Source: Rhizobium sp. Q54 (GTDB lineage Bacteria > Pseudomonadota > Alphaproteobacteria > Rhizobiales > Xanthobacteraceae). From it: DNA of 64,000 nucleotides. Below, one piece after another: positions 1 through 64,000 of the stretch. Both the position numbers and the translations under genes were made by a program. Where the stretch lies: the NCBI GenBank assembly GCA_945907045.1, contig CAMDSH010000006.1, positions 1 through 64,000 on the forward strand, in the 5' to 3' direction. The notes below the pieces were generated by a model. The model was not told the DNA's origin. It saw only the letters and a program-made list of their open reading frames with translations, and did no database searches. Positions within the stretch are counted from its first letter, which is position 1. Every line of letters starts with the position of its first letter.

Positions 1-2915
1 TTGAGGATTTCCTGCACGCCTATTCGCTCTCGACCAAAGAAGGCCTCGCGCTGATGGTGCTGGCGGAGGCGCTGCTGCGTGTGCCGGACGCAAATACCGC
101 CGACCGGCTGATCGAGGACAAGCTCGCGGCCGGCGACTGGGCGCATCACGACGGGAAATCGTCGGCGTTTCTGGTGTCGGCCTCGGCATGGACGCTGGGA
201 TTGACCGCGCGGATCATCCAGCCGGGCGAGACGCCGGAAAATATCGTCGAGACGGTGGTTAAGCGCTTGGGCCTGCCCGCCGTGCGCGCGGCGACGCGGC
301 AGGCGATGCGGCTGCTCGGCTCGCATTTTGTCCTCGGTCAAACCATTCAGGAGGCATTGTCGCGCGCCAGTACTCATAACGAGTTGCGTTATTCCTTCGA
401 TATGCTCGGCGAGGGTGCACGCACGGCGGAAGACGCCGGGCGTTATTTCGTTTCTTACGCCAACGCCATCGATGCCATTGGCAAGCGTGCGGGCGGCGGC
501 GCATTGCCGGCGCGGCCCGGAATTTCCGTAAAACTCTCCGCGCTGCATCCGCGTTACGAGGCGGTCTCGCATGATCGCGTGATGGCGGAGCTGGTGCCAA
601 AGGCGCTTGAGCTTGCGCGCAAGGCGAAACATTACGATTTGAATTTCACCGTCGACGCGGAAGAAGCCGACCGGCTGGAACTCTCGCTCGACGTGATCGG
701 CGCGGTGTTGTCCGACGTTTCGCTCAAGGGCTGGGACGGGTTCGGCCTTGCGGTGCAGGCCTATCAGAAACGCGCGCCGCACGTGATCGACTGGTGCGAA
801 GCGGCGGCGAAGGCGCTCAATCGCCGCCTGATGGTGCGGCTGGTGAAGGGCGCCTACTGGGACACCGAGATCAAGCGTGCGCAGGAACGCGGGCTCGCCG
901 ATTATCCGGTGTTTACGCGGAAAGCGATGACGGAGCTTTGTTACGGCGCCTGCATGCGTAAATTGCTCAGCGCGCGCCCAAGGCTCTATCCGCAATTCGC
1001 TACGCACAACGCGCTCACTGTCGCGAGCGTGATTGAGGATGCGGGTGGCGTTGAAGGTTATGAATTTCAACGGCTGCACGGCATGGGCGAGGCGCTGTAT
1101 GAATCCTTGCGCGCCGGCCTGCCGGAGCTTGCCTGCCGCGTCTACGCGCCGGTTGGCGGTTATCGCGATCTGCTCGCCTATCTGGTGCGCCGGTTGCTGG
1201 AAAACGGCGCGAACTCTTCGTTCGTGTCGGTTGCCGCCGATCCGTCGGTGCCGATTGCCAGCATCCTGCAACGCCCACAACGCTGGATCGGCAAGGCGCA
1301 GGCCGCGCGGCATTCCAAAATCCCGCGCCCTATCGATCTCTACGGCAGCGAGCGGCGCAATTCGCAAGGCGTCGAATTCGGCGACGCCAGGAGCCTCGAA
1401 AAGCTGCTCGGCGATATCCGCGCCGCCACGCCAACGAAAGAAGCCGCGCCGCTGGTCGATGGCATCGTGCTGTCAGGCGCGGAACGCGGCGTCATTTCGC
1501 CGGTCGATGGCAAGCGTATTGGCATCGTGCGCGAGGGCGATGAAGCGATTGTGAGCGCTGCGTTCTCAGCGGCGGAAGCCGGTTTCCCCGCCTGGGATGC
1601 AACTCCGGTGGATGTGCGCGCGGCGATGCTGCTGCGCGCGGGCGATCTGATCGAAGCCAATCGCGGGCGGCTGATTGCGCTGTTACAGGGCGAAGGCGGC
1701 AAGACGCTTGATGACTGTGTTTCCGAAGTGCGCGAGGCGGCTGACTTCTGCCGTTATTACGCCGTTCAAGCGCGCCGCACGCTGAAACCCGAAGTGATGC
1801 CGGGGCCAACCGGCGAAAACAACGAGTTGCGCCATCGCGGGCGCGGCGTGTTCGTCTGCATCAGCCCGTGGAATTTCCCGCTGGCGATTTTCACAGGCCA
1901 GGTGGCCGCCGCGCTCGCCGCCGGCAATTCAGTGATCGCGAAACCGGCCGAGCAGACGCCGCTTATTGCATTTGGGGCTGTGAAGTTGCTGCACGAGGCG
2001 GGCGTGCCTTTGACCGCGCTGCATTTCATTCCCGGCGACGGGAAAACCGGCGCGCTGCTCACTGCAGATCGCCGCGTTGCGGGGATTGCGTTTACCGGCT
2101 CGACGGAAGTTGCGCGGATCATCAACCGCGCGCTCGCCGCCAAAAACGCGCCGATCGTGCCGCTGATCGCGGAAACCGGCGGTATCAATGCGATGATCGT
2201 CGATGCTACCGCGCTCCCCGAGCAGGTCGCCGACGACGTTGTGATGTCCGCTTTCCGTTCGGCCGGGCAGCGCTGCTCGGCGTTGCGTTTGCTGTGTGTT
2301 CAGGAGGATGTAGCAGACCGCATGCTGGAGATGATCGCGGGCGCGGCGCGCGCGCTCTCGCTCGGCGATCCACGCGAGCCTTCGACGCATGTCGGGCCGG
2401 TTATTGACCTCGAGGCGAAAGACAAACTCGACGGCTGGATCGCAAAAATGCAGGAGCGCGGCGCCATGCGTTTTCGCTGGGACGAATTCCAACCGCTGCC
2501 CGACAAGGGCACTTACATTCCGCCCGTCATCGTCGAACTCGACCGCGCGCGTGAGCTGAAGGAAGAAGTTTTCGGCCCGATCTTGCATGTGGTGCGCTGG
2601 CGCGAGGCGGAACTCGATGCGTTGCTCGACGACATCGCGGACAGTGGTTACGGCCTCACGCTCGGCATCCAGTCGCGCATCGACGCCACGGTGGAGCGCG
2701 TTGTTGCGCGGCTTGCCAACGGCAACGTCTACGTCAACCGCAACATGATCGGCGCGGTGGTTGGCACACAGCCGTTCGGCGGCAGCGGATTGTCCGGCAC
2801 CGGGCCGAAGGCGGGCGGGCCGAATTATCTACAGCGTTTCACGCTTGAGCAGGTGGTGACGGTCAACACGGCAGCCGCCGGCGGCAACGCCACGCTGCTC
2901 GCCGAAGAAGAGTGA
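1..2915 (+). CDS. putA: Bifunctional proline dehydrogenase / L-glutamate gamma-semialdehyde dehydrogenase PutA (5' end outside window)
   Basis: PutA oxidises proline to pyrroline-5-carboxylate with FAD and then oxidises glutamate semialdehyde to glutamate with NAD+. The open frame enters from the left edge (first full codon at base 3) with EDFLHAYSLSTKEGLAL, so the gene begins upstream. The proline dehydrogenase barrel covers roughly the first 430 visible residues and includes RPGISVKLSALHPRYE. The aldehyde dehydrogenase half follows, with FTGSTEVARIINR, the AETGG glutamate region and the catalytic Cys in SAGQRCSALR. The C-terminus FGGSGLSGTGPKAGGPNYLQ is typical of the family. About 970 residues are visible. 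The usual total is 1000-1050, so only a short N-terminus is missing. I cannot judge whether a DNA-binding domain exists upstream. Confidence 0.97.
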   Translation, partial: EDFLHAYSLSTKEGLALMVLAEALLRVPDANTADRLIEDKLAAGDWAHHDGKSSAFLVSASAWTLGLTARIIQPGETPENIVETVVKRLGLPAVRAATRQAMRLLGSHFVLGQTIQEALSRASTHNELRYSFDMLGEGARTAEDAGRYFVSYANAIDAIGKRAGGGALPARPGISVKLSALHPRYEAVSHDRVMAELVPKALELARKAKHYDLNFTVDAEEADRLELSLDVIGAVLSDVSLKGWDGFGLAVQAYQKRAPHVIDWCEAAAKALNRRLMVRLVKGAYWDTEIKRAQERGLADYPVFTRKAMTELCYGACMRKLLSARPRLYPQFATHNALTVASVIEDAGGVEGYEFQRLHGMGEALYESLRAGLPELACRVYAPVGGYRDLLAYLVRRLLENGANSSFVSVAADPSVPIASILQRPQRWIGKAQAARHSKIPRPIDLYGSERRNSQGVEFGDARSLEKLLGDIRAATPTKEAAPLVDGIVLSGAERGVISPVDGKRIGIVREGDEAIVSAAFSAAEAGFPAWDATPVDVRAAMLLRAGDLIEANRGRLIALLQGEGGKTLDDCVSEVREAADFCRYYAVQARRTLKPEVMPGPTGENNELRHRGRGVFVCISPWNFPLAIFTGQVAAALAAGNSVIAKPAEQTPLIAFGAVKLLHEAGVPLTALHFIPGDGKTGALLTADRRVAGIAFTGSTEVARIINRALAAKNAPIVPLIAETGGINAMIVDATALPEQVADDVVMSAFRSAGQRCSALRLLCVQEDVADRMLEMIAGAARALSLGDPREPSTHVGPVIDLEAKDKLDGWIAKMQERGAMRFRWDEFQPLPDKGTYIPPVIVELDRARELKEEVFGPILHVVRWREAELDALLDDIADSGYGLTLGIQSRIDATVERVVARLANGNVYVNRNMIGAVVGTQPFGGSGLSGTGPKAGGPNYLQRFTLEQVVTVNTAAAGGNATLLAEEE

Positions 2916-2917
2916 CG

Positions 2918-2956
2918 CGCCGTTTTTCTTGCGCTGCAAAAACGTGCGGCGTTTCG
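2918..2956 (+). terminator. Possible terminator after putA
   Basis: CGCCGTTTTT at 2918-2927 can pair with AAAAA (2938-2942) and CGGCG (2947-2951) across a four-base bulge. A short TTT follows. It lies directly after the putA stop. It is a weak candidate because the stem is interrupted and the T-run is short. Confidence 0.3.
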
Positions 2957-3056
2957 TCACGTTACGGAAATGTCATCCTGTGCGCGCCTTAGCCACCGCA
3001 GGAATTGCCGCTGCCGTTCGTTGAATCAGCAAGACATCCCTCGAAAGGAGGAGATC

Positions 3057-3416
3057 ATGCTTATGAAATTCACTCGCCCGGTTGCCGCCGCTCTGATTGG
3101 CGCGCTGGCAATCACTTCGCTGAACCTGACGCCGGTGCAGGCCGCTTCGGCCAAACGCCACGATCAGGTGCAGGCTGCAAACACTGCCGCGGCCACTACG
3201 GATTTGAGCGCCCGGCGCTATAGCCGTGGCAATGCTGCCGTGCTGGGAGCGGTGGTGGGTCTGTTCGGTACCATCGCGGCGATCGCCGCCGCCGATCGCT
3301 ACCGCAACGGCTACTACGATGGCGGTCCGTATTACGGGCGTGGCTACGGCGCGCCCTATGCCTACGCCCCGGCTTACTCGAGCCGGACCTGGCGCTGGAA
3401 CCGTCATCATCACTGA
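3057..3416 (+). CDS. Small exported Gly/Tyr-rich protein
   Basis: This is a 119-residue protein of unknown function. The start at 3057 is chosen because the purine-rich ribosome site AAAGGAGGAG lies just upstream; an upstream in-frame extension has no such site. Residues 1-32 are a signal peptide (MLMKFTRPVAAALIGALAI..., cleavage near VQA-AS). A short hydrophobic Gly/Ala stretch follows (NAAVLGAVVGLFGTIAAIAA). The tail is rich in Gly, Tyr and Arg and ends in WRWNRHHH. Such proteins are common in Rhizobiales envelopes, but no domain is recognised. The gene is monocistronic, with its own terminator. Confidence 0.8.
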   Translation: MLMKFTRPVAAALIGALAITSLNLTPVQAASAKRHDQVQAANTAAATTDLSARRYSRGNAAVLGAVVGLFGTIAAIAAADRYRNGYYDGGPYYGRGYGAPYAYAPAYSSRTWRWNRHHH

Positions 3417-3437
3417 TAGCCGTGACGAACCGTACTT

Positions 3438-3470
3438 GGCGCCGCCTGCCCCCGGGCGGCGCCGTTTTTC
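3438..3470 (+). terminator. Rho-independent terminator
   Basis: A perfect 9-bp stem, GGCGCCGCC (3438-3446) with GGCGGCGCC (3455-3463), is followed by GTTTTTCTTT. It ends the small exported-protein gene. Confidence 0.85.
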
Positions 3471-3530
3471 TTTCGCCGCGGCGGCAAACATTAACGAAGC
3501 AGCGCCGCGGATCGGCTATTCTGCGCAACC

Positions 3531-3911
3531 ATGACTGATTCGGTCGATCGGCTTTATGCCGCCGTCATCGCCGCGCGCGAGAACGACCCGACAAAGTCGC
3601 GCACCGCGCGGCTGTTGCGCGCCGGCCGTCCGAAGATGGCCAAGAAACTCGTCGAAGAAGCTGTCGAAGTCGTCATCGATGCCATGAACGGCCAGCCCGA
3701 GGCCGTGGTGCGCGAAAGCGCCGATCTCATCTACAACCTCGTGGTGCTCTGGGTGGCGTCGGGAATTGAGCCCAGCGAAGTCTGGGCCGAGATGAAGCGG
3801 CGCGAGAAGCTGTTCGGCATCGCCGAAAAACTTCCGAAAGACCTTGCGCAAACTCCCGCCCGGCGCAAAGTTGTCGCCCTTGAGCAGCGCCGCCACCGCA
3901 AGCGCCACTGA
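3531..3911 (+). CDS. hisE: Phosphoribosyl-ATP pyrophosphohydrolase (HisE-like, MazG fold)
   Basis: HisE removes pyrophosphate from phosphoribosyl-ATP in histidine synthesis. The 126-residue protein has the all-alpha NTP-pyrophosphatase signature: KKLVEEAVEVVIDAM, which supplies the acidic metal ligands, then VRESADLIYNLVVLW. It is about 20 residues longer than typical HisE, with a basic tail rich in Arg and Lys. No other his gene is nearby. It could be a second HisE paralogue or a house-cleaning MazG-type enzyme. The family is clear, but the exact substrate is inferred. Confidence 0.75.
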   Translation: MTDSVDRLYAAVIAARENDPTKSRTARLLRAGRPKMAKKLVEEAVEVVIDAMNGQPEAVVRESADLIYNLVVLWVASGIEPSEVWAEMKRREKLFGIAEKLPKDLAQTPARRKVVALEQRRHRKRH

Positions 3912-3922
3912 ATTTTTCTCAC

Positions 3923-3940
3923 ACTCTTACCGTTAAGAGT
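3923..3940. repeat. Perfect inverted repeat just before the dedA start
   Basis: ACTCTTA (3923-3929) and TAAGAGT (3934-3940) form a 7-bp stem with the tetraloop CCGT. It lies 5 nt before the ATG of the DedA gene, where a ribosome site would be expected, and no good Shine-Dalgarno sequence is visible. It may be a regulatory hairpin or an operator. Confidence 0.5.
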
Positions 3941-3945
3941 CCGCG

Positions 3946-4557
3946 ATGACCGATACGGCTTCCCCGCCGCGCTCCCTGCTTCGCCGCATGTACGACTGGT
4001 GCATCGCCACGGCCGGCAAGCCGCACGCGGTCTGGATCATGGGCGCCGTCTCGTTTGCCGAGAGTTCGTTTTTTCCGGTGCCGCCGGACATCATGCTGAT
4101 CCCGATGGCGATGGCGCGGCCGGACAAGGCCTGGATGTTCGCCGCCTGGTGCACGGTGACATCGGTCGCCGGCGGCGTGCTCGGCTATGCCATCGGCGCC
4201 GTGCTCTATGACTCGGTCGGGCAGTGGCTGATTTCGCTCTATGGCTACGGCAACAAGGTGGAGGCATTCCGCGAGGCTTATGCCGCCTGGGGCGCCTGGA
4301 TCATCCTGCTCAAGGGCCTCACCCCGATACCGTACAAGATCGTCACCATCACCTCCGGCTTTGCCGGCTACAACCTTCTGTTATTCGTGGTTTTTTCCAT
4401 TCTGACGCGCGGCGCGCGGTTTTTCCTGCTGGCCTTCCTGCTTAACCGTTATGGGCCGCAGGCGCGCGCCATTATCGAGGAGCGGCTGGGCTTATGGGTG
4501 ACGCTGGGCGCCATCGTCCTCGTCAGCGGGATTGTTGCTGCGCTATACTTGTTCTAG
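3946..4557 (+). CDS. DedA / YqaA-family inner-membrane protein (VTT domain)
   Basis: This 203-residue polytopic membrane protein belongs to the DedA/SNARE-associated (VTT) superfamily. Some members flip undecaprenyl phosphate or other lipids, and many affect envelope homeostasis. The sequence shows the re-entrant region FAESSFFPVPPDIMLIPMAM near residues 37-56 and the second conserved element LKGLTPIPYKIVTITSGFAG near residues 119-138. Hydrophobic helices surround both. The Pro and charged residues in these loops are those conserved in YqaA-type proteins. It follows the hisE-like gene by 34 nt and may be co-transcribed with it. The substrate is unknown. Confidence 0.85.
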   Translation: MTDTASPPRSLLRRMYDWCIATAGKPHAVWIMGAVSFAESSFFPVPPDIMLIPMAMARPDKAWMFAAWCTVTSVAGGVLGYAIGAVLYDSVGQWLISLYGYGNKVEAFREAYAAWGAWIILLKGLTPIPYKIVTITSGFAGYNLLLFVVFSILTRGARFFLLAFLLNRYGPQARAIIEERLGLWVTLGAIVLVSGIVAALYLF

Positions 4558-4675
4558 GCGAATCGCGTTTTTAGGCGAATTCGGGCATTCCTCAATTTCG
4601 CCACCTCGCTCGGTTAGCAGGTGTGTTGCGCCGGGAATGCGCCTGAGGCGACTGACAAAGTCAGTTTGATTGGCG

Positions 4676-5239
4676 ATGAAAACCATTGGGGCCACGATAC
4701 GCCCGCGGAGCCGAGGATCGGCCACCGCCGCTTTTGCGCGTTGCTGCGCGGGGGCGGCTTTTGTGCTGTTGGCATCCGACGTGCTGGCGCAGGAACAGCG
4801 GCAATCGCGTCCCGCTAATCCGCCCGCCGCCGCTCAACAGAAGGACGACGGATTCTTCGACACGCTCGGGCGCTGGCTGGATGAGTCGGTCGATAACATC
4901 AATTCGACCTTCAAGGGCGCCAAAGGTTCGCTGGATAATTTCGGCAAGGAGGCGGGCGTTGCGGCCAAGAGTACGGCTGAAGCGGCCAAGGACGCCGCCG
5001 AGGCGGTATCGCGGCTGCCTGGCGCGCGCGTGATCTCCGTTCATGAAGTTTGTCCGTTGGCGCCGAACGGCGCGCCCGATTGCGCTTCCGCCGCCAGCAT
5101 CGCATGCAAGGCGAAGGGCTTCGGCACCGGCAAGAGCGTCGACTTTACAACGGCTGAAAAATGCCCGGCGCGCGTCTTGCTGTCAGGCCGCGGCGAATGC
5201 ACGACGGAAACTTTCGTCAGCCGCGCGCTCTGTCAGTAG
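4676..5239 (+). CDS. Exported Cys-rich protein of unknown function
   Basis: The 187-residue protein starts at ATG 4676; a TTG lies two codons upstream. A long basic N-region precedes a hydrophobic signal segment (AAFVLLASDVLAQ). The mature part has a Pro/Gln-rich linker, an amphipathic Ala/Lys-rich helix (AKSTAEAAKDAAEAVSRL) and a C-terminal domain with six cysteines spaced over about 65 residues. Six cysteines suggest three periplasmic disulfides. A dsbB gene lies at about 12 kb. I recognise no family. Confidence 0.7.
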   Translation: MKTIGATIRPRSRGSATAAFARCCAGAAFVLLASDVLAQEQRQSRPANPPAAAQQKDDGFFDTLGRWLDESVDNINSTFKGAKGSLDNFGKEAGVAAKSTAEAAKDAAEAVSRLPGARVISVHEVCPLAPNGAPDCASAASIACKAKGFGTGKSVDFTTAEKCPARVLLSGRGECTTETFVSRALCQ

Positions 5240-5255
5240 CGCGCGCGATCTTCCG

Positions 5256-6113
5256 TTACTTCTGAAATTCGGGAATTTCCGGTTTAGATCCCCACTCGCA
5301 GAATCCCGCGGGGTCGAACGATAATTGCCGTTCGCGATACAGCAGTTCGTCGGCGATCGAGCGCACGCCGGAAGAATATTCGAACACCATGCCGTCCGGG
5401 CCTTCGAAATAAAGAAACTTCGCCGAAGAGCTGGGATGCCGTCCGGGGCCGAACACCATCGGCACTTGCCGGTCGGTCAGGAAGCGGAACGAGCGCATGA
5501 CATCGTCGCCGCTCTCGACCTGATGGTTGATGTGCTGGATGCCGGGTCTGGGCGACGGAAACATCGCAATGGTGTGATGCACCTCGTCGATCCGCAGTAG
5601 CGGCGCATCGCCGATGCGGTCGCTCACGCGTGCGTTGCACACCTGCGTCCAGAAAGCTTCGTCACGCGCCACGTCGGTGGTGCAGAGGCCGATGTGGCTA
5701 AAGCCGGTGATGCCGGCATCGCGCACGCCGTGATAGCGCTTGCCGCTGTAAGCGGGACGCCACACCAGCTCGATACGGTTGCCGCTCGGGTCCTTGAATG
5801 AAATGAAATCCCGCACCTTTCGCAGTTCGGATTGCTCTGGCGTGCCAAGGGTGACTTCATGACCGAGTTTTTCAAGTTGAGCTGCGGCTTGGACAAGATC
5901 ATCGCGCTCGGCAATTTCAAAAGCGGCGGCCTGGTCGGCGGGGTCGCCCTCGAAATAGCACAGCGTGTGCTCGCGCTCGTCGGACTTGAAATAGACCGCG
6001 CCCTTGGCGCGCTCGCTCACTTCCAGCCCAAGATAATCCGTCGCGAAGTGCGTCGCGCCTTCCAGATCGCGGGTGCCGAGCCGCACATAGGAGACGTCCT
6101 GCAACTTGATCAT
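5256..6113 (-). CDS. VOC-family extradiol dioxygenase-like protein with intact metal site
   Basis: This 285-residue two-domain vicinal-oxygen-chelate protein resembles type I extradiol ring-cleavage dioxygenases (BphC type). It has the expected ligands in the C-terminal half: His140 (GFSHIGL), His194 (IQHINHQV) and Glu245 (MVFEYSSG). It also has the active-site-type residues His180, His226 (GPGRHP) and Tyr235. The family cleaves catechol-like rings next to the hydroxyls using Fe(II). The actual substrate here is unknown. It lies downstream of a paralogue and overlaps it by 4 nt (ATGA), so the two are translationally coupled. The oxidoreductase and binding-protein genes are on the opposite side. 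Confidence 0.85.
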   Translation of the reverse strand: MIKLQDVSYVRLGTRDLEGATHFATDYLGLEVSERAKGAVYFKSDEREHTLCYFEGDPADQAAAFEIAERDDLVQAAAQLEKLGHEVTLGTPEQSELRKVRDFISFKDPSGNRIELVWRPAYSGKRYHGVRDAGITGFSHIGLCTTDVARDEAFWTQVCNARVSDRIGDAPLLRIDEVHHTIAMFPSPRPGIQHINHQVESGDDVMRSFRFLTDRQVPMVFGPGRHPSSSAKFLYFEGPDGMVFEYSSGVRSIADELLYRERQLSFDPAGFCEWGSKPEIPEFQK

Positions 6114-6979
6114 GCGCGCTCTCCGGCGGTGAATTCGGGAATATCGGTTTCGCTTCCCCAGCTGCAGAACGACAATGGCTGGCGCGGATATTGCCGTGGG
6201 CGGTGCGTTGCTTCGTTGGCGATTTTCTTCCCCTCCGCCACGTAGCTGAACAGCACGTCGTCGGGCCCGGCGAAAGTAAGGAACATCTGCTCCGACGTGG
6301 GACGGCGTCCGGGCCCGTGCACGATCTTGATCTGTGCGGCTTGCAGGAAATACTGGCTCTGCATCAGCTGCGTGACGCCCTCGACCGCGTATTCGATCGC
6401 CAGCACTCCCGCGCGGCTTGAGGGATGCAGCGCGAGGCGGTGATGCGCGTCGTCGAAGCGAATATAGGAGGCATCGCCCACCCAGTCGCTGACTCGGCCG
6501 TTGAATAGTTTGGTCCAGAGTTTTTCGTCCGCGCCATTGCTCTTGCTGCGCAGCGCGATGGCTTCGAGACCCGTGATGCCGGCATCGCGCGAAGGGAAAT
6601 ATCGCCAGCCGGACGTCTGCGGGCGCAGCACCAGTTCGATGCTGTTGCCGCTTTTGTCTTTGAACGAAACAAAAGCCTTCACCTTGCGTCGCTCGGCGGC
6701 CTGCGCGTCGCCGCGCGCAACTGAGTAACCGTTTTCCTGAAGCAGCGCAGCGGCCCGCTCTAACGCGTCGGCAGTTCGCACCTCGAACGCGACCGATTGC
6801 TCGGCCGGATCGCCCTTGAAATAGACCAGCGTATGATCGCGGAAATCCGATCGGAAGGAAGCCTGCTCGGCGGTCTTTTCGATCAGCTGCAGGCCGAGAA
6901 TACGCTGCGCGAAATCGATCGCTGCGGGTAGATCCCGCGTACCCAGCCGCACATAACGCAACTGTTCGATTTCGATCAC
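6110..6979 (-). CDS. VOC-family paralogue lacking all three metal ligands
   Basis: This 289-residue protein aligns without gaps over the first 250 residues to the adjacent VOC protein. Shared elements are RYVRLGTRDL, SFKD-SGN-IEL, RDAGITG and GPGR. The positions that bind iron in the partner are changed: Ala140 for His, Ala194 for His and Ser245 for Glu. His226 is Arg and Tyr235 is Thr. Only the HH pair at 179-180 is kept. The fold is clearly VOC, but type I dioxygenase chemistry is not expected. It may be a pseudoenzyme subunit, a binding protein or an enzyme of different chemistry. It is first in a two-gene operon, and its stop overlaps the next start. Confidence 0.85.
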   Translation of the reverse strand: MIEIEQLRYVRLGTRDLPAAIDFAQRILGLQLIEKTAEQASFRSDFRDHTLVYFKGDPAEQSVAFEVRTADALERAAALLQENGYSVARGDAQAAERRKVKAFVSFKDKSGNSIELVLRPQTSGWRYFPSRDAGITGLEAIALRSKSNGADEKLWTKLFNGRVSDWVGDASYIRFDDAHHRLALHPSSRAGVLAIEYAVEGVTQLMQSQYFLQAAQIKIVHGPGRRPTSEQMFLTFAGPDDVLFSYVAEGKKIANEATHRPRQYPRQPLSFCSWGSETDIPEFTAGERA

Positions 6980-7098
6980 GGCTTTGCCCCGGCAAATGGC
7001 CTCGCCTGCGATGTTAGTTCAACCCTCGCCGCGATGCCACCTTGTCTAGCCGCGCCCCTTGTGTTTCGGTTCCGGACGAAATCGTGGAGCGTACCGCC

Positions 7099-8466
7099 GT
7101 GAATTTACACGCCAAGCTTGCCGAACGCGAAGCCGCCAACAAGCCGGTGACCGTCGGCCTGATCGGGGCCGGAAAATTCGGCACCATGTTCCTCTCCCAG
7201 GTCAAACGCACCACCGGCATGCATCTCGTTGGCGTCGCCGATCTCGACGTGGCGCGCGCGAAAAGCCAGCTTGCCTCCGCCGGTTGGGATGCGTCCGCTT
7301 ACGCGGCGTCGTCGCTCGGCGATGCGCTCAAGCGCCGGACGGCCTTCGTCACCGATGACGCGCAGGCGCTCATCTCGTGCTCCGACATCGAAGTGATCGT
7401 GGAAGCGACCGGCGTTCCTGCTGCGGGCATCCATCACGCTTTGCAGACTATCGCGCATGGCAAGCACATCGTCATGGTCAACGTCGAAGCCGATGCGCTC
7501 GCAGGACCGCTGCTGGCGCGCCGCGCAAAAGCGGCGGGCGTGGTCTACAGCCTGGCCTGGGGCGATCAGCCGGCGCTGATTTGCGAGCATGTCGACTGGG
7601 CGCGCGCCTGCGGCTTCAAGGTGATCGCGGCGGGCAAGGGCACGCGCTACGAGCCGCATTATCATCAATCCAATCCCGACAATGTATGGGACATCCTCGA
7701 CAAATATCTGAACATTTCGGACCGCAAGTCGATCAATCCGAAAATGTTCAACAGTTTCGTCGACGGCACCAAATCAGGAATCGAAATGAGCGCGGTGTGC
7801 AACGCGACAGGTTTGGTGCCGCAGACGAATGGATTGAGTTTCCCGCCAGCGACGCGCTTTGAACTCGCTGACATTTGCAAACCGAAATCGGCGGGTGGCG
7901 TACTGGAAAAAGCCGGAGTCACCGAAGTCACGTCCTCGGTCTATCGCGATGGCGAGGACGTGCCGCATCATCTCGCGCTCGGCACTTATGTCGTGTTTGA
8001 GGGCGAGGGCGATTACGCGCGCAAATGTTTCAAGGAATACGCGATGCTTCCCGACAAGAGCGGGACTTATGCCGCGCTCTACCGGCCGATCCACATGATC
8101 GGGCTTGAGCTGGGTATCTCGGTCGCAAGCGCGGCCCTGCGCAACGAGCCAACCGGCGCGCCGAACGGTTTTCGCTCCGATGTTGTGGCCACCGCCAAGC
8201 GAAAGCTCAAAACAGGCGAGATGCTCGATGGCGAAGGCGGCTTCTGCGTCTGGGGCAAGCAGACGCCGGCGGATATCTCGCTGGCAAAGGAACTGCTGCC
8301 GCTCGGCCTTGCGCACAACGTCAAGCTCAAGCGCGACATCGGCGAGGGCGAAGCGCTGAAATGGTCGGATGTCGTCTACGATCCCAACGATTCCGCGGTG
8401 AAATTCCGCCGCGAAATGGAATCTGCTTTCGGCCGGCGGAATGCCGGCGCGGAAACGGTGTTATAA
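7099..8466 (+). CDS. NAD(P)-dependent oxidoreductase, homoserine-dehydrogenase-like, with C-terminal SAF domain
   Basis: This 455-residue protein has an N-terminal Rossmann motif (VGLIGAGKFGTMF). A homoserine-dehydrogenase-like catalytic region follows (EATGVPAAGIHHAL, MVNVEADALAGP), and a C-terminal SAF-type module lies around the last 80 residues (LPLGLAHNVKLKRDIGEGEAL). Proteins of this architecture act on sugar acids, polyols or related carbon sources; the substrate here is unknown. The start is GTG 7099, which leaves only a short segment before the Rossmann strand. GTG 7084 and TTG 7042 are in-frame alternatives. The gene precedes a solute-binding protein by 36 nt and is divergent from the VOC pair. 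Confidence 0.8.
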   Translation: MNLHAKLAEREAANKPVTVGLIGAGKFGTMFLSQVKRTTGMHLVGVADLDVARAKSQLASAGWDASAYAASSLGDALKRRTAFVTDDAQALISCSDIEVIVEATGVPAAGIHHALQTIAHGKHIVMVNVEADALAGPLLARRAKAAGVVYSLAWGDQPALICEHVDWARACGFKVIAAGKGTRYEPHYHQSNPDNVWDILDKYLNISDRKSINPKMFNSFVDGTKSGIEMSAVCNATGLVPQTNGLSFPPATRFELADICKPKSAGGVLEKAGVTEVTSSVYRDGEDVPHHLALGTYVVFEGEGDYARKCFKEYAMLPDKSGTYAALYRPIHMIGLELGISVASAALRNEPTGAPNGFRSDVVATAKRKLKTGEMLDGEGGFCVWGKQTPADISLAKELLPLGLAHNVKLKRDIGEGEALKWSDVVYDPNDSAVKFRREMESAFGRRNAGAETVL

Positions 8467-8502
8467 TTACGAGATCAAAAAATGGTTCCTGGGGAGGACA
8501 CT

Positions 8503-9483
8503 ATGACAATCGGACGTTTCGCCAGCCTGGCGATGGCCGCCGCTTTTGCGTTTGCATTTAGCGGCGTTGCGCGCGCGCAGGACACCAAGCTCACCATCAT
8601 GGTGTTTCAGGGCATGCAGAACCTGCCGATCTTCGCGGCGCAGTCGAAGGGCTTTCTCGCTAAGCGCGGGCTTTCGCTCGATGTGAAGATCGCGCCGACT
8701 TCGGACGAGATGCGTGCAGGGTTGGCCGAAGGGCGCTGGCAGATCATCCACACCGCCGTCGATAACGGGGTTGCGATGGCGGAAGTCGCGAAAGTCGACA
8801 TCATCATCATCAACGGCGGGGATAACAGCTTCAACCACGTCATCGCGCAGGCGGACATCAATTCGCTCGCCGATCTGCGCGGCAAGACGGTGATCGTCGA
8901 TGCGCCCGATACCGCTTACGCGTTCCAGCTCTATGAGATCCTCAAGCGCAAGGGTCTGAAGAAGGACATCGACTACAAGGTCAAGGTCGTCGGCGCGACC
9001 TTCAAGCGTCTCGCCGAGCTGCAGGAAAACAAGGACAGCAAGGCCTCGATGCTCAATCCGCCGTTCTCGCTGCGCGCGCAGAAGGCCGGCATGAAGGACA
9101 TGGGCGAGGCCGCCAAGCTGCTCGGCGCCTATCAGGGAACCAGCGGCGTCGTGCTCCGTTCCTGGGCGAAGGCCAATCCCGACATACTGGTGAAATACAT
9201 GCAGGCCTATATCGAGGGCCTGCGCTGGTCGCTCGATCCGAAGAACAAGGATGAAGCGATCAAGCTCTACGTCGATGGCCTGAAGCTGCCGCCCGACGTC
9301 GCCGCCGCCACTTACGCTCTCGCCGCCGATCCCAAGCAGGGGCTGGCCAAGGATGCGAAGTTCGATATGGCCGGTTTCAAGAACGTGCTCAAATTGCGGG
9401 CCGACTGGACCGGCAAGAAGCCCGGCAATCCGGAGAAATATCTCGATCTGTCGTATTACAAGAAAGCGCTCGCGGGCCTCTAG
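8503..9483 (+). CDS. ABC transporter periplasmic substrate-binding protein (NMT1/THI5, NitT/TauT type)
   Basis: This 326-residue binding protein has a clear signal peptide (MTIGRFASLAMAAAFAFAFS..., cleavage after ARA). The mature protein has the NMT1/THI5-like fold: FQGMQNLPIFAAQSKGFLAK at the front, SLADLRGKTVIVDAP in the middle and MLNPPFSLRAQKAGM. The ATG at 8503 is chosen because GGGGAGGA lies just upstream; the in-frame ATG 21 nt earlier lacks a site. No permease or ATPase gene is adjacent, so it must share a transporter encoded elsewhere or act alone. The ligand is unknown, and the neighbours suggest an organic acid or aromatic compound. Confidence 0.85.
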   Translation: MTIGRFASLAMAAAFAFAFSGVARAQDTKLTIMVFQGMQNLPIFAAQSKGFLAKRGLSLDVKIAPTSDEMRAGLAEGRWQIIHTAVDNGVAMAEVAKVDIIIINGGDNSFNHVIAQADINSLADLRGKTVIVDAPDTAYAFQLYEILKRKGLKKDIDYKVKVVGATFKRLAELQENKDSKASMLNPPFSLRAQKAGMKDMGEAAKLLGAYQGTSGVVLRSWAKANPDILVKYMQAYIEGLRWSLDPKNKDEAIKLYVDGLKLPPDVAAATYALAADPKQGLAKDAKFDMAGFKNVLKLRADWTGKKPGNPEKYLDLSYYKKALAGL

Positions 9484-9510
9484 GCCGGCGGCGAAATCGA
9501 AACGTCAAAG

Positions 9511-9540
9511 GCCATCCGCCCGCAAGGCGGGTGGCTTTTG
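9511..9540 (+). terminator. Rho-independent terminator
   Basis: GCCATCCGCC (9511-9520) pairs with GGCGGGTGGC (9526-9535) with one G-T wobble, followed by TTTTG. It lies between convergent genes and ends the binding-protein transcript. Confidence 0.8.
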
Positions 9541-9747
9541 TTATTCCAGCTCGATCATTCCATCGATCTTGTAGCTGAGATTCACCTTGCCGATGGTGAG
9601 CACCATCTGCGCCGGCAATGCTTCATTGCCTTTGAGCTTGCCATCGGCGACCGCCGCGCGGATCGCCATTTCGATCTCGCGCTGCGAGGTAACGCCAACC
9701 GTCTTGAGAAATTTACGGATGGTGGTGTTGAGGACGTCCTCGTTCAT
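9541..9747 (-). CDS. DUF6494 family small protein
   Basis: This 68-residue protein has no signal peptide or membrane segment. It begins MNEDVLNTTIRKFLKTVGVT, followed by SQREIEMAI and an acidic end. This pattern is conserved in small Rhizobiales proteins assigned to DUF6494. No function is known. It is probably a single gene, convergent to the solute-binding protein. Confidence 0.75.
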   Translation of the reverse strand: MNEDVLNTTIRKFLKTVGVTSQREIEMAIRAAVADGKLKGNEALPAQMVLTIGKVNLSYKIDGMIELE

Positions 9748-9795
9748 GATCGGGCTCCGTTAAATGCGTGATTGAATTGGGCCGCAGGCGCCATC

Positions 9796-9852
9796 GCGCG
9801 TCCAGGAAAAGTGGAAACCGGTTTTTCGTCCGGACGCGCGACGAAGTAACAA
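9796..9852. repeat. Rhizobiales-type interspersed palindromic repeat
   Basis: GCGCGTCC (9796-9803) and GGACGCGC (9832-9839) are the arms. Inside lie CAGGAAAAGTGGAAACCGG and a T-run, and CGACGAAGTAACAA follows. From memory, sequences of this form recur in many Bradyrhizobiaceae intergenic regions. It lies between two genes transcribed leftward. Confidence 0.6.
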
Positions 9853-9860
9853 CGAGAGGA

Positions 9861-11270
9861 TCAAACCGCGACGCGGCGCAGGAATTTCTCGACTTCTTCG
9901 CCGAGGCTGATGGCGGCGGTCTCGACCGCTTCCGAAGCCTTGAGCACGGTTCCGGCGGAACTTTGCGTCTTGCCGACGGCGGTGGCGACGCGCGTGAGCA
10001 CCGACACCGTCTCCTTGGTGCCCGCCGCCGCGCCGGTCACATTGTGCGAAATTTCGCTGGTCGCAGCGTTCTGCTGTTCGACCGAAGCGGCAATCGTCGT
10101 GGTGAAGCGGTTGATTTCCTGCATGCGCTCGGTATTGCGGCGGATCGCCTCGACGGCCGCGCCGGTCGAAGTCTGAATCGCCAAAATCTGCGCTGAAATT
10201 TGCTCGGTGGCTTTCGCCGTCTGCACCGCCAGCGATTTGACCTCCGAGGCCACCACCGCGAAACCGCGTCCTGCTTCGCCCGCGCGCGCAGCTTCGATGG
10301 TGGCGTTAAGCGCGAGCAAATTGGTCTGCCCGGCGATCTGCTGGATCAGCGCGACCACGTCGCCGATTTCCTGCGCGGCGCGCGCGAGAGAAGCGATCTC
10401 GTCGTTGGTCGAATCCGCTTCCGTCACCGCGATCTTCACAAGATCGGTTGCCTGGTCGAGCTGCCGGCTGATTTCGCCAATCGAAATGAGCAACTCTTCC
10501 GCCGCGGATGCCGCCGCGGTCACGTTCGCGGACGCTTCGTTCGAGGTATCGACGGCGCCGGATGCCTGATGCTGGGTCTCGCCGGACGACTCCGACAACG
10601 TAGCCGCGGTCGTGCGCATGACAAGCGCGCTTTCGCTCACGGTGGTCAGCACGCTCTCGACGCTTCCGCGGAACGCAAGGATAGCCTCGTCGACGACGGC
10701 GCGGCGCTTTTCCTGTTCGATCAGCGACGCGTTCTGCTTTTCCGCCAGCCGCCGCTCGGTGATGTCTTCATGCGTGCCGACCCAATAGGCGCCGCCGGCG
10801 ATCGGCTGGTTGATGACCGAAATGGCGCGCCCGTTAGTCTCCACGATGCGGCTCAGGGTTTTGCCCGCCATCATCGTGTCGACGAGTTCGGAGCGGTAAG
10901 CCTCGACGTCGAGATGCAGGCTTCCGGTCGCGGCGCGGTTGCGGATGAGATCGCGCAACGTGCAGCCCCGTTTTATGACCTCCGGCGACAGTCCGTACAT
11001 TTCAATGTAGCGCGTGTTGCAGACGACCAGCCGCTCGGCCTTGTCGAACATGACGACGCCTTGCGACATGTTGTTGATCGTGATGTCGAGCAATCCGCCG
11101 CGCCCATTGGAACGGCGGCCCGCGAAAACGCCGGCGAGAAAAATCGACACCGCCGCGAAAGCTAAACTTGCAAGGGCCACGGCGGCCAATGTCGGCGTCA
11201 ATTCGGGCATAGGGCCACGCGCCTCAAATTCGGGCGGCTGATACGGATAAATCAGGTACTCCGTAACCAT
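9861..11270 (-). CDS. Methyl-accepting chemotaxis protein with PAS domain
   Basis: This 469-residue chemoreceptor-like protein has one N-terminal membrane helix (about residues 25-50), a PAS domain (about 65-180, containing [17 protein letters not shown] and [13 protein letters not shown]) and a long coiled-coil signalling domain. The tip is [20 protein letters not shown] followed by [15 protein letters not shown], which binds CheA/CheW. There is no HAMP domain and no sizeable periplasmic domain, so sensing is probably cytosolic, for example redox or a PAS ligand. The start is ATG 11270; GTG 11300 and ATG 11210 are alternatives. The C-terminal half closely resembles the chemoreceptor at about 47-48.6 kb. 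Confidence 0.88.
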
Positions 11271-11342
11271 TTCTTTAGGGTTAATTCTCTGCCCAACCAC
11301 GTTGACCCGGGGGGTTGCGCCGGTATGATCCGCGCCGGTTTA

Positions 11343-11427
11343 GCCCCTGTGGCGGAATTGGTAGACGCGCCTGACTCAAAATCAGGTTCCGCAAGGAGTG
11401 CTGGTTCGAGTCCGGCCAGGGGCACCA
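11343..11427 (+). tRNA. tRNA-Leu (anticodon CAA)
   Basis: This 85-nt gene has acceptor arms GCCCCTG and CAGGGGC, a long variable arm and the T-arm GGTTCGAGTCC. The anticodon stem CCTGA/TCAGG holds the loop CTCAAAA (anticodon CAA, reading UUG). The CCA end is encoded. Confidence 0.97.
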
Positions 11428-11502
11428 CCCGCCTTTGCTAAAGCTTCGGCGGGCTCTGGCCCAACACGGCGGGTGTCCGTCGAAGCCTTGGCGAAGACGG
11501 AC
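11428..11502. repeat. Twin hairpins with related loops after the tRNA
   Basis: Hairpin 1 has stem CCCGCC (11428-11433)/GGCGGG (11448-11453) and loop TTTGCTAAAGCTTC. Hairpin 2 has stem GTCCGTC (11475-11481)/GACGGAC (11496-11502) and loop GAAGCCTTGGCGAA. The second loop, read on the other strand, is TTCGCCAAGGCTTC, close to the first, so these are inverted copies. There is no T-run. The form resembles short interspersed repeats of this order. Confidence 0.55.
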
Positions 11503-11561
11503 TAAAATTTCTTCGCGGCTTCGGCTGGCTTCGCCCAAACAACGCGGCAGGGACGAACCTC

Positions 11562-11939
11562 ATGAAATACATCGCGCTAGTTGCTGTGATCGGCATTCTG
11601 CTTCTTCAATGGACCGGTGCGATTCCACTGGCGAGCGTCGGTGGGTCGATGACGATCGGGTTTACTTTTCTTGCCGCCGCACTGGCTGTCGGGATCCACG
11701 AGGCATGGACGAAGAAACGGGGTGTGCTTGGCTGGATCGTGAACATTGTTGTCTCGCTCGTCGGCGCTTTTGTTGCCGCACCTCTCGGCGGCATGGTTCT
11801 TGGAATACTACTCAGCGATGGATCGCGGTCGCTGGCGGCCACAGGAGGTCCCCGGTTTTCTGTCGCGCTCGCCGGCGGGATGCTTATCACGCTCCTGGGA
11901 TCGTGGGGCGCGCTGTGGATCGTGAACCGGTGGCGATGA
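11562..11939 (+). CDS. Small polytopic membrane protein
   Basis: This 125-residue protein has about four membrane helices: MKYIALVAVIGILLLQ, FTFLAAALAVGIHEA, VNIVVSLVGAFVAAPLGGMV and LITLLGSWGALWIV. No conserved catalytic motif is seen and I recognise no family. Its stop overlaps the dsbB start by the ATGA sequence at 11936-11939, so it is translationally coupled to dsbB. It might act with DsbB in the membrane, but this rests on position alone. Confidence 0.7.
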   Translation: MKYIALVAVIGILLLQWTGAIPLASVGGSMTIGFTFLAAALAVGIHEAWTKKRGVLGWIVNIVVSLVGAFVAAPLGGMVLGILLSDGSRSLAATGGPRFSVALAGGMLITLLGSWGALWIVNRWR

Positions 11940-12469
11940 GTTTGTTCAGTGGCGAAAACCTGACTCGCGCGGAACCAGCCTCTGCCGCGGCGGCCATCGC
12001 TTTGGCGGGGGCAGCGGCGCTGATCGGCGCGTGGATTTTCCAATATGGCTTCGGGCTGCCGCCATGCCCGCTCTGCCTAGAACAGCGCTACGCCTATTAC
12101 TTCGCCATTCCGCTCGCCGCTCTGCTCTGGCTCGGTTCGTCGCATGGCTCCTCGCGAAAAGTCGTCCTGCTGGGATTTGGCGCGATCGCGCTGGCGATGT
12201 TGTGGAACGCGGGGCTCGGTGTTTATCACTCCGGCGTCGAGTGGAAATTCTGGCCGGGTCCATCGGACTGCTCAGGGCCAATCAATAATCTCGGGTCTGC
12301 CGGGAGCCTGTTGAAACAACTCGAAACCATCCGCGTGGTTCGCTGCGACGATGCGGCCTGGCGCTTTCTCGGAATTTCGCTGGCCGGTTACAACGCGCTG
12401 ATCTCAGCCGCGCTCGCAGGCCTGGCGCTGATAGGCCTTCGCTCCACGATGTCTCAGGCTCCTGAATAA
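11936..12469 (+). CDS. dsbB: Disulfide bond formation protein B
   Basis: DsbB is an inner-membrane quinone reductase that reoxidises DsbA. This 177-residue protein has four predicted helices. The first periplasmic Cys pair is in PPCPLCLEQRYAYY, where the quinone-proximal Arg follows the CxxC. The second pair is in GPSDCSGPINN and VVRCDDAAWRF. Both pairs are intact. The start overlaps the upstream membrane-protein gene by 4 nt. A longer frame runs upstream from 11435 but crosses the neighbouring gene in another frame and is not credible. Confidence 0.9.
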   Translation: MSLFSGENLTRAEPASAAAAIALAGAAALIGAWIFQYGFGLPPCPLCLEQRYAYYFAIPLAALLWLGSSHGSSRKVVLLGFGAIALAMLWNAGLGVYHSGVEWKFWPGPSDCSGPINNLGSAGSLLKQLETIRVVRCDDAAWRFLGISLAGYNALISAALAGLALIGLRSTMSQAPE

Positions 12470-12502
12470 AACGGCAAAGCGCCTCACCAGGCGGAGAAGG
12501 CG

Positions 12503-13747
12503 ATGGAAGTCCTCATCATCGGCGCTGGCATCGGCGGGCTAACGCTCGGCCTGATGCTGCATCGCGCCGGCATTCCGTGCCGGGTTTTCGAGTCGGCGAC
12601 GGAACTCAAGGCCGTCGGCGTCGGCATCAATCTGTTGCCGCATGCGTCGAAGGAAATGGTGGCGCTCGGGCTGGAAGACGAACTCGCCAAAGTCGCCGTC
12701 ACCACGCGCGAATATTGTTTCTTCAACCGTTTCGGCCAGTTCATTTACGCCGAACCGGCGGGGCGCTTCGCCGGTTACGACTATCCGCAATTCTCCATTC
12801 ATCGCGGCGATCTGCAAATGGTGCTGCTGGATGCGTTCATCGCGCGCGCGGGAGCGGATCGCGTCGTCACCGGCTGGCGCTGCACGCGCGTCGAGCACGA
12901 AAACGATAACGCCATCGCGCATTTTGAGGACGCGAACGGAAAGCCGTTGCCGCCGCAGCGCGGCTCAGTAGTTGTGGGCTGCGAAGGAATTCATTCGACG
13001 TTGCGCAAGCAGCTTTATCCCAATGAGGGTCCGCCGCTTTACTCCGGCATCAACATGTGGCGCGGCGTCACGCGCTGGAAACCGTTTCTGTCGGGCGGCA
13101 GCATGGTGCGCATCGGCTGGCACCATCCGGCCAAGGTGCTCATTTATCCGATCCGCAACGACATCGACGCGGAAGGGCGACAGCTCGTCAACTGGGTCGT
13201 CGATATCGAAACGCCCACTTATAAAAAGCGCGACTGGAACCGGCAGGGACGGCTGGAAGATTTCATCGACGTGCTAGCGGACTGGCGCTTCGACTGGCTC
13301 GACGTAGCGGAATTCATCCGCAGCTCCGACATGGTGCTGGAATATCCGATGGTCGATCAGGACCCGCTGGCGCGCTGGAGTTTTGGCCGTCTGACTTTAT
13401 TGGGCGATGCCGCGCATCCGATGTATCCTCGCGGCGCTAACGGCGCGGCGCAAGCCATTCTCGATTGCCGCGCGCTCACCGATGCGCTCAAAACAAATCC
13501 CGATCCGGTCGCCGCGCTCAAAGCCTACGAAGCCAAGCGCCTGCCGGCGACCAGCGAAGTCGTGCTTGCCAACCGCAAGGCGCCGCCGGACGCCATCCTG
13601 CACGAGGTTTACCGGCGCACCGGCGACAAACCGTTCAAGAACATCGACGAGGTCATCAGCCGCGAGGAACTGGTGGCGCTGTCGGAAAGCTACAAACGCG
13701 TCGCCGGGTACGACAAGGAAAAGCTAAGCTCACGCGGACGCGGTTGA
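12503..13747 (+). CDS. FAD-dependent aromatic-ring monooxygenase-like protein (PhzS-like)
   Basis: This 414-residue group A flavoprotein has GAGIGGLTLGLMLHRAG at residues 7-23 for the FAD ADP moiety, a DG-type motif (VVVGCEGIHSTLRKQL) and the GD motif LTLLGDAAHPMYPRGANGAA. The last segment resembles PhzS and salicylate-hydroxylase-like enzymes. These use NAD(P)H and O2 to hydroxylate aromatic acids. There is no phenazine gene nearby, so the substrate is unknown. The gene starts 33 nt after dsbB and is followed by a small basic-protein gene. Confidence 0.82.
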   Translation: MEVLIIGAGIGGLTLGLMLHRAGIPCRVFESATELKAVGVGINLLPHASKEMVALGLEDELAKVAVTTREYCFFNRFGQFIYAEPAGRFAGYDYPQFSIHRGDLQMVLLDAFIARAGADRVVTGWRCTRVEHENDNAIAHFEDANGKPLPPQRGSVVVGCEGIHSTLRKQLYPNEGPPLYSGINMWRGVTRWKPFLSGGSMVRIGWHHPAKVLIYPIRNDIDAEGRQLVNWVVDIETPTYKKRDWNRQGRLEDFIDVLADWRFDWLDVAEFIRSSDMVLEYPMVDQDPLARWSFGRLTLLGDAAHPMYPRGANGAAQAILDCRALTDALKTNPDPVAALKAYEAKRLPATSEVVLANRKAPPDAILHEVYRRTGDKPFKNIDEVISREELVALSESYKRVAGYDKEKLSSRGRG

Positions 13748-13797
13748 TTCGCAGGCGTCAACGGGCGCAAACTCGCGGCTAGCAACGGGAGGCCGAT

Positions 13798-13941
13798 ATG
13801 GCGAAAAGTCAGGACAGAGGCAATAAAGAGAAGAAGAAACCGAAGTCGGATGCCAACAAGAAGAAGGGCGGTTTGCCCCCGCATCTGCAGCGGCAGGGCC
13901 AGGCCAGCCTGAATATCAATCCGGGCCAGGTTAAGCGCTGA
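13798..13941 (+). CDS. Small basic hydrophilic protein, 47 residues
   Basis: The frame is ATG to TGA with a strong site GGGAGG five bases before the start. The protein begins MAKSQDRGNKEKKKPKSDAN, then runs through Lys-rich KKKGG and ends LNINPGQVKR. It has about a dozen Lys residues, no hydrophobic core and is probably disordered. It may bind nucleic acid or ribosomes. It lies 50 nt after the monooxygenase gene and could be co-transcribed with it. No domain is recognised. Confidence 0.6.
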   Translation: MAKSQDRGNKEKKKPKSDANKKKGGLPPHLQRQGQASLNINPGQVKR

Positions 13942-14129
13942 CAGCTTAAACGCCGATTTTTTGCTGGTCTTGAAAAGCTAACGACCACGGAACGAGGGGC
14001 GCGGGTACATCCGCCGTCGCCTGCTGTTTCGTGGCCGTCTCGGCTGCGAAGCCTTGTGAGCTCGACGCTGCCGTTGACCGGTATATGGAACCTGAATGTG
14101 GCACGCACAAGGCCTGATGGCCGGCCGCC

Positions 14130-14687
14130 TCAGGGCTCCAGCTCGGTATCCCAATAGAGATAATCCAGCCAGCTATCGTGCAGGAAGTTCGGCGGGAACA
14201 GCCGGCCGTTCCTGTGCAAATGATGCACCGTCGGCTGGAACGGCATCTGCGAAGGCCACATTCGCGCTTCGTCCGGCGTCATGCTGCCCTTGCGAAGATT
14301 GCAGGGCGAGCAGGCTGCGACCACGTTGCTCCAGGTGGTGTGGCCGCCGCGCGAGCGCGGCAGCAGATGATCGAAGGTGAGATCGTCGCCCGAACCGCAG
14401 AACTGGCAGGAGAATTTGTCGCGCAGGAAGACATTGAAGCGCGTGAAGGCGGGATGCGTCGAGGGTTTGACGTAGCTCTTGAGCGAGACGACGCTGGGGA
14501 GCTTCATCTCAAGGCTGGGCGAGTGCACCGCCTTGTCGTATTGCGCGACGATGTTCACCCGTTCGAGAAACACCGCCTTGATCGCGTCCTGCCATGACCA
14601 CAGCGACAACGGGTAATAGCTCAGCGGGCGGAAGTCCGCGTTGAGCACAAGAGCCGGAAACCCAGTGGGCGACACGTGCACGTTCAA
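14130..14687 (-). CDS. HNH endonuclease family protein
   Basis: This 185-residue protein has an HNH/treble-clef centre: FSCQFCGSGDDLTFDHLLPRS at about residues 93-113, and a second Cys pair in CSPCNLRKG. The four Cys bind zinc, and DH plus Asn form the nuclease site. The N-terminal region (VLNADFRPLSYYPLSLWSWQ) is typical of the stand-alone HNH proteins widespread in proteobacteria. The biological target is unknown. It is not beside phage or restriction genes. Nothing clear lies in the 188 bases between it and the small basic-protein gene. Confidence 0.85.
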   Translation of the reverse strand: MNVHVSPTGFPALVLNADFRPLSYYPLSLWSWQDAIKAVFLERVNIVAQYDKAVHSPSLEMKLPSVVSLKSYVKPSTHPAFTRFNVFLRDKFSCQFCGSGDDLTFDHLLPRSRGGHTTWSNVVAACSPCNLRKGSMTPDEARMWPSQMPFQPTVHHLHRNGRLFPPNFLHDSWLDYLYWDTELEP

Positions 14688-14795
14688 GCCAAACTCCCGA
14701 CGTACAAATTCTGCCGGTTAGCCGATTCCGGCATAGTGTACAGGCAGCGCGACAGGATTGTGAAGCGGTGCCGGGGAGTTGACCCCCATGCAGGC

Positions 14796-15464
14796 TCAGC
14801 GTGGCTTGAACGCCTTCGCCAGAAATTCCCCGCCGTGGCGCAGGCCTTCCTGATCGATGCCGTGGCCGGTGCCGGGGGAAATGTGCCATTCCGCCGGGAC
14901 TTCCAGCGCGGCCAGCCCTTGCGCGGCATGGAACACAGCCTGCACGGGAATGAGGTCGTCGCTGTCGCCGTGGATCAGCAGCACCGGCGGCCTGGATTTT
15001 ATTTCAGCGGCGAATTTTTCCGGGTCGGGATCGGGCGGCAGCACCAGCATGCCGGAATAGCCGACGATGGCGGCGGGCGCGACGGCGCGGCGCAAGCCGG
15101 CGTGCAGCGACATCATCGTGCCTTGGCTAAATCCGACCAGCGCGAGAGCGGAAGGCGGAAGTTTGCGCCTTGCGAGTTCCGCATTGAGAAAACTTTCCAG
15201 CACGGGCGCCGCGGCATTGACGCCGACCCAGCGCTCGTTCGGATCGCGGAATGTGAGCGGAAACCATTCGCGCCCGCTCGGCGACTGGCCGCATGGGCGC
15301 GGCGCGTGCGGCGAGACGAACGCTGCGTTCGGCAGCATCGGTTGCCACGCGCGCCCGACGTCGATGAGGTCGTTGCCGTCGGCGCCGTAGCCGTGCAGGA
15401 AAACCACCAGCTGGCGCGCTTCGCCGGACTTCGGTTCAAGCCGCGGGCCGTCGAGTTCGGCCAT
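14796..15464 (-). CDS. Alpha/beta-hydrolase esterase (carboxylesterase/phospholipase type, YpfH-like)
   Basis: This 222-residue serine hydrolase has the nucleophile elbow GFSQGTM near residues 114-120, the catalytic Asp in IHGDSDDLIPV and His in TGHGID. The oxyanion segment LVVFLHGYGADGNDL is near the N-terminus. The family includes the small esterases YpfH and EstB, which cleave short acyl or thioester substrates. ATG 15464 is chosen; a longer frame to 15695 runs into alkA. The gene overlaps the end of alkA by 29 nt, so both are one operon. Confidence 0.88.
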   Translation of the reverse strand: MAELDGPRLEPKSGEARQLVVFLHGYGADGNDLIDVGRAWQPMLPNAAFVSPHAPRPCGQSPSGREWFPLTFRDPNERWVGVNAAAPVLESFLNAELARRKLPPSALALVGFSQGTMMSLHAGLRRAVAPAAIVGYSGMLVLPPDPDPEKFAAEIKSRPPVLLIHGDSDDLIPVQAVFHAAQGLAALEVPAEWHISPGTGHGIDQEGLRHGGEFLAKAFKPR

Positions 15465-16146
15465 TTTTTGAATCCTTCTTCTTTGCTTTCGGTTTTGCGG
15501 ATTGCACCGGAGCGCCGTCGCGGCGTTTGACGGCGTGATAATAAGCCCAGAGCAGATGCGCCGCCACTCCGCGCCATGGCCGCCACGCGTCGCCGAGTTT
15601 GCCCATCCTCTTGGCGTCGGGGCGCTTGCGCAAGTTGAACGCGATGCGCGCGGCCTCCTGCAGCGCGAGATCGCCCGCCGGCCAGGCGTCGGCATTGCCG
15701 AGGCAAAACAGCAGATAGATGTCGGCGGTCCATGGCCCGATGCCGTGCAGCGCGGTCAGCGCCGCGTGCGCCTCGTCGGCGGGCATTTCGTGCACGGCGG
15801 CAAGATCGATTTCGCCCTTCGCGATCGCCGTGCCAATCGCCTTGATCGACTTTATCTTCGCAGCCGAGAGGCCGAGCCGCGCCAGTTTGTCGGCTCGCGC
15901 CTGCCGCACCGCGTCGTGATGAAACGGATCGAAGGCGGCGAACAGCCGGTCTCTTATGGCTGCCGCGCTCGCGGTGGAAAGCTGCTGCCCGCAGACGATG
16001 GCGCAAAGCCCCGCGTAACCGGCCTCGCGCCGCCGCAGCGCCGGGCGTCCGGCCTTGGCGAGCACGGGCGCAAGCCGCGGGTCGGCGGCGACCAGTTTTC
16101 CCAGCGCGGTATCGAGATCGGCTTCGGTGTGGAGATAGCGGGGCAT
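15436..16146 (-). CDS. alkA: DNA-3-methyladenine glycosylase II
   Basis: AlkA removes alkylated bases from DNA in base-excision repair. This 236-residue protein has the helix-hairpin-helix element LHGIGPWTADIYLLFCLGN and the catalytic Asp in WPAGDLALQEAAR. The upstream part GYAGLCAIVCGQQLSTASA is the usual HhH-GPD helix. The N-terminal AlkA-specific domain is short, as in many alphaproteobacterial homologues. ATG 16146 is chosen because the sequence MPRYLHTEADLD matches family starts; a frame to 16254 is longer. It is divergent from gluQ by 51 nt and upstream of the esterase gene. Confidence 0.88.
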   Translation of the reverse strand: MPRYLHTEADLDTALGKLVAADPRLAPVLAKAGRPALRRREAGYAGLCAIVCGQQLSTASAAAIRDRLFAAFDPFHHDAVRQARADKLARLGLSAAKIKSIKAIGTAIAKGEIDLAAVHEMPADEAHAALTALHGIGPWTADIYLLFCLGNADAWPAGDLALQEAARIAFNLRKRPDAKRMGKLGDAWRPWRGVAAHLLWAYYHAVKRRDGAPVQSAKPKAKKKDSKNGRTRRPAA

Positions 16147-16197
16147 GCGATACCGATCTAGCAAGCAAGACGCTACAAAGGAACGCCAAGGATCATC

Positions 16198-17052
16198 ATG
16201 CCACCCGTTTTCCGCTTTGCGCCCAGTCCGAACGGCTACCTGCATCTCGGTCACGCGCTCTCGGCGTTGCTAAATGCCGACGCGGCGCGCGCGGCGGGCG
16301 GGCGTCTGCTGCTGCGGATCGAGGATATCGACGAAACGCGCTGCCGCCCGGAATTCGAGGTGGCGATCTATGAGGATCTGGCGTGGCTCGGCATTGCGTG
16401 GGAACAGCCGGTGCGGCGGCAATCGGAGCATCTTGCCGATTACCGCACGGCGCTGGCGAAGCTCGAAGCGATGGGACTTGTGTACCCGGCGTTCGAAAGC
16501 CGCACCGAGATCGCGCGCTTTGTGAACGAGCAGGAGAAAAAATCCGGCACCGCGTGGCCGCGCGATCCCGATGGCGGACCGCGTTATCCCGGCATGAGCA
16601 AATTGCTGCAGGCGGAGGAGCGCCGTCGCCTCGTTGAGGCCGGCGCTCCCTATGCCTTGCGGCTCGACATGGAGGCTGCGTCGAGACAAGCGGGGCCGCT
16701 GCATTGGGATGAATCGGGGGAAACGGCCGCAGCCGATCCGGCGGCATGGGGCGACGTGATTTTGGCGCGCAAGGAGATTCCCAACAGCTATCATTTGTCC
16801 GTCACCATCGACGATGCGTTGCAAGGCGTGACCCACGTTGTGCGCGGTCGCGATATTTATCCTTCAACAAGCGTGCACCGGCTCTTGCAGACGTTGCTCG
16901 GTCTGCCCGTACCGGTCTATCGCCATCACCGGCTGATCCTCGACTCGGAGGGGCGCAAGCTTTCGAAGTCCACGCAGGCCACCGGCTTGCGGGAATTGCG
17001 CGCGCAAGGCGTCACGCCGGCGGATGTCCGCCGGATGGCCGGGCTCGATTGA
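16198..17052 (+). CDS. gluQ: Glutamyl-Q tRNA(Asp) synthetase
   Basis: GluQ attaches glutamate to queuosine at the wobble base of tRNA-Asp. This 284-residue protein is a truncated class I synthetase with only the catalytic domain. The signature elements are FAPSPNGYLHLGHALSAL (HIGH), RIEDIDETRC and KLSKSTQATG (KMSKS). The segment that holds zinc-binding cysteines in E. coli GluQ reads VYPAFESRTEIARFV here and has none, so no structural zinc is expected. The gene is followed 43 nt later by a histidine-kinase gene. Confidence 0.9.
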   Translation: MPPVFRFAPSPNGYLHLGHALSALLNADAARAAGGRLLLRIEDIDETRCRPEFEVAIYEDLAWLGIAWEQPVRRQSEHLADYRTALAKLEAMGLVYPAFESRTEIARFVNEQEKKSGTAWPRDPDGGPRYPGMSKLLQAEERRRLVEAGAPYALRLDMEAASRQAGPLHWDESGETAAADPAAWGDVILARKEIPNSYHLSVTIDDALQGVTHVVRGRDIYPSTSVHRLLQTLLGLPVPVYRHHRLILDSEGRKLSKSTQATGLRELRAQGVTPADVRRMAGLD

Positions 17053-17095
17053 ATTTTCGTTCCGTGCCATTGTTTGCTCCGGGGGCAGGGGCTTC

Positions 17096-18307
17096 ATGCC
17101 GAAAGTGAAAGCCAAAAAGGCCGCCAAAAAGGGGGCTTGGCGGCGCAAGGCAGCGCGTCCTCAGCGCGCCAAAGCGCCGCGCGATTCGCGCGCGATCGAG
17201 GCGTCGCTCGCCGGTCTCGCGCACGACATCCGCACGCCGCTCACCGGCATTCTCGCGCTCGCGGAACTGCTCTCGACATCCGATCTCGCCGAACGCGAGC
17301 GGCAATGGGCCAACGCGATCAAAAGCGGGGCCGAACATCTCGCTTCGCTCACGACATTAATTGTGGATGCCGCCAAGGCCGACGCCAAAGGTTTGGTGCT
17401 GCGGCGCGAGACGTTCCCGCCGCGGCGGCTGGCGGAAGCGGTCGGGCGCGCGCTGGCCGCGCGGGCGCAAACGAAAGAAATAAAATCCGAAGTTGTCATC
17501 GCCCGCGATCTGCCGGCGATGGTCACCGGCGATCCGCTGCGCCTGCGCGCGGCGCTGGAAAATCTCGCCGACAACGCCGTGAAGTTCACCGACAAGGGCA
17601 GCGTGACGTTCACGGCGGGCGCCGAACCGGCGGCGGGCAAGCGCGTGCGGCTGGTGTTCACCGTCACCGACAGCGGCATTGGTTTCAGCAAACAGGACAT
17701 GGCGAAACTGTTTCGCCCCTTCGCGCAGGCGAGCGAGGCGGTGGCGCGGCGCTACGGCGGCGCGGGATTGGGTCTCGTGTTCGTCAAACGCGTCGCGCGC
17801 GCGATGGGCGGCGATCTGAAAGTCACGAGCACGCCGGGCAAAGGCTCGACGTTCCGCATGACCGTGCCCATGCAGCGCGCCGATGTACGGCCCGATGCAT
17901 CTGCCAAGCGCGAGGGCGGCGCGCGCGCGGCGGCGGGACGCGGGCTTACTATTCTGTGCGCGGAGGACAATCCCTATGGCCGCGTAGTGATGAACACCAT
18001 TCTCACCGAGTTGGGTCACAAGATCGATTTCGTCGAAACGGGCGAAGCGGCGGTGAAAGCCGTCTCGCGCGGCATTTATGACGTGGTGCTGATGGACATC
18101 ATGCTGGCGGGAATCGACGGCATTGAAGCGGCGCGCTGCATCCGCGTGCTGCCGGGGCTGGCTGGCCGCATTCCGATCATCGGCATTTCCGGGCGCACGG
18201 AAGCGGGCAACGAGGCCGCCGCTCGCGCAGCAGGCATGAATTTCTATTTCAGCAAGCCGATCAGCCCGAGCAAATTGTCCGAGGCGCTGGCCAGCGTCAC
18301 GAGTTAA
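17096..18307 (+). CDS. Soluble hybrid histidine kinase (HisKA-HATPase-receiver)
   Basis: This 403-residue signalling protein has a Lys/Arg-rich N-terminus, an H-box (GLAHDIRTPLTGILAL, about residue 44) and ATPase boxes NLADNAVKFT, DSGIGF and GGAGLGLVF. A C-terminal receiver domain follows, with the acceptor Asp in VVLMDIMLAGID and Lys in YFSKPIS. It has no sensor domain and no membrane helix. The input may come from a partner protein. No response-regulator output gene is adjacent. ATG 17096 follows a purine-rich GGGGGCAGGGG stretch. Confidence 0.88.
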   Translation: MPKVKAKKAAKKGAWRRKAARPQRAKAPRDSRAIEASLAGLAHDIRTPLTGILALAELLSTSDLAERERQWANAIKSGAEHLASLTTLIVDAAKADAKGLVLRRETFPPRRLAEAVGRALAARAQTKEIKSEVVIARDLPAMVTGDPLRLRAALENLADNAVKFTDKGSVTFTAGAEPAAGKRVRLVFTVTDSGIGFSKQDMAKLFRPFAQASEAVARRYGGAGLGLVFVKRVARAMGGDLKVTSTPGKGSTFRMTVPMQRADVRPDASAKREGGARAAAGRGLTILCAEDNPYGRVVMNTILTELGHKIDFVETGEAAVKAVSRGIYDVVLMDIMLAGIDGIEAARCIRVLPGLAGRIPIIGISGRTEAGNEAAARAAGMNFYFSKPISPSKLSEALASVTS

Positions 18308-18318
18308 AGCGGGTGGCG

Positions 18319-18906
18319 TTAGTGCGTGGCGAGCGAGCCCGCCCAGACCGCCAGAACAATTCCGCCGATGCCGACACCCGCGAACAGCACGCCGCCAAAA
18401 ATGTTGCGCGCGCCGCCGTACTCGGCGGCTTCCAGCACCGCAATCGAAGGATCGGCGGGATCGTAACGCACCGTCACGGCAGCGCCGGTTTTATAGGGCG
18501 CGAGTTGCGCCAGCGCCGCCGCTTCATGGCCGTAACCGAATTGCGCCATGCCGGCGCGGATGACGTTGCCTTCAAAACGCTTGCCGCCGACCTCGTAGGC
18601 GTAGCGCGCCTTCGGAACGTAATAAACGTAGCGATTGCTCACCGAAATCTGGCGGATGTTCTCCGACACTTTGGTGGAGAGAATTTTTCCGCTCACTGTC
18701 GGCCATGCAACGTTCTCTCGCGCCAGCCTGCGGCTGCCGAGGCCGCGCAGGATGAACATTGCACCGAGACCGGTCAGGAAAAGCCCGACAACCGTGCCGC
18801 CCATGACGATATAAGGCCGCGCCTTGGCGTCGATGGTGTCGGCGTGTGCGCCGAGCGGAACCAGCGCGGCGGCAAAAATAGCAAAGCGCAGAGGCAAACT
18901 TTTCAT
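18319..18906 (-). CDS. DUF3592 membrane protein
   Basis: This 195-residue protein has an N-terminal hydrophobic leader, a membrane helix (YIVMGGTVVGLFLTGLGAMF), an extracytoplasmic beta-rich domain and a C-terminal helix (NIFGGVLFAGVGIGGIVL). The middle has the DUF3592 features WPTVSGKILS, RYAYEVGGKRFEGN and VTVRYDPADPS. Function is unknown. It is convergent with the kinase gene (11 nt) and lies downstream of ecm in the same direction, 51 nt away. Confidence 0.8.
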   Translation of the reverse strand: MKSLPLRFAIFAAALVPLGAHADTIDAKARPYIVMGGTVVGLFLTGLGAMFILRGLGSRRLARENVAWPTVSGKILSTKVSENIRQISVSNRYVYYVPKARYAYEVGGKRFEGNVIRAGMAQFGYGHEAAALAQLAPYKTGAAVTVRYDPADPSIAVLEAAEYGGARNIFGGVLFAGVGIGGIVLAVWAGSLATH

Positions 18907-18957
18907 GCGTGCAGGCTGAACGAAATTCCCGGCGCTGTCACGTCTTGCAGCCGGCCA

Positions 18958-20958
18958 TCACACGTTGCTTGAGCCGTTGGCGCGTTCCACGATCCGCACC
19001 ACGTCGGACATGATGCGGTTCAGCTCGAAATCCTTCGGCGTATAGACCGCTGCGACGCCGGATTTTTCCAGCGCCTGCGCGTCCTCCGGCGGAATGATGC
19101 CGCCGACCACGACCGGAATGCCGTCGAGCCCGGCGTCTTTGAGCCGCATCACAACGTCCCGCACCAGCGGCAGATGGCTGCCCGATAGCACCGACAGGCC
19201 GATCACGTGCGGTCTTTGTTTGCCGGCGGCTGTGACGATTTCTTCCGGCGTCAGGCGGATGCCTTCGTACACCACCTGCATGCCGGCGTCGCGCGCGCGC
19301 ACCGCGATCTGCTCGGCGCCGTTGGAATGTCCGTCGAGGCCGGGCTTGCCGACGAGGAACGTCAACCGCCGTCCCAGTTTGCGCGAAACGCGGTCCACGT
19401 CGGCGCGGATGTCCTCGAGGCCATCGACGTCGTTGCGCATAGCATTGCCGACGCCGGTCGGCGCGCGGTATTCGCCGAAAGCTTCGCGCAAGGTCCAGCC
19501 CCATTCGCCGGTGGTGACGCCCGCTTTGGCGCAGGCGATGGAGGACGGCATGATGTTGCGGTTTTCTTTCGCCGCGCGCTTGAGTTCGGCCAGTGACGCC
19601 GCGACCGCCTTGGCGTCGCGCGCCTTTCGCCAGGCGTTGAGCCGCTCGATCTGGTCGCGCTCGGCTTCCACCGACACGGTCATGATGGCGTCGATGCCGC
19701 CGGTGAGCGGCGAGGGCTCGGTTTCGAGGAATTTGTTGACGCCGACGACGATCTGCTCGCCGCGCTCGATCGCCTCGAAACGCGCGCTGTTGGATTCCAC
19801 CAGCCGCTGCTTCATGTAGCCGGTTTCCACCGCCGCGATGGCGCCGCCCATGTCCTCGATGCGCTTGAGTTCTTCCTTGGCCTCGATTTTCAGCGCCTCG
19901 ACCTTGCGCGTTATCACCTCGGAGCCGTCGAACAGGTCGCCGTATTCCAGAAGATCAGTTTCGTAAGCGAGAATCTGCTGCATGCGCAGCGACCATTGCT
20001 GGTCCCACGGCCGGGGCAACCCAAGCGCCTCGTTCCACGCAGGAAGCTGCACGGCGCGCGCGCGGGCGTTCTTCGAGAGCGTGACGGCGAGCATCTCGAT
20101 CAGGATGCGCGCGACGTTGTTCTCCGGCTGCGGCTCGGTCAGCCCCAGCGAGTTCACCTGCACGCCGTAACGGAACAGCCGCTGTTTCGGATCGGTGATG
20201 CCGTAGCGCTCGCGCGTGATCTCGTCCCACAATTCGACGAAGGCGCGCATCTTGCAGATTTCAGTGACGAAACGCATGCCGGCGTTGACGAAAAACGAAA
20301 TGCGCCCGACCACTTCGCCGAATTTTTCCTGGGAAACTTCGCCCGATGCCTTCACCGTGTCGAGCACGGCGATGGCGGTGGCGAGCGCGTAGGCGAGTTC
20401 CTGCACCGGCGTCGCACCTGCTTCCTGCAAATGATAGGAGCAGATGTTCATCGGATTCCACTTCGGCAGTTCGGATGTGGTGAAGATCGCCACGTCCTTG
20501 ATCAGCCGCATCGACGGCGCGGGCGGATACACGTAAGTGCCGCGCGAGAGATATTCCTTGATGATGTCGTTCTGGATCGTGCCCTGCAGCGCCGAGCGCT
20601 CGACGCCTTGCTCGTCGGCGACCGCGATGTAGAGAGCCATCAGCCACGCGGCGGTGGCGTTGATGGTCATCGAGGTGTTCATGGTGGCGAGCGGAATGCC
20701 GTCGAACAGCGCGCGCATGTCGCCGAGATGCGTGACCGGGACGCCGACCTTTCCCACTTCGCCTTTGGCGAGCACGTGGTCGCTGTCGTAGCCGGTCTGC
20801 GTTGGCAGATCGAAGGCGACGGAAAGTCCGGTCTGTCCCTTCGATAAATTCTTGCGATAGAGCGCGTTGGAGTCGCGCGCCGTGGAATGTCCCGCATAGG
20901 TGCGGAAGATCCAGGGTTTGTCGCGTTGCGTTTTGCCGGATTCGGTTTTGTCGCGCAT
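18958..20958 (-). CDS. ecm: Ethylmalonyl-CoA mutase (B12-dependent)
   Basis: Ecm converts (2R)-ethylmalonyl-CoA to methylsuccinyl-CoA in the ethylmalonyl-CoA pathway, which assimilates acetyl-CoA. This 666-residue protein has the single-chain mutase layout. The N-terminal barrel begins IFRTYAGHSTARDSNALYRK and includes SVAFDLPTQTGYDSDH. The C-terminal cobalamin domain has GKPGLDGHSNGAEQ with the DxHxxG His and later GLSVLSGSH. The YGDLFDGSEVITRKVE segment and overall length match Ecm/MeaA rather than methylmalonyl-CoA mutase. Ccr and Mcd, the enzymes before and after it in the pathway, are also in this window. A TGCA palindrome lies 47 nt upstream. Confidence 0.92.
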   Translation of the reverse strand: MRDKTESGKTQRDKPWIFRTYAGHSTARDSNALYRKNLSKGQTGLSVAFDLPTQTGYDSDHVLAKGEVGKVGVPVTHLGDMRALFDGIPLATMNTSMTINATAAWLMALYIAVADEQGVERSALQGTIQNDIIKEYLSRGTYVYPPAPSMRLIKDVAIFTTSELPKWNPMNICSYHLQEAGATPVQELAYALATAIAVLDTVKASGEVSQEKFGEVVGRISFFVNAGMRFVTEICKMRAFVELWDEITRERYGITDPKQRLFRYGVQVNSLGLTEPQPENNVARILIEMLAVTLSKNARARAVQLPAWNEALGLPRPWDQQWSLRMQQILAYETDLLEYGDLFDGSEVITRKVEALKIEAKEELKRIEDMGGAIAAVETGYMKQRLVESNSARFEAIERGEQIVVGVNKFLETEPSPLTGGIDAIMTVSVEAERDQIERLNAWRKARDAKAVAASLAELKRAAKENRNIMPSSIACAKAGVTTGEWGWTLREAFGEYRAPTGVGNAMRNDVDGLEDIRADVDRVSRKLGRRLTFLVGKPGLDGHSNGAEQIAVRARDAGMQVVYEGIRLTPEEIVTAAGKQRPHVIGLSVLSGSHLPLVRDVVMRLKDAGLDGIPVVVGGIIPPEDAQALEKSGVAAVYTPKDFELNRIMSDVVRIVERANGSSNV

Positions 20959-21003
20959 GCCCGTCCTTGGCTCTTAGGACAGGGAATACTGTGAACTGCC
21001 CCT

Positions 21004-21018
21004 TGTTGCAATGCAACA
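21004..21018. promoter_or_regulatory. Candidate operator upstream of ecm (TGCA-N-TGCA palindrome)
   Basis: TGTTGCA-A-TGCAACA is a perfect 15-bp palindrome. It is 46-60 nt before the ecm start. On the ecm strand the adjacent TATGTT could be a -10 element partly covered by the site. The same core with the same spacing is upstream of ccr and mcd. Confidence 0.6.
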
Positions 21019-21025
21019 TAAGTTC

Positions 21026-21056
21026 GCCGCGCCAGGGGTCATTCCCCCGGCGCGGC
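21026..21056. other. Strong GC stem-loop between glsB-like gene and ecm
   Basis: GCCGCGCC (21026-21033) pairs with GGCGCGGC (21049-21056), and GGGG/CCCC extends the stem inside. There is no T-run on either strand. It may insulate the ecm promoter from the upstream gene or act in termination. Confidence 0.5.
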
Positions 21057-21093
21057 GCTACTCAAGGCTTCGGAAAGGCCGCTATCGGGCGGT

Positions 21094-21345
21094 CTAGCGC
21101 TTCACCAGGCCGATGATGACCAGCAGGATGACAGCGCCGATGGTGGCATTGATGATCGACGCGACGATGCCGCCGCCGATCGCGATGCCGAGCCGCGGCA
21201 GCAGGAAGCCGCCGATGAAGGCGCCGACGATGCCGACGATGATGTTGCCGATCAGGCCGAACCCGATTCCCTTGACGATCATTCCGGCGAGCCAGCCGGC
21301 GATCGCGCCGACAACCAACAGGACAACCAGTGCTTCAAGTGCCAT
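21094..21345 (-). CDS. GlsB/YeaQ/YmgE family stress-response membrane protein
   Basis: This 83-residue protein has three membrane helices rich in Gly: LEALVVLLVVGAIAGWLAGM, LIGNIIVGIVGAFIGGFLLP and a C-terminal ATIGAVILLVIIGL. Such proteins, once called transglycosylase-associated, are induced by stress in many bacteria; their role is not settled. ATG 21345 follows a GGGGAG site. A weak half-match to the TGCA motif (TTCAATGCAACA, 21412-21423) lies upstream. Confidence 0.88.
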   Translation of the reverse strand: MALEALVVLLVVGAIAGWLAGMIVKGIGFGLIGNIIVGIVGAFIGGFLLPRLGIAIGGGIVASIINATIGAVILLVIIGLVKR

Positions 21346-21580
21346 GACGCGTCTCCCCACTTTTGACCGGGCGATGCCGGGTGGCATCCGCTGACGGTCT
21401 TGTTCAATACGTTCAATGCAACAATAAAATGATCGGGCTGTCGACAGCCTCGCGAGCGCATCGCCCGCGATTTTGCGGCAGTGCGGGAGACTACAATCCC
21501 GGCGCGTGAAACAAATGCGCGCGCGAATGCACGGACCTTTTCAGGCCCGGGCATCGCTGAGTTAAGCGCGTGACGTCAGA

Positions 21581-21856
21581 TTAGCGGCAGCGCGTGTAAC
21601 GCTTGCGGCCGGACTGCGTGTAATAATAGCAGCGTCCGGGATACGTCGAGTCCGCGATGATCGCGCCGGCCGCGGCTCCGACCAGACCGCCCGCAACTGC
21701 GCCGCCAACGGAATTGCTCGCAAGCCCGCCGATCAGCGCACCACCGCCGGCTCCGATCAGCGCGCCACCGGCAACGCGATCCTGCCGCGCGGTCTGACAC
21801 CCGGCGAGCACCAGTCCCATCACCGCAACCGCGGCCACTACAAAAATCCTGCGCAT
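21581..21856 (-). CDS. Glycine-zipper outer-membrane-type lipoprotein
   Basis: This 91-residue lipoprotein has a signal peptide with lipobox VLAGC, so Cys near residue 20 is lipidated. The mature part has glycine-zipper repeats (GGALIGAGGGALIGGL, GGAVAGGLVGAAAGAI) that could pack as membrane hairpins. The end is CYYYTQSGRKRYTRCR. The start ATG 21856 has GGGAGA just upstream. A match to the EcfG stress-sigma promoter is located about 70-90 nt before the start, so it is likely part of the general stress response. Confidence 0.85.
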   Translation of the reverse strand: MRRIFVVAAVAVMGLVLAGCQTARQDRVAGGALIGAGGGALIGGLASNSVGGAVAGGLVGAAAGAIIADSTYPGRCYYYTQSGRKRYTRCR

Positions 21857-21922
21857 GTTGATTTCTCCCTGACGAGGACGCGTTTCCCCCCGCATGTTGC
21901 GCGGGATAATTCCTCAGCCATC

Positions 21923-21947
21923 AACGGGTGACTTGGTTTTTGGTTCC
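21923..21947 (-). promoter_or_regulatory. Candidate sigma-EcfG promoter
   Basis: On the minus strand GGAAC (21947-21943) is followed after 16 bases by CGTT (21926-21923). This fits the GGAAC-N16/17-CGTT form of alphaproteobacterial EcfG promoters. The spacing to the lipoprotein start at 21856 leaves a leader of roughly 55-60 nt. Confidence 0.6.
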
Positions 21948-22086
21948 GCAGGAAGGTGGAAATTAATTCACTTCCGCGCTGTGTATGGCGATCGAATTGA
22001 ACCAAAGAGACTGCCGGTCCGACCAATGATTAATGCTGTAATCAATGGCTGCGTGGCTTCACCGCGCGGCCGTGGGGGATATTGCG

Positions 22087-23580
22087 ATGCCGGAGCCTGA
22101 GAAAACGTCATACGGCGCCCTTGGCGTCGCCAGCATCCTCGGCTTTCTGATCCTTCCGGTCTGGGCTGCGAGCGTGGCGACACTCGCCAATCTTGCCGGC
22201 AGCGATGCAGCAGGCAACGCTCTGGGGCAAGCCTACGCCGCCATCGAGGTCATCATCCTCTGGTTGCTGCTTTTCATTCTCGCGATCGTAGCCGCCATGA
22301 AAGGCACGATGCCGCCGCCCGCCAAGTTCGCGGCGTTCATCCTCATCCCTGTCTCCGGCTTTGTGGTGATGCTGGCGCTGGATTTGCTCTCAAAGCTTTA
22401 CATTGCGCCGCACCTGTTACCTCTCGTTATTCCGGTGCTCGTTCCGCCGCTGATCGTGGCGTTTTGCTTCTGGGCGCTGATGCCGCCGATGCACGCGCGG
22501 GTGCCCGCGCGCCTCGCCGGTGGAATTGTCTGGGGCGCGGTCCTCGTGCTTTGCCTTTCGATCTGGCCGATGAGCGAAATGCGGGAGAGCGCGCTCGATA
22601 AAGAAAGCGCCATACGTGCAAAATACGACGCGGACTTCGCCAGCCTGCCGGCAAATTCCCCGCTGTGGGATTTGACCCCGTTTTTATCGACGCGCAACGA
22701 CACCAAGCGCACCGAGGTGCTGGAGCGGATTCGCAAGCTCGACAAGCGCCAGAGCGAAGCCGAACTGATGCTGGATCGCGGCGACTTTCCGCTGCTTTAT
22801 CTCGGTTCATTCGATCTCGACCCGACGCCCGCGCTTTGCGGCAAGGCGCGCAGTCTGCTGCGCAAACGCGTCGAGCCGCTTGTGCTCAAGAGCCCCAATT
22901 CCAAACCTTACGCCGATATCGCCGGGCCGGTGGCGGACGCTGTCGCCGCGATGAACTGGCTCGTCGGTTATGAATGCTCGTGCGATGCCGAATCGCTGGC
23001 CTGGGAATCCATGGCGAAGAATTATCGCGACACCAATTTCGACGTTTATCGTCTGGCCGAGATTCGCGATCCCAAAAATCTGGGGCGGATCGTGCGCGAG
23101 CATCCCGAGCGATTTTCAATGCTGACTCCGAAGGCGCATCTCAAAGCATGGCTGCGTTTTGCCGAGGAGATAAATTTGCGCGAACAGGCGCTCGCCGGCG
23201 CGCGCAAGCTCGATCACCGCACCGCCGATGCCGTCGAAATGCTGCGCGAGAGCGATCACGAAGCGCGTACGGTGATGCAATATCTGCCGGCGCTCGATCT
23301 CGCGGCGACGCCCCAGCTGTGCGCGGCGGGGCAGAAGGCGATCCACGATCAGCTCGCCAGAGTCTACCGGCCACGCGCCGACGATCCGCGGCCCTATTCC
23401 GAACTGCTCGACCGGCTCGGGCTCGGCGAACAGTTGCCCGCGCTGAAATGGCTGGCCTCGCATGGCTGTGACGCCGAAGCCGAATTGAGCGAAGCCGAGA
23501 CGCTCGTGCGCAGCTATCAGGATTCGCCCGCCCGGGCCGCGATGCTTGCCTCGCTGGCGCAGCTTCGCCGCAAGCCGTAG
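22087..23580 (+). CDS. Membrane protein with large soluble C-terminal region, unknown
   Basis: This 497-residue protein has about five membrane helices in the first 170 residues, for example ASILGFLILPVWAASVATL and VIILWLLLFILAIVAAM. About 330 mainly helical residues follow, with no repeat I can name. The soluble part has paired motifs, YLGSFDLDPTPALCGKA and YLPALDLAATPQLCAAG, each followed by a Tyr-Ala/Ser stretch and later WL-ASHGCDAE or WLVGYECSCDAE. This suggests an internal duplication of about 150 residues. ATG 22087 is preferred (GGGGGA upstream) over ATG 22045. I do not recognise a family. Confidence 0.65.
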   Translation: MPEPEKTSYGALGVASILGFLILPVWAASVATLANLAGSDAAGNALGQAYAAIEVIILWLLLFILAIVAAMKGTMPPPAKFAAFILIPVSGFVVMLALDLLSKLYIAPHLLPLVIPVLVPPLIVAFCFWALMPPMHARVPARLAGGIVWGAVLVLCLSIWPMSEMRESALDKESAIRAKYDADFASLPANSPLWDLTPFLSTRNDTKRTEVLERIRKLDKRQSEAELMLDRGDFPLLYLGSFDLDPTPALCGKARSLLRKRVEPLVLKSPNSKPYADIAGPVADAVAAMNWLVGYECSCDAESLAWESMAKNYRDTNFDVYRLAEIRDPKNLGRIVREHPERFSMLTPKAHLKAWLRFAEEINLREQALAGARKLDHRTADAVEMLRESDHEARTVMQYLPALDLAATPQLCAAGQKAIHDQLARVYRPRADDPRPYSELLDRLGLGEQLPALKWLASHGCDAEAELSEAETLVRSYQDSPARAAMLASLAQLRRKP

Positions 23581-23667
23581 GCGGCAGGCGGCACGGATTC
23601 TCGCAAGACATCCGGCGGCAACGGGTCGTATAGTTCATCCTCGATGAGTAGCCATCGGGAGACGTCC

Positions 23668-24138
23668 ATGCGCGTCCTTGTCCTACTGGCAGCAATCGCG
23701 AGTTTTGCTTTTTCATCCGCCACGGCGGGCGCTCAAGATCGCCTCATCGTCGCGCAAGCCGGAAGTACCGGCGGCAGCGTCGGGAAACCGAACAAGTCGG
23801 TGTCAGGCGATGCAGAACCGCGCCCCGCAAACCGGGATGCGGTCATAAGAAGCGCGTATCCGAAAACAATTCAGTTGAACGAACACGCTTTCGGCCTGAG
23901 TTGGTCCCTCACGCTACGCAATATCGGCGGCAGCGCATACGAGGGTACGTGGAGTCATGGCTATGCCACATCGTTCACGATCACGTCGTTCACGAGCGAT
24001 TCCATAAAAATGCATCGTGTCGACAAGCCCGCTTTAGGCGCGGTGGCGGGCTCGTATGCCGGAGTGCGGACCGGCAACAGTGCCAGCGGCACGGCCGTCT
24101 TTCCGATGGCGAGATCTACTTGGGAAGCGTCGTGGTGA
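23668..24138 (+). CDS. Exported protein of unknown function
   Basis: This 156-residue protein has a signal peptide (MRVLVLLAAIASFAFS..., cleavage near AGA-QD). The mature region is Ser/Gly/Thr-rich and looks beta-stranded, with WSLTLRNIGGSAYEGTWSHG and a C-terminus STWEASW. The start is ATG 23668, which has GGGAG upstream; another ATG lies eight codons earlier. No domain is recognised. It is convergent with a GT87-like gene. Confidence 0.6.
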   Translation: MRVLVLLAAIASFAFSSATAGAQDRLIVAQAGSTGGSVGKPNKSVSGDAEPRPANRDAVIRSAYPKTIQLNEHAFGLSWSLTLRNIGGSAYEGTWSHGYATSFTITSFTSDSIKMHRVDKPALGAVAGSYAGVRTGNSASGTAVFPMARSTWEASW

Positions 24139-24161
24139 CGTCTGGCGCAGCCGCCGTGGTT

Positions 24162-25361
24162 TCAGCGGACGCTGTTATTACGCGCCGAACTTAATACCCG
24201 CTGCATCACCAGCATTGCGACGATGAGCGTGGTCGCCAGACCGGTGTGCGTTTTCACGTAAGGATAAATCAGCAGCAATGCGGCGGCGGCGGAGAGGCCA
24301 ATCGCTTCGCTAATGAAAAATCCGCGTACGAGCGCGAAGCGAATGAGGAACGCAGCCGGAATCGCGAGCACGACGAGATCGTAGATATAGAGATACGGCG
24401 TCGCCAGGAGCGCCGCGCAGCCGAGCGCAGCGGCTTTCAGTTCGAACGGCGCGCGGCTGCGCCACAGCGCGAAAATCGCCAGCGCCAGAGCGCCTGCGAC
24501 GCTTGCCTGCGCCGCCCATGCAACAGTTTCGCTGCCGCCGTGAGCGCGGACAAAACCGAACACGCTTTGCAGCCGGTGCAGATCGGCGCGGCCTTCGCCC
24601 AGCACGGCCTGACTTGTCACAGAGAGGCCGTCGAAGAAAGCCTGCCACGGCGCGGAGCCGAAGCTCACCCACGACAGCAAAGCCATCGCAATGGCGACGC
24701 CTGCCGCGACGATGATGACGCGCCAGCGCGCGCCGGCAATCAGCGCAACCGGAAACAGCAGGCCGAAATGCGGCTTGTAGGTGAGTAGCCCCAGAAAAAT
24801 CCCCGCCCATGCCGGGTGCCGCTCGATGCAGGCGAGCGTGCCACCGATCAGCGAGGCGGTGAGAAATCCGTTCTGTCCGGCGGTGGCGTTCCACAGCACG
24901 GCGGGGCAACCGAGTGCCAGCAGAATTCCGGCGCGCTGGCCGGTGATGGCGCGCATCGCCGCGAGATAACCGGGCAGCGTGACGCCCAGCCAAACGAGCG
25001 CCGCCGCCGTATAAGGCAGCATCGCGAGACTAACGGCGGCGAACAAGAAAGTCGGCGGATAATGCCAGCCGTAATAATTCTCGAACGCATGCCCAACGGC
25101 GCGTACTTCGGCGGTTTTGTGAATCGTCCAGTCGTAAGCCGCGGCGGCATTGCCATCGAGCGCGAGCTGGCCCGCCGCCCAGACATTGACGAAGTCGTTG
25201 GCAATGGCGCGGCCCTGCGCGTCGATGAGCCAATGTCCCTGCACCCACGCGCCGCCAAGCACGACGAGATAGCCGAGCGCCAGCATCAACCCGATCAACC
25301 CAATGAGGCGCGCGGCGGACATTTGCGGCGTGGTGGGCGTGGCGATGCCTTGCGCGCTCAT
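24162..25361 (-). CDS. GT87-like (DUF2029) polytopic membrane glycosyltransferase, copy 2
   Basis: This 399-residue protein has about ten membrane helices and features of glycosyltransferase family 87, which uses polyprenyl-phosphate sugars. The first periplasmic loop carries ANDFVNVWAAGQLAL and, further on, YGWHYPPTFLFA. Later it has AGQNGFLTASLIGG and TYKPHFGLLFP. It is second in a pair of paralogues; the upstream copy ends with a 4-nt ATGA overlap at its start. The acceptor is unknown. Confidence 0.8.
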   Translation of the reverse strand: MSAQGIATPTTPQMSAARLIGLIGLMLALGYLVVLGGAWVQGHWLIDAQGRAIANDFVNVWAAGQLALDGNAAAAYDWTIHKTAEVRAVGHAFENYYGWHYPPTFLFAAVSLAMLPYTAAALVWLGVTLPGYLAAMRAITGQRAGILLALGCPAVLWNATAGQNGFLTASLIGGTLACIERHPAWAGIFLGLLTYKPHFGLLFPVALIAGARWRVIIVAAGVAIAMALLSWVSFGSAPWQAFFDGLSVTSQAVLGEGRADLHRLQSVFGFVRAHGGSETVAWAAQASVAGALALAIFALWRSRAPFELKAAALGCAALLATPYLYIYDLVVLAIPAAFLIRFALVRGFFISEAIGLSAAAALLLIYPYVKTHTGLATTLIVAMLVMQRVLSSARNNSVR

Positions 25362-26548
25362 ATTGTTCTCGCTGCAATGGCGCGGCGCGCGATCAGCGCG
25401 GCCACCACCAGCACGGCGGCGAAACCCACCGGCGCGGTGACGAACGGGAAGGTGAGAATAAGAAGACAGGCAAATCCAATTCCCGCCATCTCAAAGGGCA
25501 GGAATCCGTTTGCGCGCCCGGCGCGGAACAGAAACGCCAGCGGCACCGCCAGCACCACGAGGTCATAGGTGTAGAGATATGGAGTCGCCAGCATCGCGCC
25601 GGTGCCGAGTGCCGCTGCCTTGATGTCGAACGAAACTTTGCTGCGCCACAGCGCGGAGACAATCGCGGCGGCGATGATCGCGACGATTGCTTGCAACGAC
25701 CACGCCAGCGTCTCGCTTCCACCAAGCGTGCGCGTGAGACCGAACGTGGTTTGCAATTTGCTCCAGTCGGCCCAACCGTCGGAGAGGAACGCCTGCGATG
25801 TGTGCGAGATCGACGCGAAGAACACCGCCCAGGTTTCCGCGCCGAACGCGAACATCGAGGCGAGCGCCATCAGCGCGGCGACGAACGCCGCCGTGAAAAA
25901 TACACGCCAGTATCCCGCCGCTGCCAGCACGATGGGAAACAGCAATCCGAGATGCGGCTTGTAGGTGAGAAGCCCGAGACAAATTCCCGCCAGCACCGGG
26001 CGGCGCTCGATCCATAACAGCGTGCCGCCAAGCAGTCCGGCGGTGAGGAATCCGTTTTGCCCGACGACGAAGTTCGAGAGCACGGCGGGAAACGCCGCCG
26101 CCAGCAGATAACCGCTGCGCTCGCCAACGATGCCGCGCACGGCGGCGAGATAGAGAGGGAATGTGACGAACACCCAGAGCGCGTAAGCCGCCGCATACGG
26201 CATCAGCGCGAGCGCGGCTGCCGCGAACAAAAATGCCGGCGGATAGTGCCAGCCGAAATATCCGGCGAACGGATGTCCGACCGCGACCTCTTCTATCGCC
26301 TTGTGGATGTGCCAGTCGTAGGCCGCCGCCGGGCTGCCTTCGAGCGCCAGCTTTCCGGCCGCCCAGACGTTGACGAAATCGGACGCGATGCCGCCGCCAT
26401 CCGGCGCGATCAGCCACGTCCCCTGCCAATACGATGTGACGAGATAGACCGCGTGCGCGACGACGAGCGCAAAGCAGATCAACTCGGCCGCCTTTGCGAG
26501 CGGCGGCTGTGCGGGCTGATGGGAATGGGCGATATCGGCAAGCGCCAT
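25358..26548 (-). CDS. GT87-like (DUF2029) polytopic membrane glycosyltransferase, copy 1
   Basis: This 396-residue paralogue of the next gene has the same order of features: ASDFVNVWAAGKLAL, FGWHYPPAFLFA, VGQNGFLTAGLLGG and TYKPHLGLLFP. Its helices and length match the second copy, so they arose by tandem duplication. The Asp in the first loop is the likely catalytic residue of the family. Two non-identical copies in one operon may form a heteromer or act on successive acceptors. It is divergent from ccr, about 146 nt away. Confidence 0.8.
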   Translation of the reverse strand: MALADIAHSHQPAQPPLAKAAELICFALVVAHAVYLVTSYWQGTWLIAPDGGGIASDFVNVWAAGKLALEGSPAAAYDWHIHKAIEEVAVGHPFAGYFGWHYPPAFLFAAAALALMPYAAAYALWVFVTFPLYLAAVRGIVGERSGYLLAAAFPAVLSNFVVGQNGFLTAGLLGGTLLWIERRPVLAGICLGLLTYKPHLGLLFPIVLAAAGYWRVFFTAAFVAALMALASMFAFGAETWAVFFASISHTSQAFLSDGWADWSKLQTTFGLTRTLGGSETLAWSLQAIVAIIAAAIVSALWRSKVSFDIKAAALGTGAMLATPYLYTYDLVVLAVPLAFLFRAGRANGFLPFEMAGIGFACLLILTFPFVTAPVGFAAVLVVAALIARRAIAARTI

Positions 26549-26628
26549 GCGGCAAACCTAAAAGTGCCGCCTTGCGGAACCCTTAAACCGCTGCCTTTGC
26601 GGCCCCTGTGCATCGTCGAAAGGCTATA

Positions 26629-26640
26629 TTGCACTGCAAC
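26629..26640. promoter_or_regulatory. Candidate operator upstream of ccr (TGCA-N-TGCA palindrome)
   Basis: TTGCA-C-TGCAA with a trailing C lies 55-66 nt before the ccr start. A TATATT (26625-26630) overlaps its left edge and could be a -10 box, so a bound repressor would block it. The 19 bases from TTGCA through CATAAGTT are the same as at ecm except the centre base. Confidence 0.6.
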
Positions 26641-26694
26641 ATAAGTTGCGGCAGACTGATTGCCACGGACCGCGCTGTCCGTGGAGGGTTGGGC

Positions 26695-27975
26695 ATGCCG
26701 GCTGCTGCCAAGGTGACGAACCTCGCTGCGTTGAAGGATCTCTACGCCATCGGCGAGATTCCGCCGCTCGGCCACGTTCCGGAAAAAATGCACGCCTGGG
26801 TGATCCGCCAGGAGCGCCACGGCCCGCCCGACAAATCCATGCTGCTCGAAGTCGTCCCCACCTGGACGATAGCCGACGACGAAGTGCTCGTCCTCGTGAT
26901 GGCGGGCGGCGTCAATTACAACGGCATCTGGGCGGGCCTCGGTCAGCCGATCACGCCGTTCAATGTGCACAAGCAGCCGTTTCACATCGCTGGCTCAGAC
27001 GCCTCCGGCGTGGTGTGGGCGATTGGCTCGAAGGTCAAGCGCTGGAAAGTCGGCGACGAAGTCATCGTCCATTGCAATCAGGACGACGGCGACGACGAGG
27101 ATTGCAACGGCGGCGATCCGCTGCTCTCGCCCTCGCAACGCATCTGGGGTTACGAGACGCCGGACGGCTCGTTCGCGCAATTCTGCCGCGTGCAATCGCG
27201 CCAGTTGATGCTCAAGCCCTCGCATCTCACCTGGGAAGAGTCGGCCTGCTACACACTTACGCTCGCGACGGCGTATCGCATGCTATTCGGCCATTCGCCG
27301 CACACGCTCAAGCCGGGCGACAACGTTCTGGTGTGGGGCGCGTCCGGCGGGCTCGGCGTGTTCGGCTTGCAGCTCGTTGCCGCATCGGGCGCCAACGCCA
27401 TCGCCGTCGTCTCGGATGAGTCGAAGGCGGAGTATGTTTTCAATCTCGGCGCCAAGGGCGTCATCTATCGCAAGGAATACAAGTGCTGGGGCCAGATGCC
27501 GGCGGTGAACACCGCGGAATATAACGACTGGACCAAGGAAGCCCGCCGCTTCGGCAAGGCGATCTGGGACATCACCGGAAAACGCGACGTCGACATCGTG
27601 TTCGAACATCCGGGCGAACAGACTTTCCCCGTTTCGTGTTTGGTCGTGAAGCGCGGCGGCATCGTGGTCTTCTGCGCGGGAACGACCGGCTACAATCTCA
27701 CCTTCGATGCGCGTTACGTCTGGATGCGGCAGAAGCGCATTCAGGGTTCGCACTTCGCGCACCTGAAGCAGGCGTCCGCCGCCAACCGCTTCGTGCTCGA
27801 ACGCCGCATCGATCCTTGCATGAGCGAAGTGTTTCCGTGGGAGCAGATCCCGCTCGCGCATGTGAAGATGTGGAAGAACCAGCATCCTCCCGGCAACATG
27901 GCCGTGCTGGTGAACGCGCCGGGTCCGGGTCTGCGTACGCTTGAAGATGCGCAGGAAGCCGCCGGCGCAGCCTAG
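26695..27975 (+). CDS. ccr: Crotonyl-CoA carboxylase/reductase
   Basis: Ccr reduces crotonyl-CoA with NADPH while fixing CO2 to give (2S)-ethylmalonyl-CoA, the committed step of the ethylmalonyl-CoA pathway. This 426-residue medium-chain dehydrogenase-type protein has the long N-terminus with GGVNYNGIWAGLGQP, the acidic insert NQDDGDDEDCNGGDP typical of CCR, the nucleotide site LVWGASGGLGVFGLQL and the RIQGSHFAHLKQA region that supplies the CO2-pocket His. ATG 26695 follows GGAGGG and gives the usual family length; a longer frame starts at 26608. No other metabolic gene is in its operon. Confidence 0.95.
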   Translation: MPAAAKVTNLAALKDLYAIGEIPPLGHVPEKMHAWVIRQERHGPPDKSMLLEVVPTWTIADDEVLVLVMAGGVNYNGIWAGLGQPITPFNVHKQPFHIAGSDASGVVWAIGSKVKRWKVGDEVIVHCNQDDGDDEDCNGGDPLLSPSQRIWGYETPDGSFAQFCRVQSRQLMLKPSHLTWEESACYTLTLATAYRMLFGHSPHTLKPGDNVLVWGASGGLGVFGLQLVAASGANAIAVVSDESKAEYVFNLGAKGVIYRKEYKCWGQMPAVNTAEYNDWTKEARRFGKAIWDITGKRDVDIVFEHPGEQTFPVSCLVVKRGGIVVFCAGTTGYNLTFDARYVWMRQKRIQGSHFAHLKQASAANRFVLERRIDPCMSEVFPWEQIPLAHVKMWKNQHPPGNMAVLVNAPGPGLRTLEDAQEAAGAA

Positions 27976-27984
27976 TTCGCGAAT

Positions 27985-28845
27985 CTAGCGAGTACGTGCT
28001 CGCCGTTTGCTCCCGCGCGCTTTCAGGATCGCCGAATTCAATTCGCCGCCGTAAATGAAGATCGACGCGCAGACGTAGAGAAACACCAGCGCGATCATTG
28101 CCGAGGCCAGCCCCGCGTACATGATCGAATAGGCGAAGGCGAACTCGGCGAGGTAACGCCCGAATATCGCGCCGCTCGCCAGCCACAGCAGCAGCGTCGC
28201 GACGATTCCCGGCATCACTTGAAGTAATCCGCGGCTGCCGGCCGGCAGCCATAAGTGCACGATCAGCAGCGCGACCACGAGCACAAGCGCGGCGACGGAA
28301 AACCGCGCGAAGGTGATCAATTCCCCGAACGGCGCGATGGCGGGCGCGATTTTCAGCATCGTCGCCCAGATCAGCGGCGCCAGCACCACCAGAAAAGCAA
28401 ACGCCAGAAGCGCCACCGCGCCGACCAGCACATAGCCGATCGATTCCAGACGCAGCAGCCATGCTCCGCGCGGTTCGCTCACGTCATAGGCGCGGTTGAG
28501 CCCGATGCGCAGGCTCTCCACGCCGCTCGATGCGAAGTAGAGCGCGAAGGCGACGCCGAAAGTGAGCACGCCGCCGTTGGCGGTGGTCAGCACGCCGTGG
28601 ATATCGAGCGCGAGCGGACCGGCGACTTCCTTCGGCCAGGCTTCAAGCAAAATGCGCGCGGCCTCGTCGGCCATTTCCTTGGAGCCGAAGATGAAGCCGG
28701 CGATTGCCGTTACCACGATCAGGAATGGAAACATCGCCATCAAGGTGGAGAGCGCGATGTGGCTGGCGATGGCCCAGCCGTCGTCGGCGAGAAAATCCCG
28801 GAACGCGTCGATGGCGATCAGCAAGGATCGTTTGAGAAAATGCAA
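27985..28845 (-). CDS. YihY/BrkB family inner-membrane protein
   Basis: This 286-residue protein has six membrane helices and the family elements DDGWAIASHIALSTLMAMFP near the N-terminus and YLAEFAFAYSIMYAGLASAM with IFIYGGELNSAI near the end. It was once annotated as ribonuclease BN, but that assignment is not supported. Its true role is unknown, perhaps transport or envelope. It is convergent with ccr, with 9 nt between stops. Confidence 0.88.
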   Translation of the reverse strand: MHFLKRSLLIAIDAFRDFLADDGWAIASHIALSTLMAMFPFLIVVTAIAGFIFGSKEMADEAARILLEAWPKEVAGPLALDIHGVLTTANGGVLTFGVAFALYFASSGVESLRIGLNRAYDVSEPRGAWLLRLESIGYVLVGAVALLAFAFLVVLAPLIWATMLKIAPAIAPFGELITFARFSVAALVLVVALLIVHLWLPAGSRGLLQVMPGIVATLLLWLASGAIFGRYLAEFAFAYSIMYAGLASAMIALVFLYVCASIFIYGGELNSAILKARGSKRRARTR

Positions 28846-28939
28846 AGCGTTTACCCCAGGCGGCCTCGCCCTGCGTGAGATTGGCTATTAGGGAAAGATT
28901 TGCAAGCGGCAGTCTCAGCCGTTCGCCGGAAGGGAGAGG

Positions 28940-30934
28940 TTACGCCGCCCGCACGTCGGTGAGGAATTGCCGCACTTCGGTTTCCAGGCCTTCCGCGTCG
29001 ATGGCGAGCGCATCGGCTAGGCCCTTCACGTCGGCTGCGGTCGAGCGGGCATCGGCGCTGGCGCCGGCGACGCGGCTCATCGCTTCGGCGCCGGTACGCG
29101 CTTCACCGGAAGCGCGGCTGACGCCTTCGGCAATCGCCGCCACCGCCGAGTTCTGCTGCTGGACGGTCGACGCGACCATGTTAGCGATGCCGGACATCTC
29201 GACAATGATTTCGTTGACCTGCTCGATCGCCTGCGCGGCGTCGGCGGCTGCCGATTGAATGGCGCCGATCTGCCCGGCGATTTCCTCTGTCGCCTTGCCG
29301 GTCTGCCCGGCGAGCGATTTCACTTCCGACGCGACCACCGCGAAACCCTTGCCGGCTTCGCCCGCGCGCGCCGCCTCGATGGTGGCGTTGAGCGCCAGCA
29401 AATTGGTCTGTCCGGCGATGGCCTGAATGAGCCCGATCACTTCGCCGATGCGGGTGGCGGCGTTGCCGAGTTCGGTCATGGTATTGGCGGTGCGCTTTGC
29501 CTCGGACACCGCGCGCTCCGCGACTTCGGTCGACTTGGAAGCCTGCGCCGCGATTTCTCCGATCGAGGCCGCAAGTTCCTCGACCGAGCTTGCCGCGGCG
29601 GTGACGTTGCCGGATGCGGCGCTGACGCGCTCCTCGGCGCTGCGCGCTTCGGTGGAAACCGTGTCGGTTGCGCCATTCAGATCGGTCGAAGCGGTTTCCA
29701 GCCGCGCCGCCGCGCCGCGCAATTTGCCGAGCGCTTCGTCGACGGATTGTTCGAATCGCGCGATGGCCGCAGCGATCATGTCGGCGTGCTGTTCGCGCGC
29801 GCGATGGCCTTCGCGCCGTTCGGTGGAAAGGCGCTCGCGTTCGATCATGCTGTCGCGGAAGACGATGACGGTGCGCGCCATCGCGCCGATTTCGTCGCGC
29901 GCATGCGTCGCGAGAATTTGCGCCGTGGTATCGCCGTCGGCGAGGCGCTTCATCACACCGGCGAGGCTGTCGAGCGGGTGAGTGATGCTGCGGCCGATCA
30001 TGAAGCTGCAGGCGAGCCCGATCATGACCGCGATGCAGCCGACCCAGAAGATGATCCCTTTCGTGCGGTCCTGCGATTGCGTCAGCGTGTTCGACGCCTC
30101 CGCGACCTGCTGTTGGGCGGACGTGATCAGGCGGTCGGCGACCGGCCACATCTCCTGCGTGTTGAGATCGATGATGGTCAGCGACGGCTCGATTCGATTG
30201 ATGATCGCGATCCATTCGGTGAAGGTGTCGACGTAGGTTTTCACTTGAGCTTCGAGCTGGCTTTTCATCTCCGGCGAGCCTCCGACGGCGTCGAAGGCGG
30301 CGGTGAATTTCTTGAACTCGGCGTTGAACATCGCTTGTGAAATATCGTGCCGCTCCAGCCGGTATTCGGCCTCATAACGGCGCATCACCAGCAGCGAGGT
30401 GAGCAATTTCTTTGCCTCGATTTCGGCAAGCCAGGACATTTCCTGGTTGATGATGCGCTCCACCGCTGTGCCCGCCGTCTTCATCCGCTGGCGGATTCCG
30501 TTCTCTTCGGTGAAACCCAATCGCACATGCTCGTTGACGAGATTGGCGAAATGCGCGCTAACGTCCGTCAGGCGCGTGTGCAGCGCGCTAAGATCGTCCC
30601 GCGCCGCCGCGTCGATCGAGATTTCGATGATGTTCAGGTTGTTGAGCGCCATGATGTGGGCGCCGTTGAAGGCGTTGATCATTTGTTCGCTCGGCGCCTT
30701 TTCAAAGTCGCGCGCGCCTATCAGCATGCCGTTGAGCGCCCCCTTGAATTGATAGCTGGCGTCGGCAAGTGCGGCCGCGCGTTTCACCCGCTGGAAGGCG
30801 TCGTCGACATCGGCGCCGCCGGAGGTGAAGGCGATGCCATTGGCGAGGAAGCCCACGACCGGGATCATCGCCAGAACGATGATGCGGGTGCGGACCGAAA
30901 CCGAGGATACGAGGCGGGAGATAGACAGCCGCAT
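28940..30934 (-). CDS. Methyl-accepting chemotaxis protein with helical periplasmic domain and HAMP
   Basis: This 664-residue chemoreceptor has a first membrane helix ([20 protein letters not shown]). A periplasmic domain of about 280 residues, mostly helical, is consistent with a helical-bimodular type fold. The second helix is [20 protein letters not shown]. Then come HAMP ([20 protein letters not shown]) and the signalling domain with the tip [26 protein letters not shown]. It should be a membrane receptor that signals through CheA/CheW. The ligand is unknown. The start ATG 30934 puts the first helix near the N-terminus; a longer frame extends toward the mcd promoter and is not favoured. 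It is divergent from mcd. Confidence 0.87.
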
Positions 30935-31013
30935 GATTCCAATTCGCGTGGCACTGGAATGGCCTGGCGGGGCATGAACAAGTCGGCCGGTAATCCCCAT
31001 CTCAGGGAAGCGC

Positions 31014-31030
31014 AATATGGTTAATATTGT
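31014..31030. repeat. AT-rich inverted repeat between chemoreceptor and mcd
   Basis: CAATAT (31014-31019) and ATATTG (31025-31030) flank GGTTA. It lies 80 nt upstream of the chemoreceptor start. It may be an operator or a fragment of its promoter. Confidence 0.35.
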
Positions 31031-31115
31031 GGGAATTTTCATCACTTCACGGCTATTCACGCTGGCGCCGCAGCGTCTGTGCGAGGCCCCCAAAAGTCCT
31101 CTGTGGTCTTGCTTT

Positions 31116-31128
31116 TGTGCACTGCACA
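31116..31128. promoter_or_regulatory. Candidate operator upstream of mcd (TGCA-N-TGCA palindrome)
   Basis: TGTGCA-C-TGCACA is a perfect 13-bp palindrome, 49-61 nt before the mcd start. The core TGCA-N-TGCA and the distance match the sites of ecm and ccr. A small GGGGC/GCCCC hairpin (31142-31155) follows in the leader. Confidence 0.55.
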
Positions 31129-31176
31129 CGTAGTCTCAACAGGGGCATTTGCCCCCGTAGCTATCGAAGGAATCCG

Positions 31177-32853
31177 ATGCCGACCGCCGCTCCCCGCCCG
31201 AAGGCCGATCACGAGCTTGCCGAACTGGCGCAGGAAGCGGCCACCGCGCTTGAAACGCTGCTGGCGGACGCCACAACCAAGGTGCGCGCGCGCGTGGTGG
31301 TCGAAGGCCATGTGGTCAACAAGCTGCTCGACCGCGAGCAGCGCGCCACGCACGGGCTTGCCTGGCTCGCGACTTATACGGAGGCGGTGCGACAGCTTGC
31401 CGCTTACACCGCGCGCATGCTCGGCAGCGATTCGCTGGGCGAAATCGAAGAGCATGTGGTCCGCATCGGCCTGGGCGAATATCTCGCGCAGGTCGCCGGC
31501 GGCATTCCGATCAGCCAGGGCGAGATCGCGCGTCCCGCCGATTTCGGGCTTACCCAGGCGCAGGTCGCTTCGCGCATGGTGCCCGCTGTCGAGAAACTCA
31601 TTGCCACCGGCAACACCGCCGAGCGCCGCGCACGATTGAGCGAGCTGATGCGCGCCGACGCGCGCGCCACCATCGGCATGTGCGGACTGGAAGAGACGCT
31701 CGAATCCATTCGCGACGAGATGCGGAAATTCGCCGACAGCGAAGTGATCCAGTACGCGCAAGGCTGGCACCGCACCAACAGTTACATCCCGCTCGAGATC
31801 ATCAAGCAGATGTCCGAGCTTGGCGTGTTCGGCCTCACCATTCCGGAAGAATTCGGCGGCATGGGGCTGGGCAAGGAATCGATGTGCGTCGTCTCGGAGG
31901 AACTTTCGCGCGGATATATCGGCGTCGGCTCGCTCGGCACGCGCTCGGAAATCGCCGCTGAATTGATTTTAGGTTCCGGCACCACCGATCAGAAAAACAA
32001 ATGGCTCCCCAAAATCGCATCCGGCGAAGTGTTGCCGACGGCGGTGTTCACCGAGCCGAACACCGGCTCCGATCTGGCCTCGATCAAGACGCGCGCGGTG
32101 CGCGAGGGCGATGTCTACAAAGTCTACGGCAACAAGACCTGGATCACGCATCCGGTGCGCGCCGATCTGATGACGCTGCTGGTGCGCACGAATCCCAAGG
32201 AGTCCGGTCATCGCGGCCTTTCCATGCTGCTCGCCGAAAAGCCGCGCGGCAGCGACGAGAAACCGTTCCCCGCCGCCGGCATGACGGGCACCGAAATCGA
32301 AGTGCTCGGCTATCGTGGCATGAAGGAATACGAGATCGCCTTCGACGGCTTTGAGGTGAAGGCGGAGAACCTGCTCGGTGGCGTCGAGGGGCTCGGATTC
32401 AAGCAGTTGATGCAGACGTTCGAATCGGCGCGCATCCAGACCGCCGCCCGCGCCGTCGGTGTCGCGCAATCCGCGATGGAGCAGGCGCTCGGCTACGCGC
32501 AGAACCGCGTCCAGTTCGGCGTGCCGATCGCGGACTTTCCGCGCGTCGCCGACAAGATCGTGATGATGGCGGTGGAAATCATGATCGCGCGCCAGCTCAC
32601 TTATTACGCTGCGCGCGAGAAGGACTCCGGCCGCCGCTGCGACCTGGAAGCCGGCATGGCTAAACTGCTGGCCGCGCGCGTCGCATGGGCCGCCGCCGAC
32701 AACGCGGTGCAAATTCACGGCGGCAACGGCTTCGCGCTGGAGTTCCCGGTTTCTCGTATTCTCTGCGACGCCCGCATCCTGAGCATTTTCGAGGGCGCGG
32801 CCGAGATTCAGGCGCAGGTCATCGCCCGCAGGCTGCTCGACGACAGCAACTGA
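31177..32853 (+). CDS. mcd: (2S)-Methylsuccinyl-CoA dehydrogenase
   Basis: Mcd oxidises (2S)-methylsuccinyl-CoA to mesaconyl-CoA. This 558-residue acyl-CoA dehydrogenase has an N-terminal helical extension of about 150 residues, which distinguishes Mcd from ordinary family members of about 380. The core holds EFGGMGLGKESMCVVSEELS, TEPNTGSDLASIKTRAV and, near the end, the catalytic Glu in ILSIFEGAAEIQAQV. Its companion pathway enzymes Ccr and Ecm are nearby. ATG 31177 is used; an AAGG sequence is 7-10 bases upstream. A longer frame from 31027 would begin inside the promoter. Confidence 0.93.
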   Translation: MPTAAPRPKADHELAELAQEAATALETLLADATTKVRARVVVEGHVVNKLLDREQRATHGLAWLATYTEAVRQLAAYTARMLGSDSLGEIEEHVVRIGLGEYLAQVAGGIPISQGEIARPADFGLTQAQVASRMVPAVEKLIATGNTAERRARLSELMRADARATIGMCGLEETLESIRDEMRKFADSEVIQYAQGWHRTNSYIPLEIIKQMSELGVFGLTIPEEFGGMGLGKESMCVVSEELSRGYIGVGSLGTRSEIAAELILGSGTTDQKNKWLPKIASGEVLPTAVFTEPNTGSDLASIKTRAVREGDVYKVYGNKTWITHPVRADLMTLLVRTNPKESGHRGLSMLLAEKPRGSDEKPFPAAGMTGTEIEVLGYRGMKEYEIAFDGFEVKAENLLGGVEGLGFKQLMQTFESARIQTAARAVGVAQSAMEQALGYAQNRVQFGVPIADFPRVADKIVMMAVEIMIARQLTYYAAREKDSGRRCDLEAGMAKLLAARVAWAAADNAVQIHGGNGFALEFPVSRILCDARILSIFEGAAEIQAQVIARRLLDDSN

Positions 32854-32923
32854 CCCTTGTGATGGGGGATGGTGCGTTGCCGGTTCGATGCTATGTTCGC
32901 CGCGATTCCAAAGAGGCCGGCGA

Positions 32924-33862
32924 ATGAAGCGCAATCTCGGTCGGCGCACCGGGCACCGTCACATCGAAATCGCAAACGCGAGTCTCAGCACCGTGCTCGC
33001 GGCTGTGATGGCCGCGGCGCTGACGATGAGCGCAATGGCGCAAACTGCGCCTGCGCCCACGCCGCCTCCGCCCGCCATGAAGCCGATCACGCAGGAAGGC
33101 GTCACGGTTCCCGGTTTCTGGGACCCGCGCCGGCGCCCGGAGCGCCCGGATCTCTCGCGCATCAGCGTCATCCGCTTTCTCACCGAGACCGATTACCCGC
33201 CGTTCAATTATCTCGGCTCGGACGGCAACCCGGCGGGCTTCAACATCGATCTCGCGCGCGCCATCTGCGAGGAGATCAAGGCCAACTGCACCATCCAGAT
33301 GCGCCGCTTCGACACGCTGCTCGATTCGCTCAACGCCAATCAGGGTGACGCCGTGATCGCGTCGATCGCGGCCACGCCGGACATGCGCCGCCGTGTTGAT
33401 TTCAGCGATCCGTATTACCGCACGCCCGCGCGCTTTGTGTCACGCCGCGACGTTCCTTTCGATGACATGCGCCCGGAGTTGCTGGAAAAGAAAACCATCG
33501 CGGTGGTGGCCGGCACCGCGCACGAGGCTTACCTGAAAACGCTTTTCACCGAAGCCGTGCTCAAGCCCTATCGTAACGCCGACGAAGCGCATCAGGCGTT
33601 GAAACGGGGAGAGGTGGATTTGCTGTTCGGCGACGGCGTCGAGCTGGCGTTCTGGCTTAACGGCACCGACTCGGCCAGTTGCTGCGTGTTTCGCGGCGGA
33701 CCGTTTCTGGAGAGCAATTATTTCGGCGAGGGCGTTGGCGTCGTGGTCAAACGGGGCAACGATCTGATGCGTCAGGCGTTCAACTGGGCGCTGTTCAGGT
33801 TGTGGGAAAAAGGCCGCTTTACCGATTTATGGCTGCGCTATTTTCCGGTAAGCCCGTTCTGA
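32924..33862 (+). CDS. Family 3 extracellular solute-binding protein (amino-acid type)
   Basis: This 312-residue exported binding protein has a long basic leader and a hydrophobic signal segment ([17 protein letters not shown]), then a Pro-rich linker. The family 3 domain reads [45 protein letters not shown]-like [10 protein letters not shown] and [12 protein letters not shown]. It probably binds an amino acid or similar molecule in the periplasm. No ABC permease or ATPase is adjacent. It begins 70 nt after mcd, and lysK starts 1 nt after its stop, so it may be in an operon with lysK. Confidence 0.85.
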
Positions 33863-33863
33863 C

Positions 33864-35498
33864 ATGACCGTTTCCGCCGAAACATCCGCATCCTTGCGCG
33901 AGGTCGCCGAGACCTCGGCCGCCTGGCCGTTTGAGGAAGCGCGCAAGATCGTCGCTCGGCTGAAGAAAAAGCCGAAGGATGAAGTGATTTTCGAGACCGG
34001 CTACGGCCCGTCCGGTTTGCCGCATATCGGCACCTTCGGCGAAGTCGCGCGCACGACGATGGTGCGTCACGCCTTCCGCGTGCTCACCGACGATAAAATC
34101 AAGACGCGGCTGATCGCTTTTTCCGACGACATGGACGGGTTACGTAAAGTCCCCGACAACGTGCCGAACAAGGAACTGCTGGAAAAGCATCTCGGCAAGC
34201 CACTCACCAAGGTGCCCGACCCGTTCGGCACGCATCCCTCGTTCGGCGAGCACAACAACGCGCGGCTGCGCGCCTTCCTCGATCATTTCGGTTTCGAGTA
34301 CGAATTCATGTCCTCGACCGACTGCTACACCGCCGGGCGCTTCGACGCGACGCTGATGAAGGTGCTGGAGCGCTTCGACGCGGTGATGAACATCATGCTC
34401 CCCAGCTTGCGCGAGGAACGCGCTCAGACTTATTCGCCGTTCTTGCCGATCGATCCGCGAACCGGAATCGTGCTGCAGGTGCCGGTGCTCTCGCAGGACG
34501 CCAAGGCCGGCACCATCACCTACGAAGACCCGGAAACCAAAAAGCCGGTGACGACGCCGGTGACCGGCGGGCGCTGCAAGCTACAATGGAAGCCGGACTG
34601 GGCGATGCGCTGGGTTGCGCTCGGCGTTGATTACGAAATGGCCGGCAAGGATCTGATCGACTCGGTCAAATTGTCCGGCGAAATCGCCAAGGCGCTTGGC
34701 GCCCAGCCGCCGGAGGGGTTCAATTACGAACTGTTCCTCGACGAGAACGGACAGAAGATTTCCAAGTCGAAAGGCAACGGGCTGACCATCGACGAGTGGC
34801 TGCGTTACGCCAGCCCGGAATCGCTTTCGCTGTTCATGTATCGCGAGCCGAAATCCGCCAAGCGGCTGCACTTTGATGTCATCCCGCGCACCGTCGACGA
34901 GTATCAGCAATTCCTCGACGGCTATCAGCGCCAGGAGACCAAGCAACGGCTGTCAAATCCGGTGTGGCACATCCATGCCGGAAATCCGCCGCCGCCGGAC
35001 ATTCCGGTGACCTTCACCATGCTGCTTACGCTGGTGTCGTCGTCGAACGCCGAGAACGCCGAGACGCTGTGGGGCTTCATCGGGCGCTATCGCCCCGGCG
35101 TGACGCCGAAGACGCATCCCAAGCTCGACGCGATGGTCGGTTACGCCATTCATTATTTCCGCGACTTCGTGCTGCCGGCGAAAAAATTCCGCCAGCCGAG
35201 CGAATCCGAGCGCGCGGCGCTGATCGATCTGCGCGACGCGCTGGCGCAATTGCCCGCGAGCGCGACGGCGGAAGAAATTCAGGATGTGATTTACGAGATC
35301 GGGCGTCGCGAGCCGTTCCTCGATGAGAAGAAGAAAGCCAAGGACGGCAAGCCGGGCGTCTCGCTCGACTGGTTCAACATGCTCTACCAGGTGCTGCTCG
35401 GACAGGAGAAAGGCCCGCGCTTCGGGTCTTTCGTCGCGGTCTATGGCGTCGAGAACACCATCGGCATGATCGACGGCGCCCTCGCGCGTAGCGCGTGA
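33864..35498 (+). CDS. lysK: Lysyl-tRNA synthetase, class I
   Basis: This class I enzyme charges tRNA-Lys and is found in archaea and many alphaproteobacteria in place of the class II form. The 544-residue protein has the HIGH-like motif [16 protein letters not shown] near residues 48-63 and the KMSKS motif [11 protein letters not shown]. The N-terminal part has [11 protein letters not shown] and the family segment [11 protein letters not shown]. The end is the alpha-helix cage region. The gene begins 1 nt after the family 3 binding-protein stop. Confidence 0.95.
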
Positions 35499-35503
35499 TC
35501 TTT

Positions 35504-35612
35504 CGTCATTCCGGGGCGCACGTCAGAGCGAACCCGGAATCCAGAGCAGACAGGACATTTGCTTGCGGCTCTGGATTCCGGGTCCAGCCTTTCAGGCTGT
35601 CCCGGAATGACG
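35504..35612. repeat. Rhizobiales palindromic repeat (CGTCATTCCGGG type)
   Basis: CGTCATTCCGGG (35504-35515) is mirrored by CCCGGAATGACG (35601-35612). Inner arms CCGGAATCCAGAGC and GCTCTGGATTCCGG also pair, so the transcript would form one long hairpin. This element form is widespread in intergenic regions of Bradyrhizobiaceae, by memory. It lies just after lysK and could also stop or stabilise its mRNA. Confidence 0.85.
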
Positions 35613-35643
35613 GGATGATTAAAGATGGCGCGCAGCGAGTGAT

Positions 35644-35766
35644 TTACGGCTTGAACCCGGTCCCGCCGCAGCGCTGACATTTCACCTTCTTGTCGCCCTT
35701 CTTGAGCAAACCCTTGCCTTCGCAATTCTTGCATTTGACTTTCGGCTTGCCGGAATTTTTTTGCAT
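35644..35766 (-). CDS. 40-residue zinc-ribbon-like protein
   Basis: The frame runs from ATG 35766 with GGGAGA six bases upstream to TAA. The protein reads MQKNSGKPKVKCKNCEGKG, then a Lys-rich loop and CQRCGGTGFKP. Two CxxC pairs with GxG after each resemble half of a DnaJ zinc domain or a rubredoxin-like knuckle, so one zinc ion is expected. Eleven residues are Lys. It may bind RNA or act as a small chaperone-type module. It is too short for most automatic gene finders. Confidence 0.75.
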   Translation of the reverse strand: MQKNSGKPKVKCKNCEGKGLLKKGDKKVKCQRCGGTGFKP

Positions 35767-35820
35767 GTTTATCTCCCGCGTCCCGGCGTCGTTTCCGTGA
35801 ACGCGGGAGAGTTTGAAAGT

Positions 35821-36381
35821 TTACGAAAACATTTCCACATTGCCGTCGAGCGCCATCAAGCCGAGTTCGACCGCGAGCTTGGGCTGGCGTTCCGTCACTT
35901 GCTGGCGGAATTCCATCAGCGCCGCTTTGTGCGTTTCGGTTTCGATCTGCGCGTTGGCGACCTTGTCCTCGCCATAGGCGATCTTCGCTGCGCCGCAATC
36001 GCGGTGGTTCATCGCGATCACTTTCGGAATGTTGTGCAGCTGGATCGACGCGGCGAGATTGTCCCAGAACGTCTTCTGCCAGTCCTTGAATGCCGGTGCG
36101 ACGACGCCGATGGACGCGCCCGCGAAGGTGAACTGGCTGTATTTCCCGGTCAGCGACCGGCCCTTCATGTAATTGCCGGTGGGTTCGGGAAAGCGCGGAT
36201 CGATGCAGGTGAGCAGCATCGCTTCGTAATTGCCTTCAGCCGCGAACACGAAGCCGGGAATCGTGCCGGCGAGCGCGAGTGCACCGGCGCCTTGCAGAAA
36301 TGCGCGGCGGTCGAAACGCGCGCGCAGCATGTCGCCGCAGCAGGCGCAGGCCGCCGGATGAATTTGTGTGATGCCGCTCAT
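35821..36381 (-). CDS. Tat-exported beta-carbonic-anhydrase-like protein
   Basis: This 186-residue protein has a twin-arginine signal (FDRRAFLQGAGALALAG, residues 23-39) and then a beta-carbonic anhydrase core. The zinc-site residues are present: Cys59, Asp61 and Arg63 in TCIDPRF, and His126 and Cys129 in NHRDCG. Beta-CAs hydrate CO2 to bicarbonate. Export of folded enzyme by Tat would place it in the periplasm. An odd CACC cluster (Cys12, 14, 15) precedes the RR motif. The protein is slightly short for the family (about 200-220). Activity is likely but not shown by sequence alone. Confidence 0.8.
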   Translation of the reverse strand: MSGITQIHPAACACCGDMLRARFDRRAFLQGAGALALAGTIPGFVFAAEGNYEAMLLTCIDPRFPEPTGNYMKGRSLTGKYSQFTFAGASIGVVAPAFKDWQKTFWDNLAASIQLHNIPKVIAMNHRDCGAAKIAYGEDKVANAQIETETHKAALMEFRQQVTERQPKLAVELGLMALDGNVEMFS

Positions 36382-36483
36382 GTCGTCGTCCCCATTGCGA
36401 AAAATCTCGCTGCGCAACAATAGCGGAGCGTCTGCTGCGCCGCCAGCCGGGTCAAGCCGAGTTGATGGAATTATTAAGCAGGC

Positions 36484-37119
36484 CTACTGGCTCGCCCACA
36501 CGATGCGCGCGATCCACAACACATCCTTCATCGCCAGCGTGCGGTTGCGGTGATCGGAATTGAGCGATTGCAGCTCGATCGATTTGTTGGTCTTGCGCTT
36601 GAGTTCCTTCACCATCACCTCGCCGTCCTTGGTCTTGACCACAACGCGGTCGTGGCGGCGCACGGGCGCGGCGGGCGAAACCAGGATCACGTCGCCGTCG
36701 CGATAGGCCGGCTTCATCGAGTCGCCGGAAATCTCCAGCGCATAGGCGTGCTGGTCGTTGACCGCGGGGAAGGCAACTTCGTCCCAGCCCTTGCCGACCG
36801 GAAAGCCGCCGTCGTCGAAAAATCCGCCGGCGCCCGCCTCGGCAAAACCGATCAGCGGCACCTGCTGCACGGCAGCGCGCGAACCCTCGACGATGAGTTT
36901 GACGAAAGCATCGACGCTCACGCCGGTGGCGTCGAGTGCCTTTGCCACCGACTCGGTCGAGGGCCAGCGCGGACGGCCGTCGGGCGTCACGCGCTTCGAC
37001 TTGTTGAACGTGGTCGGATCGAGGCCGGCTTTTTTGGCGAGGCCCGACGCCGACATTTCGGAGCGGGCGGCGAGCCGGTCGATGGCGGTCCAGATCTGGT
37101 TATGCGTGAGGCTGGCCAT
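36484..37119 (-). CDS. S24-family autoproteolytic HTH repressor (C1/LexA-type)
   Basis: This 211-residue protein has an N-terminal XRE-like HTH (SASGLAKKAGLDPTTFNKSKR) and a C-terminal S24 peptidase fold. The putative Ser134 (EISGDSMKP) and Lys171 (MVKELK) are 37 residues apart, as in LexA. An Ala-Gly cleavage-like site sits before it (FAEAGAGG). It could respond to RecA-type stress. No phage genes are near. A TATAAT sequence (37192-37187) upstream may be its -10. The frame could extend to 37272, but MASLTHNQIW fits domain starts. Confidence 0.85.
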   Translation of the reverse strand: MASLTHNQIWTAIDRLAARSEMSASGLAKKAGLDPTTFNKSKRVTPDGRPRWPSTESVAKALDATGVSVDAFVKLIVEGSRAAVQQVPLIGFAEAGAGGFFDDGGFPVGKGWDEVAFPAVNDQHAYALEISGDSMKPAYRDGDVILVSPAAPVRRHDRVVVKTKDGEVMVKELKRKTNKSIELQSLNSDHRNRTLAMKDVLWIARIVWASQ

Positions 37120-37334
37120 GACTGGTCTCGATGGCTGGTTTCGATGGATGATTCTGGCGGCTATGAATTTTGTCCGCTCCCTAGGAATTATAGCCTTGAT
37201 TCGATTCCGTCCAGCGGTTTTTCCATCGCCGCATGAGCCCGCAAAGCCAATGGAACTCTCGCCCTTGGACACCCCGGCGGCTGCCCGCTAGGGTCGCGGC
37301 ATCTACTAAAAAGGCCACTGCCGCGGAGCCTTAT

Positions 37335-38429
37335 TTGATCGGTCTTTTCGACCGCCTCGCCCGCCCGCTGCTGCGGGCCCTCGACCCGGAGGACGCTCAC
37401 GCGCTCGCGGTCAAGGCGCTCCGGTTCGTGCCGCTGCCGCAATCCGCGCCCGACTCTCCGCTGCTTGGCGTGCGCGCCTTCGGGCTCAATTTTCCCAATC
37501 CGGTCGGCATCGCCGCCGGCTTCGACAAGAACGCGGCGGCGCCCGACGCGCTGTTGCGGCTCGGTTTCGGCTTTGTCGAAATCGGCACCGTCACGCCGCG
37601 CGCGCAGGCGGGCAATCCGCGCCCGCGCGTGTTCCGTCTCGATGCGGATGCTGGCGTCATCAACCGGCTCGGTTTCAACAGCGAGGGCGAAGCGGCTGTG
37701 CTTGCACGGCTTGCCGCGCGCGCGGATGAAGGCGGCATCGTCGGGGTCAATGTCGGCGCCAATAAAGATAGCGCCGATCGCGCCGCCGACTATGTCCGCC
37801 TGATCGAAGCCTTCGCGCCGGTCGCCAGTTATTTCACCGTCAACGTTTCGTCGCCGAATACGCCGGGCCTGCGCGACCTGCAGCAGGCGGGCGCGCTCGA
37901 CGATCTGCTCGCGCGCGTGGTCGAGACGCGCGACCGCGTGAGCAAGAATGCCGGGCCCGTTCCGGTGCTGCTCAAGATCGCGCCCGATCTGACGCTCGGC
38001 GATCTCGACGACGTGGTCGGTGTTGCGCGCGCGCGCCGCGTCGACGGCATGATCGTCGGCAACACGACGCTGGCGCGGCCGAACTTCTTGCGCGAGCGCG
38101 AGACGGCGCGGCAGGCGGGCGGCCTGTCGGGTAAGCCGCTGTTCAAACTGTCGACGCGAATGCTGGCGGAAACTTATGTGCGCGCCGAGAGCGCGTTCCC
38201 GCTCATCGGCGCCGGCGGCGTCGATTCAGGCTCTACGGCGATTGCGAAAATAAAAGCCGGCGCGAGTCTGATCCAGCTTTACACCGGGCTGGTGTTCCGT
38301 GGCCTCGGGCTGGTGTCGGAAATCAAGACGGATTTGCTGGCGGCGCTGCGGCGGGGCAATCGCAGCTCGATCAACGCGATGGTTGGCTCGGATGCCGCCG
38401 CGATGACGGCGGAGAGCTGGCCGGGATAG
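37335..38429 (+). CDS. pyrD: Dihydroorotate dehydrogenase, class 2
   Basis: PyrD oxidises dihydroorotate to orotate with quinone at the inner membrane, in pyrimidine synthesis. The 364-residue protein has GIAAGFDKNAAAPDALL, the catalytic Ser in VNVSSPNTPGLRDLQ and the FMN-phosphate site LIGAGGVDSGSTAIAKIKAG. The start is TTG 37335: GGAG lies 6 nt before it, and translation then begins IGLFDRLARPLLRALDPEDAH, the common class 2 N-terminus with its membrane-binding helices. The frame could extend upstream to 37233 but with no such match. It is convergent with a DUF6460 gene. Confidence 0.95.
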   Translation: MIGLFDRLARPLLRALDPEDAHALAVKALRFVPLPQSAPDSPLLGVRAFGLNFPNPVGIAAGFDKNAAAPDALLRLGFGFVEIGTVTPRAQAGNPRPRVFRLDADAGVINRLGFNSEGEAAVLARLAARADEGGIVGVNVGANKDSADRAADYVRLIEAFAPVASYFTVNVSSPNTPGLRDLQQAGALDDLLARVVETRDRVSKNAGPVPVLLKIAPDLTLGDLDDVVGVARARRVDGMIVGNTTLARPNFLRERETARQAGGLSGKPLFKLSTRMLAETYVRAESAFPLIGAGGVDSGSTAIAKIKAGASLIQLYTGLVFRGLGLVSEIKTDLLAALRRGNRSSINAMVGSDAAAMTAESWPG

Positions 38430-38431
38430 CG

Positions 38432-38707
38432 CTATTTCCCCCGTGGCGCATTTAACAGGCGAATGATCAGCCAGATCGGGATCACGATCACCGCGCCGAG
38501 CAGGAAATAGCGCCACAGCCAGAAGAACGCGTCGAAGCCGAGATCCCAGATACTCCGCACCAGCCGTTCGACGCTGCGCAGGATGTTCCACGGGTCGAGC
38601 CCCAGCGTCGCGAGGATGACGCCGACCAGCACCGAAATTAGAATCAAGCGGCCCAGCACCGCCAGCGGCGAGCCGCCGAAAAAGCGGGACACGGTATTAT
38701 CGGCCAT
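38432..38707 (-). CDS. DUF6460 small membrane protein
   Basis: This 91-residue protein has the N-terminal FGGSPLAVLGRLILISVLVG and a second helix GFDAFFWLWRYFLLGAVIVIPIW, with LGLDPWNILRSVER between. The order is that of the Rhizobiales family DUF6460. Function is unknown. ATG 38707 is the second Met of a slightly longer frame and fits the MADNTVSRFFGG form. Its stop lies 2 nt from the end of pyrD. Confidence 0.75.
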   Translation of the reverse strand: MADNTVSRFFGGSPLAVLGRLILISVLVGVILATLGLDPWNILRSVERLVRSIWDLGFDAFFWLWRYFLLGAVIVIPIWLIIRLLNAPRGK

Positions 38708-38796
38708 CGTCGTCTCCGTTCGCATGTCATCCTATACTGCCGGCGATCATGGCAGAATTTACGCCGTACGTCCGATATCATCTGTGAACCGAACGT

Positions 38797-39948
38797 GTGA
38801 CAGAACTTTCCACCCATTTTCTCTCCTCCGGCGACCTGATCGCCGACCGCCGCTTCGAGTGGGCGCGTGACTGCAAGGCCAAGGGCGATCTGCAGGGCGC
38901 CGCCGATCTGCTGCGGCAGGCGCTCGAACTGACGCCAGCTTACGCCTCGGCCTGGTTCGCGCTGGCCGAAATTCGCGAAAAGCTGGGCGACCGCGCGGGC
39001 GCGATCGAGGCTTTCACCAAGGCGCGCGATGCCGACGCGGACGACCGCCACGGCGCGGCGGTGCATCTGATGCGGCTCGGCGCCATGCCGCCGCAGACCA
39101 TGCCCCCGGCCTATATGCGCGCTCTGTTCGATCATTACGCGCCGGCTTTCGAACATGCCTTGCGCGAGGGGCTGAAATATCGCGCGCCCGAACTGCTGCT
39201 CGCCGCCGTCGAAAAAGCGAACGGCGGGCGGTCTCGCATCGGCTCGTTGCTCGATCTTGGCTGCGGCACGGGGTTGGGCGGCGAAGCGTTCCGCCCCTAT
39301 TGCGATTGGCTTGTCGGCGTCGATATTTCGCCCGGCATGGTAGCGCAGGCGCGCAACAAGGGGCTCTACGACCGGCTGATCGAAGCCGACATGCTGCAAT
39401 GTCTCGCCGATGAAGCCGCCGCCAAGGCGTCCTATCATCTCGTCCTCGCGGCGGATGTTTTCGTTTATGCAGCCGAGCTTGCGCCGCTGCTGGAAGCGTC
39501 GCTGCGCGTGATGGCGCCGTCCGGCCGCATCGCCTTTACCTGCGAAACGCATGACGGCGAGAGGGTGATCCTGCGGGAGACGCTGCGTTACGCCCACAGC
39601 GCAAAATATGTGCGCGCCACGATTGCAAGCGCGGGATTGAAATTGCTCAGCCTCGAACCGGCTTCCACCCGCACGGAAAAAACTCTGCCGGTTGCCAGTC
39701 TCGTTGCGGTGGCTGAAAAAAAATCAGTCGCGGCGGAACACGACGCTGGCGAACCAGCCGGTGAGCAGTGCCATCATCGCGGTGGCGAGGCCGTAGAGAA
39801 TGCCGTGGTCGCGCGCGGCATTGGCGACATATTGCTCGAAGCCGACCTTGACGATTTCCAGCGCCGAGGTCGTGCGCCCGATCAGCGCGCCGTCTGCGAA
39901 CAGCTTCACGTCGATGGCGTAATTCCCGGTCGGCACTTCGGCGGGTAG
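38797..39948 (+). CDS. TPR-methyltransferase protein with extended or read-through C-terminus
   Basis: This is an S-adenosylmethionine-dependent methyltransferase fused to an N-terminal TPR region (about residues 25-95, GDLQGAADLLRQALELTPAY). The methyltransferase domain begins near residue 150 with LLDLGCGTGLGGEAF. The start is GTG 38797. The domain should end near LVAVAEKK, about residue 308. Instead the frame runs 75 residues further, and that tail overlaps the end of the opposite-strand gene by 225 nt and is compositionally odd. An eight-A run marks the join. The true C-terminus is uncertain. Confidence 0.7.
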   Translation: MTELSTHFLSSGDLIADRRFEWARDCKAKGDLQGAADLLRQALELTPAYASAWFALAEIREKLGDRAGAIEAFTKARDADADDRHGAAVHLMRLGAMPPQTMPPAYMRALFDHYAPAFEHALREGLKYRAPELLLAAVEKANGGRSRIGSLLDLGCGTGLGGEAFRPYCDWLVGVDISPGMVAQARNKGLYDRLIEADMLQCLADEAAAKASYHLVLAADVFVYAAELAPLLEASLRVMAPSGRIAFTCETHDGERVILRETLRYAHSAKYVRATIASAGLKLLSLEPASTRTEKTLPVASLVAVAEKKSVAAEHDAGEPAGEQCHHRGGEAVENAVVARGIGDILLEADLDDFQRRGRAPDQRAVCEQLHVDGVIPGRHFGG

Positions 39949-40509
39949 CGGGATCGCTGCGCGGAATACGGTCGGCGAGAGGAACGTCACCGCGCTGGGG
40001 CTTTCGCGATACAGCCCCTTCTCGGTTTCGATGCGCACGAAGGCGGCGCGGAACGGATCGTCGCGCACCGTGTCGGCGGTGTCCGGGCCGATGCTTTGCG
40101 GCAGCAGGAAATTGTCGATGCCGACCTGCAGCGGGCGCAGGATTTCCGCCCGCGCGATGTCGGCGATCGGGCGGTTGGTGAAGATGCCGAGATACGTCGG
40201 CACGCGCACGAACAGGCGGGAGTCGACGTTGACCCAGATGCCGAGCACGCGGTCCTTGCGGCGGGTGCGCAGCGTCTGCCGCGGCCCGGTGACGGTGACG
40301 ACGATGTCGTAGCCGCGCTGGCGCGGCACGGTGGCGGCGTCGCGCTCGACGGTGCCGAACAGCACCAGGTCCTCGCCGTCGAAGCTCGACGTGATCGCCA
40401 CCCGGTGGTTCGACAGCGACACGATCAGCCGTTCGGCGGCGGCAGGCGGCACGGCGGCGAACAACGCGGCCGCAGCAACAGCAAGCATGAGCGGGCGGCG
40501 CGCGGTCAT
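39724..40509 (-). CDS. TIGR02186 family exported membrane-anchored protein
   Basis: This 261-residue protein has a signal peptide (MLAVAAAALFAAVPPAAA), a periplasmic domain with LSNHRVAITSSFDGEDLVLFGTV-type features (parts at about residues 33-55) and a C-terminal membrane helix (GILYGLATAMMALLTGWFASVVF). It matches the TIGR02186 pattern, a family found next to TauE/SafE genes in alphaproteobacteria. It follows the TauE gene with a 4-nt overlap (40506-40509), so both are produced together. Its role is unknown, perhaps as a periplasmic partner of the exporter. Confidence 0.82.
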   Translation of the reverse strand: MTARRPLMLAVAAAALFAAVPPAAAERLIVSLSNHRVAITSSFDGEDLVLFGTVERDAATVPRQRGYDIVVTVTGPRQTLRTRRKDRVLGIWVNVDSRLFVRVPTYLGIFTNRPIADIARAEILRPLQVGIDNFLLPQSIGPDTADTVRDDPFRAAFVRIETEKGLYRESPSAVTFLSPTVFRAAIPLPAEVPTGNYAIDVKLFADGALIGRTTSALEIVKVGFEQYVANAARDHGILYGLATAMMALLTGWFASVVFRRD

Positions 40510-41432
40510 GGCGTCGTTTCCACCACGCGGATCGAGAACAAATCGTCGGGCTTGACGCCAAGCTCGAAGGAAAAACGCAAGCCGACCGCCAGCACCAGCA
40601 GGCCGAGCAGCAGGCGCAGCCATTCGCCGCTGATCTTTTGTCCCGCGCGCGCCCCGAATTGCGCGCCGATGACGCCTCCCGCCATCAAAATGAGCGCGAG
40701 CACCGCATCGACGAGCTGGTTGGTCGCCGCGTGCATCACCGTCGCCGACGCCATGGTGACGAGCGTGAGCACCATCGATGTGCCGATCACGGTGGCGGTC
40801 GGCACGCGCAGAAAATAAATCAGCATCGGCACCAGTAAAAATCCACCGCCGATGCCCATGATCGCGCCGATGAAACCGATGATGAAGCCGATGATCCAGA
40901 CCGGGATCGCGGATACGTAAATCATCGAGCGCTTGAAGCGGAGCTTCAGTGGCAGGCCGTGCAGCCAGGTGTGGCTGCCGGGCCGGCGCATCTGCACCGG
41001 AATTCCTTGCTTCGCGCGGAAGATGGCGCGCACGCTTTCGTAAATCATCAATCCGCCGACCGCGCTGAGCAGCGTGACGTATGAAAGCCCGATCATCAGA
41101 TCGAGCTGATCGAGAGCGCGCAGGGTGGTGAACAGCCACACGCCAGCGGCGGTGCCGATAATGCCGCCCGCCAGCAGCAAACATGCCAAGGCAAGATCGA
41201 CGGCACGCTTACGCCAATACGAGAGCGCGCCCGAGAACGAGGATGCCGCGATGTGGCTCGCCACGCTCGCAACCGCCACAGCGGGCGAGACGCCGACGAA
41301 AATGAGCAGCGGCGTCATCAAGAACCCGCCGCCGATGCCGAACATGCCGGAAATGAATCCGACCGCCAGCCCCATCCCCAGAATGAGGAAGATGTTTACG
41401 GGCAGGTCGGCGATCGGAAGGTAGATCTGCAA
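40506..41432 (-). CDS. TauE/SafE family anion transporter
   Basis: This 308-residue protein has eight or so membrane helices and the paired TauE signatures GMGLAVGFISGMFGIGGGFL near the N-terminus and GFIIGFIGAIMGIGGGFL in the second half. The family exports sulfite or other organosulfur anions. The start is assigned to TTG 41432, giving MQIYLPIADLPVNIFL; TTG 41459 is a possible longer start. It is coupled to the TIGR02186 gene. Confidence 0.85.
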   Translation of the reverse strand: MQIYLPIADLPVNIFLILGMGLAVGFISGMFGIGGGFLMTPLLIFVGVSPAVAVASVASHIAASSFSGALSYWRKRAVDLALACLLLAGGIIGTAAGVWLFTTLRALDQLDLMIGLSYVTLLSAVGGLMIYESVRAIFRAKQGIPVQMRRPGSHTWLHGLPLKLRFKRSMIYVSAIPVWIIGFIIGFIGAIMGIGGGFLLVPMLIYFLRVPTATVIGTSMVLTLVTMASATVMHAATNQLVDAVLALILMAGGVIGAQFGARAGQKISGEWLRLLLGLLVLAVGLRFSFELGVKPDDLFSIRVVETTP

Positions 41433-41610
41433 GAGACGCAATCCGCCGGTTCGAGACAAATATTCTCATACCGACGGTTTCCCGCCGCGGCGCGCATCTT
41501 TTCGCGGATGCCGCGGCTGGCAACATCGGCACGCAGGCCGGGCCATGCTTCGATTTAGATTGTAACGGCGTTTGCGGCGCCAGGCACCTGTTGTCGGTGC
41601 TTTTGGTTGA

Positions 41611-44580
41611 TTATCGCGCCCCGACCCGGACCCCGCCGGCGCTCTTCTTGCCGGGAGGGGGCGGCGTCTCCGAGGTGGAGCGATCCCACCCGCCGGAGGG
41701 GATGGGGACATGCGTCGCCTGCTCCGGCTGCGGCTCAGCCACGAAGGCCTTGATCGCGGCCTGTGCCGCCGCGAGCGCGGCGGCGTCGAGGCGGGCGGCG
41801 ACTTCGTCGCGTTTCTTGGCGGATTCCTTGTCACCCTGCGCGGCGGCGAGCGAGAACCATTTGTAGGAATCCGTGAGGTTCTTATCGATTCCGATGCCAC
41901 GGGCATAAAGAATGCCGAGATTATATTGGCTGTCGGAAACGCCCCTGTCGGCGGCCTTGCGGAACCATTGCGACGCCATGCGGTAGTCCGGTTTGCCGTC
42001 AATGCCTTCGGCGTAGAGCACGGCGAGATTGTGCATGGCCTTGGCGTTGCCCTTCTCGGCGGCGGCGGAATAGAGCCGCTGCGCGATTTTGAGGTCCTTT
42101 TTCACGCCCTGGCCTTTTTCATACATGCTGGCGAGCCGGAATTGCGCCGGCGCCAGGCCCTTGTCGGCTGCGCGCTCGAACCAGCGCACGGCTTCTTCCG
42201 GGCTGCGCGCAACGCCCTGGCCGTCGGCATAGCGCGCGGCAATTTCGTAAGCGGCTGCGGCGTCGCCGGCTGCGGCGGCGTTGCGTAACGCCGGCCCGCC
42301 GATGGCGATCGGAATCTTGTTGGCGTCGGCGCCGGCCTGCGGCGGCATGTATGGCGGGAACGCCGGCAGTCCCGGCATTGTGGTCTTGCCCGGATTTTTC
42401 TGCGCAATCGATCCGGTGATGTCGCTGCCCGGCGTATTGATTGGCGGCAAACCGTTGAGCGCCGGAACCGAACTGAACGCGGCCTCGGGCACGGTCAGTA
42501 TCAATGCCGTGCTGCCGGGGGGATTGCTCGCCGCCGGTGTTTCCGTCTGCGGCGGAGCGTCCCGAACGACGGCGATCTGCCTGTTGGTGTCGGTGGAATT
42601 TTTGGCGGATTTTTGCGCCGCCGTGCCGGGCTGATCGGCGCCTCCCGTCAGGATGTCGAGGATCTGCAGCGATCCGGCGACGGCGATGACGATGCTTGAA
42701 GCGACGAACAGCGATTTAATCCGCTTCGAGAGCGACGAGCGCGGCTTGTCCTCCGTGGGGGCTTTGTCGGGCTCATTCTTCGTTGCAATACGCGGCGAGG
42801 GGTCTAGCGCGGCGGCATGAGCGGCGCGGCGCGCGGCGGCGATGAAATCGGACTTGCCGCCCGGATCGGGAATGACCGGCGGCCTGGCTGGCGCGAGCGC
42901 GGCTTCGGAAGCGGCGATGCGGGCAGCGGGTGACGCGCCCGTTCCTGCATGACGCGGGCGGGCGGCGCCGGGTTCGAGCGGATGATCGGGCGGAAGGTCA
43001 GGATCGATTGGTTCGCCCTTGCGGCCCGGCATCAGTTGCGGCCGCGTCGCGGCGGCGGGAGGCGGCGGCGCGCTCTGCGGCGCTTCCGCTCCCATCATGC
43101 GGGCGGCGGTTGTCTGTACCGGCTCTTTCAATGTCGGCGCCGGCGGCAGCGGCGGGGGAGGCGGCGGCACCGGCTCGCTGCGGATGCCCTGCTCGAGCAT
43201 TGCCATGCGGTCGACCATGTGGCCGAGCGTGCCGTGCACGGCTTCAAGCGAATCCTGCGTGCGGGCGAGATCGCGCTGCAATGCATCGACAACCGGCGGC
43301 ACCTCGGCGCGCAGGCCGTCGGCGTTTTTATTCGCGCGGATGTCCTCGATATGCACGAGCAGGTCGGCAAGCCCGCGCTCGATGGCTTCGAGATGCACGA
43401 GGCGGGAATCCGAAGCGTCGAGCTTCTCCACCAGCTTGACGATGCGGTCTTCCAGATGGCCGACGGCGAGAGCATCGCCGCGCGTCAATTGAATTTGTTC
43501 GATCTTGTCTGACAGCGAATGCACCAGCGCTTCGAGCAACGGCGGCACGCTGTCGCCGTTCTGGCTGCGCGCGGCGAGCGCGTCGGAGAGCGCCGCGATG
43601 CGTTGTTCGAGGCTGCCCAGCGCTTCGATGGCCGCGCCGGCGCCCGCGATCTGATCGACTTTCACCGCCAGCATGTGCACGTCGCTGGCAAGGCGGCCCA
43701 CCGTTTCGTCGGACGCCACATTCGAGGAAATGCCGCGCAGCGTCGTGATCGCGTCTTCCAGCTGTTGCAGCGTATGCGGGTCTTTCTGCGCGACGATAAG
43801 ATCGATCTTGTGCGCGAGCCCGTTCACCGCTTCGTTGAAGCCGACGAGATTTTCCGCGGGGGTCAGCGAGCGCAGCGCGTCGCGCACTTCGTTCAATCCA
43901 TGCTCGATGCCCGCGAGCGCGTCGTTGTCCGCGCCGGATTGCCGGTTGTCGGCGATGCGCTGGGTTAGCCCGTGCACTTCCTTCTCGATGGCGTCGAGCG
44001 CGCGGCGTGGCATCGCTTCGGTCAGCGACTGGCCGATGTCGGAGAGTTCCGAGCGCAGCGCGTTGATCGCTTCTTCGACGCCGGGACGGCGTAGCGTTTC
44101 GATCTGGCTGGTGATGTTGCGTAATTGCTGTTCAAGCCCGGATAAATCCTGCGTCGGCATCGGAGCGCGCGGCGCCATCGCGACCGCGGGCATGGCGGGG
44201 GCGTGACCGGCGGGTTCGCCGTCGAGCGCACGCTGGCGCGCTGCAATTTCCGCCACAGCCTGATCGATACCGGACAACCCGCCGCCCGCGTGCATTGGCG
44301 GCGCGTAACGCGCGACAGCGGCGGGAACCTGCGGGCCTGCGGCGGCGAGACGATCGATGCGGCGGGTAAGATCGTCGAAGCGTTGATGCACCGAGGAAAG
44401 ATCGCTGTCATCGTCATCATCATGCGCGTGCGGGTCGACGCCTTCCTGCGCCGCGGTGTTGATGATGACGGAGTTGAGCCATTCGCTCAGCGACATGCCG
44501 GAGCGGCGCGCGGCTTCGCGGGCGCTCTCGCGCGCCTCGGGGCGAATTCCTTTTACACTCCACGGCACGCCAGTTTTCAT
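41611..44580 (-). CDS. PodJ-like polar localisation / SEL1-repeat protein
   Basis: This 989-residue protein shows the PodJ-type N-terminal motif PWSVKGIRPEARESAREAAR followed by GMSLSEWLNSVI. A long predicted coiled-coil region extends to about residue 480, then a Pro-rich stretch. A single membrane helix is at about residues 622-645 (KSLFVASSIVIAVAGSLQIL), and a periplasmic part has SEL1 repeats (about 760-910, for example AAYEIAARYADGQGVARSPE). PodJ in Caulobacter places polar organelles and cell-cycle proteins. The architecture is conserved in Rhizobiales with the same topology. The exact role here is inferred. Confidence 0.85.
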   Translation of the reverse strand: MKTGVPWSVKGIRPEARESAREAARRSGMSLSEWLNSVIINTAAQEGVDPHAHDDDDDSDLSSVHQRFDDLTRRIDRLAAAGPQVPAAVARYAPPMHAGGGLSGIDQAVAEIAARQRALDGEPAGHAPAMPAVAMAPRAPMPTQDLSGLEQQLRNITSQIETLRRPGVEEAINALRSELSDIGQSLTEAMPRRALDAIEKEVHGLTQRIADNRQSGADNDALAGIEHGLNEVRDALRSLTPAENLVGFNEAVNGLAHKIDLIVAQKDPHTLQQLEDAITTLRGISSNVASDETVGRLASDVHMLAVKVDQIAGAGAAIEALGSLEQRIAALSDALAARSQNGDSVPPLLEALVHSLSDKIEQIQLTRGDALAVGHLEDRIVKLVEKLDASDSRLVHLEAIERGLADLLVHIEDIRANKNADGLRAEVPPVVDALQRDLARTQDSLEAVHGTLGHMVDRMAMLEQGIRSEPVPPPPPPLPPAPTLKEPVQTTAARMMGAEAPQSAPPPPAAATRPQLMPGRKGEPIDPDLPPDHPLEPGAARPRHAGTGASPAARIAASEAALAPARPPVIPDPGGKSDFIAAARRAAHAAALDPSPRIATKNEPDKAPTEDKPRSSLSKRIKSLFVASSIVIAVAGSLQILDILTGGADQPGTAAQKSAKNSTDTNRQIAVVRDAPPQTETPAASNPPGSTALILTVPEAAFSSVPALNGLPPINTPGSDITGSIAQKNPGKTTMPGLPAFPPYMPPQAGADANKIPIAIGGPALRNAAAAGDAAAAYEIAARYADGQGVARSPEEAVRWFERAADKGLAPAQFRLASMYEKGQGVKKDLKIAQRLYSAAAEKGNAKAMHNLAVLYAEGIDGKPDYRMASQWFRKAADRGVSDSQYNLGILYARGIGIDKNLTDSYKWFSLAAAQGDKESAKKRDEVAARLDAAALAAAQAAIKAFVAEPQPEQATHVPIPSGGWDRSTSETPPPPGKKSAGGVRVGAR

Positions 44581-44760
44581 TAGCTCGCACCCACTTCTTC
44601 TGTGGAGGAGCGAGAGCCGTTGGGCCCCTGGGAACCGGCGCGCGTTAATGCGACGTGGAGACGGGCTACGGTCCGCAGTCCTCGCCCCGACTTTTTAACG
44701 TTTACGGTAAACAGCCGGTTAAAGATCGGCCGAAGTGCCAGATTTTACCGGCATTTTTCT

Positions 44761-44778
44761 CATCCCGCGCGCGGGATG
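44761..44778. repeat. 18-bp perfect palindrome
   Basis: CATCCCGCG-CGCGGGATG reads the same on both strands. It lies in the divergent region between the PodJ-like gene and the acyl-CoA dehydrogenase. It may be an operator for a dimeric regulator. No T-run follows on either strand that would make it a classical terminator. Confidence 0.5.
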
Positions 44779-44786
44779 GAACAGCC

Positions 44787-44801
44787 TTAACGAGACGCTA
44801 A
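44787..44801. promoter_or_regulatory. Near-match to CtrA box
   Basis: TTAA-CGAGACG-CTAA has the CtrA spacing of TTAA-N7-TTAA with one mismatch. It is about 105 nt to the left of the perfect site. Confidence 0.3.
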
Positions 44802-44891
44802 ACCGAATGGGTCATCATCACCGGCATGCGGTTGCTGCGGTGTTTTTGGCGTATCGCGCGCGATCTTAAAACCGTCGCAACCGGACCATAG

Positions 44892-44906
44892 TTAACGAGT
44901 TATTAA
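44892..44906. promoter_or_regulatory. CtrA-type site TTAA-N7-TTAA
   Basis: TTAA (44892-44895) and TTAA (44903-44906), seven bases apart and followed by C, fit the CtrA consensus. The site is 46 nt before the acyl-CoA dehydrogenase start and 312 nt from the PodJ-like start. CtrA is the cell-cycle master regulator in this class, and podJ is a known CtrA-linked gene in Caulobacter. Confidence 0.5.
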
Positions 44907-44952
44907 CGGGCCCGGCCGAATACCGGCGCACCGGCGAAGAGCCCAGGAGGGT

Positions 44953-46746
44953 ATGATGCCGACCTATAAAGCGCCCGTTGATGACGCGCTGTTCCTGCTG
45001 AACGACGTGTTCCATCTCGACCGCTACGGCAACCTGCCGGGTTTTGCCGACGCCTCGCCCGACATCGTCGAGGCGATCCTGGGCGAAGCTGCGAAATTCA
45101 GCGAGGAAGTGCTCACGCCCCTCAATCGCGTCGGTGACCGCGAAGGGTGCAAGCGCAAGCCGGACGGCAGCGTCATCACGCCCACCGGATTCAAGGAAGC
45201 CTACAAGCAGCTCGTCGATGGCGGCTGGATCGGCATTTCGGCGTCCGCCGAGTTCGGCGGCCAGGGCCTGCCCGCCACCATGACCGGGCTGGTGATGGAA
45301 TTCATGTGCTCGGCCAACATGGCCTTCGCCATGTATCCCGGCCTCACGCAGGGCGCGACCGCGGCGCTGGCGGTGCACGGCTCGGACGAGCTGAAGAAAA
45401 AATACCTTCCGAAAATGATCGCCGGCAGCTGGACCGGCACGATGAATTTGACCGAGCCGCATTGCGGCACTGATTTGGGCTTGCTTCGCACCAAGGCGGT
45501 TAAGCAGCCCGACGGCAGCTACAAGATCACCGGCACCAAGATTTTCATTTCCGCCGGCGAACATGATCTCGCGGAAAATATCGTGCACCTCGTGCTCGCG
45601 CGCATCGAAGGCGCGCCGGAAGGCACCAAGGGCATCTCGCTGTTCGTCGCGCCGAAAATCTTGCTCAAGGATGACGGCTCGCTCGGCGAACGCAACAAGG
45701 TCTCCTGCGGCTCCATCGAAGAGAAGATGGGCATTCACGGCAATGCCACCTGCGTGATGAATTACGACGGCGCCACCGGCTGGCTGATCGGCGAGGAGAA
45801 CCGCGGCCTGCACGCCATGTTCACGATGATGAACGAGGCACGGCTTGGCGTTGGCATTCAGGGTCTCGCGCAATCCGAGGTCGCCTATCAGAGCGCGGCG
45901 GCTTACGCCAAAGAACGCCTGCAGGGCCGCTCGCTCTCCGGCGCGAAGTACAAGGACAAGCCTGCCGATCCGATCATCGTGCATCCCGACATCCGCCGCA
46001 CGCTGCTCACCATCAAGGCGTTCAACGAAGCCGCACGCGCGCTCGTCACCTGGACAGCGTTGCAGGGCGACATCGCGCATCGCTCCGACGACGAAAAGCA
46101 GCGCCAGGCGGCGGACGATCACATGGGCCTGCTCACGCCGGTGATCAAAGGCGTGCTCACCGATTGCGGCTTCGCCAACACGGTGATGGCGCAGCAGGTG
46201 TTCGGCGGCCACGGCTACATCGCCGAGCACGGCATGGAGCAGTTCGTGCGCGACGCGCGCATCGCGCAGATTTACGAAGGCGCCAACGGCATCCAGGCGC
46301 TCGATCTTGTCGGCCGCAAACTGGGCAAGGACGGCGGCCGCGCGATGATGGCGTTTTTCAATGAGGTCGCCGGTTACATCAAGGAACACGGCGACGAGGC
46401 GATGAAGCCTTACGTCGGCCCACTCGGCGTCTCGCTCGGCCACCTGCAGCAGGCTTCGATGTGGTTCATGCAGAACGCGCTGGCGAAGCCCGACAACGCC
46501 GGCGCCGGCGCCACCGATTACATGCATCTCTTCGGCCTCGTCGCGCTCGGCTACATGTGGTGCCGCATCGTCGAGGCGGCGCAGGCGAAACTGCCGAAGG
46601 CGAACGGCTCCGCGCCGCGTTATTCCGCCAAGCTCGTCACCGCGCGCTTCTTCATGGAGCGCATGTTGCCCGAAACCGCGACGCATCTTGCACGCATCCA
46701 GGCCGGCGCCGCGAGCACCATGGAATTGCCGGACGAAGCTTTCTGA
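44953..46746 (+). CDS. Acyl-CoA dehydrogenase with C-terminal extension (FadE/DmdC-like)
   Basis: This 597-residue FAD enzyme dehydrogenates acyl-CoA esters. The N-terminal part has [20 protein letters not shown], the FAD-adjacent motif [17 protein letters not shown], then [13 protein letters not shown]. The catalytic Glu is in [20 protein letters not shown]. The last 120 residues form an extra C-terminal acyl-CoA-dehydrogenase domain. Such long forms include medium/long-chain dehydrogenases and the methylmercaptopropionyl-CoA enzyme DmdC. The substrate is not decided by sequence. AGGAGG lies 2 nt before ATG 44953. The chemoreceptor gene begins 4 nt after the stop. Confidence 0.88.
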
Positions 46747-46750
46747 CACG

Positions 46751-48661
46751 ATGCGACGGCAGCCTATCCATCTCCTGATTCTTTGCGGGGTGCTGCTGAT
46801 TGCGGCGATCGCGGTCGGCACCATTTTCATCATCAGTAACCTGCGCGACCGCGCTTTTGCCGCCAGCCAGCGCGAGTTGCACAATATCGCTTCGGTTCTG
46901 GCCGAGCAGGTCGATCGCGCGATCAAGACTGTCGATCTGATCGAAGGCAGCCTGATCGACCGGATGGCGGATCTCGGAATCGAAAATACCGAGGTCTACG
47001 AGCGGCTGATGTCGCGGCATGACGTGCATCTGATGCTCAAGGATAAAGTGAACGGCTGGCCGCATATCGGCTCCATCACGCTGATCAATGCCGAGGGCAA
47101 GCTTTTCAATTTCTCCCGCTTCTGGCCGCCGCCGGACATCGACGTTACCGACCGCGAATTTTACAAGGCGCTAAAGTCCAATCCGAACATGACGAGGTTC
47201 ATGGGCGAGCCGGTTCGCAATCGCGCGACCGGAACCTGGACCATTCATCTCGTGCGCCGCGCGTCCGGACCGAAGGGCGAGTTTCTCGGGCTGATTCTCG
47301 GCGCGATGGAGATGCAGTATTTCGAGCAGTCGTTCGCCGCCATCAAGCTGGGGCCCGACAGCGCGATAACGCTGTTCCGCGACGATGGCGTGCTGCTGGC
47401 GCGCCATCCGCAGGTCGATCCGTCCGCTGCGCGCACTTACGCGGGCAACAAGACGCTGATGCAGGTGCTGGGGCAGACCGAACATGGGCCGGTGCAGAAA
47501 ATCGGCGATCTCGACGGCAATGAGCAGCTCATCTCGGCGCACCGGCTGGAGAACTATCCGTTCATTCTCGCGGCATCGATCACCACCGACGCAGCGCTGG
47601 CCGACTGGAAGCACGACGCCAATCTGCTCATCATCGCGGCCACCTTCATGATCTTTGTGATCGGCGGCGTGATCATGCTCGGCGTGCGCCAGATGCGGCA
47701 CTACGCGGCGTTCTCTCGCGAACGCTCGGAAAAGAACAAGGCGGAGCAGGCGCGCGTGGTCGCGGAAGCCGAACTTCTTCGCAAGGAGCACGCGGTCGAT
47801 CTCGAGAAGGAACAACGCCGGCAGTCGGTCGATGCCGCCATTCTGTCGTTCCGCGAAGTTGTCGATTCCGTTTTGCAAACTGTCAACGAAACCGTTACCA
47901 CCATCCGCTCGACCGCGACGGCGCTTTCCACATCGTCGGGAGAAACGCTGGAGCGCACGCGCGGCGCGGTCGCGACCTCGAACGAGGCCTCCGCCAGCGT
48001 CGGTTCGGCGGCGACGGTCGCCGACGAGCTGCTCGCCTCGATCGCGGATATCGGCCGTCAGCTCGACGGCACCATGGGGCTGGTGCGCACCGCGGCGGGC
48101 GAAGCGCACGCCACCAACCAGCAGGTCGCCGGACTGGCGCAGGCGGCGCAGGAAATCGGCGCCGTCGTAAAACTGATCCAGTCGATCGCCGCGCAGACGA
48201 ATTTGCTCGCCCTCAACGCGACCATCGAATCCGCGCGCGCGGGCGAGGCGGGGCGCGGCTTCGCGGTCGTTGCTTCCGAGGTGAAGACGTTGGCCGTGGA
48301 AACTGCCAAGGCGACGGAGCAGATCGCGGCGAAGATCTCCGCGATTCAAACGTCTGTTGGCGGCGCGGTGGAAGCCATCGCGCGCATCACCGAGCGCATG
48401 CAGGAAATCAATTCGAAAACTTCGACGGTCGCCGATTGCATGCAGCAGCAGAACGCAGCGGCCGGCGCGATTTCCGATAACGTCGCGAATGCCGCCGCCG
48501 GATCGAAGGCGGTGGTCTCCGTGCTGGACGAGGTCACCAGCGCGGTGACCAAGACACGCAGTTCCGCCGATACCGTGCTTGCCGCCTCCGAGGCGGTTGA
48601 AACGGCGGCGGCCAATCTGCGCGAGAAGGTGGAAAGCTTCATCCGCCGCGTCGCGGCTTAA
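46751..48661 (+). CDS. Methyl-accepting chemotaxis protein with Cache-type sensor
   Basis: This 636-residue chemoreceptor has membrane helix 1 at residues 6-30 ([19 protein letters not shown]). A periplasmic region of about 250 residues resembles a double Cache domain, with [14 protein letters not shown] and [12 protein letters not shown] near its end. Helix 2 is [20 protein letters not shown]. There is no clear HAMP; a charged coiled coil leads to the signalling domain with tip [20 protein letters not shown]. Cache domains usually bind small organic acids or amino acids. The gene starts 4 nt after the acyl-CoA dehydrogenase stop, so the two should be co-expressed. Confidence 0.88.
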
Positions 48662-48681
48662 GCAGCCCGCGCGCTTTTTTT

Positions 48682-49215
48682 CTAGGGCTTCGTGATCTTG
48701 AACGAGTTGAAGAACTCGTCCTTCAGGCCGGCCGCCTTGTTGAACAAGGTCCGGGGATACTGGATCACGAGCAGATAGCCGGTGGTCTTGGTCCGGATCA
48801 CGCGAAAGTAAGTGCCGTCATTGGGCTCGGTGAGCGCGTAGGACAGCGTCTCGACGCCCTCCTTCTGGCCGTGCTGAATGTCCGATACCACCGCGCCCGG
48901 CCTGCGTTTGGCCTCATCCATGAAACTGTCGAGCGGTTTCGGCGGCCCTTGCTGCGGTATTTCGGTCGCGGAGAATCTGAGCTTCTCGCCGGTTATGCCC
49001 GTCAGCATGTGCACAACGAGCGTCGGGGCATTGGGATCCGGAACCTTCATTTCCACATCGCTGAAATCGACCGGGAAGCGGATGGAGAACGAGCCGCCGG
49101 TGGGAGCGGCCTCGCCTGCCGGAGCGTTGCTGCGGTGTACGGTTGTCTGCGCCTGAGCGGGCGCAGCGATGACAAGCGCCAGCAAAGTTGCGGCCACAAG
49201 GCGAAATGCTGTCAC
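48682..49215 (-). CDS. Exported protein of unknown function
   Basis: This 177-residue exported protein has a signal peptide (TAFRLVAATLLALVIAAPAQAQ). The start is GTG 49215, with GGAAAGGGG just upstream; ATG codons a few residues earlier are in frame. The mature part has a mixed beta-sheet pattern (GSFSIRFPVDFSDVEMKVP, GTYFRVIRTKTTGYLLVI). No domain is recognised. It is convergent with the Cache chemoreceptor and divergent from the acyl-CoA dehydrogenase at 49399. Confidence 0.7.
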   Translation of the reverse strand: MTAFRLVAATLLALVIAAPAQAQTTVHRSNAPAGEAAPTGGSFSIRFPVDFSDVEMKVPDPNAPTLVVHMLTGITGEKLRFSATEIPQQGPPKPLDSFMDEAKRRPGAVVSDIQHGQKEGVETLSYALTEPNDGTYFRVIRTKTTGYLLVIQYPRTLFNKAAGLKDEFFNSFKITKP

Positions 49216-49398
49216 GGGCAAGCCCCTTTCCGGCATGTCCATTTCATCAACGCTTGCCGCATGATGCCTCCTGATCGCGGTAATTGCGAGCGGTAAGGGA
49301 AGCTCTCGCGCCGCCGCGCGCCGCGCCTTATGTTGTGCCTCGGGTGATTCGCCCGGTTCGCGCTCAACAGGCACGCGGTCGGCAAGGCCACACTCAAA

Positions 49399-50556
49399 AT
49401 GGACGCGCTCAACCTTCCACGCCCGGCATGGATGACCGAGGATCTGGTCCTGCTCGAGGAACAGTCGCGCCGTTACGTCACATCCGAATTCACGCCGCAT
49501 CTCGACCGCTGGCACGAAGACGGCATCTACCCGCGCGAGGTGTGGACCAAGGCGGGCGAGGCCGGGTTGCTGTGTGCCTCGATGCCGGAGGAATACGGCG
49601 GCTCCGGCGGCACCTTCGCGCACGAGGCGGTGATCAACCGCGAACTCTCGCTTGGCGGTTTTGACACTTTCGGCTCGCCGCTGCATTCGGGCATCGTTGC
49701 GCCCTACATTTTGCATTACGGCACCGAGGAGCAGAAAAAGCGCTGGCTGCCGAAGCTCGCAACCGGTGAACTTGTCGGCGCCATCGCCATGACCGAGCCG
49801 GGCACCGGCTCCGACTTGCAGGGCGTGCGCACGACGGCGAAAAAATCCGGCAACGGTTACGTGCTCAACGGCTCGAAGACTTTCATCACCAACGGCCAGC
49901 ACGCCAATCTCGTCATCGTCGTCGCCAAGACCGATGCAACAGCCGGCGCCAAGGGCGTCTCGCTGATGGTGGTGGAGACCGATGGCGCGCAAGGCTTCCG
50001 GCGCGGTCGCAAGCTGAAAAAACTCGGCATGGATTCCGCCGACACCTCGGAATTGTTTTTCGATGAGGTGAAGCTTCCCGCCGAAGCGCTGCTCGGCACC
50101 GAAGAGGGGCAGGGTTTCTTCCAGTTGATGAAGGAACTGCCGCAGGAGCGCATGATCGTTGCCGTGCACGCGGTCGCCATGATGGAGCGCGCGGTCGCGC
50201 TCACGGTTGATTACGTCAAGCAGCGCAAGGCCTTCGGCAAGGCGATTATCGAGTTCCAGAACACGCAATTTGAACTCGCCGAGTGCAAGACCGAGGCGAC
50301 CATCGCCAAGGTGTTCCTCGATTACTGCATCGAGCGGCACGTCAAAGGCGAACTCGACACTGTCACCGCCTCGATGGCGAAATACCGGCTCACCGACACG
50401 CAAGGCAATGTGATCGACCGCTGCCTGCAATTGTTCGGCGGCTATGGCTATATGGACGAATACCCGATCTCGCGCCTGTATCGCGATGCGCGCGTATTCC
50501 GCATCTATGCCGGCACCAACGAGATCATGAAGCTGCTGATCGCGCGGAGTTTGTGA
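49399..50556 (+). CDS. Acyl-CoA dehydrogenase, LCAD/IVD-like
   Basis: This 385-residue FAD enzyme starts the four-gene fatty-acid oxidation run. It has MPEEYGGSGGTFAHEAVINR, TEPGTGSDLQGVRTTAKKSG and YVKQRKAFGKAIIEF. The usual C-terminal catalytic Glu (YEG) is Ala here (RIYAGTNEIMKLLIARSL), and a Glu in KELPQERMIVAV is the likely base, as in LCAD and isovaleryl-CoA dehydrogenase. So long-chain or branched-chain acyl-CoA is the probable substrate. It is followed 19 nt later by the thiolase gene. Confidence 0.88.
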   Translation: MDALNLPRPAWMTEDLVLLEEQSRRYVTSEFTPHLDRWHEDGIYPREVWTKAGEAGLLCASMPEEYGGSGGTFAHEAVINRELSLGGFDTFGSPLHSGIVAPYILHYGTEEQKKRWLPKLATGELVGAIAMTEPGTGSDLQGVRTTAKKSGNGYVLNGSKTFITNGQHANLVIVVAKTDATAGAKGVSLMVVETDGAQGFRRGRKLKKLGMDSADTSELFFDEVKLPAEALLGTEEGQGFFQLMKELPQERMIVAVHAVAMMERAVALTVDYVKQRKAFGKAIIEFQNTQFELAECKTEATIAKVFLDYCIERHVKGELDTVTASMAKYRLTDTQGNVIDRCLQLFGGYGYMDEYPISRLYRDARVFRIYAGTNEIMKLLIARSL

Positions 50557-50575
50557 CGCGCAGGAGAGAACGCCG

Positions 50576-51784
50576 ATGGCCGATGCATTCATCTACGACC
50601 ACGTTCGCACCCCGCGCGGGCGCGGCAAGGTTGACGGCGCGCTGCACGAAGTCACCGCGCTCAATCTCGCCACGCAGACGCTCAAAGCCATCAAGGACCG
50701 CAACAAGCTCGATCCCAGCCAGGTTGATGACGTGGTGCTCGGCTGCGTCGATCCGGTCGGCGAGGCGGGCGGCGACATCGCGCGCGTCTCGGCGCTGTGC
50801 GCCGGTTACGGGCAGAGCGTGCCGGGCGTGCAGATCAACCGCTTTTGCGCTTCGGGACTGGATTCGGTGAATTTTGCCGCGGCGGAGATCATGTCCGGCC
50901 AGCACGAAATGACCATCGGCGGCGGCGTCGAGAGCATGAGTCGCGTCGGCATCGGCGCGTCGGGCGGCGCGTGGCCGGTCGATCCGGCAATCGCGATCCC
51001 ATCCTATTTCATGCCGCAGGGCATCTCGGCGGATCTGATCGCAACGAAATACGGCTTCTCGCGCGATGACGTGGACGCGCTGGCGGTGGAAAGCCAGCAG
51101 CGCGCGGCCAAAGCGTGGGACGAAGGCCGCTTCAAGAAATCCGTGGTGCCGGTGAAGGATGTCAACGGCCTCACGATTTTGGCGAAAGACGAACACATGC
51201 GCCCCACCACCAGCATGCAGTCGCTGGCGCAGTTGCAGCCTTCGTTCGTGCAGATGGGCGAGATGGCGGGTTTCGACGCCGTCGCGGTGCAGGCGCATCC
51301 GGAAATCGAGGCGGTCAATCACGTGCATCACGCCGGCAATTCCTCCGGCATCGTCGATGGCGCCGCCGCCGTGCTGCTGGGCAGCAAGCAGGCGGGCGCT
51401 GCCGCGAATTTGAAACCGCGCGCGCGCATCAGGGCGTTTGCCAATATCGGTTCGGAGCCGGCGATGATGCTCACCGGGCCGGTGGACGTGACGCACAAGG
51501 TGCTCAAGCGCGCGGGCATGACGCTCAATGACATCGACCTGATCGAAGTCAACGAAGCCTTTGCTTCCGTGGTGCTGCGCTTCATGCAGGCGTTCCAGCT
51601 CGACAATTCGAAGATCAACGTCAACGGCGGCGCCATCGCGATGGGCCATCCGCTCGGCGCGACCGGCGCGATGATCCTCGGCACCGCGCTGGACGAACTT
51701 GAGCGGCGCAATCTCAACACCGCGCTCATTACGCTGTGCATCGGCGCGGGCATGGGCACCGCCACCATCATCGAGCGGGTGTGA
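50576..51784 (+). CDS. Acetyl-CoA C-acyltransferase (thiolase, FadA type)
   Basis: This 402-residue thiolase cleaves 3-ketoacyl-CoA to acetyl-CoA and a shorter acyl-CoA. Catalytic residues are the Cys in NRFCASGLDSV near residue 92, His in GGAIAMGHPLGATGA and the second Cys in ITLCIGAGMGTATI. RBS GCAGGAGAG lies 5-13 nt upstream. It sits in the order acyl-CoA dehydrogenase, thiolase, cupin, FadJ, which is a beta-oxidation operon. The chain-length preference is not clear. Confidence 0.92.
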   Translation: MADAFIYDHVRTPRGRGKVDGALHEVTALNLATQTLKAIKDRNKLDPSQVDDVVLGCVDPVGEAGGDIARVSALCAGYGQSVPGVQINRFCASGLDSVNFAAAEIMSGQHEMTIGGGVESMSRVGIGASGGAWPVDPAIAIPSYFMPQGISADLIATKYGFSRDDVDALAVESQQRAAKAWDEGRFKKSVVPVKDVNGLTILAKDEHMRPTTSMQSLAQLQPSFVQMGEMAGFDAVAVQAHPEIEAVNHVHHAGNSSGIVDGAAAVLLGSKQAGAAANLKPRARIRAFANIGSEPAMMLTGPVDVTHKVLKRAGMTLNDIDLIEVNEAFASVVLRFMQAFQLDNSKINVNGGAIAMGHPLGATGAMILGTALDELERRNLNTALITLCIGAGMGTATIIERV

Positions 51785-51787
51785 GGA

Positions 51788-52252
51788 ATGCCGAAGATCG
51801 ACATCGATAAAGTTCCGATCGACACCGCGACCGGCTATCCCTCTCCGTTCAACAAGGCGGTTGAAGGCCGTTCGCGCAAACGGCTGGGCCGCTTTGCCGG
51901 CCTCACGCAATTTGGCTTCAACGTCTGCACGCTCAAGCCGGGCGCGGCTTCGTCACAACGTCACTGGCATGAGAACGAGGACGAATTCGTCTATGTGCTC
52001 GACGGTGAAGTGGTGCTGCGCGAGGACGACGGCGAGATCGTGCTCAAGCCGGGCGACGCCGCTGCCTGGAAGGCGGGCGTGCAGAACGGCCATTGTCTGA
52101 TCAATCGTTCGAATCGCGACGCAGTGTTCATTGAAGTCGGCACACGCGGGCCGAGCGAACGCGCGCACTATTCCGAAATCGATATGCAGGCCATTCGCGA
52201 TGGAAGCACGTTCCGCTACGTGCGCAAGAACGGCGAGCCGTATCCGGCTTAA
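51788..52252 (+). CDS. Cupin-domain protein within beta-oxidation operon
   Basis: This 154-residue protein has a single cupin barrel. The first motif is HWHENEDEFVYVLDGEVVL (about residues 59-77) and the second ends in GDAAAWKAGVQNGHCLIN. The His-x-His and Glu ligands suggest a metal ion. It lies 3 nt after the thiolase and 11 nt before fadJ, so it is co-transcribed. A role in the pathway, for example a decarboxylase, isomerase or sensor, is not known. Confidence 0.82.
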   Translation: MPKIDIDKVPIDTATGYPSPFNKAVEGRSRKRLGRFAGLTQFGFNVCTLKPGAASSQRHWHENEDEFVYVLDGEVVLREDDGEIVLKPGDAAAWKAGVQNGHCLINRSNRDAVFIEVGTRGPSERAHYSEIDMQAIRDGSTFRYVRKNGEPYPA

Positions 52253-52263
52253 GGAGCGCGACG

Positions 52264-54471
52264 ATGGCAAATTTCAAATTCGACGTGGACGCCGACGGCA
52301 TCGCGCTCGTCACCTGGGACATGCCGGACTATTCGATGAACGTGATCAACCTCGCGGTGATCGAGGAACTCTCGTCGCTGGTGGAGAAAATCGCGGGTGA
52401 CGCCGCGATCAAGGGCGCGGTCATCACCTCGTCGAAGGCGGCGTTCTGCGCCGGCGCGGACCTGACGCTGCTCGACCGGCTTGTTCAAATATTTGCCGAC
52501 ATGGCGAAGAGCCAGGGCGAGGACGCGGCGGCGGAAATGCTGTTCGTTGAAAGCCGTAAATTGTCGCAGCTTTACCGGCGCATCGAGACCTGCGGCAAGC
52601 CGTGGGTCGCCGCGATCAACGGCACCGCGCTCGGCGGCGGCTTTGAACTCGCGCTGTCATGCCATCACCGCATCGCGGCGGAAAATCCAAAAACGCGCGT
52701 CGGCCTGCCCGAAATCAAGATCGGGCTTTTCCCCGGCGCCGGCGGCACGCAGCGTATCGCGCGGCTGATGCCGCCCGCCGACTCGCTGCAACTTTTGCTG
52801 AAAGGCGATCAGCTCAAGCTCGACCGCGCCAAGGCGATGAAGCTGATCGACGCCATCGTTCCGGCGGGTGAACTCGTCGCCAAGGCCAAGGAATGGATCA
52901 AGGCCGGCGGCAAGGCGAAGGCGCCGTGGGACATCGACGGATTCAAATGGCCGGGCGGGCCGGTCTATTCGAAAGCGGGGATGATGACGTTCCCGGCGGC
53001 GAACGCGATCTACCGGCGCGAGACCTACGACAATTATCCCGCCGCGCGCGCAATTTTGCAGGTCGTCTACGAGGGCCTGCAATTGCCGATGGATCAGGCG
53101 CTGCGCGTCGAGTCGCGCTGGTTTGCGAAAATTTTGCGCTCGCCGGAAGCGGCCAGCATGATCCGCACGCTGTTCGTCTCCATGCAGGAGCTGAACAAGG
53201 GCGCGCGCCGCCCGACGGAAGTGCCGGCAACGAAGCTCGCGAAGATCGGCGTCGTTGGCGCAGGCTTCATGGGCATGGGCATCGCGCAGGTGAGCGCGCA
53301 GGCCGGATTGCAGGTCGTGCTCGTGGACCGCGATCAGGAAACCGCGGACAAGGGCAAGGCGGCGCTGCACAAGCAGATTTCGGATCGCATCGCCAAGGGC
53401 CGCGCGACATCGGCGGACCGCGATGCGCTGCTCGCCGCGATCACCGCGACGGCGGATTACGGCGCGCTCAAGTCTTGCGATCTCGTCATTGAGGCTGTGT
53501 TCGAGGATCGCAAAGTGAAATCCGAAGTCATCGCCAAGGTGCAGGCCGCCATCGGCGAAGGCGTCATCTTCGCGTCCAACACCTCGACGCTGCCGATTAC
53601 GTCGCTCGCCACCGAGTTCAAGGATCCCGCGCGTTTCATCGGCATTCATTTCTTTTCGCCGGTCGATCGCATGATGCTGGTCGAAATCATCTTGGGCAAA
53701 AATACCGGCGACAAGGCGCTTGCTGCCGCGCTCGATTACGTGCGCGCGATCCGCAAGACGCCGATTGTCGTCAACGACTCACGCGGCTTCTACACCTCGC
53801 GCGTGGTCGGCACCTACATCCGCGAAGGCCATCTGATGCTGGCGGAAGGCGTGCCGGCGGCGATGATCGAAAATCTCGGCCGCATGGCCGGGATGCCGGT
53901 CGGCCCGCTTTCGCTCAACGACGAAGTCGCGGTCGATCTTGCCTGGAAAATCGTGAAGGCGACCGAAGCCGATCTCGGCGCCGCCGCCATCGATCCGCGG
54001 CAAAAGGCGCTGCTGGAAGAGATGGTGGAGAAACGAGGCCGCTTCGGCCGCAAGAACGGCAAGGGCTTTTATGATTATCCGGCAACCGGACCGAAAAAAC
54101 TCTGGCCGGGTCTTGCCGATTTGCAGCCCAACAAGCTCGATCCCGACACCATCGACATCGTCGAACTCAAGCAGCGTCTACTGGCGATCCAGGCGCTGGA
54201 GACCGCGCGCTGCTTCGAGGAGAAAGTGCTCACCGACGTGCGTGAGGCCGACGTGGGCTCGATCCTCGGTTTCGGCTTCGCGCCGTTTTCCGGCGGCACG
54301 CTGTCGTGGATCGACATGATGGGGACGAAGCGTTTCGTCGAGATGTGCGCCAAGTTCGAGGGCAAATACGGCCCGCGTTTCGCGCCTTCGAAGCTGCTGA
54401 TCGAAATGGCCGAGCGCAACGACACGTTCTATGGCCGCTTCGCTCCGGGGCGGCGCAAGGAAGCGGCGTAG
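52264..54471 (+). CDS. fadJ: FadJ-type multifunctional enoyl-CoA hydratase / 3-hydroxyacyl-CoA dehydrogenase
   Basis: This 735-residue protein performs two steps of beta-oxidation: hydration of trans-2-enoyl-CoA and NAD-dependent oxidation of 3-hydroxyacyl-CoA. The N-terminal crotonase domain has INGTALGGGFELALSCHHRI and PEIKIGLFPGAGGTQRI. The dehydrogenase domain has IGVVGAGFMGMGIAQVSAQAG for NAD and the catalytic region IGIHFFSPVDRMMLVEI with His and Glu. The C-terminal helical domain is complete. RBS AAGGAGCG lies just upstream. It is the last gene in the four-gene operon. Confidence 0.93.
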   Translation: MANFKFDVDADGIALVTWDMPDYSMNVINLAVIEELSSLVEKIAGDAAIKGAVITSSKAAFCAGADLTLLDRLVQIFADMAKSQGEDAAAEMLFVESRKLSQLYRRIETCGKPWVAAINGTALGGGFELALSCHHRIAAENPKTRVGLPEIKIGLFPGAGGTQRIARLMPPADSLQLLLKGDQLKLDRAKAMKLIDAIVPAGELVAKAKEWIKAGGKAKAPWDIDGFKWPGGPVYSKAGMMTFPAANAIYRRETYDNYPAARAILQVVYEGLQLPMDQALRVESRWFAKILRSPEAASMIRTLFVSMQELNKGARRPTEVPATKLAKIGVVGAGFMGMGIAQVSAQAGLQVVLVDRDQETADKGKAALHKQISDRIAKGRATSADRDALLAAITATADYGALKSCDLVIEAVFEDRKVKSEVIAKVQAAIGEGVIFASNTSTLPITSLATEFKDPARFIGIHFFSPVDRMMLVEIILGKNTGDKALAAALDYVRAIRKTPIVVNDSRGFYTSRVVGTYIREGHLMLAEGVPAAMIENLGRMAGMPVGPLSLNDEVAVDLAWKIVKATEADLGAAAIDPRQKALLEEMVEKRGRFGRKNGKGFYDYPATGPKKLWPGLADLQPNKLDPDTIDIVELKQRLLAIQALETARCFEEKVLTDVREADVGSILGFGFAPFSGGTLSWIDMMGTKRFVEMCAKFEGKYGPRFAPSKLLIEMAERNDTFYGRFAPGRRKEAA

Positions 54472-54487
54472 CGCGCCATCCTCAGAA

Positions 54488-54580
54488 TGTCATGGCCGGG
54501 CTTGTCCCGGCCATCCCGATCAGATTGTCAATGCGGTGCGTCCCTAAGCGAGATCGCCGGGACAAGCCCGGCGATGACGG
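54488..54580. repeat. Rhizobiales intergenic repeat (CCGGGCTTGTCCCGG type)
   Basis: GGCCGGGCTTGTCCCGGCCATC (from about 54494) is mirrored by GATCGCCGGGACAAGCCCGGCGATGACGG (to 54580), with one arm as GGCCGGGCTTGTCCCGGCC and the other as GCCGGGACAAGCCCGGC. The pair forms a cruciform-like hairpin. It lies between the convergent fadJ and helicase genes. Repeats of this kind are common in the order, by memory. Confidence 0.75.
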
Positions 54581-54584
54581 CCTC

Positions 54585-55694
54585 TCACACCACCACCGTC
54601 AGCTTCTTCGCCGCGCGGGTGATGCCGGTGTAGAGCCATCTCTCGCGGCTGTCCTGAAACGCGAAGCTCTCGTCGAACAGCACGACGTCGTCCCATTGCG
54701 AACCCTGCGCCTTGTGCACGGTGAGGACGTAGCCGTAATCGAATTCGTCGTAGGGTTTACGCCGCGCCCAGTCGATGTCCTCGATGCCGCCGGAAAAACA
54801 TTCCGGCCGCACGGAAACCTTCACGCCGCGCAGCCCGCTGTCCTCGTCCGGCATCAGCCGCATGGTCATGATGCCGGTGCGCCGCGCGCCGCGCTCCTTC
54901 ACGCTCCACAGGCCGCCGTTGAACAAACCCTTCTTGCGATTATTACGCAGGCACACAAGCTTGTCGCCCGCGGAAGGCAGCGCGTCCTCGAAACCGCGAT
55001 GCTCGCGCATGCGCGTGTTGTAGGCGCGCCGCGTCGCGTTGCGCCCGACCAGCACCTGATCGGCCTCGATCACGCGCTCCGGCTCCAGCGCGTCGCGGCT
55101 CACCACCTGCGTGACGCCGTACTCGCCCGGCTCCAGCCGCTCGCCGTTGCGCACCTGCATCGAGAGCCGGATGATCGGATCGCCCTGCGCCTGCCGGTGC
55201 ACTTCGGTGAGCATCGCGTCCGGTTCGGCCTCGGTGAAAAATCCGCCGCCCTGGATCGGCGGCAGCTGCGCCGGATCGCCCAGTACCAAGAGCGGCACGC
55301 CGAAGGATTTCAGGTCGCGCCCCAGTTCGGCATCCACCATCGAGCATTCGTCGATGATGATGAGCGAAGCCTTGGAGGCGGGCGCCTCGTCCCACAGGTC
55401 GAAGCTCGGCGTTTCCTCGCCGCTTTCGCGCGCGCGGTAAATCAGGCTGTGAATGGTGGAGGCCTGCGCGCAGCCTTTGCTGCGCATCACGGAAGCGGCC
55501 TTGCCGGTGAAGGCCGCGAACTTCACGTCGCCATCGACGCCTTCGGCGATGTGCTGCGCGAGCGTGGTCTTGCCCGTCCCGGCATAGCCGAACAGGCGGA
55601 AAATCTGCGGCGTGCCGTTCGCGCCCGGCTTGGCTTTGAGCCACTTGGCCACCGCGCTGAGCGCCGCATCCTGATGGGGGGAGAACTCGGTCAT
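54585..55694 (-). CDS. SF1B ATP-dependent DNA helicase (RecD-like)
   Basis: This 369-residue helicase has Walker A GYAGTGKTTLAQHI near residue 38 and Walker B SLIIIDECSMVD. Motif III is VLGDPAQLPPI, and motif VI region VLTVHKAQGSQWDDVVLFDE plus YTGITRAAKKLTVV is at the end. It is compact, with no RecD2 extra N-terminal domain, like Dda- or AAA_30-type helicases. It probably unwinds DNA 5' to 3' in repair or recombination. It overlaps no neighbour. Confidence 0.87.
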   Translation of the reverse strand: MTEFSPHQDAALSAVAKWLKAKPGANGTPQIFRLFGYAGTGKTTLAQHIAEGVDGDVKFAAFTGKAASVMRSKGCAQASTIHSLIYRARESGEETPSFDLWDEAPASKASLIIIDECSMVDAELGRDLKSFGVPLLVLGDPAQLPPIQGGGFFTEAEPDAMLTEVHRQAQGDPIIRLSMQVRNGERLEPGEYGVTQVVSRDALEPERVIEADQVLVGRNATRRAYNTRMREHRGFEDALPSAGDKLVCLRNNRKKGLFNGGLWSVKERGARRTGIMTMRLMPDEDSGLRGVKVSVRPECFSGGIEDIDWARRKPYDEFDYGYVLTVHKAQGSQWDDVVLFDESFAFQDSRERWLYTGITRAAKKLTVVV

Positions 55695-55759
55695 TGCGGC
55701 GCAATGTGTAGAGCATGCCGCTGCGAAGGAAAAGAACGAAAAAAGAACGGTTGAAAAGT

Positions 55760-56443
55760 CTAAGCGCGGCGCGGCTTTGCGCGGCGGTCGATCCACAGCC
55801 AGCGCCCCAATATGGCGGCGGCGAAAGCGCCAATGAGCTGCGCGGCTATGAAGCCCGCTACGCCCGCAGGCGCTATCCCGGCAAAGGTGTTCGACAGCGC
55901 GCGGGCCATCGTCACCGCCGGATTGGCGAAGGAGGTCGAGGCCGTGAACCAGTAGGCGGCGGTGATGTAGAGCCCGACCGCGTAAGGAACCGCCGTCGGT
56001 GCACGCGCGACGCAGCCCAGGATCGTCAGCAGCAACCCGAAGGTGGCGACGAACTCCGCGAACCATTGCGCCGGCCCGCTGCGGATTTTTTCTGAGATTT
56101 GCAGCAGCGGCAAATCGAACATCGCATGCGCCGCCCATACGCCGATCACCGCGGCAACAATTTGAACGGCGATGTAAGCCGCCGCCGTCTGCCGCGAAAT
56201 CTCGCCGCGCCCCGCGGACACCAGCGTCACCGCCGGATTGAAATGCGCGCCGGACACCGGGCCGAAAATCAAAATCAGCACCACAAGAATGGCGCCGGTC
56301 GGCAGCGTGTTGCCGAGCAGCGCGAGCGCCTCGTTGCCGCCCGCGAGACGCTCGCCCATGATTCCCGAACCGATCACGGTCGCGAGCAGGAAGAACGTGC
56401 CGAGCGCTTCGGCGGCGATGCGGCGCGAGATGCCGGATTGCAT
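55760..56443 (-). CDS. aqpS: Aquaglyceroporin of arsenic operon
   Basis: This 227-residue MIP channel has six predicted helices and two NPA boxes, SGAHFNPAVTLV and TSFANPAVTMARALSNTF. It is the last gene of an arsR-arsC-aqpS operon. In Sinorhizobium meliloti AqpS lets arsenite made from arsenate leave the cell down its gradient. The symbol rests on the operon and family. The ATG overlaps the arsC stop by one base (TGATG). Confidence 0.88.
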   Translation of the reverse strand: MQSGISRRIAAEALGTFFLLATVIGSGIMGERLAGGNEALALLGNTLPTGAILVVLILIFGPVSGAHFNPAVTLVSAGRGEISRQTAAAYIAVQIVAAVIGVWAAHAMFDLPLLQISEKIRSGPAQWFAEFVATFGLLLTILGCVARAPTAVPYAVGLYITAAYWFTASTSFANPAVTMARALSNTFAGIAPAGVAGFIAAQLIGAFAAAILGRWLWIDRRAKPRRA

Positions 56444-56970
56444 CAGGCTTCGGCTTTCGCTTTGCCCGTCGCGCCGTCCATGCACCCGATCTCGCGCAAT
56501 TTATTCTGCAGCGCCAGCGCGGATAGTTTCTCGAACGGCAGCGCGGCGAAAATCGAAATGCGCTGCGTGAGCAATTTGGCGGAGAGGTTGAACGCCATCG
56601 CGACTTCGCCGGGAGAGCCTTGCGCCGCGGCGGGATCGGGAATGCCCCAATGCGCGGTCATCGGTTTGCCCGGCCACACCGGACAGGTTTCACCGGCGGC
56701 GTCGTCGCAGACCGTGAAGATGAAATCGAATTCCGGCGCGCCGGGCTTTGAAAATTCAAGCCACGACTTCGAGCGCAACGCCGATGTGTCGTAGCCAAGA
56801 CCTTGCAGCAGCCTCAGCGTATTCGGGTTCACGGCCCCCTTCGGCTGGCTGCCGGCTGAATATGCGCAGAATTTTCCGCGCCCGAGTTTGTTGAGCACCA
56901 CTTCGGCGATCACCGAGCGCGCGGAATTTCCGGTGCAAAGAAACAACACATTGAGAGGACGCTCAAACAT
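56443..56970 (-). CDS. arsC: Arsenate reductase, low-molecular-weight phosphatase type
   Basis: ArsC reduces arsenate to arsenite. This 175-residue protein has the phosphatase-like loop LFLCTGNSARS (Cys12 through Arg18) near the N-terminus and the second Cys pair region FTVCDDAAGETCPVWPG that would shuttle the disulfide. It is longer than the typical 130-140 residues, with a C-terminal helix extension. It overlaps the end of arsR by 8 nt. Thioredoxin or glutathione is the expected donor; gshA is divergently adjacent. Confidence 0.9.
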   Translation of the reverse strand: MFERPLNVLFLCTGNSARSVIAEVVLNKLGRGKFCAYSAGSQPKGAVNPNTLRLLQGLGYDTSALRSKSWLEFSKPGAPEFDFIFTVCDDAAGETCPVWPGKPMTAHWGIPDPAAAQGSPGEVAMAFNLSAKLLTQRISIFAALPFEKLSALALQNKLREIGCMDGATGKAKAEA

Positions 56971-57304
56971 CGGCTTTTTCGCGCGCGGATTTCTTGCGGG
57001 CGGGAAAACATTTCTCCGGCGCGCCGCCGCAGCAATTCTCGGTCAGGTAGCCGAGCAGCGCGTTCATGGTGTCGAAGCGCGCTGCGTAGATCATCGAGCG
57101 TCCCTCGCGTCGGACCGTGATCAGCCCCGCGTTGCGCAGGCGGTCGAAATGAAACGTCAAAGTGTTGGGCGGCAGCTTGAGGGCGGACGCCACTTCTCCG
57201 GCCGGCATTCCGTCCGGGCCCGCTTTGACGAGCAGGCGATAGGCTTCGAGCCGGCTGTCTTGCGCCAGCGCCGCCAGGGCCGCGACCGCATCCGATATTT
57301 CCAT
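56963..57304 (-). CDS. arsR: ArsR-family arsenite-responsive repressor
   Basis: This 113-residue winged-helix protein has the DNA helix region KLPPNTLTFHFDRLRNAGL and a C-terminal cysteine cluster LTENCCGGAPEKCFP that likely binds arsenite. It is the first gene of the arsenic operon. A palindrome 13 nt upstream of its start is a likely operator, so it represses its own operon. Confidence 0.9.
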   Translation of the reverse strand: MEISDAVAALAALAQDSRLEAYRLLVKAGPDGMPAGEVASALKLPPNTLTFHFDRLRNAGLITVRREGRSMIYAARFDTMNALLGYLTENCCGGAPEKCFPARKKSAREKADV

Positions 57305-57316
57305 AATTCAACGATT

Positions 57317-57330
57317 ATCGAAATATCGAT
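57317..57330. promoter_or_regulatory. Candidate ArsR operator
   Basis: ATCGA-AATA-TCGAT is a palindrome with its near edge 13 nt before the arsR ATG. It has AT-rich flanks. The position fits autorepression by an ArsR protein. Confidence 0.6.
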
Positions 57331-57349
57331 TGCAGGTCAATGGAGTCGA

Positions 57350-57379
57350 TTGACAAAAGAGGCGAATACGGATTATATT
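57350..57379 (+). promoter_or_regulatory. Sigma-70-type promoter facing gshA
   Basis: TTGACA (57350-57355) and TATATT (57374-57379) are spaced by 18 bases and read toward gshA. Transcription should start near 57386. This is a near-consensus promoter and one of the best in the window. Confidence 0.75.
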
Positions 57380-57385
57380 CCTAAC

Positions 57386-57591
57386 ATTTGCGCTCTGAGA
57401 TAAAGCGCGATCCGGGCGGCAATGCTTCTCAGACGCGAGGCCTTCTCAATCGAAGGCAAACGCGAATGCACAAAGCCCGGGCGCGAAAACGCGCCGCGAG
57501 AAAGCGGATGCGCACCCGCGCATAGCTGTCCTGCGCTTCGCCCCTTCATTGCTCTTTCAAGGCCGCCATGTTTAAGGTCGCGGCCCTTTTT
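57386..57591 (+). ncRNA. Candidate structured leader RNA or small RNA upstream of gshA
   Basis: The segment from the strong promoter to the terminator-like stem has no good open frame. It contains predicted hairpins at about 57390-57408 (GCGCT/AGCGC), 57440-57457 (GCCTTC/GAAGGC), 57480-57495 (GGCGCG-AAAA-CGCGCC) and 57508-57523 (ATGCGC/GCGCAT). It ends with the stem at 57561-57585. It could be a cis leader that controls gshA or a separate RNA of about 200 nt. I do not recognise an Rfam class. Confidence 0.45.
57561..57591 (+). terminator. Terminator-like stem before the gshA ribosome site
   Basis: GGCCGC (57561-57566) and GCGGCC (57580-57585) form a 6-bp stem followed by CTTTTT (57586-57591). 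GGGA of the gshA ribosome site comes only 6 nt later. This is an attenuator-like arrangement. Confidence 0.6.
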
Positions 57592-57606
57592 CCGCCGGGA
57601 ACTTGC

Positions 57607-58977
57607 ATGGCTCGCGATCAGATCGACATGAGGCCCATCGAAACGCGCGACGAACTGGTCGCGTGGATCGAAGCCGGTTGCAAGCCGAAGACGCAATTCC
57701 GCGTCGGCACCGAGCACGAGAAATTCGCCTTCACGGTTCAGGGCCACCGCCCGGTGCCGTATGCCGGGCCGCGCGGCATCCGCGCGCTGCTCGTCGGCAT
57801 GCAGCATCTGCTCGGCTGGGAGCCGATCATGGAGGGCGAGAACATCATCGGCATGTTCGACGTCACCGGCGGCGGCGCGATCTCGCTCGAACCCGGGGGG
57901 CAGTTCGAACTCTCCGGCGCGCCGGTGGAGACCGTGCATCAAACCTGCACCGAACTGATGGCGCATCTCGCGCAAGTGCGCGAAGTGGCGGCGCCGCTCG
58001 GCATCGGCTTCCTCGGCATCGGCATGATCCCGTGCTGGACGCGCGCCGACATGCCGATGATGCCGAAGGGCCGCTATCGCATCATGACCAATTACATGCC
58101 CAAGGTGGGTACGCTCGGCCTCGACATGATGTACCGCACCTGCACGGTGCAGGCGAACCTCGACTTCGCCTCCGAAGCCGACATGGTGAAAAAGCTGCGC
58201 GTCGCGCTCGCGCTGCAACCGGCGGCAACCGCGCTGTTCGCCAATTCGCCGTTCACCGAAGGCAAGCCGAACGGCTTTCTCTCTTTCCGTTCCGAGATTT
58301 GGCGCGACACCGACAACGCGCGCTCCGGCATGCTGCCGTGGGCGTTCGAGGAGGGCATGGGCTTTGAGCGTTACGTCGATTACGCGCTCGACGTGCCGAT
58401 GTATTTCGTCAAGCGCGGCGACAAATACATCGATGTGGCGGGGCAATCGTTCCGCGATCTGCTGGCGGGCAAGCTGGCCGCGCTGCCGGGCGAGCGCGCG
58501 ACCATGTCTGACTGGGCCAATCATTTGAGCACCATTTTCCCGGAGGTGCGGCTCAAGCGTTATCTGGAAATGCGCGGCTCTGACGGCGGTCCGTGGCGTC
58601 GGCTTTCTTCATTGCCGGCGCTGTGGGTCGGCATTCTCTATGACGACAAGGCGCTCGATGCCGCCTGGGACATCGTCAAGCACTGGAGCGCGGCGGAGCG
58701 GCAGAAGCTGCGCGACGACGTGCCGAAGCTCGGCTTCGCGGCGAAGATCAAGGGGCGCACGCTGTTCGAAGTCTCGACGCAGATGCTGGCGCTTTCGCGC
58801 GAGGGGTTGGCGCGGCGCAAGCGGCTCGGCGTGGGGGGGCAGGACGAGACGCTTTATCTGGAGCCGCTGGAAGATTTGCTCGCGCGCGGCATCACGCCGG
58901 CGGAAGAATTATTGCAGAAATTCCACGGCGGCTGGAAAGGCTCGGTCGAGCCGATTTTCAAAGAGTACGCGTACTGA
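57607..58977 (+). CDS. gshA: Glutamate-cysteine ligase, plant/alphaproteobacterial type
   Basis: GshA makes gamma-glutamylcysteine, the first step of glutathione synthesis. The 456-residue protein shows QFRVGTEHEKFAF, GGQFELSGAP, the Cys/His-containing MIPCWTRADMPMMPKGRYRI and WAFEEGMGFERYVDYALDVP. The length and motifs match the plant-type form used by Rhizobiales. ATG 57607 is chosen, with GGGA 6 nt upstream; the frame also opens at 57568 inside the terminator-like stem. It is divergent from arsR and convergent with a LysR gene 1 nt away. Confidence 0.93.
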   Translation: MARDQIDMRPIETRDELVAWIEAGCKPKTQFRVGTEHEKFAFTVQGHRPVPYAGPRGIRALLVGMQHLLGWEPIMEGENIIGMFDVTGGGAISLEPGGQFELSGAPVETVHQTCTELMAHLAQVREVAAPLGIGFLGIGMIPCWTRADMPMMPKGRYRIMTNYMPKVGTLGLDMMYRTCTVQANLDFASEADMVKKLRVALALQPAATALFANSPFTEGKPNGFLSFRSEIWRDTDNARSGMLPWAFEEGMGFERYVDYALDVPMYFVKRGDKYIDVAGQSFRDLLAGKLAALPGERATMSDWANHLSTIFPEVRLKRYLEMRGSDGGPWRRLSSLPALWVGILYDDKALDAAWDIVKHWSAAERQKLRDDVPKLGFAAKIKGRTLFEVSTQMLALSREGLARRKRLGVGGQDETLYLEPLEDLLARGITPAEELLQKFHGGWKGSVEPIFKEYAY

Positions 58978-58978
58978 A

Positions 58979-59860
58979 TTATTCCGCCGCTTGCGTCGCT
59001 TCCGACAGGTTATCCAGCGACGAGATGACGTGACCGGCGAGCGCGTCGGCGAGCGCCGAGCCTTCGTGCGCGTTGCGGATCAGCCCAATGCGGCACGAGG
59101 GCAGTTCGGGAAATCCTTCCGCCGCGGTGAGCACACGCATGCCGGGCCGCAATCCGGATTCCGGCAGCACGGAAATCGCAAGGCCCGCGAGCACGGCGGC
59201 CGACACGGCGCCCGCGTTCGAGCTGGAATAGAGGATGCGGAACTTCAGACCGGTCGTTTCCATCGCCTCGACCGCGGTGCGCCGCCACACGCAGCTTGGC
59301 CGCCCGAGCGCGAGGGGAAGCGGCGTTTCCAGATGTGTCGGATGCCGGTTCGAACTCACCCATAGCAGCCGTTCGCGGCGAAATGTTTCCGCCGGTCGCC
59401 GCCCGTCGCAGTTGGTGACGATGGCGAGGTCGAGTTCGTTGGCGTCGATGCGCTCGATCAGATCGACGGTCGGTTCGCAAATGACGGTGAGCTCGACGCC
59501 GGGATAGGCGCGCGAAAACCGCGCCATGATCTCCGGCAAATAACGGTCGGCGTAATCGTCCGGCACGCCGAGCGCCACGCGGCCGGACAATTCGGCGTCG
59601 GAGAAAGCCGCCAGCGTCTCGACGTTGAGCTTGACGATGCGGCGGGCGTAATCGAGCAGCCGCTGGCCGTCTTCGGTGAGCTTCGAGGCGCGGCCGTCGC
59701 GTGCAAAGATGGGCCGCTCGATTCGCTCCTCAAGGCGCTTCATCTGCATCGACACCGCCGACTGAGTCTTGTTCACGACCTCGGCGGCTCTGGTGAAGCT
59801 GCCGGTCTCGGCGATGGCGATGAAAGTGCGGAGTTGGTCGACGTCGATCAGCGCGTTCAT
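58979..59860 (-). CDS. LysR-family transcriptional regulator
   Basis: This 293-residue regulator has an N-terminal winged HTH: DQLRTFIAIAETGSFTRAAE, then KTQSAVSMQMKRLEERI. A type 2 periplasmic-binding fold follows for an effector, with VALGVPDDYADRYLPEIMARF. It reads divergently to a DUF1127 gene with a 198-base space that contains an inverted repeat. Such LysR/DUF1127 pairs recur in the order. The effector is unknown. Confidence 0.88.
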   Translation of the reverse strand: MNALIDVDQLRTFIAIAETGSFTRAAEVVNKTQSAVSMQMKRLEERIERPIFARDGRASKLTEDGQRLLDYARRIVKLNVETLAAFSDAELSGRVALGVPDDYADRYLPEIMARFSRAYPGVELTVICEPTVDLIERIDANELDLAIVTNCDGRRPAETFRRERLLWVSSNRHPTHLETPLPLALGRPSCVWRRTAVEAMETTGLKFRILYSSSNAGAVSAAVLAGLAISVLPESGLRPGMRVLTAAEGFPELPSCRIGLIRNAHEGSALADALAGHVISSLDNLSEATQAAE

Positions 59861-59906
59861 GACTGTTTTTCCGGCTGTTTTCCGGGCCGGGGACACATCA
59901 CCCTGG

Positions 59907-59943
59907 CTGATAAGTCAGATTAAAAACATTCGTTTCACTTATC
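59907..59943. promoter_or_regulatory. Inverted repeat in LysR/DUF1127 intergenic region
   Basis: TGATAAGT (59907-59914) and ACTTATCA (59936-59943) are perfect 8-bp arms with a 21-base AT-rich spacer. A partly symmetric continuation lies inside. It is close to the LysR start and in the right place for a LysR site. Confidence 0.55.
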
Positions 59944-60058
59944 AATCCCCCCGGGGCATATTCGTCCCGTCACGACAAAACGGGTGGGCATTTCGGGTGG
60001 CCCGGCGAACAGCCGGCGGCCAGTTTCGGCGTCTGCTGCATTGATGATGGAGAGCGAT

Positions 60059-60418
60059 ATGAGAACGAGCATTCCGGTTTCAACTACGGCAAACGTGCCG
60101 GTCGTACAGGCGTTTTTCGTGCTGGGCGCATTCATCCTGCGCGGGATCAAACAATTCGCCCGCGCGCTCAAGCACCGCCGCGACACCACCGTGCTTGCCA
60201 GGATGGACGAGCGCATGCTGGCCGATATCGGGCTCACGCGCGCGGATTTGCAGGATGCGATCAGCGTGATGCCCTGGAACGATCCGACCGCGCTGCTTCG
60301 CACGCGTGCGCTGGAGCGGCGGCTGGCCCGCCACGGCATTTCGCTCGGTCTGACGGCGCAAACGGATAGCGCCTTCAAGGCGCCGCCGACCGACAGGCCC
60401 GCGCGCCTGAGCGTCTGA
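60059..60418 (+). CDS. DUF1127 family protein
   Basis: This 119-residue protein has an N-terminal hydrophobic stretch (VVQAFFVLGAFILRGI) and the short DUF1127 motif RRDTTVLARMDERMLADIGL plus TRADL. DUF1127 proteins are small, often RNA-binding and linked to phosphate, nitrogen or stress control in Rhizobiales. This one is longer than the usual 50-70, with a C-terminal tail. ATG 60059 has GGAG seven bases upstream. It is likely controlled by the adjacent LysR. Confidence 0.82.
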   Translation: MRTSIPVSTTANVPVVQAFFVLGAFILRGIKQFARALKHRRDTTVLARMDERMLADIGLTRADLQDAISVMPWNDPTALLRTRALERRLARHGISLGLTAQTDSAFKAPPTDRPARLSV

Positions 60419-60492
60419 GACTAGCTACGGCCGGTCCCTCTCACTGGCCGCCGATCCGGCCCCGCGATTCCCCTCTCGCGGCTGGATCTTAA

Positions 60493-60531
60493 GCGCCCGC
60501 CCGGTTGCCCCCGCGGCGGGCGCATTTATTT
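60493..60531 (+). terminator. Rho-independent terminator after DUF1127 gene
   Basis: GCGCCCGCC (60493-60501) pairs with GGCGGGCGC (60515-60523) and is followed by ATTTATTT. The T-run overlaps the stop of the convergent membrane-protein gene. Confidence 0.75.
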
Positions 60532-61845
60532 CCGGCGGCTCCAGGGAACGAGCAGCACCGCGAACGGCGCCAGCCACACCAGCCGCGCGCCGTAGCGATC
60601 GTGCGGATTGGAAAGCGGCCCGCAGATGAATGCGTTGGCGAGAATCGCCAGCGTCACGGTGGCGGCGAGAAATCCCAGATCGGAAAAATCGTTTCGCTTC
60701 CAGCCGAGCCAGATCAGCACCGGCAGCAGCGCCATTGCTGCGAGCGCGACCGGCAGGTGCACGGCATTGATCGTTTCGAAATTGAGTTCGTCATGCTGCT
60801 GATGCGCTGCGCGCATCGCGGGCAGCACCGACGGCGTGAAGTGCTCCATGATGGTGTAGGTGTGCCAGAGGTCGGACCGCACGCCTTCGCCGGTGCGCAC
60901 GGCGACTATTTGTCCGAGCGCAGCGGCAAGCGCGGTCCTGATCTGGGCGCTCGGATATTCGATCACGCTGCCGAGCACGATGGTCCGCATCTCGTCGTCG
61001 AGTCCGGCGAAGCGCCCGAGCTTGTCGAACACGCCTTCGCCCCAGAGAAACGTATCGGCGTCAGGCGGCAGTTCGTTGCGATAGGGGCAGAGCTTGAGCG
61101 CAGGATCGGGGCAATGTTTCTCAAGATAGCGCGCGACAATGCCGTCTTGCAGCATGCGCGCGAAGACGATGGCGTAGCCGCCCGGCGTCCAAGCGATTTG
61201 TTTTGCGACGACAAAGTTTGCGCTCACCAGCATGACGGCACCAAGCGTCAGAGATAGAGCAGCGCGGACGATTGCGGCGCGCGGCACCAGCGACCGGTTA
61301 ATGAGCGATGCAACCAGCGCCGCCAGTACGAGCGCGAGCAGCAGCAGGAACGTGGCGCTGTGCGTCGCCGCCGCGAAGGCAATGAATACGACGAGCGCGA
61401 CGCGTTCTCGTCCGCTCAGGCGGTCCGCGTGCAGAGTGAGCAAATGCAGCGCCAGCACGGCAAGTCCGGCGAAAATATCGGTGAGCAAAATGCCCGCGAT
61501 CCACGGCAGTGTAGTCGTCAGCGTGAGCACGGCGATGGTGACAAGCAGCGGCCACGGGCGGCCATTGATTCCAAGCGCGCGCAGCACGAGCGACACAATC
61601 CACACCGTTGCGGCAGCTTGCAGCGCGACAACCGGCCAGAAGTTCAGCGGCCAACCCATTGCGACAAAAAGTCCGTAGGCGCCCGAGCGGCTGGGGACGA
61701 GATAGCCTTCGAACCAGCGCGCTAGATAGCCGCCGGTGTCGTACTGCAGCAGCGGAAAGCCGTTCCACAGCGCGGGCGCAAGCAGGATGAACGTTGCGGC
61801 GAGCGCAACGCCGATGCGGGCAGGGATGCTCATGATGCGCGGCAT
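60526..61845 (-). CDS. Large polytopic membrane protein, unknown
   Basis: This 439-residue protein has about ten membrane helices, with a large extracytoplasmic loop between about residues 220 and 340. That loop holds NELPPDADTFLWGEGVFDKL and SVIEYPSAQIRTALAAAL. The order recalls GT-C type glycosyltransferases, with an early loop LLQYDTGGYLARWFEGYLVP that includes Asp. No firm family is assigned. ATG 61845 is chosen; ATG 61833 is close. Confidence 0.65.
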   Translation of the reverse strand: MPRIMSIPARIGVALAATFILLAPALWNGFPLLQYDTGGYLARWFEGYLVPSRSGAYGLFVAMGWPLNFWPVVALQAAATVWIVSLVLRALGINGRPWPLLVTIAVLTLTTTLPWIAGILLTDIFAGLAVLALHLLTLHADRLSGRERVALVVFIAFAAATHSATFLLLLALVLAALVASLINRSLVPRAAIVRAALSLTLGAVMLVSANFVVAKQIAWTPGGYAIVFARMLQDGIVARYLEKHCPDPALKLCPYRNELPPDADTFLWGEGVFDKLGRFAGLDDEMRTIVLGSVIEYPSAQIRTALAAALGQIVAVRTGEGVRSDLWHTYTIMEHFTPSVLPAMRAAHQQHDELNFETINAVHLPVALAAMALLPVLIWLGWKRNDFSDLGFLAATVTLAILANAFICGPLSNPHDRYGARLVWLAPFAVLLVPWSRRK

Positions 61846-61976
61846 TTAGCGTCGTTTTCCGCGCCTGTCCATCGGCGGCAACAGCGGCTAATCGTAACCG
61901 CGGGCCTCGCACTCGCGCGCGGGCTTCTCTAACATGCCGCGGCACGGGGCGAGGACTTTAGGGAAGGCTGGCACGG

Positions 61977-62513
61977 ATGCGACGAATCCTCATCCTGCTG
62001 AGTGTGCTCGTTCTCGTGAGCGCGGCGGCGCCGGCGTGGGCGCAGACCGGCTTCGACCGGCGCGGCGGCGATTACACCAGCTTCCAAATTCGCAATGGCG
62101 ATCCCGCCGAATGCGCGGGGCGCTGCGAGCGTGATGCGCGCTGCCGGGCCTGGAGCTTTTCCTATCCGCGCACAGCCAGCACGCTGGCGACCTGCTGGCT
62201 GAAGAACCAGGTCCCCAGCCGGGCGGAAGACAAATGCTGCGTGTCGGGCGTGCGCGGGGCCGGCGTGATCGAGCCGCGCAAGGGGCCGTCGGAATTTTCC
62301 ATCGACCGTTTCGGCGGCGATTATCGCAGCTTCGAACTCACTGCCGATCCGGAAGGCGCACTTTGCAAAACCGCTTGCGAGGGCGAGAGCCGCTGCCGCG
62401 CATGGACCTACACGCGGCCGGGATATTTTGGGCCGAACGCGCGCTGCTATCTCAAGGACAGGATCAAGCCGCCGCGCACGAAGCCGTGCTGCATTTCGGG
62501 TGTTGTACGCTAG
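61977..62513 (+). CDS. Exported PAN/Apple-domain protein
   Basis: This 178-residue exported protein has a signal peptide (RILILLSVLVLVSAAAPAWA) and two PAN/Apple repeats. The first is FDRRGGDYTSFQIRNGDPAEC with CRAWSFSYP and CWLKN; the second is FGGDYRSFELTADPEG with CRAWTYTRPGYFGPNARC. Each has paired Cys that should form disulfides. PAN repeats bind proteins or sugars. An AGGGAAGG site lies 11 nt upstream. It is divergent from the polytopic membrane protein and 6 nt from the tldD stop. Confidence 0.88.
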   Translation: MRRILILLSVLVLVSAAAPAWAQTGFDRRGGDYTSFQIRNGDPAECAGRCERDARCRAWSFSYPRTASTLATCWLKNQVPSRAEDKCCVSGVRGAGVIEPRKGPSEFSIDRFGGDYRSFELTADPEGALCKTACEGESRCRAWTYTRPGYFGPNARCYLKDRIKPPRTKPCCISGVVR

Positions 62514-62519
62514 CTATTT

Positions 62520-63941
62520 CTAACCAGTGCCACCAACCGTAATGCGGTCCATCCGCAAACTCGGCTGCCCGACACCGACCGGCACTCCCTGGCCGTTCTT
62601 GCCGCAGGTGCCGATGCCGGGATCGAGCGCGAAGTCGTTGCCGATCATCGAGATGCGATGCAGGTCGGTCGGGCCGTTGCCGATCAGCATGGCGCCCTTC
62701 ACCGGCGCGGTGACTTTGCCGTTCTCGATCTTGTAGGCCTCGGTGCATTGGAAGACATATTTTCCCGATGTGATGTCGACTTGCCCACCGCCGAAATTCA
62801 CCGCGTAGAGGCCGTTCTTCACAGAGGCGAGAATTTCCTTCGGGTCGTGCTGGCCCGCGAGCATGTAGGTGTTGGTCATGCGCGGCATCGGCACATGCGC
62901 GTGAGATTCGCGCCGTCCGTTGCCGGTCGGCTTCATGCCCATCAGCCGTGCATTCTGCCGGTCCTGCATGTAGCCGACGAGAATGCCGTCCTCGATCAGC
63001 ACAGTGCGGTTGGTCGGCGTGCCTTCGTCGTCGATGGAGAGCGATCCGCGCCGCGAGGCAATCGTGCCGTCATCGACGACGGTGACGCCTTTCGAGGCCA
63101 CGCGCTGGCCCATCAGCCCCGCGAACGCCGAGGTCTTCTTGCGGTTGAAGTCGCCTTCGAGGCCATGACCCACAGCCTCGTGCAGCATGACGCCGGGCCA
63201 GCCGGAGCCGAGCACCACATCCATTTCACCGGCGGGAGCAGGAACAGCTTCGAGATTGACCAGCGCCTGACGCACGGCTTCGTCCACCGCGCCTTGCCAT
63301 GAGCCGGTCTCGATGAAGCGCGCGTAGCCTTCGCGCCCGCCGAAACCATGCCCGCCGGATTCCTGCCGGTCGCCTTCGCCCGCGACGACCGAAACATTCA
63401 GCCGCACCAGCGGGCGCACGTCGCGATAGGTCTGTCCGTCCGCGCGTAAGATTTCCACCACCTGCCAGGTGGCGGCGATGCTGGCCGATACTTGCCGCAC
63501 GCGCGGATCTTTCGCGCGCGCATAGGCATCGAGTTGTTCCAGCAGCTTCACTTTCGCCTCGAAAGCCGGCTCACCGAGTGGATTGTCGTCGCTGTAAAGC
63601 TTGCGGTTGGTACGGCCGGGCGCTTCGGCGTAATTGCCTTTGTAGCCGCCCTTCACCGCGCGCACCGCGTCGGCCGCGCGCGCCAGCGCGTCTTCCGACA
63701 GATCGGACGCATGCGCGTAGCCAACCGCTTCGTCCTTCACCGCGCGCAGGCCGAAACCTTGCGCGGTATCGTAGGTCGCCTGCTTGAGCCGGCCGTTGTC
63801 GAACACCAGCACTTCGGCCTGGCGGTATTCCAGAAAAAGTTCCCCGTCGTCGGCGCCTTCCAGCCCGCGGCCGAGATGATGCGCGACCTTGGTGCGGTCG
63901 AGCCCGGCGCGGTCGATCAGCGATGCAGTGGAAAGGTCCAT
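62520..63941 (-). CDS. tldD: Metalloprotease TldD
   Basis: TldD works with TldE/PmbA to cleave peptides such as microcin B17 precursors and other small peptides. The 473-residue protein has the zinc motif HEAVGHGLEGDF at about residue 257 (HExxxH) and the distal Cys region GIGTCGKNGQGVPVGVGQPS. Length and the start MDLSTASLIDRAGLD match the family. The partner gene is not in the window. The remaining 59 bases to the right edge hold no feature I can support. Confidence 0.95.
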   Translation of the reverse strand: MDLSTASLIDRAGLDRTKVAHHLGRGLEGADDGELFLEYRQAEVLVFDNGRLKQATYDTAQGFGLRAVKDEAVGYAHASDLSEDALARAADAVRAVKGGYKGNYAEAPGRTNRKLYSDDNPLGEPAFEAKVKLLEQLDAYARAKDPRVRQVSASIAATWQVVEILRADGQTYRDVRPLVRLNVSVVAGEGDRQESGGHGFGGREGYARFIETGSWQGAVDEAVRQALVNLEAVPAPAGEMDVVLGSGWPGVMLHEAVGHGLEGDFNRKKTSAFAGLMGQRVASKGVTVVDDGTIASRRGSLSIDDEGTPTNRTVLIEDGILVGYMQDRQNARLMGMKPTGNGRRESHAHVPMPRMTNTYMLAGQHDPKEILASVKNGLYAVNFGGGQVDITSGKYVFQCTEAYKIENGKVTAPVKGAMLIGNGPTDLHRISMIGNDFALDPGIGTCGKNGQGVPVGVGQPSLRMDRITVGGTG

Positions 63942-64000
63942 GGGTCTGTGCTCCGGAATGGCTTCCCAGCAAAGATAGGGTGCCGCGGGCGATTCCGCGA

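Follow-up and report, generated by a model that had tools for sequence, protein, structure and literature searches.

Three genes of the ethylmalonyl-CoA (EMC) pathway in Rhizobium sp. Q54, ecm, ccr and mcd, are each preceded by a palindrome that is probably an operator for PhaR, which would repress them until polyhydroxybutyrate (PHB) granules titrate it away; from comparison of sequences we give this reading a probability of roughly 70%. PhaR, its motif and its targets among PHB genes are already known, and the new link is the presence of PhaR-type sites at ecm, ccr and mcd, since a literature search found no published connection between PhaR and these EMC pathway genes.

Palindromes upstream of ecm, ccr and mcd

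The window, which here means the whole stretch of 64,000 nt analysed, contains the following features.

18958..20958, minus strand: ecm, ethylmalonyl-CoA mutase-type protein (666 aa); methylmalonyl-CoA mutase family by NCBIfam/PDB
21001..21021, minus strand: putative PhaR-type operator of ecm, core palindrome 21004-21018; matrix score 24.1, window rank 2
21006..21024, plus strand: left copy of a 19-base direct repeat, TTGCA-N-TGCAACATAAGTT, by direct reading
21406..21426, minus strand: weaker, doubtful PhaR-like site from the matrix scan, score 14.4, one half degenerate
26624..26644, plus strand: putative PhaR-type operator of ccr, core 26629-26639; matrix score 24.2, window rank 1
26629..26647, plus strand: right copy of the 19-base direct repeat, TTGCA-N-TGCAACATAAGTT, by direct reading
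26695..27975, plus strand: ccr, crotonyl-CoA carboxylase/reductase (426 aa); TIGR01751 611.8 bits (cut-off 378.55), PDB 4gi2 811.4 bits
31112..31132, plus strand: putative PhaR-type operator of mcd, core 31116-31128; matrix score 19.1, window rank 3
31177..32853, plus strand: mcd, methylsuccinyl-CoA dehydrogenase-type protein (558 aa); PDB matches 6es9 and 8ciw

The product of 18958..20958 was assigned as Ecm by its genomic place, as its homologue lies divergent from ccr in all 60 loci that hold both genes. The mcd product matches PDB 6es9 (named Acyl-CoA dehydrogenase) over nearly its full length with 728.7 bits, and 8ciw (named (2S)-methylsuccinyl-CoA dehydrogenase) with 265.8 bits.

All three palindromes described in the initial annotation were found, with TGTTGCA-A-TGCAACA lying 46-60 nt upstream of the ecm start at 20958 and TGTGCA-C-TGCACA 49-61 nt upstream of mcd, while the distance of TTGCA-C-TGCAA from the ccr start was corrected from 55-66 to 56-66 nt. 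The 19-base block common to ecm and ccr was also confirmed, and it is reversed relative to its genes because both copies read on the plus strand and the two genes are divergent. The proposal that the palindromes keep a constant position holds inside the window but not in relatives, where the median distance from site centre to gene start (sites scoring at least 14) is 71.5 nt for ccr, 78 nt for ecm and 44 nt for mcd. The doubtful site at 21406..21426 lies upstream of a small membrane-protein gene (21094-21345), within the DNA between ecm and ccr. A further site at 2924 (score 17.8), directly after a PutA-like gene, is an inverted repeat with runs of T and A; it may be a terminator, and we make no claim of a PhaR site there.

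The sites resemble the PhaR motif

Sites were scored using a PhaR weight matrix built from 17 Sinorhizobium meliloti 21-mers, taken only from promoters listed as 'Efficient' for PhaR binding, and these training sites themselves score 17.2-28.5. The ccr, ecm and mcd sites rank first, second and third among ~64,000 window positions. The S. meliloti consensus consists of a YGCR-N-YGCR core with AT-rich arms, and all three sites have the core palindrome described for the PhaR (AniA) regulon of that species (PMC12542648), although they do not follow the full 21-base consensus letter by letter, with C at the first W in each and additionally G at another W in the mcd site. The S. meliloti phaP1 site contains TTGTGCACTGCACA, the same 14 bases found in the mcd site (PMC12542648). 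Likewise, the core TGCRNYGCA of the Bradyrhizobium diazoefficiens consensus TGCRNYGCASMA (PMC6201568; also PMC10888616) is present at all three genes, with the ends of the 12-mer fitting only in part. The ecm and ccr sites read TGCANTGCAACA, as do those of Bradyrhizobium bsr4236, blr6443 and pqqA (PMC6201568).

Two letter patterns were also run over the Q54 genome. The loose pattern TNYGCRNYGCRNA gave 103 matches against 152 for its reversed control, those listed being mostly GC-rich, and was dropped; WDDNTGCRNYGCANHHW gave 26 against 11 in its control and is usable, although it misses the mcd site because of its last W.

Could such palindromes simply arise by chance in a GC-rich genome? The bare core TGCANTGCA is not clearly over-frequent in the window, with four occurrences versus 1.25 +/- 1.09 in shuffled sequence and 5/100 shuffles reaching four; the fourth copy, at 43277, is within a called gene, and its matrix score is 10.0. 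The count of cores alone is thus not rare, but their placement is not due to chance: 26 of the 39 cores in the whole genome fall outside called genes, where ~6.3 were expected, as judged with a simple home-made gene caller that sets some starts too far upstream (that of ccr at 26608) and that was used for these inside/outside counts, for control promoters in relatives and for choosing annotated flanking proteins. Ten of these 26 non-coding cores score below 14 with the PhaR matrix. Every one of the 26 own-genome matrix sites scoring at least 14 either lies outside genes or is no more than 60 nt from the end of a called gene, in a count covering ~0.25 of the 3.3 Mb and picked largely around motif hits. 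Position, matrix rank and conservation in both relatives and the class sample described below contradict a chance origin, which we regard as extremely improbable.

The same motif precedes PHB genes

The genome has a single phaR (L126:2083-2655; PF07879 106.8 bits; TIGR01848 151.3 bits, cut-off 109.45), which adjoins a thiolase gene. The initial annotation had proposed looking for the motif at PHB genes, and sites were indeed found before the PHB depolymerase gene (17.9) and, as a tandem pair 19 bp apart (27.9 and 20.4), before the phasin gene. Both kinds of gene are PhaR targets in S. meliloti, where tandem sites at phasin genes also occur (PMC12542648). A site scoring 28.0 precedes the gene for 3-hydroxybutyrate dehydrogenase. 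At phaR itself, also among the proposed places, no site of at least 14 was present at phaR/phaA (best 7.4). Strong sites also stand before genes for glycyl-tRNA synthetase, a K+ transporter and tRNA-dihydrouridine synthase, none with an evident role in PHB metabolism. A search for a solved PhaR structure gave six weak matches (E 0.04 or worse), none of them a PhaR relative, and an Rfam search for a regulated small RNA in ten own-genome stretches gave two tRNAs and one match below the gathering score.

These distributions bear on which protein would bind the palindrome. A CcrR-like TetR protein or another pathway-specific dimer could use it, its likeness to the PhaR motif being convergent: CcrR of Methylobacterium extorquens activates an EMC gene and acts on ccr, the mutant having half the Ccr activity (PMC4207312), several strong sites lie away from PHB genes, and three genomes with a ccr site, possibly incomplete, gave no PhaR match. 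Against this, the long motif including its arms also precedes the phasin, depolymerase and 3-hydroxybutyrate dehydrogenase genes, and 8/12 scored Methylobacterium-type loci have no such palindrome at ccr; we consider a pathway-specific regulator quite unlikely. A CoA-ester sensor of the ScfR/RamB type seems less probable still. RamB of Paracoccus denitrificans, an ScfR-family protein, does provide a transcriptional link between C2-assimilation pathways, but it binds EMC CoA esters whereas PhaR binds PHB, its binding was shown at the glyoxylate-cycle operon, and it uses two near-identical boxes set 18 bp apart, as opposed to the lone palindrome with a one-base centre seen here (PMC10370305). 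When the three promoters were compared with that published two-box layout (PMC10370305), each had a single palindrome, which moreover recurs at the phasin and depolymerase genes. Of the three regulators initially named, PhaR fits at the level of sequence, given the S. meliloti matrix, the motif at PHB genes and its conservation at pathway genes.

Conservation in relatives and across the class

Among relatives, a PhaR-like site occurs within 200 nt of the gene at 42/77 ccr, 32/61 ecm and 28/37 mcd loci; these counts are not independent, given the kinship among the loci and the single site that ecm and ccr often have in common. By comparison, such sites occur in 3/461 upstream regions of other genes and 0/418 gene interiors. 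In a class sample of one genome per family of Alphaproteobacteria, 24/33 ccr promoters have a site within 300 nt, while column-permuted palindromic matrices average 0.35 with a maximum of 15 (200 permutations). Many relatives have closely spaced ecm-ccr pairs, for which one putative operator is often common to both genes; in the window the two are ~5.7 kb apart and each has its own copy, the 19-base block.

The ccr site is absent from 8/12 scored Methylobacterium/Methylorubrum loci, 5/5 Methylocystis loci and 2/2 Bradyrhizobium loci. PhaR was found in 46/48 and 31/33 genomes searched, which is too universal to be of use as a test of association, and PhaR alone does not predict a site because the site-less Methylobacterium-type, Methylocystis and Bradyrhizobium genomes searched also hold it. 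Three genomes with no PhaR found yet have a ccr site of at least 14 (L011, 19.0; L013, 25.7; G112, 14.3 and 68% complete), and unless incomplete they disagree with the PhaR model. Another, G056, agrees with it, as no PhaR was found at 93% completeness and its ccr site scores 2.7.

Within Q54, the initial annotation had expected the motif at mch and mcl as well, but neither bore it out. The best mch candidate (L204; PF19315, 59.9 bits) has no site of at least 14 (best in its stretch 6.3), and nor do five PF03328 malyl-CoA-lyase-family genes (L199-L203), all scored as malyl-CoA lyase candidates in a genome that is 91% complete; their best score, 12.8, lies away from a gene start. With no such site at phaR/phaA either, the pathway is only partly covered.

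Promoter layout and proposed mechanism

A -10-like hexamer (CAGACT, CACACT or similar) lies 17 nt after TTGCAN in 16/46 ccr and 13/36 ecm site-bearing promoters. Several hexamer offsets compete, the most frequent being +3 for ccr (32/46) and -9 for ecm (25/36), and as these fall inside the palindrome's own arms the promoter layout stays a prediction. The hexamers would suit a reading in which the sites are mainly promoter elements, with the TTGCA halves as -35 boxes, or in which PhaR is an activator or fine-tuner, as some PhaR-associated genes fall in phaR mutants of Bradyrhizobium and S. meliloti (PMC6201568, PMC12542648). We think this unlikely, since S. meliloti motif sites concentrate at repressed genes (22/71 in module 1 versus seven activated; PMC12542648) and the window operators appear to cover or abut predicted promoter elements, where repressors usually bind. 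Repression by PhaR is suggested by this placement together with the protein's published behaviour, although the direction of control is not certain because PhaR can also activate.

In S. meliloti, accumulated PHB sequesters PhaR, and phasin and depolymerase genes are thereby derepressed (PMC12542648). By analogy, we infer PhaR binding, repression and a granule switch at ecm, ccr and mcd as follows. When little PHB is stored, free PhaR would occupy the three promoters and hold the EMC pathway down. With plentiful acetyl-CoA, PHB granules would form and draw PhaR onto their surface, and this titration would release ecm, ccr and mcd together with the phasin, PHB depolymerase and 3-hydroxybutyrate dehydrogenase genes.

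More tentatively, and at somewhat less than even odds, this may be an old PHB-titrated PhaR switch of the Alphaproteobacteria as a class, in which the TTGCA halves of one palindrome form overlapping -35 boxes of divergent ecm and ccr. Much of Methylobacterium, as well as Bradyrhizobium, would since have lost or replaced it. Such losses, in lineages where PhaR has been studied, may be why the switch went unseen. It counts against the PhaR reading that papers on phaR mutants of Methylorubrum do not mention ccr or mcd, and that 'ethylmalonyl' and 'crotonyl' are absent from the main texts on Bradyrhizobium (PMC6201568, PMC10888616). In the S. meliloti study both words are likewise absent from the main text and no gene in Table 3 is labelled EMC (PMC12542648).

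Significance

Deleting two of three ScfR genes in Paracoccus left EMC expression unchanged, and deleting the third, ramB, raised it (PMC10370305). A granule sensor is a candidate for what switches the pathway on in most Alphaproteobacteria. As three acetate-pathway genes have PhaR-type sites, storage is probably switched jointly with the use of acetate. PHB storage and the EMC pathway use the same acetoacetyl-CoA and 3-hydroxybutyryl-CoA pool, and a granule-sensing repressor, if confirmed, would let a single sensor govern both storage and C2 assimilation. The link between PhaR and the EMC pathway is a prediction that can be tested in many species, and it may give biotechnology a means of directing acetyl-CoA towards either PHB or pathway-derived acids.

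PhaR-like palindromes precede three ethylmalonyl-CoA pathway genes

Re-reading of the sequence placed the three palindromes where the initial annotation had put them, upstream of genes of the ethylmalonyl-CoA (EMC) pathway:

18958-20958, minus strand, ecm
21004-21018, minus strand, palindrome of ecm
21094-21345, small membrane-protein gene
21406-21426, minus strand, weaker PhaR-like site before that gene
26629-26639, plus strand, palindrome of ccr
31116-31128, plus strand, palindrome of mcd
31177-32853, plus strand, mcd

The ccr product is a crotonyl-CoA carboxylase/reductase (TIGR01751 well above cut-off; PDB 4gi2); among the best 80 of 595 loci, some of its nearest named relatives come from metagenome genomes of Pseudolabrys type, in the Rhizobiales. 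The 18958-20958 protein is a methylmalonyl-CoA mutase family member and is called Ecm because it stands beside ccr. The 31177-32853 protein matches 6es9, named only Acyl-CoA dehydrogenase, over nearly its full length and, more weakly, 8ciw, which bears the specific methylsuccinyl-CoA dehydrogenase name, and by these matches it is predicted to be of the methylsuccinyl-CoA dehydrogenase type.

A matrix for PhaR, a transcription factor that binds polyhydroxybutyrate (PHB) granules, was built from 17 21-mers in Table 3 of a 2025 S. meliloti study (PMC12542648), all from promoters marked Efficient for PhaR binding, an efficiency which the table gives per promoter and not per site; entries rated weak, none or not evaluated were omitted, as were three of the four exoH sites. 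When the window was scanned, the ccr, ecm and mcd sites took ranks 1-3 with scores of 24.2, 24.1 and 19.1, all within the range of the source sites (17.2-28.5), and the mcd site and the tabulated phaP1 site of S. meliloti have TTGTGCACTGCACA in common. This ranking of predicted sites favours PhaR, one of the regulators first proposed, as a candidate.

By count alone the bare core TGCANTGCA does not stand out: the window has 4 (dinucleotide shuffles, 1.25 +/- 1.09), and the 3.3 Mb genome has 39, compared with 16 matches to a reversed control pattern. Its location does: 26 of the 39 lie outside called genes, where a coding fraction of 83.8%, as called in the window by a home-made gene caller, predicts ~6.3, and the figure becomes 28 on reassigning the ccr and mcd cores, which counted as inside solely via the caller's over-extended start or a neighbouring gene. 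Scores of at least 14 were found for 16 of the 26 outside cores, with 10 below, and for three of the 13 inside: the ccr core, the mcd core and one right where a gene begins (stretch L121).

Conservation in relatives and across the class

From one scan of named genomes we took the best 80 of 595 ccr loci and, after filtering (which removed L034, L048 and L062 from the ccr set), scored the regions upstream of 77 ccr, 61 ecm and 37 mcd genes, loci with no passing ecm or mcd match being left unscored for those genes. A site of at least 14 within 200 nt of the start was present at 42/77 ccr, 32/61 ecm and 28/37 mcd genes, compared with 3/461 upstream regions of other genes and 0/418 gene interiors in the same loci. 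Fisher values on these counts overstate, owing to relatedness among the loci and to the site that ecm and ccr frequently have in common. The bare YGCR-N-YGCR is less telling than the matrix score, occurring at 57/77, 41/61 and 32/37 of these regions and in 99/461 and 81/418 of the controls. A fairer sample spread genomes evenly over the class, one per family; 115 were searched, 35 had a Ccr match and 33 upstream regions were scored, leaving out our own genome and G049 (split gene) and keeping G108, which has only a 53% relative. Of the 33, 24 reached at least 14 within 300 nt of ccr and 17 reached at least 17, compared with a mean of 0.35 and at most 15 for palindromic column-permuted matrices (200 trials).

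There were exceptions. No site of at least 14 lay between ecm and ccr in Methylobacterium/Methylorubrum loci L032, L042, L049, L054 and L063-L066, and one was present in L031, L059, L067 and L068 of the same group; likewise, five Methylocystis loci (L041, L047, L050, L051, L085) and two Bradyrhizobium loci (L084, L086) had none within 300 nt of ccr. PhaR was present in those of the site-less genomes that were searched. The reverse case was seen in the L011 and L013 genomes and in G112 (68% complete): the PhaR search gave no match, yet their ccr promoters score 19.0, 25.7 and 14.3, respectively, and incomplete assembly may be the cause. In G056 (93% complete) neither PhaR nor a ccr site (2.7) was found.

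Arrangement of ecm and ccr

Among the best 80 of 595 loci, ecm and ccr were divergent in all 60 with both genes scored, and 40/60 had a site of at least 14 somewhere between the two starts. The gap was below 600 nt in 38, where both genes had the same best site in 26 (at least 14 in 22) and neither had a site of at least 14 in nine; in the 22 with a wider gap, such a site was found at each gene in six, at one in three and at neither in 13. The window itself has a gap of 5.7 kb and a site at each gene; its two copies of the 19-base block point the same way along the chromosome, which at divergent genes gives the reversal relative to the gene noted initially. We infer that one divergent operator was duplicated, or retained on both sides, as other genes intervened.

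A -10-like hexamer (CAGACT, CACACT, CAAACT etc.) lies 17 nt past TTGCAN in 16/46 ccr and 13/36 ecm promoters with a site, including nearly all close relatives; the halves of the palindrome may thus also act as -35 boxes. The mcd site looks to be within the spacer of a putative TTGCTT-16-TAGTCT promoter. The small gene at 21094-21345, between ecm and ccr, encodes a Transgly_assoc membrane protein (PF04226); in 8/16 related loci with a scored homologue, the best-scoring position within 200 nt upstream of it has a YGCR-N-YGCR core, which in L021, L022 and L026 is ccr's own site (loci concerned: L011, L021, L022, L024, L026, L036, L039, L040, L083).

PhaR-like sites elsewhere in the genome

The part of our own genome that was scanned, about 0.25 of 3.3 Mb and gathered mainly around motif hits and not at random, has 26 sites of at least 14, none in a called-gene interior.

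Genes of the same genome preceded by PhaR-like sites (gene; location; score)
3-hydroxybutyrate dehydrogenase (TIGR01963, 354.4 bits, cut-off 307.05) with a patatin-like gene close behind it; L163:3510-4990; one strong site, 28.0
Phasin (TIGR01985, 135.2 bits, cut-off 99.7); two sites 19 bp apart, 27.9 and 20.4
PHB depolymerase (TIGR01849, 632.2 bits, cut-off 300.75); 17.9
GNAT acetyltransferase; L113:901-1473 (C16); 28.0, 113 nt upstream
Glycyl-tRNA synthetase alpha subunit; L105:3947-4780 (C10); strong site, 22.4, 51 nt upstream
52-aa ORF; L110:1250-1405, minus strand (C15); two sites 20 bp apart, 22.3 and 15.3

The GNAT protein weakly resembles Pat, a protein acetyltransferase (43.5 bits against a cut-off of 460), and the glycyl-tRNA synthetase gene has no obvious PHB link. 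Further sites precede K+ transporter, NMT1-like binding protein, TctC-type receptor, tRNA-dihydrouridine synthase and M24 peptidase genes. Some sites of the whole set may be spurious. A PhaR-like site (17.8) at 2924-2944 of the window immediately follows the stop codon of a PutA-like gene; the larger inverted repeat around it has runs of T and of A and may be a terminator. The motif was looked for at mch and mcl, as first suggested, and was absent from the best mch candidate and from five PF03328 (malyl-CoA-lyase family) genes. The genome search returned a single PF07879 gene, phaR (TIGR01848, 151.3 bits, cut-off 109.45), which adjoins a thiolase gene; the interval between the two scores at most 7.4, short of 14. 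As regards the 52-aa ORF, the tag bsr marks small ORFs in Bradyrhizobium, and PMC6201568 lists some bsr-tagged 'unknown protein' genes among those strongly repressed by PhaR there.

A possible role for PhaR in EMC pathway control

Titles and abstract openings in our literature search, which covered few subscription papers, gave no link between PhaR and an EMC gene, so that an earlier report may exist. Seventeen papers of the collection contain both whole words PhaR and ethylmalonyl-CoA, among them PMC6520949, PMC2948502 and PMC7109303, and a term search of PMC5343134 was without result. The lack of a site at the loci examined in two PhaR-studied genera may explain why the literature is silent on such a link.

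PMC10370305 describes Paracoccus Ccr as off on succinate and on with acetate, with no effect of deleting two of the three ScfR genes and increased EMC transcripts on deletion of ramB. In Methylorubrum, phaR has a role in how acetyl-CoA is partitioned (Korotkova 2002, cited through PMC6520949). According to PMC12542648, genes for phasin and depolymerase are under PhaR repression, and PHB sequesters PhaR. At the ecm, ccr and mcd promoters we infer PhaR binding, its sign and its granule dependence, and the simplest account is that PhaR would repress all three genes and that PHB would relieve this repression.
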